Shown: piece by piece, positions 1 through 64,000 of the stretch | Layout of the letters: each line of letters opens with the position of its first letter | Position numbering within the stretch: the first letter of the stretch is position 1 | Source: Sipunculus nudus | Lineage: Eukaryota; Annelida; Sipuncula; Golfingiida; Sipunculidae | Reading direction: 5' to 3' | DNA: 64,000 bases | Assembly (NCBI GenBank): GCA_026874595.1 | Contig: CM049321.1 | Span: 46,803,797-46,867,796 of the forward strand | Notes under the pieces: generated by a model | What the model saw: the letters and a program-made list of their open reading frames with translations, nothing else | What the model was told of the DNA's origin: nothing | Databases searched by the model: none | Made by a program: the position numbers and the translations under genes

Positions 1-249
1 TTCAAATAATATAACAATTTCAAGTCAGCAGAACTTTCAGGAGGTATCACTAGAATATGTTTTGGAATATGATAATAATGACTAACACTAGGCAAATTAT
101 TGTCCATAAGAAAATCTTATTCTGATGATGAAAGCGGAAACGCAATAGTTAATGAAAATAAATGTGAAGCATGTAATAAAAATTTGTAACAATTAGATTG
201 ATGTCTTATATCTATAATTTGTTTGTTTTCCCATCTTAATTCTAATCAG

Positions 250-288
250 AGCCAAGTACATCCGTATTCTCCCATACAACTGAACAAG
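250..288 (+). CDS. Stalk microexon A1 (39 nt)
   Basis: Acceptor TCTAATCAG, donor AAG/GTAAAT. With the phase-1 G of the preceding exon it reads EPSTSVFSHTTEQ, a variant of the array consensus EPSTTVYSDTTEQ. It is the first stalk exon visible; earlier exons are presumably left of the window. Confidence 0.7.
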
Positions 289-3200
289 GTAAATTGTACC
301 TCCTACATCTTAGCAGAACTTATAATACATTTTGCCTTGAACAATCCTCGTCTGTTTGCGATTTATTTGACACCCTTGTATGATAAAATATTATAATTTA
401 CAATGAAGTGAATGAAATGCTCAAATCATATAAGAATGTCAAGTGAGCACAATTTTAAGCAGGTAGCAACAGGATACTTATTGCACTACATTTAATAATG
501 GCAAGAAAAAGACTTTGCCTTTCAACTGCAATTAATTTCCCATAGTTTTTGTTTAATATTACCCTTTCTAATAAATAACAATAACATCAATTTGCTTTTT
601 CTTTCCTGCAAATTTTTACAAGTAGTTTCTTTTACATGTATTAGCTACTTAACTCTTTTGATTCTTTTCCAACGACAACAGTATACTCCGGTACACTGCA
701 AACGCTTCAGTAAAAGTAAATGTTGTGAAGCGTGCTATATTTTTTCATTAGATTTTTGTTAGGTAAATTGAACCTTCAGCATTTTAGCACACGTTATAAA
801 ACACTTATCCTCAAACAATTCCTCCTCTGTATGCAAAAGATCGAATTTATTTAAATTATTTCATATTTCAAATGATACATCAATTTCAGGTTAGCAGAAC
901 TTTCAGGAGGTATTATTAGAACATGTTTTGAACATGATAATAATGACTAAAAATATGCAAATTTTTGTCCATAAAAAAATGTTATTTTGATGATAATAGC
1001 GAAAACCCAATAGTAAATGTAAACATTTGTGAAGAATGTTATAAAAAATTGTTATTATTGGATTGTTGTTCTGTATGAATATTTTATTTGTTTTATCATC
1101 TTAATTCTAATCAGAGCCAAGTACAACCGTATACTCCGATACAACTGAACAAGGTATAATTTACCTCCTGCATTTAATTAGAACTTATTATACAATTGGC
1201 CTCAAACAATCCTTATTTGTTCGTAATTTTATTTGATATCCTGGTATGATAATATATTACACTTTTCAATGAAATGAATGAATTGCCATAATCATATAAG
1301 AATCTCAAGTAAGCACAATTTTAAGCAGTTAGCAACAGAATAACTATTTCACTACATTTAATAACGGCAAGATAAAGACTATGCTTTTCAACTGGAGTTA
1401 ATCTGTCAGTTTTTTATCAGCAATTTATCATCTTTGTTTAATGTTGCCCTTTCCACTGGATAACAATTATATAAATTTGTTCTTTTTTCTACAGATTTTT
1501 TTAGTACAATTATAAATGATTACAAATGACCATGATGACTGCAGTTTATTTGCCGTAATGTTTCTTTACAGTCAAATTAATTGTTGTTTTCTAAGAACTT
1601 TTTTCATAATTTTAAAAGTTACAATTTCTGAAGAATATGAGAATTATATAAATTTGGCCGCTTGGCCTTTCTAAAAAATGATATAATTATTATTAAAACA
1701 ACAAATATAACGCCTAGTGCTGATATTAACGCTAACGCATTAGTAAATGTAAATATTGCGAAGCGTACTATATTTTTTATATTTACATTGTCGTTTTACA
1801 CGTATAACTTCCTTTTCTATTTCTTTCTAATCAGAGCAAAGGACAACCGTATACCCTGATACAACTGAACAAGGTAAATTGTACCTCCAGCATTTTATAA
1901 AACATTATAGAACACTTAGCCGCAAACAATATCTCATCTGTTTGCCTAGAATCGAAATATGTGTAACTTAATTTATTCCCTGGTACTCTTTTATAACAAA
2001 GTTTACAATTATGTTATTGGAATGTCCAGATGAAATATAAATTCAAGAAAGCAGAACTTTCAAGATGTATCACAATAATATGTTTTGGAATATTATAATA
2101 AAGACTAAAAATAGGCAGACAATTTTCCATAAGAAAATATAATTTTTATGATGTTAAGCCAATAGTAAATGGAAATTATTGCTGAGAATGTTAGAGAAAA
2201 TTGTTAAAACTGGATTGTTGTTTTATATGTATAACCTGTCTGTGTTTTTTAATTTTGATTCTAATCAGAGCCAAGTACAACTGTGTACTCCGATACAACT
2301 GAACAAGGTATATTGTACCTCCTGCATTTTGACAGAACTGAAAATACATTTGACCTTAAACAATCCATATTTGTTCGTAATGTTATTTTATATCATGGTA
2401 TGACAATATATTACATTTTGCAATGAAGAGAATAAAAAGCTTTAATCATAAAAGAATTTAAAGTAAGCACATTTTTGAGAAGGTAGCAACAGAATAACTT
2501 ATCCACTACATTTATTAATCGCAAGCTATAGACTATGTTTTCAACTTCAGTTAATTTGACACATTTTTTTACAGCATTTTATCATATTTGTTTAATGTGA
2601 TTGCCCGTTCTCATGAATAACAATTATATCAATTTGCTCTTTTCTCTGCATTTTTTTAGTCCCAGTATTTATTGTTCTTCGGATAATATACCTAGTGAAT
2701 GTATACACGCACTAGTAAATGTAATTTTTTGCGGAGCATATTTTATCAATGTGTTACAGGTAGGATGTTTTACATGTATTAGCCACTTCACTCTTTTGAT
2801 TCTTATCAGCGCCAACGACAACCGTATTCTCCGATACAACTGAACAAGGTATGTTAGCAAAAGGTATAAAACACTAACCCTCAACCAATGTCTCATCTGT
2901 TTCCACACAATAAACATATAATTCGTCATCAATTGTACCGCCTAGTGGTGATATTAACGCAAGGGCATCAGTAAATGTTAATATTGCGACGCGTTCTATA
3001 TTTTTTTAATCAGATTGTTGTTTATATGTTAAATTTCTTTTTCTATTTTAAATCTTATCAGAGCAAAGGACAACCGTATACGCCGATACAACTGATCAAG
3101 GTACATTGTACCTACAGCATTTTAACAGACGTTATAAAACACTTAGCCTCAAACAATTTCTCATCTGTTTGATTGGATTCAATTAATGTAACACATTTCG

Positions 3201-6200
3201 TACCCTGGAATTCTTTTATAACAGTGTTTGCAATTATGTGAATGAAATGTTTAAATGATCAATCAATTTCAAGTAAGCAGAACTTCCAGGAGGTATCACT
3301 ATTATATGTTTTGGAATATGATAAAAATGACTAAAAATAGGCAGACAATTGTCCATAAGAAAATATAATTTGTGTTATGTTAAGCCAATAGTAAATGTAA
3401 ATTATTCTTAAGCATGTTAGAAAAAATTGTTATAATTGGATTGTTGTTTTATATGTATAACCTGTCTGTGTGTTTTAATTTCATTATAATCTGAGCCAAG
3501 TACAACTGTGTACTCCGATTCAACTGAACAAGGTATATTGTACCTCTGCATTTTGACAGAACTTATGATACACTTGGCCTTTAAAAATCCTTATTTGTTC
3601 GTTATTTTATTTGATATCCTGGTATGATAATATATTACATTTTGCAAAGAAGTGAATATAATGCTCTAATCATATTAGCATTTCAGGTAAGCACAATCTT
3701 AAGCAGTTACCAACAGAATAACTATTTCACTACATTTAATAACGGCAAGAAAAAGACTATGCTTTTCAACTGCAGTTAATCTGCCATAGTTTTTTACAGC
3801 AATTAATCATCTTTGTTAAAATGTTGCCCTTCTACTGGATAACAATTATATCAATTTGTTCTTTTTTCTACAGATTTTTTTTTAGTACAAACAATTATTG
3901 CTCTTAAGCAAATATACCTAGGGGATGTGAAAAAGGAATAGTAAATTGGATTTTTGCAAAAAAAACTATAACAATGTGTTACAAGTAGGATGTTTAAATG
4001 TGTTACCCACTTCACTCTTTTCATTCTTATCAGAGCCAACGAAAACCGTATACTCCGATACAACTGAACAAGGTAAGCTGTTTAAGTATGGCGCATTGAA
4101 CAGAGAAAGCAGCAGACGAAGTTTAGTTTTACATTACAAATGACCATGATGACTGCAGTTTATTTGCCGTAATGTTTCTTTACAGTCAAATTAATTGATG
4201 TTTTCCAAGAACTTTTCTTCATAATTTTAAAAGTTACAATTTCTAAAGAATATGGGAATTATATAAATTTGCCAGTTATATGGACCTTTTTAGAGAAAGT
4301 TATATTTATTATTCATCAACAATTATAACGCCTAATGGTGATATTGACGCTAACGCATTAGTAAATGTAAATATTGCGAAGCGTGCTATATTTTTTTATA
4401 TTACATTGTCGTTTTACATGAATAACTTCATTTTCTATTTGATTCTAATCAGAGCAAAGGACAACCGTATACCCTGATACAACTGAACAAGGTAAATTGT
4501 ACCTCCAGCATTTTATTTAAACATTATAGAACCCTTAGCCGCAAACAATATCTCATCTGTTTGCTTAGAATCGAAATATATGTGACTTAATAAATTCCCT
4601 GGTACTCTTTTATAACAAAGTTTACAATTATGTTATTGAAGTGTCCAAAAAATATAAATTCAAGTAAGCAGAACTTTCAAGAGGTATCCCTATTATATGT
4701 TTTAGAATATGATAATAATGACTAAAAATAGGCAACATCATCCATAAGGAAAAATAATTTGTGTGATGTTATGCCAATTTGATGTAAATTATTGTTAAGC
4801 ATGTTAGAGAAAATTGTTATAATTGGATTGTTGTTTTATATGTATAACCTGTCTGTGTTTTTTTAATTTTGATTCTAATCAGAGCCAGGTACAACCGTGT
4901 ACTCCGATACAACTGAACACGGTATATTGTACCTCCTGCATTTTGGCAGAACATATAATACATTTGACCTTAAACAATACTCATTTGTTTGAAATTTTAT
5001 TTTATATCCTGGTATGACAATATATTACATTTTGCAATGAAGAGAATAAACAGCTCTAATCATAAAAGTAAGCCTAAAGTAAGCACATTTTTGAGAAGGT
5101 AGCAACAGAATAACTTATTCACTACATTAAATAATCGCAAGCTATAGACTATGTTTTTCAACTGCAGTTAATTTGTCATAATTTTTTACAGCAATTTATC
5201 ATCTTTGTTAAATGTTCGCCTTTCTCATGAATAACAATTATATCAATTTGCTCTTTTCTCTGCATTTTTTAGTCCCAGTATTTATTGTTCTTCAGAGAAT
5301 ATACCTAGTGAACGTATACACGCAATAGTAAATGTAAATTTTTGCGGAGCATATTAAATCAATGTGAAACAAGTAGGTTGTTTTACATGTATTAGCCACT
5401 TCACTCTTTTGATTCTTATCAGCGCCAACGACAACCGCATACTCTGATTCAACTGAACAAGGTAAGCTGTATCTTCGCATTTTAGCAGAAGGCATGAAAC
5501 ACATGGCCTCAAACAATTTCACATCCGTGTCCACATATTCAAAATACTCCCACTTATCTAATCCCCTGGTATGATTTGATTTTAAAATAATGGGGTTAAC
5601 ATTTTCAAATTATAAAAAAACTAGTTAAGTTAGACGAATTGAATAGAGGAAGCAGCAGAATAAGTTAAGTACTTCATAAGAAATGACAAGGATGACTGCA
5701 GTATATTTGCCGTGAAGTTTTCTTACAGACATATTCATTAATGTTTGACTTTCAATTTCGAATATTACAAAAAGAAGTTTTGTCAATCATCAATATGTAA
5801 AATTCGCCAAATGAACAGTAAACAATTCCTTACAGGATGACAGCCCAAATCTTATCCAATCTTATCACGCTCGTCATTAAAGGCACAATCCTCAGGGCAA
5901 CGCTCGCCATAATATTGGTACATCCAAAAGAGATGGACAGTCCAGGTTCTTTTTATCCGACTGAGATCATTACATGCAGAAAAATTAATGCGAGAAAACA
6001 GGATTGGTACAATCATTGAAAAATTACTATACTCTGGAGAGGCGTTCAACACTCGAGGCACAATATAAAAAACAATGAGTCTATATTGACGCACATGGAA
6101 TCATGGGTTCTTCAACTGAAAGTTTGGTACCCAGAAAGATCGCCCAAGGCAGTTTTGCCGCTGGTCATATTACTATAGCCAAACACTATCGAGCTCCGAG

Positions 6201-9034
6201 GATCCACCACAGGACACACGCCCAATCTAGGTTAATTGAGTCACACAAATACACTCGTCACGGCACCCCTCGACGTCCAACAAACCATTGGCTTACAGGG
6301 TTTTCACGGCAAATAGAAAAAAAAGTACAGACATATCATGCTTGTCTGCGGTATCGGTACCCGAAGATGTCACAGCAAAATGATATTCGGGACCCATGCG
6401 ATTAGCATATACTTGAAATTGATTTGGCCTGCAAGACTTCACCAAGGCTTTTTTTAAACCCACATCGACGGATTACCGGTTCGTTGGTTATTTCGACTCT
6501 ACTCTCATGTCCGTTAGAGGGATTCGCTTGGAAACTTTCAGACACTGACTGTCTGCGGAGAACTGTCACTTAGGGAACATATTCCATATTCTATTAGGGA
6601 ACATAACCAGATGATTGTTTTGATAATATATAATACATTTATATGGAGTATCGGGTTAGGAAATAAAGCGTGAGATCGTTGGTTAAAGAACACATCTCAT
6701 TTTTTTGTTAATTCCAAAGCAGGTTAAGAGCGTGTCTCTTTTTATGTTAATCTCGGAACAGTTTTAATTTCGTTGAAGGCGTCTCTGTTTGGCGGTCTCT
6801 CTAGTTCAGAGGGTTCGTTGCAGATTTCAAAGGAGGTGCCCCTGTGTAAGTTAGATTTTTTCAGGGTCTATCTCTAGAGGTATGTCCATATTTATATTCA
6901 AACTGTAATCGATGGTCGGCGTAATTGGAATTGGTGAATGGGCAGAAGACGAGCAAGACAATGCTCGACACAAGTGGCCGTCCAGCGTTCTGATTAGGTA
7001 CAGACAGGCGATATCAGCAGTCCGGGGACTGGTCTGATGGTGTCACGGTGAAGACAGCTGAGATGTGATGTCTACAAGCGTTAATAGTCGATGTCTGTGG
7101 AAGGAAACAAACGATTAATCTGTAAAGGTCATCAGAGGGAGTATGGCATATCTGCCGAAGGACTGGTAAATCTGTCGATGTATACCTGTTGTGAACACTT
7201 CTATGAACAGACCAGGGATTTTATTTAAACGCTTTATTGTAGAGGTACATGATATTGCAATGTGAAAGCTTATTCTGCTACCTATAACTGGATGATTCCA
7301 GGAGACATCAGCTGTAAAAGACTGTGATTCAACGCCGAGAAAGAGAAGCGATGGGTGAACTGTGTCAAACGTGTATACTTCAGCGAGTAATTATGGGTTA
7401 TTGGAGATCCATGTGTATAAAGACTGAATGTACTGCACACACAACGCGAGCCACTAAATTAGGCAAACAGTGTTACATCCCGGTATCACGTGTGCGTGAT
7501 GGTCATGATGGTCATTACTAGTAACAGAGTAATTGGAACTTTGCCGTATACTGTCATTAATGGACTCAGTGTATATTTATGTGTTATCCCCAATGTTCGT
7601 TTGTAAGAAGCGCCTCTACAGAGAATGTGAATAATTTCTTTATTTTACATAACAATTGTTTTGTTAAATCATGTCTTATTTTCTTTTTGGTATGTAGTTA
7701 TGATGAGTTCAACCTGTTGGTTTGACTTTTAAGAGAACCTGGACGTTCACATCTTGACCGGTGTGACACTGACCCTCTGGCCTCTCAGCTAATCAGTATT
7801 GGACTCTCCCCTAGACCCATGACAACCTTAGACAACTACACCAAGCGCGCTGACCCAGGAGTTTCTGACCCAGATTTCCTGATTCCATACTATATACCAG
7901 TCCTGACGTCATACCTACTGACCGACCTTGGCCCATCGTTCAAATACACTAAAATACAAACTCTGGACACGCCTCCAGAGGTAAATGTATGACAATCAAG
8001 CAGAATGGGCGCTGTCCCTGGAGGCTAGCGTATATGTGCCACCACAGGAACCGGTCAAGACAAATCTCACTGATTTACGACTGCACTGACTTCAACCCGA
8101 AGAATATATTTCGGTTCCTACTTCTAAGTTAACATCACAGTTCTCTGGTGACAACGACCAGATAGTGGCTATACATTTCAAATGCGCCTAATTTGCCATG
8201 AAGTTTCTTGACAGCCTTTCATCATCGTAAGCTTTTCTAAAATATAAACATAAAATGCTTGTTTTCACTGGATTTCTATTTTAATTCTACTCAGAAGCAA
8301 AGACAACCGGTTACTACGCTACAACTGAGCAAGGTAAGTTGAACATACACCATTGAAGCAGAAGGTATAAAAAATTGCCTCAGCAATTTCAGATACGTTT
8401 GCAAAGATTCAAATGTGTGTCATTTATTAAATACCCTTGAGCGGCATGATTACTATTAACTTCTACAAAGATGTGAAAACCACATGCCATTTTCAAGTAG
8501 GCAGAATTTTAAGTAGATAGCAACAGCATAATTAATGCACTACATTAATATCGACCAGATGAATGTTATGGTTTCAACTGCAGTTAATTAACCGTCAAGT
8601 GTCATTACTGCCTTTTACAATCATTATTATTCTTAAGTAGAAAAATGGTAAAAATTTGCTCGATTGCTCTACGATTTTTTATACAAGCAATTACTGTTCA
8701 TACTGTTCATCTAGTGGCGATGTTAACACGCAATAGTAAAAGTAAATTATTGCAAAGCTTGCTATATATAATAATTGGATTGTCCTTTTAGATGTATTAC
8801 TTGCTTATCATTTTTATTTGCCTGCTTGTTCTGCATTTTTATAAATACTATTTATTGCTCATATCGATTTTTTCTCAGAATCATCGACAATTGAAACAAT
8901 GACGATCTCTGAAGAAGGTGAAGTTTATCTTTATTTTACCTTAACTCATAAACAAACATGATAAGTTGTAGTGTTGATAACGCAAATACAATATGTAAAT
9001 CATAGATTAATATTCTTGTAAATTATAATTATTA

Positions 9035-9069
<35 letters not shown>

Positions 9070-11595
9070 ATACATTTGCGTAGCGGATTCCAGATATAAA
9101 CAAAGGAAAATTTTGAAGAATATTAATGTTAATGCCATTCAATATTTTTTTTACTGTGAATAGTCGATCTTTTTTTCTTTACGATCAAATCAAACTCAGA
9201 ATATTTTCTATTCGAGTTCATTTACACAATAGAAATTTAAACATCTTGTGATACTACATTGTAGATATTCCATGTGACCAAAGCGCTGATGGTAAGCTGA
9301 TGATCTTTATCTCTTTGGAAACACATATAGTCTTCAGCTTGAGTAAATAGGATAATCTGATAATAGGACGTAGCCAAGTGAAGGCATGAGAGGTCCTCGG
9401 TTCGTTTTTAATGACAAAATTGGCAAACCTTGATTGGACTTTGCACATGAAATATTAGGAATAACACATCAATCTTGTCGTATGATATATGTTTATACTC
9501 CTTCAACAGACAGCGATTGATATATCCTTAATAAAACATGTGAATACGTAAATCATTATCACTAGCTGTTTAGAACAAGCAGTTTTGACATCTGATAATA
9601 TTTTTCTCATTCTTTGTTTATTGTAAATCAGTGTATATTTACCACATACACACTATGTAGTTCATTTTGTTATTACTCATGAAAATGTTTCAATCAAAGT
9701 TGATAAATATGGAAAAAAAAGAAAGATGGCGGATGAGCTCCTTCAACAACTAAGAATGTCACGAATATGAGTGTTTTGCCATAACGTCCAAAAACAAAGG
9801 GTAATTGAGAAGGATATGAGAAGCTCAAATAATGATTTTTTAATATTCCCAGAAACACTTCTTGTCACTGAATAGGCACTATTGATATCCACAAGCATTA
9901 AGGTTTTTGCACCATTAAGTAATTTACGTTGTGCCATCAGGGTATGCATGTGTACTTACATTATATAAAAATGTTGTTTCGTCGGTGCGGATGAAGTGTT
10001 ATTAAGTATTTTTTTTTTTTATTTTAAATGTAAAATCCAATGATTGACATAATTGTAATTCATTACACGTATATATTAGTATCATCATATGTCACATTTA
10101 GATTATGTTCACATTTTTGTGCAGAAGGGAAGCAACCATTGCCTTATTTAAGACATGGATGTACAGCTAACGAAGAAGGTAAACATAATTTGAAAGTTTC
10201 AAATACTCACATAATGTAATACCTCGGAGAGAAACTTAATTGTAAACAAATCAGATTACCTCACATTTTATATTGCCAGTCCTTTTCATATCAGTAAATA
10301 TTAGAATTCTAGGAAGTACATACATTCTCAGAAAAAAAGATGGACTGAGGTCTTAAATAATTATAATAATTATAATTTAAATGTAATAATTATAATTATA
10401 ATAATTATTATGATTATAGTCATTATATCTTTATATTAAGAGTGAATAGTGGCTATTTTTAACAGGTTCTTTGTGAACATAACCCAGATTTCCATATATT
10501 CAGGCTCTAGAATGGACCAAGTTTACCTCATTAGGGCACCCCTCTTGAAACAAGCTCAACAATAATATCGTTCATGCTCCTATCCGAGCGGTAACGATAT
10601 AAAACAAATTTGATTGTATCCATTAGACTGATTTTAATTATAAAATATAATGAATATATGTCATATATTTCATATACATATATTTCTGTATTTCAGAAAT
10701 AAAAGAAATTGTGAACCTTGAAACATTTCTGGATATGTTCCTTGGTATCAGGGCCAGAGGGTACACTGTACTAAAGGCAGCCATTATGTGTAAAATACAA
10801 AACAGGTGGAAACAAATACTTGGGGTCGTCTTCAGAAATTGTGTGATTAATGACGCAAAACAACCTAGAACACGACATGCAGAAGAAAATCTAATGCTAC
10901 AAATGAAGCACCGAGTTGATAAAGAAAATATCAAACAGGAACGGAGAAAAACTAAGAAAGGATGTGAATTCTGGACTGTTATAAACAATCAACCTTGTAT
11001 TTTCTGCAGCGGCGCGCACCCGAGAGGTATTCCTCATATGCCTAATCTAAAGAATTATATCTTTGATCAATTTGGAATATCAACATTTAAGCTTGCATGG
11101 AGTAATTTTTGCCCAAAATTAATACTAAATCACCAAGACTGTACTCCTCGTTTTAACAAGTACATGCCTAATAAAAGCACACAGGACATTGATGCTGCTG
11201 TAAGTTCATATAACAATTTGATGGGGAGAGGGTTTAAGATGCAGGTTTGTGAATGGAGAGAATGGTTAAATCGGGCAAAACGGGAAAATATCGGAAGTAA
11301 AATTAATCAATATAAAAGGGACCGTGTACGTCAGACGGAGTGTGAAATGCAGGTGATAAGTAACAAAATTAAAACCGGTTTCTGGAAAAAAGACGATTGT
11401 TTGTATGAGACTGATGAGGAAACCGAAAGCGACAAAACGCTCATCGGCACCAAAGCCTTGCGCCCACCACAGCAACCTTTGCAATCAGGCTCCGGGGCAC
11501 AAATGCATCGTCCCCAAGCAACGTACAAAGAAAGAAGAAACACACCCGCCCCACACGCCTTAGTTTTATGTCAATCATCCGCCTCACTTTACTAA
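250..11595 (+). CDS. Gene A: microexon-encoded Thr-rich stalk plus AID/APOBEC-like deaminase (5' partial, spliced)
   Basis: Exons inferred by eye: 250-288, 1115-1153, 1835-1873, 2269-2307, 2810-2848, 3062-3100, 4034-4072, 4453-4491, 4883-4921, 5423-5461, 8295-8333, 8879-8917, 9265-9291, 10125-10178, 10697-11595. Each internal exon has a pyrimidine-rich acceptor ending in AG and a GT donor (mostly AAG/GTAA). All lengths are multiples of 3 and every junction is phase 1, so the chain reads without a stop into the terminal exon. It gives 183 stalk residues (12 units of 13, then 9 and 18 residues) and a 299-residue deaminase domain. The Thr/Ser/Pro-rich stalk looks mucin-like, so secretion or surface display is plausible, but no signal peptide exon is in the window. 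Function is inferred: deamination of nucleic acid, possibly in defence. No transcript evidence was available. Confidence 0.65.
669..705 (+). pseudogene. Dead stalk microexon A2
   Basis: Sequence resembling a stalk exon (CAACGACAACAGTATACTCC) has lost its acceptor through a 5-nt deletion relative to copy B, where TTTTCAGAGCC remains (27624 onward). The 3' half is degenerate and has no donor in either copy, so it was probably already dead before the duplication. Confidence 0.6.
1115..1153 (+). CDS. Stalk microexon A3 (39 nt)
   Basis: Reads EPSTTVYSDTTEQ in phase 1, the consensus unit. Acceptor TTCTAATCAG, donor AAG/GTATAA. Thr and Ser make up five of its thirteen residues. Confidence 0.7.
1835..1873 (+). 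CDS. Stalk microexon A4 (39 nt)
   Basis: Reads EQRTTVYPDTTEQ in phase 1. Acceptor TTTCTAATCAG, donor AAG/GTAAAT. It is the first exon of a three-exon higher-order block that recurs as the 4453, 4883 and 5423 exons. Confidence 0.7.
2269..2307 (+). CDS. Stalk microexon A5 (39 nt)
   Basis: Reads EPSTTVYSDTTEQ in phase 1. Acceptor GATTCTAATCAG, donor AAG/GTATAT. Counterpart of the 4883 exon in the higher-order repeat. Confidence 0.7.
2810..2848 (+). CDS. Stalk microexon A6 (39 nt)
   Basis: Starts CG rather than AG, so the junction residue becomes Ala: APTTTVFSDTTEQ. Acceptor TTCTTATCAG, donor AAG/GTATGT. Only 213 bp separate it from the next exon, the shortest intron in the array. Confidence 0.7.
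3062..3100 (+). CDS. Stalk microexon A7 (39 nt)
   Basis: Reads EQRTTVYADTTDQ in phase 1. Acceptor AATCTTATCAG, donor AAG/GTACAT. Confidence 0.68.
3494..3532 (+). pseudogene. Stalk microexon A8 with broken acceptor
   Basis: The body still reads EPSTTVYSDSTEQ and the donor AAG/GTATAT is intact, but the acceptor is AATCTG instead of AATCAG. The nearest AG lies 2 nt inside and would give a 37-nt exon out of frame. The same change is in copy B (30408-30446), so it predates the duplication. Confidence 0.65.
4034..4072 (+). CDS. Stalk microexon A9 (39 nt)
   Basis: Reads EPTKTVYSDTTEQ in phase 1. Acceptor CATTCTTATCAG, strong donor AAG/GTAAGC. Confidence 0.7.
4453..4491 (+). CDS. Stalk microexon A10 (39 nt)
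   Basis: Reads EQRTTVYPDTTEQ, identical in protein to the 1835 exon, 2618 bp upstream. Acceptor GATTCTAATCAG, donor AAG/GTAAAT. Confidence 0.7.
4883..4921 (+). CDS. Stalk microexon A11 (39 nt)
   Basis: Reads EPGTTVYSDTTEH. The last codon is CAC instead of CAA, so the donor context is CACG/GTATAT. Acceptor GATTCTAATCAG. Confidence 0.66.
5423..5461 (+). CDS. Stalk microexon A12 (39 nt)
   Basis: Reads APTTTAYSDSTEQ in phase 1, counterpart of the 2810 exon. Acceptor TTCTTATCAG, donor AAG/GTAAGC. It is followed by a 2.8-kb intron carrying an unrelated inserted block. Confidence 0.7.
5830..8180. other. Inserted block of non-intron-like sequence
   Basis: Array intron sequence stops near 5830 and resumes near 8180 (TTTGCCATGAAGTTTCTTGACAG resembles the array motif TTTGCCGTAATGTTTCTTTACAG). 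The 2.35 kb between is more GC-rich and contains no convincing stalk exon. A 100-codon frame at 6103-6405 and one at 7324-7521 match nothing I recognise. No terminal inverted repeats or LTRs were found. A decayed coding segment lies at its right end. Probably a mobile element or captured gene fragment of unknown type. Confidence 0.5.
7726..8190 (+). pseudogene. Decayed unrecognised coding segment
   Basis: An ATG-less frame is open from 7726 to 7989 (88 codons), including SPRPMTTLDNYTKRADPGV and YYIPVLTSYLLTDLGPSFKY. Protein-like sequence continues in the +1 frame from 7991 (DNQAEWALSLEASVYVPPQ) to a TGA at 8087-8089, and beyond it (QPEEYISVPTSKL) to about 8190. One frameshift and one internal stop therefore separate what looks like a single older protein of at least 150 residues. 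Both lesions are shared with copy B (34640-35104), so they predate the duplication. I do not recognise the family. Confidence 0.5.
8295..8333 (+). CDS. Stalk microexon A13 (39 nt, diverged)
   Basis: Reads EAKTTGYYATTEQ in phase 1, more diverged than the upstream units. Acceptor AATTCTACTCAG, donor AAG/GTAAGT, a near-perfect donor. Confidence 0.7.
8879..8917 (+). CDS. Stalk microexon A14 (39 nt, diverged)
   Basis: Reads ESSTIETMTISEE in phase 1. It keeps the 39-nt length and Thr/Ser/Glu content but little sequence identity to the consensus unit. Acceptor GATTTTTTCTCAG, donor AAG/GTGAAG. Confidence 0.65.
9025..9067. repeat. ATT microsatellite
   Basis: Imperfect (ATT)n tract inside the intron between the 8879 and 9265 exons; also in copy B near 35940-35981. 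Confidence 0.9.
9265..9291 (+). CDS. Candidate 27-nt microexon
   Basis: Acceptor ACTACATTGTAG, donor ATG/GTAAGC. In phase 1 it reads DIPCDQSAD with no stop and keeps frame. It is not a stalk repeat and carries a single Cys. The pyrimidine tract is weaker than in other exons, so this is less certain. It is identical in copy B (36179-36205). Confidence 0.5.
10125..10178 (+). CDS. Linker exon before the deaminase (54 nt)
   Basis: Reads EGKQPLPYLRHGCTANEE in phase 1. Acceptor TTTTTGTGCAG, donor AAG/GTAAAC. It ends with the same EE-G junction style as the 8879 exon and joins the terminal exon 518 bp downstream in frame. Confidence 0.65.
10697..11595 (+). CDS. Terminal exon: AID/APOBEC-like zinc-dependent deaminase domain
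   Basis: Acceptor TGTATTTCAG; the frame is open from the splice site (E-I-K-E-I-V) to TAA, 299 residues, with no ATG before residue 14, as expected of a spliced 3' exon. Predicted strands at 23-35 and 38-50 precede the motif RHAEENLM (His61 at 10876, Glu63), then EFWTVINNQPCIFC (Cys101, Cys104). Deaminases of this superfamily use His and two Cys for zinc and Glu for proton transfer. The 36-residue HAE-PC spacing is longer than usual for APOBECs. A strand (STFKLAWSNF) and the segment NLMGRGFKMQVCEWREW match the later APOBEC pattern of a GL..L...G helix, a strand and an aromatic. The tail (~235-299) is acidic, then Pro/Gln-rich. It could instead belong to another deaminase clade. Assignment rests on motifs read by eye. 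Confidence 0.6.
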
Positions 11596-11867
11596 GATGT
11601 AACCAGAGTGGGGCAAAAAGTTACAAAATTATTTTTTTAAATTAACTTTCTTATATATTAACATTGGATAATGTTGCGTCACATGAAACAATACATTCTC
11701 TTAATTGAATCCATTTTCACCACAGAATGTTAGACCGCAAGATGCATATGCAGCGATCATCTAAAACGGCTCTGGACTTGCTACAAACAATGGTCAAATT
11801 GATTTAAATGGCTTATGATATCAGCTGAAAAAAAAGCTTCGACCTGTGTCACTTATTTTAATTACAA

Positions 11868-11873
11868 AATAAA
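11868..11873 (+). terminator. Candidate polyadenylation signal, gene A
   Basis: AATAAA 273 nt after the stop codon; preserved in copy B at 38532-38537. No other canonical hexamer was noticed nearer the stop. Confidence 0.4.
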
Positions 11874-11969
11874 CAGCGCTCTCCGTGTATTTATATTGGT
11901 CTGGTGGATGAGTGTTTGCCGTATTACAATTACAATATCAGATTTACACGAACGCGTAACATAATCCTT

Positions 11970-12260
11970 CGCACCTGCTTCTGTGGGTCAGGGGTAGAGC
12001 ACAGCACCCAAAGCCGTTCAAATCTCAGTCGAGGCGGTAAGATTTTCACAGTCGGCCAGCACCCAATGTAAGCGCTCTGCGAGCTAAATTGAAAGGCTGG
12101 TCCCCACAGCCGTGAGTCATTCACAAACCAGTGCGTCTCTGGGAAATTCCTCGGTTTCATGTCCAAGCAATGGGGATGATTACACACCATGGACCCACCA
12201 GTGCGGTAGAAACCTGACCTGGGTAACAACCGGATGCATAACTTTTATGATAGGAAGCGA
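11970..12260 (+). mobile_element. tRNA-derived SINE-like element
   Basis: Contains a Pol III-like A-box region (GGGTCAGGGGTAGAGCAC) and a B-box-like CGTTCAAATCTC about 35 nt later, followed by a conserved body with AATGGGGATGATTACACACC. A related element is at 16375-16640 and an inverted diverged one at 12690-12935. Family name not assigned. Confidence 0.55.
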
Positions 12261-12689
12261 GTTCTACCGCCCTGCTAAATAGTTCCACACCGAAATGGAA
12301 TTCTGCAGATGTACATTCTAAAACTAATAATTAAATGAGAAAGCATTAAAAATGGAGGTGGTTACCACTTCTAAATTAGGAAAAAAAGGGAAAAAAAAAC
12401 GCGAATATATCTAAGCATCGGCTGCTTACAAATATCATCGATATTATAAACAAATACAATTATAAAGAAACACCATTTTTATTGGAAACTCCTTGTTTTG
12501 GACAAGACTGCAATAGTTGATCCTGTAACAGAGGTGTTTGTGCACGAGAATTCTGGTAGAGTGTTTTACAAATATGAAACGAAATGGACAATTACGCTTT
12601 TCTAAACATTTGCAATGGCTATACGTCTTCACTATATTTCTTTTATTGGAAGTGACCGCCTCCAATTTTGTAATTCTAACTAAACTACC

Positions 12690-12935
12690 TATGCATACAT
12701 CTGCAGAATTCCATTCTGGTTTCGGACTACGTAACAGGGCAAAATCACACGCTTCCTCTCATTGTATATCCCAGCATAAACAACGCCCGATGACTACTGC
12801 ACCTGCTGGCCCTGGGTGCGTAATCGTCCCCATTACATGGAAAATATTACTGTCTCTACTGAGAAACGAATTCAAGATCTCTCGACTTTGAGTCACGTGC
12901 TCCACCCCTGTGCATCAGAAGCCGGTTAGGTTGCA
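12690..12935 (-). mobile_element. Inverted, diverged copy of the same SINE-like family
   Basis: The reverse complement aligns to 11975-12316: shared pieces are GGAATTCTGCAGATGTA, AATGGGGA.GATTAC.CACC, and CAGGGGT.GAGCAC followed by CAAAG.CG. Together the two arms form a large imperfect inverted repeat with about 370 bp between. An open frame across it (12538-12891) is probably incidental. Confidence 0.5.
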
Positions 12936-13710
12936 CGTATTTATATGTAGACAGTGCTAGCTATTATGCGAGAACTGTCACAATTACAGATTCTTTATGT
13001 ACCTATTATTCCAAAAATGTTAAGTGATATGATAATTCATTTGATCCATGATATTCCAGTGAAATTCTTTGGTATAGAATGCCATGACAAGAAATAAAGG
13101 GAAGGTCGTTAATTTCTGAAGATAATAAAAATTTTAAGATTGTAATGCCTAACATTTTACGGTCTCTCTTCAGAAAGCGAAATAATAAAAGGAATATGAA
13201 CAGACGCACTACATTGTTTAAATGTTATTAATAATTTTCTAAGTCTTACCTTCATTTTAAGTTCGGGAAACTACGGAGGAAAGTCCCAAAACGTAAACAT
13301 GTGGCACCTCACGTCCGCATACCGATTTTTTTTTAAATCATACCCGCCCCTATGTAAAATAATTCAGCCAAAAAGACATATAATTCGCTTTAGTCCGCGG
13401 AGGTTGTGAGCCCAAGATCAATATTAATTAAAATACAGTTACACCGAGAGAATTTACAGTTGATTAAGAGGGCAATGTCTAAATATTAAGTTCGGAACGT
13501 AATAATAAAATAAACTGTGATGTAAATATAAGTATCGGTGTCAGTAATTCTTCTTAAATGGATTCTCACCAGTAATAGTTATATGATCAGCTCATTTTAT
13601 ATTAATTTATTCATACCAAAAATCCATCAAAATGTAAAATATCTTTTACATAAAGTTTCCGAAAGCAAACGGTATTAAAAAAAGATGTTTTAATTGTATT
13701 ATTGCTTTCG

Positions 13711-13935
13711 TGGTGGCGGTGATGGTAAAGATGGCGGTAACGGTGATGCTATTGGTGATGCTAGTGGTTATGATAGTTGTGGTTATAGTGGTAGTGGTGA
13801 TGGTGGTGACAGTGGTGGTGATGGTAAGTAACTTTCTTCTTTCTTGGTATTAGTGGTGATTGTGGTAACGGTTAGAACCTTTCCGCTTTGATGCTACTAG
13901 TGGTGAAGGTGATAAGGGTGGTGGTATTGCTAGTA
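13711..13935. repeat. GGTGRT-type minisatellite
   Basis: Degenerate hexamer array (GGTGAT, GGTAGT, GGCGGT). Copy B (about 40375-40650) has extra units. It can be read as a Gly/Asp/Ser-rich peptide, but no gene context supports that. Confidence 0.8.
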
Positions 13936-14137
13936 ATGCCAATGATTGTCGGCGGAGGTGGGTTTACACTACAAGTATCAAACTGATACTGTGTGATAGC
14001 AGCTCTCAACATTTTCCTTTTCTTAGTATTGTATATTTCCATTACTGAGTTTATTAAAATACCTTATAATTAAAACAACGATGTATCATACTTGTTTATC
14101 AATACAATGTATAGTGTAAATGTGCATGGTTAACGGT

Positions 14138-14144
<7 letters not shown>

Positions 14145-14173
<29 letters not shown>

Positions 14174-14189
14174 ACGAGATGGTTGTACA

Positions 14190-14229
<40 letters not shown>
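14145..14229. repeat. GT and TA microsatellites
   Basis: (GT)n at 14145-14173 followed by (TA)n at 14191-14229. Both differ in length from copy B (40835-40855 and about 40874-40913). Confidence 0.9.
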
Positions 14230-14232
<3 letters not shown>

Positions 14233-14499
14233 TTTGTTCATCGTCGGGGTCTCTCATGATTATAAACCTACAGACGTCTCATTCAATGATTAGATAATAT
14301 ATTTTCGTTGATTTGTTTCATTAATTACATAAATCCGTGAACACTCAGAATTTACCAGTATAGTTAAGAACACTGATAAAGAAAAAGTACCATTTGATAG
14401 CCTATCACTGTCCTTCCGTTATCTTTGCCGGTAAAATCTTGACCACTCTTTTCGGTTGTTCATTAGTAGTCAGGTCACGCCAAATCTTAGCATATTGGA

Positions 14500-14571
14500 G
14501 TTATAAATGTCCAGGAGCTGGATTTGTGACCAGTGGCGCCAATTTATCTTCAAGGGTGGGGGGATAACTCC

Positions 14572-14603
<32 letters not shown>

Positions 14604-14654
14604 ATATCGCATGTATGACACATTTCAAATACATTAGCACCCATATGACACATT

Positions 14655-14700
<46 letters not shown>

Positions 14701-15108
14701 ATTACATTTCAAATATACTGCAATAAAGTAAAAGGTTTTAGAAAATAAGGTATTGTGTTTCCAGTATATAAATTATTCAAAACTAGTGTTAGATGTAATA
14801 TTTCATAGTAAACTCACAAATGACACAAAAGTCTATAATTCTATTCATTAATATTTTTATTTGCAATATATAAATATTATTCTCTGAATAGTGTGGGGGG
14901 GGGATGATTACATTCACTACTGGATATATACCCCCCTTCCCCCTCCCCCTATATTGACGCCCCTGGTGGGACCGCGTCGTTTGGTTTCGAATCCCGTTAT
15001 TCCGCGCTGAGAAGTCTTGGCCAAAGTCTTAACCATAATGATGCACTCTCTCCACCCAGAAGTGAATGGGTACTGATCGTGTATAAGCGTTCAGGCACAT
15101 GTGGAACG
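14500..15108 (+). mobile_element. SINE-like element interrupted by a MITE
   Basis: After the MITE insertion at 14531-14965, sequence resumes with a B-box-like GGTTTCGAATCCCG and CTCTCCACCCAGAAGTGAAT, a motif style common in invertebrate tRNA-derived SINEs. Copy B has lost about 115 bp of this part (around 41690). Confidence 0.45.
14531..14965. mobile_element. hAT-type MITE, copy A
   Basis: Left end CAGTGGCGCCAATTTA and right end (reverse complement) CAGGGGCGTCAATATA form terminal inverted repeats of the CAGNGGCG type common in hAT elements. The left 8-bp target duplication is TTTGTGAC (14523-14530). The right flank here is changed (GTGGGACC) but is intact in copy B. The interior holds CA and TA microsatellites (14572-14602, 14656-14697) and C-rich tracts, with no transposase. 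Confidence 0.7.
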
Positions 15109-16374
15109 GATAACCCTAACACTTCCACAAAGGAACGTGTTAGTGTTTATGTTCAAAGAGAGCCCAGAAAAGCTGCAAGAAAAAATAGTCTGAAAGACCA
15201 AAGAGAAACGTGTAAATTCGGATGAGACTCTCTTAGTGATATCAAAACATACACAAAAACTGTTACCTTGTTCAACTAATAAATTGTTCTACGGACCCCC
15301 GAGCCAGAAATAAAAAGTAAGGGGGCGTTTTTTTTGTAACCATGAATTTAAAATACGCGAAAACGTGCGGCATTCCTGGTGGGAATGGTGCCAAACGGGA
15401 TTATCCACTTTAAATCAGACTTTTTCTTAACCCGGAAGTTTCGAGTGCAGTGTTCTCCATTTAAAAGCAATCCCCGATTTTGATCTTGATATACATAAGC
15501 AGACACAGGTTGGTTTACTACTGACCTATATTGTCTTCTATTTACAGGGGGCGTAGATGCATTAAAACCCAATGCATAAGTGTATAGCAGGTGCTAACTA
15601 GTTCATCTAACCTCTAGGAAACTCTTTTATGGTAACAGCGTCGGAGATTAAGTTATGATATTTGGATATATCGGTATAATATTTTTTAAAAAGGCTTGCG
15701 AACACTTACTGAGACCCTCACAAAAGTTCCCCGCGTTCGCGGATTGGTTAGGGAAACATCTCGATGACAAATATAACAATACACATTTGCCTGTAATTAG
15801 TATTTTAGTATATGTTCTGTTGTTAATTTAAATAATTATGTTTTTTAAAGGATAAATAAATACATTTTATCATATATTGAATATAGTTATTTTTATCCCA
15901 CTGTAAAGGTGCAGGCATCCCATTTAAGTAAGCTTCCTCGTATACATGACAGGTGGCGCCAACTGTATTCATGTATTCGTAACATACAACAATATATTTA
16001 TCTCTGGAGTGGTTTTACATATACGCCTGATATTAATACATCCTTGATACACTTACCAGGTGCATAAGTTTGGTGGTGACATATGTGATCGTTTCTTTGT
16101 AGCGTCCAACCATAAATTTGTTTGGTTAAAACATGCACATATATCAAGATGTGTTGATGAATCAACATGATATTTATTAATCTTGGTAAGCCCGGTCGTA
16201 GAAAGCATTTATCTCAGAAGTTGATAAATGAATCAAGAGATGCATTTATTTCAGGAGTGGTATGAGGTAACGCGCCTAAAATGTGCATGTCCGTACTTCT
16301 ACGAATGGGTTAAATGTAACAAGACTGGTGGCGTCACCTAATATCAATTTCATCAATCGACAAGGGACAATGTT
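15109..16374. other. Non-coding intergenic sequence
   Basis: No convincing exon, RNA gene or structured repeat seen. The frame on the minus strand at 15348-15572 shows no recognisable domain. Confidence 0.5.
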
Positions 16375-16640
16375 CTAGGCGTAGTGCACAATGCTCAAAG
16401 CCGGGAGATTTCGAATCTCAGCCGAGGCGGTGAGATTCATTACGGTCGGGCTGATTCATGATTTTTGCAGGAGCTCTTTGCAGGCTTACTGGGAAGGCCC
16501 TGACCCACTGCCGTGTTTCACTATCAAAAAGTGCGCCTTTCGGGGGTTATACACACATAGACCGGAGACAGATAACAGTACAAGGATGCCCTCAGGTGCT
16601 CCTGTCTACACATACAGCTTCGTGCAAGTATAGGAAAGGG
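16375..16640 (+). mobile_element. tRNA-derived SINE-like element
   Basis: Contains GATTTCGAATCTCAGCCGAG (B-box-like), closely matching the element at 11970 (TTCAAATCTCAGTCGAG), then a common body. Present in copy B near 42955-43220. Confidence 0.5.
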
Positions 16641-16723
16641 ACACACTTAAATTTACTCAAACAATGATCTACACCTCAGTGACGGTGGAACGTTGATACG
16701 AATTGGAGGGAGGAGGAAGAATG

Positions 16724-16731
<8 letters not shown>

Positions 16732-16779
<48 letters not shown>

Positions 16780-17035
16780 TAATTAAATAATGCAAGTGAA
16801 ATTATCATATTCTTACCTACCACTCACAAGCTCACTTCCACACCCATCCACAAGCGCATTGACTCACTTAACACATTGACTCACAAGCTCATTCACTCCC
16901 CCCCCCCCTTACTTAGTCTAAAGCTGGCTCACAAGCATTCAATTGTTAGCTCTCTCATATGCTCACTCAATCACTCATTCACAAGTTGACCCCCAGCTGG
17001 TTCACCCACAAGCTCTGAAGCTCACTCGCTCAATC
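16732..17035. repeat. TA microsatellite and CTCAC-rich low-complexity tract
   Basis: (TA)n at 16732-16779, then from about 16815 a degenerate array of CTCACAAGCTCA-like units. A short GC-rich palindromic stretch follows (17115-17165). All are in copy B at about 43305-43600. Confidence 0.8.
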
Positions 17036-17219
17036 ACTTGCCGACTACATACATCCATCAAAACACAATTACACACGCAGTCCTTCATAAACACAGGGTA
17101 GTAACAAAAGCGGATACGGGGGAGGGTCCAGGGGTACCGCCCCCTTTTTTCAGCCGCCGTAATACTGGCGCCGCTCACCGGATTAATTACCTGTACCACT
17201 TCTGAATGTCTTCCCCAAC

Positions 17220-18669
17220 TTTTATACAGTCATGCTGAGAAACAGGCCTTCTTTGGAAACAGATCCAAATGAAAATGAGATAACTAATATGTTTAATTCA
17301 AAACCCTTGCACAAAGTGTGTTTTGTAAAAATGTACATTATACAATAAATATATTGTAACTTAGCTGGACTAAGACTATTTTTATCGTTACTTGGACATT
17401 GATATACAATATGAAGTAAAGATAAATTGGTAATGTTATTTTCCTATTGACTATTAATTGCCAGTGTATCCTGGAAATTCAGCGGAGCCTTGCCATACCT
17501 TTCCAATGACGCATTGGACCCCTGTGTAACACACAACCCCGTACCAGATTTACAATTGATTAAAAAGACATCAATAAAACAGTAAACTAAGGCCAGCTCA
17601 AGAAGAGCAAGACTGCACAATCCCAGTTGACACGGAGGCCATTTTAACTATTTCGATACATGATAGAAAGTTTAGGTAGGTTTCCACGAGGGTTCTACTG
17701 AGTCCTATTACAATGGTCGTTGGACAATGTGTATTGTTCCTGCTGAGCTCCTTGCTTTAACGCGAGAATTGTTTCTTAGGTTCTTTTGATCTTTTGTAGA
17801 TATATTTTTAAGTTCAGCCTTTTGTCGTCTGCGTATAATAATCTAGTTGCTGGAATCAGAACCAGAGCTCCACGCGATCTTCTATTGTCCATTGCTGCCA
17901 ATGCTCGCGTGTCTTTCATATCCTTATATTACCGGCACAAGTCAAAAGTTTACTGGTAACCGCGCATACAAAATAAAATCACGTAGCAAAACCATTCGCA
18001 TGCAGTGGAGTCTATAAAAACTGATTTATTAATAAGGTGGATTAACTCATAATTCACAACATATATTCATCATATTTCTGGTATTTTGTTGAGCAAGCTT
18101 TTAGAATTGAATAAACTGATGTATTTATGACGTCTTTGGAGCTTATAATCTAGTGTATACTCGGATCAAATGTTCCCTATATCCTCTAGTTTTATATTGA
18201 TATTTAACTCCAACGGAAACAAAAGGATATTTACCCCTTAGACAGAGCTTCTGTACATTGTAGTATAAAAAACTAATACTAGGTCTTCACGTTTTTGCAT
18301 TGAAAGTTGTATTTATATGGAAAGTTTGAATTAATATTAATATAACAACCATCATGCTGGCATCCCTTAATTATTTTGATGTTCTTAGGCACTAAGTGCA
18401 GACGGATGACAATAATAAAAAGGGGGCCAACTGAAGAGTGCTTAAAATGAAATATAACATTGTGTTATTTACCTTAGAGTTGTTACTAGATGGATAGATT
18501 ATCGCCATCCTGGTAGTAAACCCAGTCCAGTCTTGATATGGTAATTTGCCAATATAACTTACATATCTTCGTTTAAAATAATAACCGTGAGAAAACAGCT
18601 AAGTTTCAAAAGACCGTAAGTAGGTAACTTCCGCAGATGAAGTTAAATATGCTATTATTTATGGCCTTA
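17220..18669. other. Non-coding end of copy A
   Basis: No exon or recognisable RNA found. Short hydrophobic reading frames at 17712 and 18448 lose their ATG in copy B, which argues against conserved signal-peptide exons here. Confidence 0.5.
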
Positions 18670-19546
18670 AACACAATTCATAAGTTCTTTGTTGTTAAGG
18701 AAAACAAAACCTAACGCATTCCTTTGTTAAAATAGAAAAAAAAGGACGCTGCTCTCCATTTCCCCCATGTTCTTCGAAAAATGAGGAAATATATTTTTAT
18801 AAGCTGTGTTACAGTGACCTTCTTGTAAATAATTATTTTTAAATAAAATCACGTTTGCTGTGTCAGTTTTTAAAGCGCTTACTGTGTCAATTGTACCGGA
18901 TTTGCTTAGATATCTGAAAAGGCACACTCTTCTTACAAACAGTTTTGTTTTATATCAATCGATTATTTCCTGTGCAAGTAAAGTACAAGTAAGTTCAAAA
19001 TATGCCGAATAAAATGTATTTTCTTTCGGGTTCCCTTGCATTGTTTATGCTGATGGCCCAAGGGTGGCGGGTTTCCGAGACAGCCGAACGTAGCTATATG
19101 CAATCATTGACAAAGGAATGACGCCAAGACAAAAAAAAATATTATTCAGTTGATCTAATCTTGATTATTTTGTGCAAATAAACTATAAGCTATATTTATC
19201 CCAATATCCAACAGGTAAAAACTCAAGTAAAACTGTTACAAGTAAAATCATAAAAATCGTAGTAAAATGAATTTCTTTTGGGCTCCTTATGCTGTTTATG
19301 CTGATTGCTCATGATTGGCGCCTTTACATTGACATTTTGTTGCACATGCCCTTTTGCTAAAGTTTCATGATTCCTAAATTTCAAAAGCCCTCTTCTTGCA
19401 GCCGATTTTTTTTTTCAATCTTTGTCGGTAAACACACAAGTCAATAAACATCAATCAGATTTATCTAGCTTTATTTATGGATAGCTAAAATCAGTCAAGT
19501 GCTGTTTGTTTACTGGACATATTTTCAAGATAATGATTCTCTTCAG

Positions 19547-19585
19547 GTCCTCCTTCCTTCATACCAGGCCCGAAGACTAATCAAG
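19547..19585 (+). CDS. Pro-rich microexon S1 (39 nt)
   Basis: Acceptor ATTCTCTTCAG, donor AAG/GTAAGT. In phase 1 it reads GPPSFIPGPKTNQ. It is the most upstream exon found in the spacer; a signal-peptide exon should lie further upstream but was not identified. Confidence 0.6.
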
Positions 19586-20192
19586 GTAAGTAGTATTTCG
19601 CATATAAAAAAAATCATAAACGAAAAAGGAGTCCACAATTTCTCAATTGTTAAGCAAGCAAAACGAAGTGCATTCCTTTAATAAAATAAAATGGGCAGTT
19701 ATTTTTTTAACTCTAAACTTCGATCAGTTGTTGTGCCAAGATTTAAAGCGCTTGATTTGTTTAAGTGGATCGGATTCGCTGCAAGTGTACGTCTAGATAA
19801 TGTATATTTTGATACAATATTAAAACCAGTTATCTTGACACATGCAGGCACGTATTACTGGAAGGGACTATCACATTTTTGTTGGAACAATGTTATAAAC
19901 TTGTATTTTTTTACCAATAATTTTAATAACAGTTAACAATCGTATCGGCTTTGAAATCCGAATAGGAACATTTCATCCCGAATATATGGTAAAAATCTAT
20001 ATACGAAAAAAATCATTTTGCTAAAGTTTCTTGATCCCTCAGTGTGTAATGCTTTTCTTCTTGTAGTCAGGTGTTTTTCAATCTTTTTTAATATATAAAT
20101 CAATAAACTCTACATCAACCAGATTCATGGAGCTTAATTTATGATAAGGTAAAAATATGTCATTTGCTCTTTGTTTACTGAATCATCTTTAG

Positions 20193-20231
20193 GTCCTCCT
20201 TTATCCATACCAGCACCAAAGACTGATCAAG
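20193..20231 (+). CDS. Pro-rich microexon S2 (39 nt)
   Basis: Reads GPPLSIPAPKTDQ in phase 1. Acceptor CATCTTTAG; the donor AAG/GTTATT is weak, so this exon may be dead or rarely used. Confidence 0.5.
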
Positions 20232-21596
20232 GTTATTCTTCTCTCGCATGTTGAAACAAACTGCCAAAACGAAAAGGAGTCTATAATTTATCAGTTTAAT
20301 TCTTTATTCCCAATTATTGCAAAATACCAAATAATCTGATGATTTATTAATCCTTTATTAAAAGAACAATACAACCAGAATATTAATCCCTTAAAATGCT
20401 ACAAATTATATATGGCTTGAGCACAATGCAACAGTTCTTTGTTTTACAATAAGCAAAATGTAGGGCATTCCTTTGTTAAAAATAAAAAAGACACTAGAAG
20501 TTCTCCCATGTTCCTCGAAATATAACGCCCTCTTATTTTAGTCTATATTTCAGTGCGGTTCATGCATTATTTTTTAATTCTAAGCTCCGATCGATTCTTG
20601 TGCCAAGTTTAAAGGCTTGAATGAATTTTTATTTCTAAAGTCTTCGCGGATGGAAATGTGGAAAACACGGTTAACTGTGTATTGGTATCTTGATTAAATG
20701 TCTCGTGCGAAATCGGTGAAAGGACAAGAAATATCAATGTTTGACTTAGACAGACGGCGATAAAGACCCAACAAGTACCGGCCAGATAAATTATATCATC
20801 ATACTTGTTTATCTGAGCTGCTGTGTTCACTGATACTGGAAGGCAAAGTAACAATTTTAGTTGGAGCAGTGTTGTAAAATATGTAATGATATGCTTTGTA
20901 AATTATTCAATTACTTTTTGCACTCTTTGTACTGTTTATGCGGATGGTCTATGATTTGCGTCTTTCCGAGACCGCCGAACAGTATGTTGTTTCATAAATA
21001 AGACTTTCTTCAATGTCTTTGGACCCTAGTGTTTTTGACAAGGCAATAGTAATGCCAGAAAAAAAAATTCATGACTTTATTGAATAATATCATCCGTTGA
21101 AATGCATGTTTATTCTTCTGTCTCCGCTGATGGAAATGTGGCAATCATTGTAGACTGTTTTATGATGTTCTGGACTAATTGTCTTATGCCAATCAGTGCT
21201 AGGACAAAACACTATGTCTCACTTAGGCGGACGGCGGAATAGACTCTTCAAGTACAGGGGAAGATAAAATATATCATCATATTGTTTCAAATCAATTATT
21301 CGAACTCATATGACCACATATTACTGGAAGGCAATGTATCAAATCTTGGTTGGAACGATGTTATAAATTTTATTGATTTTTACTGATTCTTTTATCAACA
21401 GTATGGAATGGGGTTAGCTGTGTTATCCGAAAAACGTACATTGGAATGTTATCTTTGTTATAACAAAAGCTATATACGAATATACAATTTTGATCAGTTT
21501 AACGAATCCTCAATAGTACATGCTTTTCTATCTTGAAAAAAAAATAATGTACTCCTTGTTTATCATGTACTCCTTTTAAAGATGACGATTTTTCAG

Positions 21597-21632
21597 GTCT
21601 TCCATCCAAACCGGCATGGAAAACTTATACAG
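21597..21632 (+). CDS. Pro-rich microexon S3 (36 nt)
   Basis: Reads GLPSKPAWKTYT in phase 1. Acceptor GATTTTTCAG, donor ACAG/GTAAGT, both strong. One residue shorter than S1 and S2. Confidence 0.6.
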
Positions 21633-22123
21633 GTAAGTCTTCTCTCACATGTATACATTTAAATCATAAACAAAAAGAGAGTCCATATTTTCTCAAATGT
21701 GCCCTTTACTCAAAGTCAACGCACATTACAAAATTATCTGATGATGAACTATTGCTATGTCAATAGAACAATACTATACTTATATCAATCCCTTCAAATA
21801 TTGGGTAAGCAGCAGTGGTTTGTTCTTCAGCAAGGAAAAATTAAGCACAATAATTTATTTAATTGATAAATAAAAATACTTTCGAAATTCAACACGCTCT
21901 CTGAAATACGATAAGCTTTATACGAAGATACTATTTTGATAAGTTTCACGAAAATCAACACTTAATGCTTTTCTCTCTTGTACTCCGATTTTATTTTTAT
22001 ATTTATTTTTCTGGTAAATATATAATTCAACAAACTCAGACTTATGGAGCTTTTTCTAGGTTAGGTTAAAATGTTATATACTGTTTTTTATTGGTAATTT
22101 TTTAAGATAAAAATTTTCTTCAG

Positions 22124-22141
22124 GTCTACCATCGCTACCAG
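22124..22141 (+). CDS. Pro-rich microexon S4 (18 nt)
   Basis: Acceptor AATTTTCTTCAG, donor CCAG/GTAAGT. The 18-nt exon reads GLPSLP in phase 1, six codons. It recurs almost exactly at 23612 and 26038, which supports it being a unit. Confidence 0.6.
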
Positions 22142-23075
22142 GTAAGTCTTTTCTCGCATGTATAAACAAATATCATAATCGAAAAAGAGGCCCTAATTTA
22201 TTAATTCCCTTTTCTCACAGTAAACGCAAATTACAAAATCATCTGATGGCGAACTATTCCTATGTCAATAGAATAATACTATACTTAAATCATCCCTTAA
22301 AATAGTTATAATTATTAATGACTTAAAAAACAATTCAGCACTGCTTTGTTCTTCAGCAAGAAAAACGAAGCCAATTAATTTATTTAATTGATAAAGAAAT
22401 CTACTTTCGAAATTCTACACGCTCTTCAAAATACCAAAAGCTGTATACGAATATACTATTTTGATAAGGTTAACGAATGGTCAATAGTAACTGACCACAT
22501 GTGTAATATTTTATCCTATAGGCCGCATGATTTTTTTGCGATTAATATTTCAGGAATTTTTTTAAAAGTAAAATCTTTACAAGTTTACATTGTAAAATCT
22601 TTGAAAAATGTTTATTAACGTATCGGGCTCTTTCTTCTGTTTCTGCTGATGGCTCGTGATTGGCGTTTTTCCCAGACAGCCGAGCGGGATGTTCTTTCGT
22701 AAAAAGACATTCCATGCCCGAATGCTTTTGACAAAGCAATATCGATGTCACAAAAACATCTCATACTTGATTAAAATAAATGATCTTAACTCCTGCGGGC
22801 ACTGGTACTGGAAGGCAACATAAACATTTTTGGAGTAGTGTTATATAATTTTATTTTTTAATTATTATTTTTACAACAGTGGGCAATCGGATTAGCTGTG
22901 TAATCCTAACAAGATACATTTTAATGCCAACTTTGTTAAAACAAAAGCTATATACGAACATACCATGTTAATAAGGTTAACGAATCTTCAATAGTAAATG
23001 CTTTTCCATCTGAAAAAAAATATATCATGTACTCCTGTTTACTGGGCATGTTTCAAAGATGACGATTTTCTTCAG

Positions 23076-23111
23076 GTCTTCCATCCAAACCAGCACCGAA
23101 GCCTGATCAAG
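23076..23111 (+). CDS. Pro-rich microexon S5 (36 nt)
   Basis: Reads GLPSKPAPKPDQ in phase 1, the clearest Pro-rich unit. Acceptor GATTTTCTTCAG, donor AAG/GTAAGT. Confidence 0.65.
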
Positions 23112-23611
23112 GTAAGTCTTCTCTCGCATGTATAAACTTAAATCATCAACAAAAAGAGGCCATAGTTTCTCAAATGTGCCCTTTACTCACAGTTAACGCA
23201 CATTACAAACTGATATGATCATGAAATATTGCTATGTCAATAGAACAATACTATACTAATATCAATCCCTTAAAATATTGGTAATTATTTATGACTTTAA
23301 CTGCAGTGCAGCAGTACTTTGTTGTTCAGCAAGAAAAACGAAGCGCATTAATTGTAAAAAGGAAACTACTTTCGAAATTCAACACGTTCTTCGAAATACC
23401 AAAAGCTATATACGAAGATACATTTTGACAGGTTTCACGAAACCTTAACAGTAAATGCTTTTTAACTTGTAGTCAGATTTTATCTATTTTTTGCTAAATG
23501 TATAATTCAACAATCTCTATTAGACTGATGGAGCTTTTTTATAGTAAGGTAAAAATATATCCTGTACGTTTTGTTTACTGGTCATGTTTTAAAGATAACA
23601 CTTTTCTTCAG

Positions 23612-23629
23612 GTCTTCCATCGCTACCAG
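23612..23629 (+). CDS. Pro-rich microexon S6 (18 nt)
   Basis: Reads GLPSLP in phase 1. Acceptor CTTTTCTTCAG, donor CCAG/GTAAGT. Confidence 0.6.
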
Positions 23630-26037
23630 GTAAGTCATCTCTCGCAAGTTAAACAAATGTCATTAACGAAAATAAGAGTCAAACATTTCTCAATTGTTTC
23701 CTTTACTCACAGTAAAAGCAATTTAAACAATCATCTTATGATAAATTATATCTATATCAATAGAACAATATTATACAAATATACTTCAATCAAAATAATA
23801 CCAGTCATTTATGAATAAAATAAATCTTGCAGGACTTCGCTGTTAGACAAGGAAAACGAAGCGCATTCCTTTATTAAATTCAAGAGGAAAACTACTCCAA
23901 CATTCAGCACAATTGACGGATCCGCAAATTTTTTATTAAAGTGCACTTCATGCGAATTATTTTATTTTGCATTATAAATTTGATCGATTGCTGTACCAAG
24001 TTTAAAGTGGTTAACTGTTCAACTGTAGCACATTCGCATTCTAAAAAAAATAATAAACACTCTTTTCATTGTGCACTCTTTTGATTCGTATGCATGGTTT
24101 AATTACCGTGCAGGGTCGTAGTTATATTAACCACCAACTAAAGAATGAAGCCAACACAAATTATAATTTGGTTGATATGATCTTGATCTCAAATTTTCTT
24201 TGCAATATGTACTGACCACATAAGCTATATTTAATCCTGGGAGCCGTGTTCGCATGTTTTTCTTCGCGATTAATCATTTTAAAAATTTCTTCACAGGTAG
24301 AATCTTTAAACGTTTGCCTTGTAAAATTGTTGTAAAATGTTTATTTACATATTGGGCTCCTTGTGCTCCTAATACAGATGGCCCGTAATTGACGTGTTTC
24401 CGAGACGGTCCCACAGTATGTGGATTCATATAAAAAGCCATGTCGATGGATCTGAATGCTTTTAACAAGGCAATAGTGATGTCACAAAAACATCTAATAG
24501 ACCTGTCATTCATGACTCTATTTAATTATGTCATCAGTTGAAAGGCATGCTATTTCTTCAGTCTCCGCTGATTGAAATGTGGCAAACATTGTGAACTGTT
24601 TTGTTATGTTCAGGACTAATTGTCTCATGCTTATCAGTGCAAAAAACACTGTATATCATTAAGGTAGACGGCGGAAAACACCCTGAAAGTTTAGGGGACG
24701 ATAATTTATATCATCATATTGTTTAAAATCAATTATCCAAACTTATGTGGGCACGTATAATTGGATAGCACTATAACAAATTTTGTTGGAGCAGTTTTAT
24801 AAAATTTTGCTTTTTTTGCCGATATTTGTAGGAACATTGAGCAATCGGATTAGCCGTGCAATCCAAACAAAATACATTTAATGCTGTATATTTTAACAAG
24901 AGCTATATACAATCACGCCAATTTGATAATTTTTTCATCTGTAGCAGATTCGCATGGCCTTTATTTAAATAAACTCATTTTTCATTCTGTACTCTTTTGA
25001 TTAAACATGCATGGTTTATTTATCGTGCAGGCACGTGGTTAAATTAACCACCAACATAAGGATGGAGCCAGCACAAATTATTATTTGTTTTATATATTTT
25101 TTATTTCGTGTTCTTTGTGCAATATGAACTGACCACATAAGATATATTCAATCCTAGATTCGGTGTCGGCATGTTAGTTTCGCAATCAGTCATTCAACAA
25201 TTTTCTACACAGGTAAAAGCTTTACAAAATTGCTTTATAAAAGTGTTGTAAATTGATAATTTACTTTATGGGCTTCTTGTGCTCTTTATACTGAAGGCCC
25301 ATGATTGGCGACTTTCCGAGACAGCCGAACAGCATGTTGTTTCATATAAACAAAAGTCCATTTCTATGGGTCCGAGGGCCCTTCACAAGGCAATAGTGAT
25401 GTCACAGAAACATCTCATCGACCTGGTATTCATGACTCTATTGAATGATGCCTTCAACTGAAATGCATTTTTTTTCATAAGTCCCCGCTGATTGATATGT
25501 GGCTTACATTCTAAATTTTATAGATATTCTCTGGATGAATTGTCTCAAGCGAATCAGTACAAAGACAAAAAATAGTGTATTCCACTTAGGTAGAAGGCAG
25601 AAGAGACCCTGCAACCTCAGGGGAAGATATTTTATATCATCATATTGTTCAAAATTAATTATCCGAAAGTATGTGGGCACGTATTACTGGAAGGCAATAT
25701 AACAATTTATTGTAGCAGTGTTATAAGATTTCATTTTTTTACCGATACTAAGAACAGTGCGCAATCGGATTAGCTGTGTAATCCAAACGAGGTATATCCT
25801 GATGCTGTATATTTTAATAAACGTATATAGGAACACGCCATTTGTATAAGTTTTACGAATCCTCAAAAGTAAATGCTTTTTACCTTGTAGTCAGGTTTTG
25901 TTTAATCTTTCTTTAAACATATAATTCAGCAAACGTTATCTCATTCAGAGTTATGGAGTTTTTTTTATGGTTAGGTAAAAATAAGTAATGTACTTTTTGT
26001 TTACTGGTTATGTTTTAAAGATAACCATTTTCTTCAG

Positions 26038-26055
26038 GTCTTCCATCGCTACCAG
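26038..26055 (+). CDS. Pro-rich microexon S7 (18 nt)
   Basis: Reads GLPSLP in phase 1. Acceptor ATTTTCTTCAG, donor CCAG/GTATGT. It is the last Pro-rich exon; the following intron changes into the sequence type of the Thr-rich array. Confidence 0.6.
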
Positions 26056-26495
26056 GTATGTCTTCAATCCTCATCTGTTTGCAATTTATTTGATACCCTT
26101 GTATGATTGTATAATGCATTTTAGAATGAAGTGAATGAAATACTCAAATCTTATAGGAATTTCAAGTCAGCCTAATTTTAAGCAGGTAGCAACAGAATTA
26201 TTATTGCGCTACAATTAATAACTGCAAGATAACGAATATGCTTTTCAACTGCTGTCTGTTTCCGACATTTTTAACAGCATTTTATCGTCACCGTTTCTAA
26301 TGAATAACAATTATATCAATTTGCTTTTTTTCCTGTAATTTTTTAGTCCCAGGGGTATTGTTCTTATGTGAATATATCGAGAGAATGAGTTAACGCAATA
26401 ATAAATGCAAATTATTCCGAAGCAAATTATATCAATGAATTACAAGTAGGTTGTTTTACATGTATTACCCACTTCACTCTTTTCATTCTTATCAC

Positions 26496-26534
26496 AGCCA
26501 GCGACAACCGTATACTCCAATACAACTGAACAAG
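26496..26534 (+). pseudogene. Stalk microexon S8 with broken acceptor
   Basis: The body is that of a stalk unit and the donor AAG/GTAGGC is present, but the acceptor is TATCAC instead of TATCAG. An AG two bases further in (ACAG/CCAGC) would give 37 nt and shift the frame to a stop. This is a different acceptor mutation from the one at 3491-3493. Confidence 0.6.
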
Positions 26535-26763
26535 GTAGGCTGTCGCTTCGGCATTTTAGCAGAAGGTATAAAACACTTACCCTCAAACAATGTATATTCT
26601 GTCTTCAACCATGCAAAATATTATTCCTAAACAATTATACCGCCTAGTGGTGATATTAACGCAAACGAACCAGTAAATGTAAATATTGCGAAGCGTGCAT
26701 TTTTTTATATTTACATTGTCGTTTTATATGTATAACTTCTGTTTCTATTTTGATTATAATCAG

Positions 26764-26802
26764 AGCAAAGAACAACCGTATACGGCGATACAACTGAACA
26801 AA
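26764..26802 (+). CDS. Stalk microexon S9 (39 nt)
   Basis: Reads EQRTTVYGDTTEQ in phase 1. Acceptor GATTATAATCAG. The last exon base is A instead of G (AAA/GTAAAT), which weakens the donor and would turn the next junction Glu into Lys. Confidence 0.6.
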
Positions 26803-27201
26803 GTAAATTCTACCTCCAGTATTTAAGCAGGCGTTGTAAAACAATTAGCCTCAAACAATTTCTCATCTGTTTGCATAGGATTGAATTGATGTTACTTATT
26901 TGATACCCTATGAATCTTTTCTAACAAAGTTTACAATTATGTGAATGAAATGTTCAAATAATATAACAATTTCAAGTCAGCAGAACTTTCAGGAGGTATC
27001 ACTAGAATATGTTTTGGAATATGATAATAATGACTAACACTAGGCAAATTATTGTCCATAAGAAAATCTTATTCTGATGATGAAAGCGGAAACGCAATAG
27101 TTAATGAAAATAAATGTGAAGCATGTAATAAAAATTTGTAACAATTAGATTGATGTCTTATATCTATAATTTGTTTGTTTTCCCATCTTAATTCTAATCA
27201 G

Positions 27202-30200
27202 AGCCAAGTACATCCGTATTCTCCCATACAACTGAACAAGGTAAATTGTACCTCCTACATCTTAGCAGAACTTATAATACATTTTGCCTTGAACAATCCT
27301 CGTCTGTTTGCGATTTATTTGACACCCTTGTATGATAAAATATTATAATTTACAATGAAGTGAATGAAATGCTCAAATCATATAAGAATGTCAAGTGAGC
27401 ACAATTTTAAGCAGGTAGCAACAGGATACTTATTGCACTACATTTAATAATGGCAAGAAAAAGACTTTGCCTTTCAACTGCAATTAATTTCCCATAGTTT
27501 TTGTTTAATATTACCCTTTCTAATAAATAACAATAACATCAATTTGCTTTTTCTTTCCTGCAAATTTTTACAAGTAGTTTCTTTTACATGTATTAGCTAC
27601 TTAACTCTTTTGATTCTTTTCAGAGCCAACGACAACAGTATACTCCGGTACACTGCAAACGCTTCAGTAAAAGTAAATGTTGTGAAGCGTGCTATAGTTT
27701 TTCATTAGATTTTTGTTAGGTAAATTGAACCTTCAGCATTTTAGCACACGTTATAAAACACTTATCCTCAAACAATTCCTCCTCTGTATGCAAAAGATCG
27801 AATTTATTTAAATTATTTCATATTTCAAATGATACATCAATTTCAGGTTAGCAGAACTTTCAGGAGGTATTATTAGAACATGTTTTGAACATGATAATAA
27901 TGACTAAAAATATGCAAATTTTTGTCCATAAAAAAATGTTATTTTGATGATAATAGGGAAAACCCAATAGTAAATGTAAACATTTGTGAAGAATGTTATA
28001 AAAAATGGTTATTATTGGATTGTTGTTCTGTATGAATATTTTATTTGTTTTATCATCTTAATTCTAATCAGAGCCAAGTACAACCGTATACTCCGATACA
28101 ACTGAACAAGGTATAATTTACCTCCTGCATTTAATTAGAACTTATTATACAATTGGCCTCAAACAATCCTTATTTGTTCGTAATTTTATTTGATATCCTG
28201 GTATGATAATATATTACACTTTTCAATGAAATGAATGAATTGCCATAATCATATAAGAATCTCAAGTAAGCACAATTTTAAGCAGTTAGCAACAGAATAA
28301 CTATTTCACTACATTTAATAACGGCAAGATAAAGACTATGCTTTTCAACTGGAGTTAATCTGTCAGTTTTTTATCAGCAATTTATCATCTTTGTTTAATG
28401 TTGCCCTTTCTACTGGATAACAATTATATAAATTTGTTCTTTTTTCTACAGATTTTTTTAGTACAATTATAAATGATTACAAATGACCATGATGACTGCA
28501 GTTTATTTGCCGTAATGTTTCTTTACAGTCAAATTAATTGTTGTTTTCTAAGAACTTTTTTCATAATTTTAAAAGTTACAATTTCTGAAGAATATGAGAA
28601 TTATATAAATTTGGCCGCTTGGCCTTTCTAAAAAATGATATAATTATTATTAAAACAACAAATATAACGCCTAGTGCTGATATTAACGCTAACGCATTAG
28701 TAAATGTAAATATTGCGAAGCGTACTATATTTTTTATATTTACATTGTCGTTTTACACGTATAACTTCCTTTTCTATTTCTTTCTAATCAGAGCAAAGGA
28801 CAACCGTATACCCTGATACAACTGAACAAGGTAAATTGTACCTCCAGCATTTTATAAAACATTATAGAACACTTAGCCGCAAACAATATCTCATCTGTTT
28901 GCCTAGAATCGAAATATGTGTAACTTAATTTATTCCCTGGTACTCTTTTATAACAAAGTTTACAATTATGTTATTGGAATGTCCAGATGAAATATAAATT
29001 CAAGAAAGCAGAACTTTCAAGATGTATCACAGACAATTTTCCATAAGAAAATATAATTTTTATGATGTTAAGCCAATAGTAAATGGAAATTATTGCTCAG
29101 AATGTTAGAGAAAATTGTTAAAACTGGATTGTTGTTTTATATGTATAACCTGTCTGTGTTTTTTAATTTTGATTCTAATCAGAGCCAAGTACAACTGTGT
29201 ACTCCGATACAACTGAACAAGGTATATTGTACCTCCTGCATTTTGACAGAACTGAAAATACATTTGACCTTAAACAATCCATATTTGTTCGTAATGTTAT
29301 TTTATATCATGGTATGACAATATATTACATTTTGCAATGAAGAGAATAAAAAGCTTTAATCATAAAAGAATTTAAAGTAAGCACATTTTTGAGAAGGTAG
29401 CAACAGAATAACTTATCCACTACATTTATTAATCGCAAGCTATAGACTATGTTTTCAACTTCAGTTAATTTGACACATTTTTTTACAGCATTTTATCATA
29501 TTTGTTTAATGTGATTGCCCGTTCTCATGAATAACAATTATATCAATTTGCTCTTTTCTCTGCATTTTTTTAGTCCCAGTATTTATTGTTCTTCGGATAA
29601 TATACCTAGTGAATGTATACACGCACTAGTAAATGTAATTTTTTGCGGAGCATATTTTATCAATGTGTTACAGGTAGGATGTTTTACATGTATTAGCCAC
29701 TTCACTCTTTTGATTCTTATCAGCGCCAACGACAACCGTATTCTCCGATACAACTGAACAAGGTATGTTAGCAAAAGGTATAAAACACTAACCCTCAACC
29801 AATGTCTCATCTGTTTCCACACAATAAACATATAATTCGTCATCAATTGTACCGCCTAGTGGTGATATTAACGCAAGGGCATCAGTAAATGTTAATATTG
29901 CGACGCGTTCTATATTTTTTTAATCAGATTGTTGTTTATATGTTAAATTTCTTTTTCTATTTTAAATCTTATCAGAGCAAAGGACAACCGTATACGCCGA
30001 TACAACTGATCAAGGTACATTGTACCTACAGCATTTTAACAGACGTTATAAAACACTTAGCCTCAAACAATTTCTCATCTGTTTGATTGGATTCAATTAA
30101 TGTAACACATTTCGTACCCTGGAATTCTTTTATAACAGTGTTTGCAATTATGTGAATGAAATGTTTAAATGATCAATCAATTTCAAGTAAGCAGAACTTC

Positions 30201-33200
30201 CAGGAGGTATCACTATTATATGTTTTGGAATATGATAAAAATGACTAAAAATAGGCAGACAATTGTCCATAAGAAAATATAATTTGTGTTATGTTAAGCC
30301 AATAGTAAATGTAAATTATTCTTAAGCATGTTAGAAAAAATTGTTATAATTGGATTGTTGTTTTATATGTATAACCTGTCTGTGTGTTTTAATTTCATTA
30401 TAATCTGAGCCAAGTACAACTGTGTACTCCGATTCAACTGAACAAGGTATATTGTACCTCTGCATTTTGACAGAACTTATGATACACTTGGCCTTTAAAA
30501 ATCCTTATTTGTTCGTTATTTTATTTGATATCCTGGTATGATAATATATTACATTTTGCAAAGAAGTGAATATAATGCTCTAATCATATTAGCATTTCAG
30601 GTAAGCACAATCTTAAGCAGTTACCAACAGAATAACTATTTCACTACATTTAATAACGGCAAGAAAAAGACTATGCTTTTCAACTGCAGTTAATCTGCCA
30701 TAGTTTTTTACAGCAATTAATCATCTTTGTTAAAATGTTGCCCTTCTACTGGATAACAATTATATCAATTTGTTCTTTTTTCTACAGATTTTTTTTTAGT
30801 ACAAACAATTATTGCTCTTAAGCAAATATACCTAGGGGATGTGAAAAAGGAATAGTAAATTGGATTTTTGCAAAAAAAACTATAACAATGTGTTACAAGT
30901 AGGATGTTTAAATGTGTTACCCACTTCACTCTTTTCATTCTTATCAGAGCCAACGAAAACCGTATACTCCGATACAACTGAACAAGGTAAGCTGTTTAAG
31001 TATGGCGCATTGAACAGAGAAAGCAGCAGACGAAGTTTAGTTTTACATTACAAATGACCATGATGACTGCAGTTTATTTGCCGTAATGTTTCTTTACAGT
31101 CAAATTAATTGATGTTTTCCAAGAACTTTTCTTCATAATTTTAAAAGTTACAATTTCTAAAGAATATGGGAATTATATAAATTTGCCAGTTATATGGACC
31201 TTTTTAGAGAAAGTTATATTTATTATTCATCAACAATTATAACGCCTAATGGTGATATTGACGCTAACGCATTAGTAAATGTAAATATTGCGAAGCGTGC
31301 TATATTTTTTTATATTACATTGTCGTTTTACATGAATAACTTCATTTTCTATTTGATTCTAATCAGAGCAAAGGACAACCGTATACCCTGATACAACTGA
31401 ACAAGGTAAATTGTACCTCCAGCATTTTATTTAAACATTATAGAACCCTTAGCCGCAAACAATATCTCATCTGTTTGCTTAGAATCGAAATATATGTGAC
31501 TTAATAAATTCCCTGGTACTCTTTTATAACAAAGTTTACAATTATGTTATTGAAGTGTCCAAAAAATATAAATTCAAGTAAGCAGAACTTTCAAGAGGTA
31601 TCCCTATTATATGTTTTAGAATATGATAATAATGACTAAAAATAGGCAACATCATCCATAAGGAAAAATAATTTGTGTGATGTTATGCCAATTTGATGTA
31701 AATTATTGTTAAGCATGTTAGAGAAAATTGTTATAATTGGATTGTTGTTTTATATGTATAACCTGTCTGTGTTTTTTTAATTTTGATTCTAATCAGAGCC
31801 AGGTACAACCGTGTACTCCGATACAACTGAACACGGTATATTGTACCTCCTGCATTTTGGCAGAACAGATAATACATTTGACCTTAAACAATACTCATTT
31901 GTTTGAAATTTTATTTTATATCCTGGTATGACAATATATTACATTTTGCAATGAAGAGAATAAACAGCTCTAATCATAAAAGTAAGCCTAAAGTAAGCAC
32001 ATTTTTGAGAAGGTAGCAACAGAATAACTTATTCACTACATTAAATAATCGCAAGCTATAGACTATGTTTTTCAACTGCAGTTAATTTGTCATAATTTTT
32101 TACAGCAATTTATCATCTTTGTTAAATGTTCGCCTTTCTCATGAATAACAATTATATCAATTTGCTCTTTTCTCTGCATTTTTTAGTCCCAGTATTTATT
32201 GTTCTTCAGAGAATATACCTAGTGAACGTATACACGCAATAGTAAATGTAAATTTTTGCGGAGCATATTAAATCAATGTGAAACAAGTAGGTTGTTTTAC
32301 ATGTATTAGCCACTTCACTCTTTTGATTCTTATCAGCGCCAACGACAACCGCATACTCTGATTCAACTGAACAAGGTAAGCTGTATCTTCGCATTTTAGC
32401 AGAAGGCATGAAACACATGGCCTCAAACAATTTCACATCCGTGTCCACATATTCAAAATACTCCCACTTATCTAATCCCCTGGTATGATTTGATTTTAAA
32501 ATAATGGGGTTAACATTTTCAAATTATAAAAAAACTAGTTAAGTTAGACGAATTGAATAGAGGAAGCAGCAGAATAAGTTAAGTACTTCATAAGAAATGA
32601 CAAGGATGACTGCAGTATATTTGCCGTGAAGTTTTCTTACAGACATATTCATTAATGTTTGACTTTCAATTTCGAATATTACAAAAAGAAGTTTTGTCAA
32701 TCATCAATATGTAAAATTCGCCAAATGAACAGTAAACAATTCCTTACAGGATGACAGCCCAAATCTTATCCAATCTTATCACGCTCGTCATTAAAGGCAC
32801 AATCCTCAGGGCAACGCTCGCCATAATATTGGTACATCCAAAAGAGATGGACAGTCCAGGTTCTTTTTATCCGACTGAGATCATTACATGCAGAAAAATT
32901 AATGCGAGAAAACAGGATTGGTACAATCATTGAAAAATTACTATACTCTGGAGAGGCGTTCAACACTCGAGGCACAATATAAAAAACAATGAGTCTATAT
33001 TGACGCACATGGAATCATGGGTTCTTCAACTGAAAGTTTGGTACCCAGAAAGATCGCCCAAGGCAGTTTTGCCGCTGGTCATATTACTATAGCCAAACAC
33101 TATCGAGCTCCGAGGATCCACCACAGGACACACGCCCAATCTAGGTTAATTGAGTCACACAAATACACTCGTCACGGCACCCCTCGACGTCCAACAAACC

Positions 33201-35831
33201 CTTGGCTTACAGGGTTTTCACGGCAAATAGAAAAAAAAGTACAGACATATCATGCTTGTCTGCGGTATCGGTACCCGAAGATGTCACAGCAAAATGATAT
33301 TCGGGACCCATGCGATTAGCATATACTTGAAATTGATTTGGCCTGCAAGACTTCACCAAGGCTTTTTTTAAACCCACATCGACGGATTACCGGTTCGTTG
33401 GTTATTTCGACTCTACTCTCATGTCCGTTAGAGGGATTCGCTTGGAAACTTTCAGACACTGACTGTCTGCGGAGAACTGTCACTTAGGGAACATATTCCA
33501 TATTCTATTAGGGAACATAACCAGATGATTGTTTTGATAATATATAATACATTTATATGGAGTATCGGGTTAGGAAATAAAGCGTGAGATCGTTGGTTAA
33601 AGAACACATCTCATTTTTTTGTTAATTCCAAAGCAGGTTAAGAGCGTGTCTCTTTTTATGTTAATCTCGGAACAGTTTTAATTTCGTTGAAGGCGTCTCT
33701 GTTTGGCGGTCTCTCTAGTTCAGAGGGTTCGTTGCAGATTTCAAAGGAGGTGCCCCTGTGTAAGTTAGATTTTTTCAGGGTCTATCTCTAGAGGTATGTC
33801 CATATTTATATTCAAACTGTAATCGATGGTCGGCGTAATTGGAATTGGTGAATGGGCAGAAGACGAGCAAGACAATGCTCGACACAAGTGGCCGTCCAGC
33901 GTTCTGATTAGGTACAGACAGGCGATATCAGCAGTCCGGGGACTGGTCTGATGGTGTCACGGTGAAGACAGCTGAGATGTGATGTCTACAAGCGTTAATA
34001 GTCGATGTCTGTGGAAGGAAACAAACGATTAATCTGTAAAGGTCATCAGAGGGAGTATGGCATATCTGCCGAAGGACTGGTAAATCTGTCGATGTATACC
34101 TGTTGTGAACACTTCTATGAACAGACCAGGGATTTTATTTAAACGCTTTATTGTAGAGGTACATGATATTGCAATGTGAAAGCTTATTCTGCTACCTATA
34201 ACTGGATGATTCCAGGAGACATCAGCTGTAAAAGACTGTGATTCAACGCCGAGAAAGAGAAGCGATGGGTGAACTGTGTCAAACGTGTATACTTCAGCGA
34301 GTAATTATGGGTTATTGGAGATCCATGTGTATAAAGACTGAATGTACTGCACACACAACGCGAGCCACTAAATTAGGCAAACAGTGTTACATCCCGGTAT
34401 CACGTGTGCGTGATGGTCATGATGGTCATTACTAGTAACAGAGTAATTGGAACTTTGCCGTATACTGTCATTAATGGACTCAGTGTATATTTATGTGTTA
34501 TCCCCAATGTTCGTTTGTAAGAAGCGCCTCTACAGAGAATGTGAATAATTTCTTTATTTTACATAACAATTGTTTTGTTAAATCATGTCTTATTTTCTTT
34601 TTGGTATGTAGTTATGATGAGTTCTACCTGTTGGTTTGACTTTTAAGAGAACCTGGACGTTCACATCTTGACCGGTGTGACACTGACCCTCTGGCCTCTC
34701 AGCTAATCAGTATTGGACTCTCCCCTAGACCCATGACAACCTTAGACAACTACACCAAGCGCGCTGACCCAGGAGTTTCTGACCCAGATTTCCTGATTCC
34801 ATACTATATACCAGTCCTGACGTCATACCTACTGACCGACCTTGGCCCATCGTTCAAATACACTAAAATACAAACTCTGGACACGCCTCCAGAGGTAAAT
34901 GTATGACAATCAAGCAGAATGGGCGCTGTCCCTGGAGGCTAGCGTATATGTGCCACCACAGGAACCGGTCAAGACAAATCTCACTGATTTACGACTGCAC
35001 TGACTTCAACCCGAAGAATATATTTCGGTTCCTACTTCTAAGTTAACATCACAGTTCTCTGGTGACAACGACCAGATAGTGGCTATACATTTCAAATGCG
35101 CCTAATTTGCCATGAAGTTTCTTGACAGCCTTTCATCATCGTAAGCTTTTCTAAAATATAAACATAAAATGCTTGTTTTCACTGGATTTCTATTTTAATT
35201 CTACTCAGAAGCAAAGACAACCGGTTACTACGCTACAACTGAGCAAGGTAAGTTGAACATACACCATTGAAGCAGAAGGTATAAAAAATTGCCTCAGCAA
35301 TTTCAGATACGTTTGCAAAGATTCAAATGTGTGTCATTTATTAAATACCCTTGAGCGGCATGATTACTATTAACTTCTACAAAGATGTGAAAACCACATG
35401 CCATTTTCAAGTAGGCAGAATTTTAAGTAGATAGCAACAGCATAATTAATGCACTACATTAATATCGACCAGATGAATGTTATGGTTTCAACTGCAGTTA
35501 ATTAACCGTCAAGTGTCATTACTGCCTTTTACAATCATTATTATTCTTAAGTAGAAAAATGGTAAAAATTTGCTCGATTGCTCTACGATTTTTTATACAA
35601 GCAATTACTGTTCATACTGTTCATCTAGTGGCGATGTTAACACGCAATAGTAAAAGTAAATTATTGCAAAGCTTGCTATATATAATAATTGGATTGTCCT
35701 TTTAGATGTATTACTTGCTTATCATTTTTATTTGCCTGCTTGTTCTGCATTTTTATAAATACTATTTATTGCTCATATCGATTTTTTCTCAGAATCATCG
35801 ACAATTGAAACAATGACGATCTCTGAAGAAG
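27202..35831 (+). CDS. Copy B stalk microexon series (12 exons)
   Basis: Exons at 27202-27240, 28072-28110, 28792-28830, 29183-29221, 29724-29762, 29976-30014, 30948-30986, 31367-31405, 31797-31835, 32337-32375, 35209-35247 and 35793-35831. They match A1, A3-A7 and A9-A14 base for base as far as read by eye. The dead units are also copied: the A2 counterpart starts at 27624 and still has its acceptor, and the A8 counterpart (30408-30446) has the same broken acceptor. Confidence 0.65.
34640..35104 (+). pseudogene. Copy B of the decayed unrecognised coding segment
   Basis: Same reading-frame break and same internal TGA as at 7726-8190. It lies in the counterpart of the inserted block, about 32744-35094. 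Confidence 0.5.
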
Positions 35832-35948
35832 GTGAAGTTTATCTTTATTTTACCTTAACTCATAAACAAACATGATAAGTTGTAGTGTTGATAACGCAAA
35901 TACAATATGTAAATCATAGATTAATATTCTTGTAAATTATAATTATTA

Positions 35949-35983
<35 letters not shown>

Positions 35984-36178
35984 ATACATTTGCGTAGCGG
36001 ATTCCAGATATAAACAAAGGAAAATTTTGAAGAATATTAATGTTAATGCCATTCAATATTTTTTTTACTGTGAATAGTCGATCTTTTTTTCTTTACGATC
36101 AAATCAAACTCAGAATATTTTCTATTCGAGTTCATTTACACAATAGAAATTTAAACATCTTGTGATACTACATTGTAG

Positions 36179-36205
36179 ATATTCCATGTGACCAAAGCGC
36201 TGATG
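36179..36205 (+). CDS. Candidate 27-nt microexon, copy B
   Basis: Identical to 9265-9291 (DIPCDQSAD in phase 1) with the same splice signals. Confidence 0.45.
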
Positions 36206-37037
36206 GTAAGCTGATGATCTTTATCTCTTTGGAAACACATATAGTCTTCAGCTTGAGTAAATAGGATAATCTGATAATAGGACGTAGCCAAGTGAAGGCA
36301 TGAGAGGTCCTCGGTTCGTTTTTAATGACAAAATTGGCAAACCTTGATTGGACTTTGCACATGAAATATTAGGAATAACACATCAATCTTGTCGTATGAT
36401 ATATGTTTATACTCCTTCAACAGACAGCGATTGATATATCCTTAATAAAACATGTGAATACGTAAATCATTATCACTAGCTGTTTAGAACAAGCAGTTTT
36501 GACATCTGATAATATTTTTCTCATTCTTTGTTTATTGTAAATCAGTGTATATTTACCACATACACACTATGTAGTTCATTTTGTTATTACTCATGAAAAT
36601 GTTTCAATCAAAGTTGATAAATATGGAAAAAAAAGAAAGATGGCGGATGAGCTCCTTCAACAACTAAGAATGTCACGAATATGAGTGTTTTGCCATAACG
36701 TCCAAAAACAAAGGGTAATTGAGAAGGATATGAAAAGCTCAAATAATGATTTTTTAATATTCCCAGAAACACTTCTTGTCACTGAATAGGCACTATTGAT
36801 ATCCACAAGCATTAAGGTTTTTGCACCATTAAGTAATTTACGTTGTGCCATCAGGGTATGCATGTGTACTTACATTATATAAAAATGTTGTTTCGTCGGT
36901 GCGGATGAAGTGTTATTAAGTATTTTTTTTTTTATTTTAAATGTAAAATCCAATGATTGACATAATTGTAATTCATTACACGTATATATTAGTATCATCA
37001 TATGTCACATTTAGATGATGTTCACATTTTTGTGCAG

Positions 37038-37091
37038 AAGGGAAGCAACCATTGCCTTATTTAAGACATGGATGTACAGCTAACGAAGAAG
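37038..37091 (+). CDS. Linker exon, copy B (54 nt)
   Basis: Counterpart of 10125-10178 with identical exon sequence; acceptor TTTTTGTGCAG, donor AAG/GTAAAC. Confidence 0.6.
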
Positions 37092-37572
37092 GTAAACATA
37101 ATTTGAAAGTTTCAAATACTCACATAATGTAATACCTCGGAGAGAAACTTAATTGTAAACAAATCAGATTACCTCCCATTTTATATTGCCAGTCCTTTTC
37201 ATATCAGTAAATATTAGAATTCTAGGAAGTACATGCATTCTCAGAAAAAAAAGATGGACTGAGGTCTTAAATAATTATAAAAATTATAATTCAAATGTAA
37301 TAATTACAATTATAATAATTATTATGATTATAGTCATTATATCTAAAGAGTGAATAGTGGATATTTTTAACAGGTTCTTTGTGAACATAACCCAGAATTC
37401 CATATATTCAGGCTCTAGAATGGACCTAGTTTACCTCATTAGGGCACCCCTCTTGAAACAAGCTCAAAAATAAAAACGTCCATGCTCCTATCCGAGCTGT
37501 AACGATATAAAACAAATTTGAGTGTATACATTAGACTGATTTTGGTTATAAAATACGGTGAATATATGTCAT

Positions 37573-37611
<39 letters not shown>

Positions 37612-37620
37612 GAATTTCAG

Positions 37621-38213
37621 AAATAAAAGAAATGGTGAACCATGAAACATTTCTGGATATGTTCCTGGGTATCGGGGCCAGAGGGTACACTGTACTAAAG
37701 GCAGTCATTATGTGTAAACTACAAAATAGGTGGAAACAAATACTTTGGGTCGTCTGCAGAAATTGCGTGATTAATGACGCAAAACAACCTAGAACACGAC
37801 ATGCAGAATAAAATCTAATGCTACAAATGAAGCACCGAGTGGTTAAAGAAAATATCAAACAGGAACGGAGAAAAACTAAGAAAGGATGTGAATTCTGTAC
37901 TGTTATAAACAATCAACCTTGTATTTTCTGCAGCGGAAAATATCGGAAGTAAAATTGATCAATATAAAAGGGACCGTGTACGTCAGACGGAGTGTGAAAT
38001 GCAGGTGATAAGTAACAAAATTAAAACCGGTGTCTGGACAAAAGACGATTGTTTGTATGAGACTGATGAGGAAACCGAAAGCGACAAAACGCTCATCGGC
38101 ACCAAAGCCTTGCGCCCACCACAGCAACCGTTGCAATCAGGCTCCGGGGCACAAATGCCTCGTCCTCAAGCAACGTACCAAGAAAGAAGAAAAACACCCG
38201 CCCCATACGCCTA
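37621..38213 (+). pseudogene. Disrupted deaminase terminal exon, copy B
   Basis: Counterpart of 10697-11595. The acceptor TGAATTTCAG is kept, now preceded by a long TA tract. Codon 64, next to the catalytic HAE, is TAA (37809-37811). A deletion at 37936/37937 removes 272 bp equivalent to 11013-11284, with a 2-bp GG microhomology; it takes out the domain's C-terminal half just after PCIFC and shifts frame. In the 316 bp before the deletion I count 14 substitutions against copy A, 10 of them changing the residue or making the stop. This fits a non-functional deaminase. Confidence 0.75.
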
Positions 38214-38531
38214 GTCTTATGTCAATCATACGCCTCACTTTACTAAGATGTAACCAGAATGGGGAAAAAAGTTCCAAAATTATTTTTTAAAATTAATTTT
38301 CTTATATATTAACATTGGATAATGTTGCGTCACATGAAACAATACATTCTATTAATTGAATCCATTTTCACTACAGAATGTTAGACCGCTAGATGCATAT
38401 GCAGCGATCATCTAAAACGGCTCTGCATTTGCTACAAACAATGGTCAAATTGATTTAAATGGCTTATGATAGCAGCTGAAAAAAAATCTTCGACGTGTAG
38501 GTTCCTAGTGTGTCACTTATTTTAATTACAA

Positions 38532-38537
38532 AATAAA
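38532..38537 (+). terminator. Candidate polyadenylation signal, copy B
   Basis: AATAAA matching 11868-11873 in copy A. Confidence 0.35.
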
Positions 38538-38599
38538 CAGCGCTCTCCGTGTATTTATATTGGTCTGGTGGATGAGTGTTTGCCGTATTACAATTACAA

Positions 38600-39610
38600 T
38601 ATCAGATTTACACGAACGCGTAACATAATCCTTCGCACCTGCTCCTGTGGGTCAGGGGTAGAGCACAGGACCCAAAGCCGTTTAAATCTCAGTCGAGGCG
38701 GTAAGATTTTCACAGTCGGCCAGCACCCAATGTAAGCGCTCTGCGAGCTTAATTGAAAGGCTGCTCCCCACAGCCGTGAGTCATTCACAAACCAGTGCGT
38801 CTCTGGGAACTTCCTCGGTTTCATGTCCCAGCAATGGGTTGATTACACACCATGACCCACCAGTGCGGTAGAAACCTTACCTGGGTAACAACTGGATGCA
38901 TAACTTTTATGATAGGAAGCGAGTTCTACCGCCCTGCTAAATAGTTCCACACAGAAATGGAATTCTGCAGATGTACATTCTAAAACTAATAATTAAATGA
39001 GAAAGCATTAAAAAATGGAGGTGGTTACCACTTCTAAATTAGGAAAAAAAGGGGAAAAAAACCGCGAATATATCTAAGCATCGGCTGCTTACAAATATCA
39101 TCGATATTATAAACAAATACAATTATAAAGAAACACCATTTTTATTGGAAACTATTTGTTTTGGACAAGACTGCAATAGTTGATCCTGTAACAGAGGTGT
39201 TTGTGCACGAGAATTCTGGTAGAGTGTTTTACAAATATGAAACGAAATGGACAATCACGCTTTTCTAAACATTTGCAATGGCTATACGTCTTCACTATTT
39301 TTCTTTTATTGGAAGTGACCGCCTCCAATTTTGTAATTCTAACTAAACTACCTATGCATACATCTGCAGAATTCCATTCTGGTTTCGGACTACTTAACAG
39401 GGCAAAATCACACGCTTCCTCTCATTGTATATCCCAGCATAAACAACGCCCGATGACTACTGCACCTACTGGCCCTGGGTGCGTAATCGTCCCCATTACA
39501 TGGAAAATATTACTGTCTCTACTGAGAAACGAATTCAAAATCTCTCGACTTTGAGTCACGTGCTCCACCCCTGTGCCTCAGAAGCCGGTTAGGCTGCACG
39601 TATTTATATG
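38600..39610. mobile_element. SINE-like inverted pair, copy B
   Basis: Counterparts of 11970-12260 and 12690-12935 with scattered substitutions; the inverted-repeat geometry is preserved. Confidence 0.5.
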
Positions 39611-40374
39611 TAGACAGTGCTAGCTATTATGCTAGAACTGTCACAATTACAGATTCTTTATGTACCTATTATTCCAAAAATGTTAAGTGATTTGATAATT
39701 CATTTGATCCATGATATTCCAGTGAAATTCTTCAGTATAGAATGCCATGACAAGAAATCAAGGGAAGGTCGTTAATTTCTGAAGATAATAAAAATTTTAA
39801 GATTGCAATACCTTACATTTTACGGTCTCTCTTCAGAAAGCGAAATAATAAAAGGAAAATGAACAGACGCACTACATTGTTTAAATGTTATTAATAATTT
39901 TCTAAGTCTTACCTTCATTTTAAGTTAGGAAACTACGGAGGAAAGTCCCAAAACGTAAACATGTGGCACCTCACGTCCGCATGCCGATTTTTTTTTTAAA
40001 TCATACCCGCCCCTATGTAAAATAATACAGCCAAAAAGACATATAATTCGCTTAAGTCCGCGGAGGTTGTGAGCCCAAGATCAATATTAATTAAAATACA
40101 GTTACACCGAGAGAATTTACAGTTGATTAAGAGGGCAATATCTAAATATTAAGTTCGTGACGTAATAATAAAATAAACTGTGATGTAAATATAAGTATCG
40201 GTGTCAGTAATTCTCCTTAAATGGATTCTCACCAGAAATAGTTATATGATCAGCTCATTTTATATTGATTTATTCATACCAAAAATCCATCAAAATGTAA
40301 AATATCTTTTACATAAAGTTTCCGAAAGCAAACGGTATTTAAAAAAGATATTTTCATTGTATTATTGCTTTCGT

Positions 40375-40650
40375 GGTGGCGGTGATGGTAAAGATGGCGG
40401 TAACGGTGATGGTATTGGTGATGCTAATGGTTATGATAGTTGTGGTTATAGTGGTGGTGGTGATGGTCGTGGTTATAGTGGTAGTGGTGATGGTGGTGAC
40501 AGTGGTGGTGATGGTTAGTAACTTTCTTCTTTCTTGGTATTAGTGGTGATTGTGGTAACGGTTAGAACCTTTCCGCTTTGATGCTACTAGTGGTGAAGGT
40601 GATAAGGGTGGTGGTATTGCTAGTAATGCCAATGATTGTCGGCGGAGGTG
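40375..40650. repeat. GGTGRT-type minisatellite, copy B
   Basis: Longer than copy A by about two dozen bases near 40450-40485 (extra GGTGGTGGTGATGGTCGTGG), as expected of slippage. Confidence 0.8.
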
Positions 40651-40871
40651 GGTTTACACTACAAGTATCAAACTGATACTGTGTGATAGCAGATCTCAAC
40701 ATTTTTCTTTTCCTAGTATTGTATACTTCCATTACTGAGTTTATTAAAATACCTTATAATTAAAACAACGATGTATCATACTTGTTTATCAATACAATGT
40801 ATAGTGTAAATCTGCATGGTTACCGGTGAGTTTAGTGTGTGTGTGTGTGTGTGTGACGAGATGGTTGTACA

Positions 40872-40916
<45 letters not shown>

Positions 40917-41214
40917 TTTGTTCAACGTCGGGGTCTCTCATGATTATAAACCTACAGACGTCTCATTCAATGATTAGATAATATATTTTCGTTGATTTGT
41001 TACATGAATTACATAAATCCGTGAACACTCAGAATTTACCAGTACAGTTAAGAAAACTGATAAAGAAAAAGTACCATTTGATAGCCTATCACTGTCCTTC
41101 CGTTATCTTTGACGGTAAAATCTTGACCACTCTTTTCGGTTGTTCATTTGCAGTCAGGTTACGCCAAATGTTAGTATATTGGAGTTATATATGTCCAGGA
41201 GCTGGATTTGTGAC

Positions 41215-41335
41215 CAGTGGCGCCAATTTATCTTCAAGGGTGGGGGGATTGCTCCCATACACACACACATATATATATATAAAATATCGTATGTATGACA
41301 CATTTCAAATACATTAGCACCCATATGACACATTT

Positions 41336-41395
<60 letters not shown>

Positions 41396-41661
41396 ATTAC
41401 ATTTCAAATATACTGCAATAATGTAAAAGGTTTTAGAAAATAAGGTATTGTGTTTCCAGTATACAAATTATTCAAAACTAGTGTTAGATGTAATATTTCA
41501 TAGTAAACTCACAAATGACACAAAAGTCTATAATTCTATTCATTAATATTTTTATTTGCAATATATAAATATTATTCTCTGAATAGGGTGGGGGGGGGGA
41601 TGATTACATTCACTAGTGGATATATACCCCCCTTCCCCGTCCCCCTATATTGACGCCCCTG
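41215..41661. mobile_element. hAT-type MITE with intact target-site duplication, copy B
   Basis: Ends as in copy A, flanked on both sides by TTTGTGAC (41207-41214 and 41662-41669), a perfect 8-bp duplication as hAT elements make. The interior has TA microsatellites (41341-41392) and no transposase. Confidence 0.75.
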
Positions 41662-42954
41662 TTTGTGACCGCGTCGTTTGGTTTCGAATTTCGGATAACC
41701 CTAACACTTCCACAAAGGAACGTGTTAGTGTTTATGTTCAAAGAGAGCCCAGAAAAGCTGCAAGAAAAAATAGGTCTGAAAGACCAAAGAGAAACGTGTA
41801 AATTCGGATGAGACTCTCTTAGTGATATCAAAACATACACAAAAACTGTTACCTTGTTCAACTAATAAATTGTTCTACGGACCCCCGAGTCAGAAATAAA
41901 AAGTAAGGGGGCGTTTTTTTGTAACCATGAATTTAAAATACGCGAAAACGTGCGGCATTCCTGGTGGGAATGGTGCCAAACGGGATTATCCACTTTAAAT
42001 CAGACTTTTCTTAACCCGGAAGTTCCGAGTGCAGTGTTCTCCATTTAAAAGCAATCCCTGATTTTTATCTTGATATACATAAGCACACACAGGTTGGTTT
42101 ACTACTGACCTATATTGTCTTCTATTTACAGGGGGCGTAGATGCATTAAAACCCAATGCTAGGTGTATAGCAGGTGCTAACTAGTTCACCTAACCTCTAG
42201 GAAACTCTTTTATGGTAACAGCGTCGGAGATTAAGTTATAAAATTTGGATATATCGGTATAATATTTTTTAAAAAGGCTTGCGAACATTTACTGAGACCC
42301 TCACAAAAGTTCCCCGCGTTCGCGGATTGGTTAGGGAAACATCTCGATGACAAATATAACAATACACATTTGCCTGTAATTAGTATTTTAGTATATGTTC
42401 TGTTGTTAATTTAAATAATTATGTTTTTTAAAGGATAAATAAATACATTATATCATATATTGAATATAGTTATTTTTATCCCACTGTAAAGGTGCAGGCA
42501 TCCCATTTAAGAAAGCTTCCTCGTATACATGACAGGTGGCGCCAACTGTATTCATGTATTCGTAACATACATCGATATATTTATCTCTGGAGTGGTTTTA
42601 CATATACGCCTGATATTTTGCCTATTAATACATCCTTGATACACTTACCAGGTGCATAAGTTTGGTAATCGTTTCTTTGTAGCGTCCAGCCATAAATTTG
42701 TTTGGTTAAAACATGCACATATATCAAGATGAGTTGATGAATCAACATGATATTTATTAATCTTGGTAAGCCCGGTCGTAGAAAGCATTTATCTCAGAAG
42801 TTGATAAATGAATCAAGAGATGCATTTATTTCAGGAGTGGTATGAGGTAACGCGCCTAAAATGTGCATGTCCGTACTTCTACGAATGGGTTAAATGTAAC
42901 AAGACTGGTGGCGTCACCTAATATCAATTTCATCAATCGACAAGGGACAATGTT

Positions 42955-43220
42955 CTAGGCGTAGTGCACAATGCTCAAAGCCGGGAGATTTCGAATCTCA
43001 GCCGAGGCGGTGAGATTCATTACGGTCGGGCTGATTCATGATTTTTGCAGGAGCTCTTTGCAGGCTTACTGGGAAGGCCCTGACCCACTGCCGTGTTTCA
43101 CTATCAAAAGAGTGCGCCTTTCGGGGGTTATACACACATAGACCGGAGACAGAAAACAGTACAAGGATGCCCTCAGGTGCTCCTGTCTACACATAAAGCT
43201 TCGTGCAAGTATAGGAAAGG
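42955..43220 (+). mobile_element. SINE-like element, copy B
   Basis: Counterpart of 16375-16640 with a few substitutions. Confidence 0.45.
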
Positions 43221-43302
43221 GACACACTTAAATTTACTCAAACAATGATCTACACCTCAGTGACGGTGGAACGTTGATACGAATTGGAGGGAGGAGGAAG
43301 AT

Positions 43303-43348
<46 letters not shown>

Positions 43349-45234
43349 TAATTAAATAATGCAAGTGAAAGTATCATATTCTTACCTACCACTCACAAGC
43401 TCACTCCCACACCCATCCACAAGCGCATTGACTCACTCAACACATTGACTCACAAGCTCATTCACTCCCCCACTTACTTAGTCTAAAGCTGGCTCACAAG
43501 CATTCAATCGTAAGCTCTCTCATATGCTCACTCAATCACTCATTCACAAGTTGACCCACCAGCTGGTTCACCCACAAGCTCTGAAGCTCACTCGCTCAAT
43601 CACTTGCCGACTACATACATCCATCAAAACACAATTACACACGCAGTCCTTCATAAAAACAGAGCAGTAACAAAAGCGGATACGGGGGAGGGTCCAGGGG
43701 GTCCGCCCCCTTTTTTCAGCCGCCGTAATACTGGCGCCGCTCACCGGATAATTACCTGTACCACTTCTGAATGTCTTCCCCAACTTTTATACAGTCATGC
43801 TGAGAAACAGGCCTTCTTTGGAAACAGATCCAATTGAAAATGAGATAACTAATATGTTTAATTCAAAACCCTTGCACAAAGTGTGTTTTGTAAAAATGTA
43901 CATTATACAATAAATATATTGTAACTTAGCTGGACTAAGACTATTTTTATCGTTACTTGGACATTGATATACAATATGAAGTAAAGATAAATTGGTAATG
44001 TTATTTTCCTATTGACTATCAATTGCCAGTGTATCCTGGAAATTCAGCGGAGCCTTGCCATACCTTTCCAATGACGCATTGGACCCCTGTGTAACACACA
44101 ACCCCGTACCAGATTTACAATTGATTAAAAAGACATCAATAAAACAGTAAACTAAGGCCAGCTCAAGAAGAGCAAGACTGCACAATCCCAGTTGACACGG
44201 AGGCCATTTTAACTATTTCGCTACATGATAGAAAGTTAAGGTAGGTTTCCACGAGGGTTCTACTGAGTCCTATTACAGTGGTCGTTGGACAATGTGTATT
44301 GTTCCTGCTGAGCTCCTTGCTTTAACGCGAGAATTGTTTCTTCGGTTCTTTTGATCTTTTGTAGATATATTTTTAAGTTCAGCCTTTTGTCGTCTGCGTA
44401 TAATAATCTAGTTGCTGGAATCAGAACCAGAGTTCCACGCGATCTTCTATTGTCCATTGCTGCAAATGCTCGCGTGTCTTTTATATCCTTATATTACCGG
44501 CACAAGTCAAAAGTTTACTGGTAACCGCGCATACAAAATAAAATCACGTAGCAAAACCATTCGCATGCAGTGGAGTCTATAAAAACTGATTTATTAATAA
44601 GGTGGATTAACTCATAATTCACAACATATATTCATCATATATCTGGTATTTTGTTGAGCAAGCTTTTAGAATTGAATAAACTGATGTATTTATGACGTCT
44701 TTGGAGCTTATAATCTAGTGTATACTCGGATCAAATGTTCCCTATATCCTCTAGTTTTATATTGCTATTTAACTCCAACGGAAACAAAAGGATATTTACC
44801 CCTTAGACAGAGCTTCTGTACATTGTAGTATAAAAAACTAATACTAGGTCTTCACGTTTTTGCATTGAAAGTTGTATTTATATGGAAAGTTTGAATAAAT
44901 ATTAATATAACAACCATCATGCTGGCATCCCTTAATTATTTTGATGTTCTTAGGCACTAAATGCAGACGGATGACAATAATAAAAAGGGGGCCAACTGAA
45001 GAGTGCTTAAAGTGAAATATAACATTGTGTTATTTACCTTAGAGTTGTTACTAGATGGATAGATTATCGCCATCCTGGTAGTAAACCCAGTCCAGTCTTG
45101 ATATGGTAATTTGCCAATATAACTTACATATCTTCGTTTAAAATAATAACCGTGAGAAAACTGCTAAGTTTCAAAAGACCGTAAGTAGGTAACTTCCGCA
45201 GATGAAGTTAAATATGCTATTATTTATGGCCTTA

Positions 45235-46116
45235 GATGTATCGATTGTATTTAGCACACAGGAACATAAATATTCGCGTATAAAAATCCCTTTTGGTATC
45301 GGACATAAAAATATAAATGACGGATTTCGATGAAATGTTCTCCCTGAGCTCTGTTTGCAGAAACAAATTACACACTCAGTTGTTTCATTCTATGTCATTC
45401 TATGTATTAATACTTTCCCATGGAACTTTGTTCCTTTTTTTTCAACTTAGCACAGTGTGTATATCAAACATCTAGAAACTGAATTTCAACATGCATTTCC
45501 ATGTTCCTATAAGGCATGTATGATCACACTTGCTTATTTCTTTTATATTTGAGGTTGTTATGTATATGGCATATATTTTAGATTGAGAGAAGTGTTAGAT
45601 GTTTATGTAATATGTGTTCTATATACATCTATGGCCATTATTTTTCTCATTCCTGTCATTTTTTTAAAGTAATTCTGGATGTGGCTATAATATGACAATA
45701 ACATTTTTATATTACATCTTTAGCAATATTTCCCCATATATAATTGTGTTCCTCTTCTCAACTTGGCACAGTGTGTTTACCAAACATATAACAAAAACTA
45801 ATTTTAACATGCATTTCCTGTATTGAATATATGACCATAAGTTTGTGTTTTTATGTAGATATGGAATTATACACACTTTACTCTTAAATGAAGAGTAATG
45901 TAAGATGTGTGTTTCCTTCAATTTACATTTAATACCAATGTTTGTCTCGTTTCATTTTGTAAAAATAAATTTTTGCATTCTTCTGAACTCAGGTTTGCTT
46001 TTTTTCATTTATGGAACCCCTGAACAGACATTTACTATGTCAATTTTAGATAAACGTTTGGCAAATCAAACCAAATAAATGTAAATGTAGCATAAATTTA
46101 CCATTAGTTTAAATAA

Positions 46117-46163
<47 letters not shown>

Positions 46164-47380
46164 AATTTAAAGTTAGAGGTTCCTTTACGTTATTTAAATA
46201 ACGACACTTTCACAAAACCATTTACACAGACTTAATGCAGTTGGAACAAAAAACATAATTAAAAAAAGTTATATTAGATTTTCGACCAAGATAAATAATT
46301 GGTTTATACTTTGAAATCACCGACGCACTCATGCTTTGCTTACACGTCGCCTTTAGAGTCTCGCGGGCCCTGTATGTACCAGCAGTCTTTCTCAGATCCT
46401 ATCGAATTTCTCAGACCCCCGTCAAACATAAAAGCATCCATAAAACGTGCACTAAGGGTATTCTTTCTACATTTATGCCAGGTCTCGCGAACAGTGCTCA
46501 TACACTTCTAGTTGGTATTGGAACACCCGTGTTCTAAAACCATGACCTGGAACACCGAGAACGTTACGACTGCGAAACGTCAAACACGCTAATATCTCTG
46601 CCGCCGCTAGCTACATACACATACCGTTTGTTAAAGATAAATTTGTAGTAGAACTTTCTCCTTCTGGTCTTCATTTCTTTTTCGTAGTCAATCGAAGGCT
46701 TTGTGGTATTAGATATTCGTTGGGTTATTAGAACCACTTTGGTTACCTGTGTATCGGCTTTACTTTCTTGAATCATTTCTAGATAACTACACTTTCATAT
46801 GTTGAGCAGTAATGGTGATCTGTAGGCATTAACACGGTGAAATTGATTTTTTTAAATGGATTGTGTTGTAATATATAATCCCAATTAAGCATTGATTTGA
46901 ATCGGTTGAATTTCCAGAATACCGCAATGTCAAGAAAACATCATAGTAATTCTAGAGTATCTGAAGTAAGGTTTCCTGGGATGTTATCATGGTGACTCCG
47001 TCATCGGGTTTAGTGATAATCATCCCCCTGCGGGTCGTGAATGTATTACAGATAAGTGTAAATGTTCTATATGCTTAAATTGTATAGAGTTGATAAATTC
47101 GTCAGTTTAAAGCTGACTACCTATCAACATAGGTATTACGGGCGACGATTGAGTGACAATCAGATATATTATTTCAAGACAGCTTTCCCAGGGACGGTAC
47201 GTCTCGATTGCCCGATATATATCATTGCATTATATCCTAAATAGTGGATAGTTCGGTACCCTAATCCTCCACAAATTTTCAGAAATCCATTCCTAGCTTT
47301 TCAAATAAAGTTGCCAAATACAAACTCACAACCAACTATCGCTTCCAAGCGGCTGTTGGACACACGTTCCGCACAGCAGC
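45235..47380. other. Intergenic sequence with a short tandem repeat
   Basis: Two related segments about 310 bp apart (45417-45560 and 45728-45870) share CAACTTRGCACAGTGTGT and CATGCATTTCC. A (TA)n tract is at 46121-46160. Short frames at 46299-46537 and 46564-46776 show no recognisable domain. Confidence 0.55.
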
Positions 47381-47387
47381 AGAAGAA

Positions 47388-47452
47388 ATAGGCCAATCAA
47401 ACATTTGTAGTATTTACTACAAGTCTGCGCATTCATGTTCATATAAATAGAA
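47388..47452 (+). promoter_or_regulatory. Candidate Pol II core promoter (CCAAT plus TATA)
   Basis: GGCCAATCAAA at about 47391 is followed some 50 bp later by CATATAAATAG (about 47442), normal spacing for a CCAAT-TATA promoter on the plus strand. An ATG about 40 nt further (ATGGCGCATTTTAAACTA) opens only 49 codons with a Pro-rich stretch. No downstream gene is recognised, so this may be chance. Confidence 0.3.
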
Positions 47453-48489
47453 ATACCTAAAGAAGAAAACAGAACTGGACCTCACATGGCGCATTTTAAA
47501 CTACAGGGACCGGGAGGGGTAAACGTTACCTATTTCCGCCCCCCCCCCCCGTGCCTCCCCGACCCCCATTCTAAAATCCTATGGCAGTCCATTTCAGGTG
47601 TCAGTCCAGTCAGACCACTGTATATACATGTATAAAAAGAGGTATTAGTAACTTACTTACATCTGGAATGATTGGGTGTGATTGCCCTATGAGTGGCGTG
47701 TCAGTGATGTTCGTAAGCCGTCGGTACACAATGAATGTGGCCAAGGGCCGCAAGGATCGAAGGAGCCATATGCACGAACATTTAAAATGATAAAACAAGA
47801 AAGAAAGTATTGATTATTATAAAGAAATATAACGTCATTCATTTAATTTCAGTGTCATGCATTTATGTGTGCAAAGAATATGTTCAAAAGCTGATAGATA
47901 AGTCGACCTGCATATTAGTCGTTTTATGGGCAGATTTACTAGGCTCATTAGGAGCTCGAGGAAACAGACGTCAGAAAGACCAGTTGATTGTCATGATAAA
48001 TACATATGATAATTGAATGGGCTCCTTTACTGTCATTTGGTAGTGGTGAATTCAGATAATCGTATCGATATTAAATAAATTTTGTCATTATAAAGATGAT
48101 ATTCTTTGTGCAGCTTCAAACATAAAGGTGCATGTAAGTGTTAAATGAGTATATGGGTTTGTTTATTAAGCAATTACCTTTTCATCATCAGGGGATGGGC
48201 TGGTTTATCATCGGTTATTTAAGTAGTTAACATTTCATGTAAACATAAATTTATACATCCAGGATAAAGTTTAATTGCTACCAGACTAAATTATGTGTAC
48301 CCCGGTAAGGACTGCAGAATCACCGGTACCTTGTACCTATATTAGAAATCAAAATTAAAATGTTAATTGAATATTCCTTTTGTGTTGCAATTAAATGCTA
48401 TGTGTATGAAGAAATCTGATGTGATGAAAAATCTGTACTGATCATTTTCTCTTTAAACATCAGGGAATCGGCTAATTTATTACCCTTTC
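47453..48489. other. Intergenic sequence
   Basis: C-rich tract at about 47538-47570 and short frames without domains. No gene supported. Confidence 0.5.
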
Positions 48490-50880
48490 TTATCCCCCCG
48501 CAACGAAGTTGCGAAGGGGATATAGTAACGTCTCCGTTCGTTCGTCCGTCTGTCCTTCCTTCCGTCTCTCCGTCCGTGCAGAGTTGGCTTGTGGATAGAT
48601 ATCAAGCTTATTCGTTTCAAATAAACCTTTCACATTGCATGTATGGCTCACCCACCCATAGATGAAAAACCCAATCGACTTTGAGGTCACGGGGTCAAAG
48701 GTCACGGCCACAGGACCCACTTCTTGAACAAGCTTGTAGACCAATTTTAAGCCAAACCGTTTGACTAAAACCTTTCCTCTTGCAAGTATGGCTCCCCTAC
48801 TCATTGATGAAGTACAAGTGACCCATGAGTCATGATGCTCAGCTGACTGGGAAGAGATTTACAAAAGGAAATTTTATCATCTGAATGGTAGTATATACCC
48901 ATTCAACTGAAGCATCAAACAGATTAACCAACAGGCTGAGATTATGTCTGTATTAATATGTCTCAAAAATAGAGAAAAAATGCGTAAACTTAAAAAAAAA
49001 TACAGGTGGCTCCACCAGTCTGCTGGTCACACTTAATGGTCAATATCCATGCAAAGAAGCATGGTGGTCTCTGGATTAGTTGTTCAGATACTTCAGCTTT
49101 TGTATCACATTTTCAATTATTCTGAGGGATACTTTGGAGTCCTATAGCTTGAAGGATATGGGTAACAGAGACCGAATTTCACGTTTCCACAGACACTTTT
49201 CATGGGCCTCCTTGCATGACAAGAATGAAGATTCTAGGTCCAGTTGTTACAATTTGTACCCTGTTGACAGATAACCACATCTTTAAAGGTCTCAAAAATA
49301 GAGAAAAAAAATCGTAAAAATTTGAAATTTTTAAAGGCAGTACCCAGTCTGCTGAAACTGATGGAACACGTCATGATCAATATGTATGCAAAAAATCATG
49401 AGCATCAGTGTTGTAGTTATTGAGATACTTGAGTTTTTGTATCAAATTTTTCATTATTCTTGGGGGTATATTGGACCCATACAGCTTAATGGATATGGGT
49501 AACAGAGACCAAATTTCAGGTTTCCATGGAGATTTTTCATGGGTCTCACTGTTTTTAAAGAATGAAGATTCTAGGTGCACTTGTTATGATTATTGCTCTG
49601 TTAACGGATGATCATATATTTAAAGGTCTCAAAAAATTCGAAAAAAGCCCGAACAAATACATGTGGTACCAAGAGGCTGCAGAAACTGATGAAACACTCC
49701 ATGATTAATATCCATGCAAACAATTAAGGTGATCTCTGCAATAGTTGTTCAGATACTTCAGCTTTTGTATCAAATTTTCCATTATTCAGATCTGTACTTT
49801 GGAGTGCCATAGCTCAAAGGATATGGGAAAAGGGACCTAATTTCAGGTTTCCATGGAGACTTTTCATGGGTCTCCCTGTGTGTCAAGAATAAAGATTCTA
49901 GGTCCAGTCGTTACAATTTGAACCCTGTTGATAGATAACTACATCCTTAAAGGTCTAAAAAATAGAGAAAAAAAAATGTAAAATTTGAAAAATATAGGTG
50001 GCGCCACCAGTCTGCAGAAACTGATGAAAAATCTCATGATCAATATGTATGCAAAAAATCATGACCATCAGTGATGTAGTTCATGAGATATTGAAGTTTT
50101 TGTATGAAATATTTTACTATTCTGGGGAGTACTTTGGGGCCCCATAGCTCGAAGGATATGGGTAACAGAGACCTAATTTCTGATTTCTACGGAGAGTTTA
50201 ATGGACCTCTCAGAATGTCAAGTTACAAGATTCTAGGTCCAGCGGTTGCAATTTGTGCCTGGTTAATGGACGGACAGACGGACAGACAGACGGACAGACG
50301 GACAAAGAGTGATCGCTATAGCTCAGCATGACTGAAAGTCAGCTGAGCTAAAAAGCTTTTGGACCCATTTGAAGCCAAACCGTTTGACTAAAACCTTTTA
50401 TCTTGAAAATATGGCACACCTACCCACGGATGAAGAACCCCTATCGGTCTTAAGGTCACACAAATGGGTCACGCATCCATGGATGAAGACCCCTATCGAT
50501 TTTGAGGGCACGGGGTCAAAGGTCACGGCCACAGGGCCCACTCCTTGAAAAAGCTTGTGGACCAATTGTACGCCAAACCGTTTGACTAAAACCTTTCGTC
50601 TTGCACATATAGCTCACCAAACATTGGATGAAGAAACCTATCAGTTTTTATGCCACGGGTTCAAAGGTCACGGCCACGGGGCCCAAATCTTAGAAAAGCT
50701 TATTGACCCATTTTAGACCAAACCGTTTTACTAACACCTCACATCTTGCTCATATGGCTGACCCACCCATGGGTGAAGAACCCTATTTAGTTTGAGGTCA
50801 CAGGAGCAAAGGTCAGAAAGCTGCCTTCTTCATTTTCACACTGTGGAATAAATCCAGCGTCACGCGAGGGGAAGCTCCCC
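48490..50880. mobile_element. Mollusc-type repeat element with tandem units (outer element)
   Basis: Starts with a hairpin CCCCGCAACGAAGTTGCG and GAAGGGGATATAG, then (CGTC/CTGTC)-rich sequence. Units with GGGGTCAAAGGTCACGGCC, AAGCTTGTRGACCAATTTTA and CAAACCGTTTGACTAAAACC recur near 48690, 50350, 50520, 50650 and 50800. It ends near GCGAGGGGAAGCTCCCC. Similar repeats are common in mollusc genomes (recollection, not searched). No transposase frame. Confidence 0.55.
48815..50355. mobile_element. Nested TIR element with ~335-bp tandem units
   Basis: Perfect 12-bp inverted ends GCTCAGCTGACT (48837-48848) and AGTCAGCTGAGC (50337-50348). It interrupts the outer element. Inside are four units of about 335 bp (starting near 49075, 49415, 49750 and 50080), each with GATATGGGTAACAGAGACC and a GGTGGCKCCACC palindrome or variant. 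A GACGGACAGACGG tract precedes the right end. Non-autonomous; no transposase seen. A second member is at 62637-63777. Confidence 0.65.
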
Positions 50881-51108
50881 TTTGAAGTGTCCTTGTTTTA
50901 AGTGGTAAACATTCCATATAAAAATAAACTTATACACGCTAAAGTAAAGTTTAATTGCTAGCAGACTAAATTAGGTGTACCCCTTTAAGGAGAGTAAGCT
51001 TTATCATGAATCATTTTTTATCTTATCCATAACTTTATTTTAAATTATAATATTTATGTCCTCAAATCTAATATCAATATTTTTTTATATGAGTATAAGA
51101 AACATTTT

Positions 51109-51218
51109 TCACAGTTCACTTTTAAAAGGTTTCTCTCCGTGTCCTCTGCTGTGTCTGATTAGACAAGATTCATGGTAGCTACATTTGAATGTTTTCTTCA
51201 ACAGTACGCATTCTACAG
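51109..51218 (-). pseudogene. Remnant of a C2H2 zinc finger
   Basis: On the minus strand the frame reads KTFKCSYHESCLIRHSRGHG then EKPFKSEL and a stop. This is a degenerate finger with the typical linker (HTGEKPF as HGEKPF). It has the same orientation as the zinc-finger locus above 56640 and directly abuts the LTR at 51219, so it is probably the separated 3' end of that locus. Confidence 0.5.
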
Positions 51219-51719
51219 TGTAAAGGTCAACACGATAAGTCCGGATGCAGCAGATAGACACAATTGATATATGATAATAATAAGTAGACCCGTATGAACC
51301 AGACTTCCGAACGGCTCCATGTCTCACCCTCCTCCAACTCGGCCTCGCCTCTCTACTAGCCAGCCGGTATCCCTTTTGCAATTAGCTGCTGAGAAGGGAT
51401 CAGTACCTTGATAATTAGAGGAGGTGCTGACATGACTAATGGAGCAATCTTAATTACAGTGTTGTGTCACCTCAAGCTGAGCGAACAGATCGGGGGTGAC
51501 ACATAATTAGAACTATTGTTATCTAAACTGCATGGAGTCTATCTCTATATACAATACACGCTTGGATGTCGCAATAGTGTCAGCCTTTAATTATACCTGA
51601 ATGATGTAAAACTTATACAATATGACTGAATAGTTACTGGTCCTGACGTGATGAAATACAACGAAATGCTACACTAGAATATAATAATAAAACATATATA
51701 CAAGAGTTAATACATTACA
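51219..51719 (-). repeat. 3' LTR of minus-strand retroelement
   Basis: Starts TGTAAAGGTCAACACGA and ends AGTTAATACATTACA (TG..CA ends); aligns with 55461-55965 over nearly its full length with many substitutions and indels. A purine-rich tract on the minus strand (AGAAGGGGGAGA, 51721-51732) directly precedes it, as a polypurine tract should. Confidence 0.8.
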
Positions 51720-52126
51720 TATCTCCCCCTTCTATTCTGCAAAATTGCAGGCATTTTTACCTTAACTGTAATATACAATTGTTTAAAGAATCAATACGAA
51801 TGCTAAGAATTAAAGTATTCCTATTTCTACGACAACCTATAATACTACCTATTATTCTCATTATATTACTAATATACAAATACATCATATCATGGTGGTA
51901 ACTAATCGGATTCACCTGGAGTATGGACGATTATGTAAAAGTGAGAAAATCCTAACGTAGGGTAATTCAAGGTAGATTCAATACGAATATTGACATAACC
52001 ATAGTGAATAAGTAACCACATGACACATATGTAATACATATTTAAAAAAAAACAAGACAAGCAAAATGTCCAATAAAATTCACAAAATAATGAAGTATAA
52101 ATCAGCTGAGCAACATTAAACTTGCA

Positions 52127-53790
52127 TTACTTGGTTTGGGATACTAGCCCAAACTTGTTGAGGTTGATTTCTTTAGTGGCTGCCTCTGAAGTCGAATTTT
52201 CCAAGTGCCAACGGCAAGCGGGAAAAACGCACTTGAGTAGAATGACACACAGGATTACAACACACAGAACTGCGACGATGAGCGAAGTGTTGACCCACGA
52301 ATGCATTTGGGAGACACTAGATTCTCCCAAGGGTCGACATAATTTAGGGGTTCTAGTGGCTGCTGTTCCGAGACGTTAGTTGCAATAATTTGGTAGAGAT
52401 TGTTCCACTCGGCTAATTTTGCTAGAAGCTGTTGTATCAAACTCAGGTACCCGCTTTCATAGTTGAGACATCAGATCGGGGATTATCAGTAGCAAGCTTA
52501 TATTAAATGTCTGTTGCTCATGGTATATACCTTTCAAAGTCCAGTTTTCAGATTTCAAGGAGCAGGAGTCTGTGAGTCGTGTAAAATACACGCCTGCCGA
52601 TAATGTCCCTTTTCTCTCAGGCTTTCCTTTATAATTTTGTTATGCAGATAGGTGCTGGGTAGCAAGGACATATACTCAAGGGTAAAGTTCATATATTGAA
52701 GGCTATCTGCACGGAATAATTTGATTCTACATTTATTTCTTAATGATACATCTCGGTTTATTATAGCTCCTTCGCAAAGGTACTGGTTCCTAGCCAAGAA
52801 TGACCCCGTACGGCATATTGTTTGAGATGACCCCGTACAAATTGTTGGAGTCAGCATAAGGCCTATTTCGGTGTGAAGGGCTATATCTGGAGCCAGCAGG
52901 AATTATGAATACAATAAGGGGGAGATGGGTAGTGGGAAAGACTGCAGACGATAACGAAGGTACTGGTCTCCATCGTGCACTGGTAACATGGGTCCATATT
53001 GGTTTTATTCGAATATGTGAATAATACCACGAAGCCCGCGCGGCGAAGTATTTGGACCCTCTCGCTTGCTTAATTATATATTCAAGTTCAGCCGGGAGTA
53101 TTTTTTCCTCTGTTAAATGTTGACTTTCTAAAGATCGTCTTTGTGTAAAATATATATGTCCATTTGACGAGCAAACAAAAATATAGCTGGTTCGAGGGAT
53201 ACTAATAAATGTTCATAATTCATTTGAAAAGATATATGTTGAATAAAATTGTGATTGATTTGAAGATGCCGGGTGACCGATATAGTAAAGTTTTTAACGT
53301 ATGAAGCGAGACTAGAAATAATGTGCTGTGTGTTAACGATCTGTAACTGTACATGCTTTGTCACTGTTAAATGGTCGATTACCATGTGCATTGTTCGATT
53401 AGTGGATTGTAGAGCGAGGTCTAATGCCCGTCGATACACGCCTAGTTGTCTTTCGACGACAGTTCCAAATAGCCAGTTGGACACAGTGCTGACACATTCA
53501 AATAGTGCCCGTTTGTTTCGTGATTGCAGACTCACGCGTGTTCCGATATCTTGCAATAGCCTGACTGCCCAGCGGATCTGGTTCTGGTTTCTGCAGTAAG
53601 ACCAGTGTTGTCCATTCCGCTTTCAGGCCATATGTATTGTCAACTATTTGGGCTGCGACACTTTTAGGATATTGAAGGATGTGAACATCGTCAGGTGTGT
53701 GTCGGCCGCTAATCATCTGAATTATCAGAAAGCACATCGTCCAAAAAACAAATAGCTTCCAACAGATTATTGTATTTAGCTCTTTTGATC
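52127..53790 (-). pseudogene. Envelope-like glycoprotein gene of the LTR element (degenerate)
   Basis: Frames on the minus strand show, in order, a hydrophobic signal-like segment (about 53710-53770), a short surface region, a basic furin-type RNKR site at about 53510 followed by a hydrophobic stretch containing LFGT, a helical region, and a membrane-spanning segment near 52260-52310 (SLIVAVLCVVILCVILL). This order is that of the baculovirus F-like envelopes found in some Ty3/gypsy elements. A frameshift before the RNKR site and several stops between 53128 and 52860 break the gene. It is an old, non-functional copy. Confidence 0.55.
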
Positions 53791-54116
53791 TGTCCGAGTC
53801 GGGGGTCACGTACAGAGTGAGGTTTGGGTATACGGGGGAGGGTGACAAGGCATGTTTTGTGACATGCGCATGCGCCGGTTGTAAAAGATTTTGATTGGCC
53901 AACGGAAGGGGGGGGGGGGGCGGCTAGGCATGTCGATATCTGATTCGGGGGTGTCGGGTCTACACGTGTCATGTTCATTAGGATTGTTACTTTCGGTGTC
54001 ATGGGGGTTTGGGTCTGGGGTATTGTTCGGATTGTCCGTGGTGAGCTGATTCTGATTGGTCTGATTACTAGACAGGGTAATTGGAGCATCCCAGACAGGG
54101 TCAGGGTCGACTTATT
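53790..54116 (-). other. Region between integrase end and envelope-like gene
   Basis: Pro/Thr/Asn-rich short frames with stops in all frames, and a (C)n tract at about 53907-53920. It may hold the decayed end of pol or a leader of the envelope-like gene. Confidence 0.3.
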
Positions 54117-55380
54117 TAACATGGTCTTTATGAACTTTTTTACATTCACCGGTAACTTGATTTCGTAATTGACAACTTAGCGCATAAATTCTAAAGACTT
54201 GCCATTGAGGGTCCCACTTTGAAGAAAACGTATTTATCTCTGGAGCAAGTAAACGTACTGTGTCTCCGACCAGCTTCTGTTTTGCATTGGCCCTTTTTTT
54301 ATAGCCGCTCTGTCAGTCGCACTAGCAGAACTGGTGTTTTCATTAGCTATTGACAACGCTTCAGAAAGGTCGTCCAGTCTATTACCAAAAAGGGAGATTG
54401 AGGTGGTACCTTGAGGCAAGCGCACGAGAGGCAGTCACGGTTGTCTTCCACACAACAAGTAAAATGGAGAAAAGCCGTTACACTTCTAACGTTCACCCTG
54501 TGTGGAAACAATGAATCTCCTGCGTGGTTTTTCCATTGGTTTGGTTTGTTATTTACTAGCTTATGTAGAATGTCTTTGAAAGAACGGTTAAACCGTTCGA
54601 TGTAGCCATTTGAGGCGGGATGTTTTGGGGTTGAACACCCATGATCAATCCCGAGGTCTTTCATGTATTGCATAAATACACCTGCACATAACTAAGCCCC
54701 AATGCCTGTTAGGACTACTTCGGGAACCCCATGAGAGGGAATGAACTGGTAAGCAAAGGCCCTCCAGACTGCCTAATTGGATTTAGACTGCAGAGGGTAG
54801 GCTTCCGCAAACCCACTTAAATGATCAATTACTGTTAAGACATATTTATTGCCTAGTGTGGAGATCGTGAAGAGACCAAATAAGTCCATAGAAACCATCT
54901 GCATTCAGGAAAGGGGCTGTGGCATAGTACCCAATGGTGGTTCTTTTCTTTTCCATGAGTGGGCGATGCAAACTGTACAACGAGCCAAAAGAGCCCGAAC
55001 TTCCTATCGCATAGCTGGCCAGAGATAAGATTCACGCAGGCGATTTAGTGTTTTGGGAGTAGCCATTTGACGGACTTCTCTATGAACCCTATTAATGACA
55101 GAAACGCGGTAATGGCTGGGGAGTACTAAACGTGGGTATTCGACCGACTCTCCAGTCAGCCGCCTAATAGAATACAGAACGTCATGAAACAGTACATACT
55201 CAGAGGTGTTTGGGTCAGATCTTCTATCTGGGACCGCCTTTGGTTGGCGGCATGTTTGCCTGCTTGGGCTTGCATGCAATTTTGAAGTAGTGCCATTTGC
55301 TCCGGGCGGATCATAACTCGTTTGGCATGGATCGTCTGCTGCTGCCCTTCATTCATGATGACGAGTAACATAAAAGTTCT
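54117..55380 (-). pseudogene. Ty3/gypsy-like integrase, degenerate
   Basis: Minus-strand pieces in family order. A zinc-binding region has LPSHYRVSVINRVHREV, LNRLRESYLWPAM and then RCTVC (54960-55190). The core has a first Asp in MVSMDLFG (~54890), PKHPASNGYIERFNRSFKD with the catalytic Glu (~54590), and a C-terminal domain (VGDTVRLLAPE to VHKDHVK, 54117-54285). An in-frame TAG follows the zinc-binding helix (~55006), further stops and a frameshift follow, and the second catalytic Asp position is replaced by Gly. No RT, RNase H, protease or gag lies between this and the 5' LTR, so a large internal deletion has occurred. Confidence 0.75.
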
Positions 55381-55443
55381 CAGCAGTCACTTGTATTATT
55401 ATATCGGATGAACTTAATACTCACGGCGGAAAAGGTACACTTT

Positions 55444-55459
55444 TAGGCACACTCGCCAG
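55444..55459 (-). other. Candidate primer binding site
   Basis: On the minus strand, TGGCGAGTGTGCC begins 2 nt inside the 5' LTR. TGG pairs with the CCA end of a tRNA, as in retroelement primer sites. tRNA identity not assigned. Confidence 0.4.
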
Positions 55460-55460
55460 A

Positions 55461-55965
55461 TGTAGAGGTCAACACGATGAGTCCGGATGTAGCAGATAAA
55501 TATTAAACGTTTATTTGTAGAAAATAACTTCATATAGGCACAAAGACAATTGATATATGATAATAGGAGATCTATAAGAACCGGACTCTACTAGCTAGCC
55601 GGTATCCCTGATTGGAATAAGCAGCTGAGAAGGAATCAGTACCTTCATAATTAGAGGAGGTTTTGACATGACTAATGGTAACAGGGAGCAATCTTAATTA
55701 GTTTTTTGTCACCTCAAGCCGAGCGAACAGATTGGGGTGACACATCATTAGAACTACTGTTATCTAAACTTCATGAATTTATCTCTATATACAAAACACG
55801 CTTCAATGTCACATTAGTGTCAGCATTTATATATACCTGAATGATGTAATATTTATTCAATATGTCTAAATAGTTACTGTTCCTGACATGATGAAATACA
55901 ACGAAATGCTACACTAAAATAGAATACTAAATATATAGAATATATGCAAGAGTTAATACATTACA
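55461..55965 (-). repeat. 5' LTR of minus-strand retroelement
   Basis: TGTAGAGGTCAACACGA to AGTTAATACATTACA. On the minus strand it contains AATAAA (in TACAAATAAACG), a likely LTR polyadenylation signal. The outer flank (ATGGG) does not match the 5 bp outside the other LTR (TACAG), so no target-site duplication remains. Confidence 0.8.
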
Positions 55966-55967
55966 AT

Positions 55968-56626
55968 GGGACTGAAGTAGACCCGACATTCGAAATACGA
56001 TATTCGCATGCGAACATCGAGTTTCACTCAAATCAGTGATATTTGATTTTCGATATTCACATTCAAAATCGAATATCACTTATACCATGCAAATATCGAG
56101 TATCACTCAAATCAGTGATATTTGCTATTCTATATTCACATGCAAAATTTAATATGACTCATACCATGCAAATATCGAATATCACTCAAATCAGGGATAT
56201 TTGATATTCACATGGTATTCATATGGTATGAGTGATATTTGATTTTGGATGCGAATATTGAATATCGAATAGCGAATGTCCCTGATTTTAGTGATATTCG
56301 AAATTCGTATGATATGATTGCTATTTCATGTTAGCATGCAAATATCGAATATCCCTGATTTGGCTGATATTCAATACTCGCATGTGAATATCGAATGTCA
56401 ATATCCCCGATTCGAGTGATATTTGATATTGCATGCTATGAGTGATATTTTATGTTAGCATGCGAATATCGAATATCACTTATTTCGGTGGTATTTGATA
56501 TTCACATGGTATGAGTGATGTTTGATTTTGCATGCAAATATCGATTATCGAATATCCCTAATTTGCGTGATAGTCAATATTTGCATGTGAATATCGAATT
56601 TTGAATATCGGTCCAACTTCAGTCCC
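55968..56626. mobile_element. Palindrome-rich foldback element
   Basis: Left end GGGACTGAAGTAGACCCGA and right end (reverse complement) GGGACTGAAGTTGGACCGA are inverted repeats that extend inward through ATTCGAAATACGATATTC. The interior is a run of degenerate palindromes around GATATTCGCATGCGAATATC, alternating with TCACTCAAATCAGTGA units. No coding capacity. It starts 2 bp from the 5' LTR. Confidence 0.75.
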
Positions 56627-56639
56627 GTCAAATTCCCTT

Positions 56640-57564
56640 ATGTTTTGTTAAATGAGATGACCAGGAAAAACATTAACTGCATGGTAAACATTTGAATGGT
56701 TTCTCTCTTTTATGAATTCTTATGTGTTTAGTCAGAACAGTTGAGTGGTAGAAGATTTAGTATAAATTTTACATTTGAAAGGTTTCTCTCCAGTATGAAT
56801 ATTTATATGTCTAGAGAGATGAGTGAAACGTCTGCCACATTATTCACGTTTCTTCGTCTGTATGAATTTTATTGTGTTTAGTCAGGTAATATAACTGAGA
56901 GAAAGATATAACATTGTTCACATTGGTTTCATTCAAGTGTGAATCTTTTTGTGCACAGTTAGATTTTATGCCTTTTTCTAACGGGTTCTCCCCTGTATGA
57001 ATTCCAATTTGCTTTGTTACTTGATATGACCGGTAAAAACATTTGCCAAATTGTTCACATACAAATGGTTTCTCTCCTGTATGAATGCTTTTGTGTCTAG
57101 TCAGATCAGAAGAAAGAGTGAAACATTTGCCACATTGTTGTATGCATTTTATTGTGTTTCGTCAGAACAGATGAGAGGGTGAAAAATGTTCTCATTGTTT
57201 ACATTTGAAAGGTTTCTCTCCTGTATGAATTCTATTGTTAAGTCAGATCAGATGAAAAGTGAAACATTTGCCACATTATTAACTTTTAAAAGTTTTCTCT
57301 CCTGTATGAATTTTATGGTTTAGTCAGCTAATATAACTGAGAGAAAGCTATAACATTATTCACATTCGTTTCTTTCCAGTGTGAATCTTTTTCTGCACAG
57401 TTAGATTATATGAATGATGTAAACGGTTTCTTTCCTGTATAAATTACAATTTGCTTTGTTAACATTGTCACATTGTTCACATATAACTGGTTTCAATCCT
57501 GTATGAATTCTTTTGTGCCTAGTCAGATCAGAAGAAAGAGTGGAACATTTGCAAATTGTTCACA
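56640..57564 (-). pseudogene. Decayed C2H2 zinc fingers (3' end of array)
   Basis: Repeated minus-strand finger and linker pieces (TGEKPFK codons at about 56700, 56780, 57010, 57070, 57215) with many deletions and stops. A segment around 57300-57560 is a tandem copy of 58166-58400, including the same finger-less spacer. Confidence 0.6.
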
Positions 57565-57948
<384 letters not shown>

Positions 57949-57950
57949 TT

Positions 57951-58165
<215 letters not shown>

Positions 58166-58299
58166 TCTCCTGTGTGAATTTTATAGTTTAGTCAGCTAAT
58201 ATAACTGAGAGAAAGCTATAGCATTATTCACATTGGTTTCATTCCAGGGTGAAACTTTTTTTGCACAGTTAGATTATATGAATGGTGTGAACGGTTTCT

Positions 58300-58694
58300 T
58301 TCCTGTATGAATTCCAATTTGCTTTGTTAACATTGTCACATTGTTCACATATAACTGGTTTCAATCCTGTATGAATTCTTTTGTGTCTAGTCAGATCAGA
58401 AGAAAGGGTGGAACATTTGCCAAATTGTTCACATAAGAATGGTTTCTCTCCTGTATGAATCCTATTGTGTTTGGTCAGGTCAGTTGAAAGGGGGAAACAT
58501 TTGCCACATTGTTCACATTTGAATACTTTCTCTCCTGTATGAATTCCATTGTGTTTGGTCAGATCAGATAAAATAGAGAAAGATTTGCCACATTGTTCAT
58601 ATTTGAACGGTTTCTCTGCCTTATGAATTCGATTGTGATTGGCCAGATCAGATGAAAAGTTGAAACATTTGCCACATTTTTCACATTTGAATGG
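58300..58694 (-). pseudogene. Zinc fingers downstream of the first array's stop
   Basis: After the TAA at 58692-58694 the same frame continues through about four fingers (CEKCGKCFNFSSDLANHNRIH, CGKSFSILSDLTKHNGIH and so on), some with lost zinc ligands (KYEQC, CEQFGKC). It then degenerates near 58350. The stop replaces a Lys codon of the HTGEKPF linker. Confidence 0.6.
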
Positions 58695-59528
58695 TTACTC
58701 TCCTGTATAAATTCTCTTATGCTTTGTTAGTTGAGATGAATGGGAAAAACATTTTCCACATTGTATACATTTGAATGGTTTCTCGCCTGTATGAATTCTA
58801 TTGTGTTTATTCAGATCAGATGAGTTGTAGAAGCATTTACTACAATCTTCACATTTGAAAAGTTTCTCTCCAGAATGAATCTTTTTGTGTGCAGTTAGAT
58901 TATACAACTGAGAGAAACATTTTCCACATTGTTCACATCTGAATGGTTTCTCTCCAGTATGAATTCTTTTGTGTCTAGTAAGATAATTGGAAAAAATGAA
59001 ACATTTTCCACACTGCTCACATTTGAATGGTTTCTCTCCTGTATGAATTTTATTGTGTTTAGTCAGATCAGATGAGTGGTGGAAGCATTTACGACAATCT
59101 GCACATTTGAAAGGTTTTTCTCCAGTATGAATTACATGGTGTCTGGTTAGACTAGAAGACCGGGGGAAACATTTACCACACTGTTCACATCTGAAAGTTT
59201 TCTCCTTAGTATGGTTTCTTACGTATCGTTTCACTTCACTGGGACCACAGCCATATTCATCATGTTCAATTTTCCCTATAGTTTCCTTATTGTGTGTTTC
59301 TATGTGTTTTTTTAATCTGTTTTCTTCAGAGAATTCCATCTCAGAGAGGCTACATTTAAAGGTTGTGTCATTAAGAAGCATGTTTTGTCCAAAAGGTTCA
59401 GATTTAATTGGACACCAACCTGACCCTTCCTGTGGAGTGTCAAAAATAACATTTTCCACATGTATCGTAATTTCGTCTGTCTTTTCATTTTTAATTATTG
59501 CATTGAACTTCGATTTATCAATATTTTT
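58695..59528 (-). CDS. C2H2 zinc-finger protein, six-finger open segment
   Basis: The frame is open from 59528 to 58695; the first Met is at 59459 (MENVIFDTPQEG). After about 90 residues of leader with one imperfect finger (FKCSLSEMEFSEENRLKKH), six regular C2H2 fingers follow, linked by HTGEKPFKC. The helix positions include SSSLTRHH, SSDLTKHN, SNYLTRHK, LYNLTAHK, SSDLNKHN and SSQLTKHK. The likely role is sequence-specific DNA binding in the nucleus. An upstream open segment (59532-59672) is in the same frame but separated by TAA at 59529-59531. If translation starts at 59459, a short six-finger protein of 254 residues could be made; otherwise it is part of a pseudogene. No KRAB or BTB domain seen. 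Confidence 0.6.
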   Translation of the reverse strand, partial: KNIDKSKFNAIIKNEKTDEITIHVENVIFDTPQEGSGWCPIKSEPFGQNMLLNDTTFKCSLSEMEFSEENRLKKHIETHNKETIGKIEHDEYGCGPSEVKRYVRNHTKEKTFRCEQCGKCFPRSSSLTRHHVIHTGEKPFKCADCRKCFHHSSDLTKHNKIHTGEKPFKCEQCGKCFIFSNYLTRHKRIHTGEKPFRCEQCGKCFSQLYNLTAHKKIHSGEKLFKCEDCSKCFYNSSDLNKHNRIHTGEKPFKCIQCGKCFSHSSQLTKHKRIYTGE

Positions 59529-59531
59529 TTA

Positions 59532-59672
59532 CGTAGGTTTGTCAGGTTGTTCCTCTTTACATTTAATTAACTTAACACCGGACTCTTCAATTTGATTTGG
59601 CATGGTTATAAAATATTCCTGGTCTTTTTCTTCTTCAACATATGTATCCGGGATCACTTCATCTAAATCCAT
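59532..59672 (-). CDS. N-terminal acidic leader of the zinc-finger locus
   Basis: Starts at the ATG of MDLDEVIPDTYVEEEKDQ (59672) and runs 47 codons to a TAA in an A-rich run. The next segment continues in the same frame after the stop with Lys/Asp/Glu-rich sequence, so the stop looks like a nonsense mutation. A GT inside CCTACGTAAAAA could be a donor for a very short intron, but no good acceptor follows. An upstream in-frame Met at 59717 is less likely because of its hydrophobic, poorly placed leader. Confidence 0.45.
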
Positions 59673-61605
59673 TTTACACACAAATCTGTTACAAAAAGAA
59701 AAAAATTGTACTAGCAAACCTTACATAATAACATTCACTTTCAAGAATGAATTGTTCAAGCTGAACAAGAAAAACAAACACAGTGGCAAAACTGTCATCA
59801 TTTCAAATGTCTGAGGAGATTATGTTTAGAACTAAGACACCATAAATGCATGTAAAGTGTAAAAAATAGGCTCTGACGCTAATTTTATGGATTAGTTTCA
59901 TTTCTCAAGATCGATCAGATACTCAAACATGTTTTTTTCTCTCCATTGCCTAGAGGATAATGGTAACAGCAGTCTGACACAGATTTTGCTTTACAATTAA
60001 GGCTTCACATACAGAAATTTACATGGGGCACCAACTTTACTGTCCATGTGCTCTCAAATGGACTGTCCAGAGGATTGTTTTGGGGAAACAGATAGAAAGT
60101 AAGCCATGCAGTTTAGGTCTGCCCACTGTCATACCTGCCCATGCAGGTTTGGTTTGCTGCCCCGCCTATGGCAGAAATAAGGCATAAAACCATTATGCAA
60201 GGCAGAAATGTATTTTTCCTGGGCAGAAATGACAGATTTGATTATCAAAATATATTGTATTTTAATTAGAGATAGTAATCGTAATAAACCAGAAGCTGCC
60301 TTAAATACAAGCATTTATTAATATTTTAAGAAATGATAGTCATATTATTCAATTAAGTCGATGATAATAATGCACTTTCTGTAATAAGCAAGGTTTGCAA
60401 GTTTTAGAAAGGGACAGGGAAGGTTTTAGCAACAGGTTATAAACTAGTTTTTACTGCCAACTGAAACAGCATTAAAAAAAAACAAATTTGCCCTTATTTA
60501 TGAATCAGAGATTTATTACAAGAGATCCATGTGTCACGGCGCTCAGCTGAAGTTTAAAAAAAATATAGCAAATGCAAAATATGCTGATTTCTGTTGTAAT
60601 TGTGTTTCATATGTATAAGAAGCTAAGAGGAAATGGCCCTCCTACTTGGTTAAAGCAAAGTTCTACATATGTGTTTAGTTATCCAGAGTTTAGTTCACAT
60701 CAGGTCATATTATGCATATTCATATATTTTATTATTTTTAAATCACAAAATGTTTAAACTGAATTTAAAAGAATATAATGCAACAACATGGCATCTTCAA
60801 GATTATTCACTGAATCACTATAAAAAAGTGTTGTACATAGCAGTTTTCAGTACATGCTTAATTTTATTGACTAAAATAAAAGATTAAGTTAATTTGATAA
60901 AATAAAATCCCCTTCTCAAATAAGGTTTACACACTGTTGGTTGGATGAGGGAGAAACCATATCATTATACTAATTACTATCTCAGCTATAATTTAACACT
61001 GGAAGTTATATTCAATTTCACAAAGAGTGCAAAGCTTTTACTTTTCTGAAGTAAGGAAATTCCTTATCTTATGAACATTCACACCTTTATAGCAATACAA
61101 CACTTTGTGAACACAATTAAATGTGCACTTTAATCACTGTTACCCTGGTGCTACAATACAAAATCTAAAATGTAACAAAAGTCTAGAATCAAAAATGAAT
61201 CAAATACAGAAAATTAAAAAAATATATATTCATCTAGTTTATGCATCACCCTGGTAGGGGGGAGGGGATGCAGGGCAAAAGGGAAGCCTACCAGTTGTGC
61301 CCAAGCTGAGCCAAGGCAAGCTGCCTGAAGTGGGTTTCATAACACAGGTGGAGGCTGTACTGGGTGGGCTTTTATGTAAGCAACACTTGACATGGTGTAT
61401 GAAAACTTGAATAAAAGCTACTTTTTTCAAACAATTCCTATGAAATTTTAGATTAAATCCTTATGTATACATGCTGTGGAAATTAAATCAACAGTGCTTT
61501 CAGGAAAAAAACGTGCCATGGCCATAGTTAGACAAAATTTAAGCTACTGATTTTTTATTTATGCCAATAACTTTGCAAAATTCAGGTATTATTTTGGGTA
61601 TACAA
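59673..61605. other. Intergenic sequence upstream of the zinc-finger locus
   Basis: AT-rich. Short frames (for example 60572-60887 plus, 61239-61430 minus) show no recognisable domain. No promoter motif stands out. Confidence 0.5.
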
Positions 61606-62435
61606 TTGATCCCAGCTCCCCCAGTGACCCATAACAGATCAGGTAAACAAAGAGAACAGTACTGAATGGCCTGGAGTGACCAAAGTGGGCTGCTGGACAA
61701 TGCTCATGCATGCAATAAGACCCTGAAAAAATTCAATAACTAGCCAATTTTTTAGCTTTTAGTTCCAAATTTTGAATTTTAGCAGATTACATGCTAATGT
61801 GTATATGCTGTAAAAATTACGGCCAAAGTTGGCAAAATATAAGGAAATGATTTTATATTTATGCTAATAACTTTAAAAAATTGCCAAATTCATATCTAAT
61901 TTTGGGTTTACAATTGAATCTTGATTAAATAAAGTTATATCCCTGGAAAAAAGTCTTCAGCTTCAACAATTTTCATGTTAGGTTGATGAATTTATTTTCT
62001 GATTTTTTAAAAAGTGAATTTTGTTCCGGCCCATAACTTCAAGAAATTGCAAAATACTAACCTTATTTCTAGTCTGTACATAGGAAATACACAGAGGAAT
62101 ATGTACATTAAATATGATCAAAAACAGATCAGCGGTTTTGATATCAGACACTCTTGAAGTGTAACAATGGCTTTTAAATGGGAAATTGAGGATTTTCCAT
62201 AATTACTCAAAAGAACGAAGTCATAGTGACAGCATGTAAACAAAAGTATTTAATTTGTTCAAGTCTGAAATTTGAAAATAAAAGGTTAAAAATTAGGCTA
62301 GTTATTGAATTTTTTCTTGAGGCTCTATTGTAGTCACTTGCTTTGTCCAGATGCAGATTGGCCACTCCTGGTCACTGGAGGTCAGCTATGCCAGGAATCC
62401 TGATTTGTTACAGTCACTGGGGGAGCTCCCCTGCT
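61606..62435. mobile_element. Element with long imperfect inverted arms
   Basis: Left arm 61606-61760 (AGCTCCCCCAGTGAC, AACAGATCAGG, AAATTCAATAACTAGCC) matches the reverse complement of 62290-62435 (AGCTCCCCCAGTGAC, AACAAATCAGG, AAATTCAATAACTAGCC). Between are two or three diverged AT-rich units with TATGCYAATAACTTT. Probably a foldback or composite non-autonomous element. Confidence 0.5.
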
Positions 62436-62636
62436 GTGACAGGTGTACAGTTCTCATATCACCCTCCTCCCCCACCCCTCAGTGAATGTATAAATATACA
62501 CTTGTATGCATGATGTGGTCTTATATGACAAGATTGAGATTTGTGATAATGCAATTTGGAATTATGAATCAACTTTTATATTCAGATATATGTTATATTG
62601 TATATATGTATAAAAATTTAAACTTAGTATAAAACA

Positions 62637-63777
62637 AGTGACCCATGAGTCATGATGCTCAGCTGACTGGGAAGAGATTCGCAAAAGGAAATTTTATCAT
62701 CTGAATGGTAGTACATACCCATTCAACTGAAGAATCAAACAGATTAACCAACAGGCCTAGATTATGTCTGTATTTATATATCTCAAAATAGAGAAAAATT
62801 GCGTAAAAAATACAGGTGGCTCCACCGGCCTGCAAAAACACATGGTCAATATGCATGCAAAGAATCATGGTGATCTCTGCATTAGTTGTTTAGATACTTC
62901 AGCTTTTGTATAAAATTATCCATTTTTCTGAGGGATACTTCTAAGTCCTATACCTTGAAGGATATGGGAAACAGAGACCTAATTTCAGGTTTCCATAGAC
63001 ACTTTTCATGGGCCTCCTTGCATTACAAGAATGAAGAATCTAGGTCCAGTTGTTACGATTTGTACCCTTTTGACAGATAACTACATCTTTACAGGTCTCA
63101 AAAAATAGAGAAAAAAATTCGTAAAAATTTGAAAAAAATTGAGGTGGCGCACCCAGTCTGCAGAAACTGATGGAACACCTCATGATCAATATGTATACCA
63201 AAAATCATGAAGCTTACAGCTTAAAGGATATGGGTAACAGAGACCTAATTTCATGTTTCCATGGAGACTTTTCATTGGTATCCCTGTGTGTCAAGAATGA
63301 AGATTCTTGGTCCAGTTGTTATGATTTGTGCCCTGGTAACAGATGTTCATATCTTTAAAGGTCTCAAAAATTGAGAAAAGAAATTGTAAAAACACCTGAA
63401 AAAATACAGATGATGCCACCAGTCTGCAGAAACTGATGAAACACATCTTGATTAATATGTATGCCAAAAATCATGAACAGTAGTTATGTAGTTATTGAGA
63501 TGTTGCAGTTTTTTTTATCAAATTTCCATTATTCTGGGGGGGGGGGGGGTAATTTGGAGCCCTACAGCTCAAAGGATATGGGTAACAGAGACCTAATTTC
63601 TGGTTTCCATGGAGATTTTTAATGGACCTCTCAGAATTTCAAGTTTCAAGTTTCTAGGTCGAGTGGTTACGATTTGTGCCAGGTTAACGGACGGATGGAC
63701 AGACAGACAGACAGCCGGACGATGGACAAAGGGTGATCGCTATAGCTCAGATGACTTACAGTCAGATGAGCTAAAAA
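62637..63777. mobile_element. Second member of the nested TIR element family
   Basis: Starts CAAGTGACCCATGAGTCATG like 48815. Inverted ends are GCTCAGCTGACT (62657-62668) and AGTCAGATGAGC (63760-63771, one mismatch). Contains about three tandem units, one truncated (63190-63230), a (G)n tract at about 63537-63550, and the GACAGACAGACAG tract near the right end. Confidence 0.65.
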
Positions 63778-64000
63778 ATTGAAGATCTAATACAAACATG
63801 TGTTCGTTAATTTCCAGCCTTTTCAGAATTGGAGATCAGGCTCTGTTTGCCCCGAATGTATATACAGTAGTGTTGTTAATCCCACCATTCCCCCCCCCAT
63901 CTGCTGCCATTGATTCCTTTGCAAAGATAATTGGATTAGAAAAAATTAAGATCTAATTGAAACAAATTCTTGCCTCAGGAGAATGGAACATAAAGAGATC
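63778..64000. other. Window end, nothing recognised
   Basis: A C-rich tract at about 63890 and otherwise unremarkable AT-rich sequence. Confidence 0.5.

Follow-up and report, generated by a model that had tools for sequence, protein, structure and literature searches.

A predicted extracellular-type AID/APOBEC-like deaminase downstream of a Pro/Thr/Ser-rich microexon array in Sipunculus nudus

The DNA analyzed here (hereafter, the window) is a 64,000-nucleotide stretch of the Sipunculus nudus genome (G000:C16:46803797-46867796; genome of 1.43 Gb in 153 contigs), and positions below 0 lie left of the window start. On its plus strand, an exon encoding an AID/APOBEC-like zinc deaminase lies downstream of a long series of short Thr-rich exons, and both recur in a 27-kb duplicate (Table 1). 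Inspection by eye also found GT/AG introns, C2H2 zinc-finger frames, and transposable elements, and Rfam and tRNA searches returned no match. Farther to the right, minus-strand frames occur at 53100-55400, one of them resembling a retrotransposon integrase by eye, and an internally duplicated cluster of minus-strand C2H2 zinc-finger frames occupies 56844-59528.

Table 1. Features of the locus, in window coordinates.
Feature	Position	Strand	Remarks
27-kb tandem duplicate	1..45234	.	[-8300,18650) versus [18650,45234)
Thr-rich array, copy 1	250..5461	+	39-nt exons at 250, 1115, 1835, 2269, 2810, 3062, 3494, 4034, 4453, 4883, 5423; degenerate unit at 672
Last well-defined Thr-rich exon, EAKTTGYYATTEQ	8295..8333	+	39 nt; passes strict splice criteria
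Possible exon, ESSTIETMTISEE	8879..8917	+	39 nt; phase 1-1; weak donor GTGAAG; by eye
Predicted exon, DIPCDQSAD	9265..9291	+	27 nt; phase 1-1; relaxed criteria; possible counterpart DGQRCNDQ at L004
Penultimate exon, EGKQPLPYLRHGCTANEE	10125..10178	+	54 nt; phase 1-1; relaxed splice criteria only
Terminal exon, AID/APOBEC-like zinc deaminase	10697..11595	+	299 aa, including the codon completed by the previous exon
Pro/Ser-rich array, copy 2	19547..26055	+	19547-19585 (GPPSFIPGPKTNQ), 20193-20231, 21597-21632, 22124-22141, 23076-23111, 23612-23629, 26038-26055 (GLPSLP)
Thr-rich array, copy 2	26496..35247	+	15 rows with at least 26/39 matches
Dead deaminase exon, copy 2	37621..38214	+	premature stop after HAE; ~270-bp deletion, without PCxxC

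The terminal exon follows an acceptor (TTTCAG, up to 10696) and closes with a TAA stop at 11593-11595, and its single open frame holds RHAEENLM, EFWTVINNQPCIFC, and NLMGRGFKMQVCEWREW, the motif segments that a sequence-only reading of this DNA had picked out. The frame is not a product of chance, as the stop-free stretch over it runs for 313 codons in DNA of 35% G+C and its relatives in the genome match with E values of 9e-16 to 2e-4. Its zinc motif, H61-A-E63, 36 residues, and P100-C101-x2-C104 (HAE at 61-63, PCIFC at 100-104), has the H[AV]E ... PCxxC form of the AID/APOBEC-like superfamily and is unchanged in 8/8 rows of one family alignment (A3). Further cysteines lie at 149, 185, 216, and 235, the last three of which are unchanged in all six rows of a second alignment (A1). 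The exon has the deaminase fold, including the helix that separates strands 4 and 5, and the structural matches listed were AID/APOBEC throughout, at 8-14% identity to the catalytic domains of AID, APOBEC3A, and APOBEC3G, so that the AID/APOBEC-like fold proposed earlier is supported.

In Pfam, the window protein matched PF00383 alone, at 17.7 bits (cut-off 25), and reached none of the AID/APOBEC models; the SNAD1 and SNAD4 models gave no match at E up to 1, and a genome search with the SNAD1 model returned no locus of the deaminase family among the matches listed. NCBIfam yielded a single row far under its cut-off. In protein databases of 5.8 billion proteins, the single sequence and A1 drew 513 and 4069 candidates, respectively, with none at threshold, and A1 gave 25 and 14 pattern matches in prokaryote and viral contigs, with none confirmed. 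One sequence search of the PDB found no match and another gave five rows (E 0.12-1.6) that we take as chance. With PF00383 as the sole Pfam family matched, and substrates that are not legible from sequence, the microexon chain might be an anchor or processing segment for a non-editing deaminase, such as a nucleoside deaminase or an inactive binding protein; we regard this as very improbable, since the structural matches listed are uniformly AID/APOBEC, as are the clades indicated by two distant relatives. Cytosine deamination is the predicted activity of the window protein.

Those relatives belong to a family spread across the genome. A search with the deaminase domain gave nine rows (14 candidates scored). 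Besides the exon itself and two pieces of dead copy 2, they cover two C3 loci, three C4 loci, and a second C16 locus. The second C16 locus, used in turn as query, led to at least four further loci on C2 (126 of 2532 candidates scored), and its other rows stop by residue 93, in a repeat outside the domain. At least 10 loci thus accompany the window gene. Across the eight sequences of A3, the motif residues H, A, E, P, C, and C are invariant, as are C90, C185, and W190; C216 is absent from L026, L032, and L035. A3 omits L033 and L034, in which a stop was reported within the match but HAE and PC..C share one open frame, and also L008, in which these motifs lie in different frames, so that its deaminase exon is broken. 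The C2 relative L035 matched NAD1 (19.0 bits), SNAD4 (18.8), APOBEC_N (17.4), and SNAD1 (14.7), and the C16 relative L026 had SNAD1 as its top profile (15.7 bits); all of these scores are under cut-off, and all profile matches of the two relatives are to AID/APOBEC clades bar one chance row. No AID/APOBEC clade profile matched L032 or the C3 and C4 relatives. Copy 1 appears to encode a genuine AID/APOBEC-like deaminase whose clade is of the secreted type.

Upstream of the deaminase, the chain of Thr/Ser-rich microexons in frame with the terminal exon was confirmed, phase 1-1 throughout, and the array proved far longer than the span first given for it. Its units are mostly 39 nt long, of the EPSTTVYSDTTEQ type at 250-8333 and of the GPPSTISTPETDQ type from -14892 on, most ending in Q; the Pro/Ser-rich array of copy 1 thus lies left of the window, reaching -14892. 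An exon profile, made from 17 of its own matched units, gave 44 matches, 26 in copy 1 (-14892 to 8333, three of them at E >0.001: -12712, -10300, and 672) and 18 in copy 2, with additional GLPS exons of 18-36 nt beside them. Both splice sites are intact in 22 of the 26 copy 1 matches (the 36-nt unit at -3877 being read with its own donor), and the other four are broken: 3494 (TG acceptor; probably dead), 672 (truncated), -456 (AC acceptor), and -8505 (GA donor). As a control, a single set of criteria applied between -15000 and 10700 found 21 candidates on the plus strand, including three nested alternatives and one unrelated (6865) and with 17 that are distinct array units or likely so, versus two on the minus strand.

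Conservation among the microexons is confined to the exons themselves. Exon copies are identical at 84% (Thr units; 14/15 used) and 78% (Pro units; 8/11 used) of positions, and the flanks past the splice sites at 42-57%; the units have spread together with their introns, through duplication of blocks of ~0.4-1.5 kb. Ser and Thr make up 39% of the Thr units, and with Pro the share is 45% of 182 residues there and 54% of 104 in the Pro units, a PTS-type composition. The synonymous share of changes within exons is not above chance (Thr units 12/50, 0.246 expected; Pro units 7/37, 0.281 expected), and without such an excess the residues look loosely held, as in a spacer; the exon conservation might also reflect selection on splicing. 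From this composition, and from the relatives, we infer that the stalk is O-glycosylated.

Both the array and the deaminase exon recur in the 27-kb duplicate. The two copies are near-identical for ~18 kb and then ~3% diverged for ~8 kb, with an abrupt switch near 10.1 kb: from 0 to ~10.1 kb they show about one difference per 1000 bases, and 15107-18669 is at 97.5% identity. The duplicating locus proposed by the sequence-only reading is present to this extent, but the deaminase exon of the duplicate is dead, and the duplication itself may be a false one of haplotypes. Indeed, a true tandem duplicate with later, recent exchange and two haplotypes assembled in tandem both fit; should the copies be alleles, one of the segregating deaminase alleles is a null. 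Diversifying selection between the deaminase copies was considered and rejected, as 16 of 22 changes alter amino acids versus 80% expected (P 0.86), a pattern neutral in type. Such neutral change beside a dead copy 2, the broken stalk units, and the lack of synonymous bias in the units would suit a decaying locus, with the array a repeat graveyard and the intact deaminase a recent relic. We consider this improbable, because copy 1 retains its 299-residue frame with the catalytic and conserved Cys residues, and most of its stalk units keep both splice sites.

A few short exons lie between the array and the deaminase. The exons at 8295-8333, 8879-8917, 9265-9291, and 10125-10178 share phase 1-1 and the reading frame of 10697; the second passes neither strict nor relaxed splice criteria. 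A phase 1-1 exon with xCTx (xGCTx) lies 5' of the deaminase exon in 5/5 C3/C4 relatives (GPTNKWNHDCTMDGK, GATNVWTHGCTIEKR, GATNVWTHDCTAEER, and DMPPELDNSGCTISIN, with DMPDELKPSGCTTSPN by relaxed criteria), so that, counting the penultimate exon of the window, a small Cys exon is found at 6/6 loci. Five remoter loci have a candidate of the RCxSS type, or nearly so, at this position; the relaxed-criteria list held Cys-bearing candidates only, the conserved ones being chosen by eye, and at L008 the small Cys exon lies ~1.5 kb upstream of the deaminase exon, with weaker candidates in between. The splice into the deaminase exon is conserved, and its retention in the five nearest relatives supports the 10178/10697 junction that the earlier reading had predicted. 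The weak support for exons 8879 and 9265, both short, and the early Met codons in the terminal exon would suit two adjacent genes, one with mucin-like microexons and another, starting between 8.3 and 10.7 kb, for an intracellular AID/APOBEC-like deaminase. This arrangement seems unlikely to us, since the small Cys exon of the relatives requires an upstream phase-1 exon, phase 1-1 is maintained along the chain, and three relatives carry signal peptides recognizable by eye. For a single gene, in which the deaminase is joined to the Thr/Ser-rich stalk, strand, order, and phase are all consistent, and the deaminase most likely sits on a PTS stalk. On the C4 and C3 regions the stalk exon profile gave only chance-level rows (E 2.4-7.4), and the stalk is, thus, not common to the relatives.

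At C4, three tandem genes (39949000-40025200; L015, L018-L020) place other modules before the deaminase, and are perhaps as interesting as the window gene. In all three, an exon opens with what by eye is a signal peptide (MARMVWPVVLTGLVVCVALSGGASA in one), followed by a linker and a trypsin-like domain that scored 23.8 bits in Pfam in one copy (cut-off 20.6) and 17.0 in another. This domain reads TALDC, whereas active proteases carry TAAHC, and it is probably inactive. Onward lie two exons that are thioredoxin-like by eye, for which Pfam gave no such match; basic linkers come next, followed by the CT exon and, last, the deaminase. A split of these genes in two, with the thioredoxin-like exon ending in phase 2 or at a stop, was rejected, as a phase 2-to-1 exon of 32-33 residues with good splice sites, conserved in two C4 copies, bridges the gap to the linker exons. 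The deaminase has a dN/dS of 0.30-0.33 and the trypsin-like exon one of 0.28-0.42; the latter exon was located at the three C4 places only and matched no solved structure. With its signal peptides and trypsin-like/thioredoxin-like front, the C4 clade looks extracellular, and export signals in relatives suggest editing enzymes that may act outside the cell.

The secreted nature proposed earlier is supported for the three C4 relatives by these signal peptides; the window gene's own first exon was not found, and the signal-peptide search to the left, which that reading had called for, gave nothing convincing within 40 kb. Trypsin-like and thioredoxin-like front exons were not found in the same 40 kb, and such a front was rejected for the window gene: a search gave no trypsin row and a single thioredoxin row at E 0.02, which lies downstream (45337) and which we ascribe to chance. 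Two signal-like frames were likewise set aside: that at 12529-12891 adjoins an inverted repeat by eye, and that at 18990/-7960 is the sole open member of a repeat recurring in the Pro-unit region, the other frames being judged by eye. The former region is an inverted-repeat element (11980-12950, by eye), and in the latter (18990-26060) a recurrent intronic sequence resembles a signal-peptide exon and is open at one place.

Taken together, the gene is probably an extracellular-type AID/APOBEC-like cytosine deaminase, C-terminal to a long Pro/Thr/Ser-rich spacer encoded by microexons. Made mostly of 13-residue units, each supplied by its own 39-nt phase 1-1 microexon, the spacer would reach the deaminase domain by way of a handful of short exons, of which two carry Cys. 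The full chain and the deaminase would share one transcript, with a signal peptide encoded farther 5', in an exon outside the window to the left (beyond -14.9 kb). As phase 1-1 cassettes, units could be gained, lost, or skipped, altering spacer length and leaving the frame intact. The presumably O-glycosylated spacer may keep the enzyme off a surface or in mucus. The enzyme could deaminate cytosines of single-stranded nucleic acid from viruses or other invaders, extracellularly or after uptake, and might serve as a defense effector.

AID, APOBEC3A, and APOBEC3G are intracellular and are not known to carry a stalk. Schistosome micro-exon genes and polymorphic mucins likewise have strings of short symmetric exons that encode a Thr/Ser/Pro-rich stretch; they are not known to carry a C-terminal enzyme domain. 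Secreted SNADs resemble the window gene in their AID/APOBEC fold, in the signal peptides of its relatives, and, possibly, in extra conserved cysteines near the C terminus, and differ in that the window protein matched no SNAD model. In the available text of the sources, neither a long PTS stalk nor trypsin-like and thioredoxin-like parts are mentioned for SNADs, SNAD1 protein is reported from nurse-shark plasma (PMC9207270), and the biological role of SNADs is called completely unknown (PMC11004436). The HxE-PC spacing of 36 in the window protein compares with 25-30 in classic enzymes (PMC11004436). SpAIDL and its kin in sea urchin and brachiopod share the catalytic motif class of the window protein (PMC5956068); the sea urchin enzymes, encoded at several loci with some inactive, are unlike it in being ~193-194 residues long and matching Pfam APOBEC_N, with no stalk described in the text available (PMC5956068). 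The Aplysia immunome includes three APOBEC3-like proteins (PMC9334734), and the available portions of PMC13428168, PMC8195603, and PMC6466128 held nothing further on architecture. In line with the earlier reading, which knew of no described protein with this architecture, no deaminase on a mucin-like stalk turned up in the literature searched, although Krishnan et al. (2018) may describe such fusions.

It is tempting to speculate further that one animal holds a clade of extracellular AID/APOBEC-like deaminases with interchangeable front ends, which would edit foreign nucleic acid while tethered to a surface or in mucus, a reading we consider somewhat less likely than not. One branch would bear a trypsin-like and thioredoxin-like front; in the window gene, the glycosylated stalk would vary in length, with splicing and unequal exchange of its phase 1-1 microexons tuning its reach. 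Such a mode was not described for the AID/APOBEC family in the literature searched. This genome, with a possibly tethered form beside multi-domain relatives of secreted type, signal peptides, and extra cysteines, makes extracellular nucleic-acid editing directly testable, and offers an example of a mutator that would be physically separated from the host's own genome.

Other repeats and genes were noted beyond the window. At L010-L011 (~-22240 to -21340, and -19400), plus-strand Cys-rich exons apparently form two tandem genes, the first of which matched no Pfam family, the second being judged by eye only. A minisatellite with long frames at L011 (~-17900 to -17000) reads on its minus strand as a Thr-rich mucin-like repeat. 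On another contig, a 93-bp minisatellite (G000:C3:95580672-95582904, L022) has an acceptor, an open frame, and a donor in every unit.
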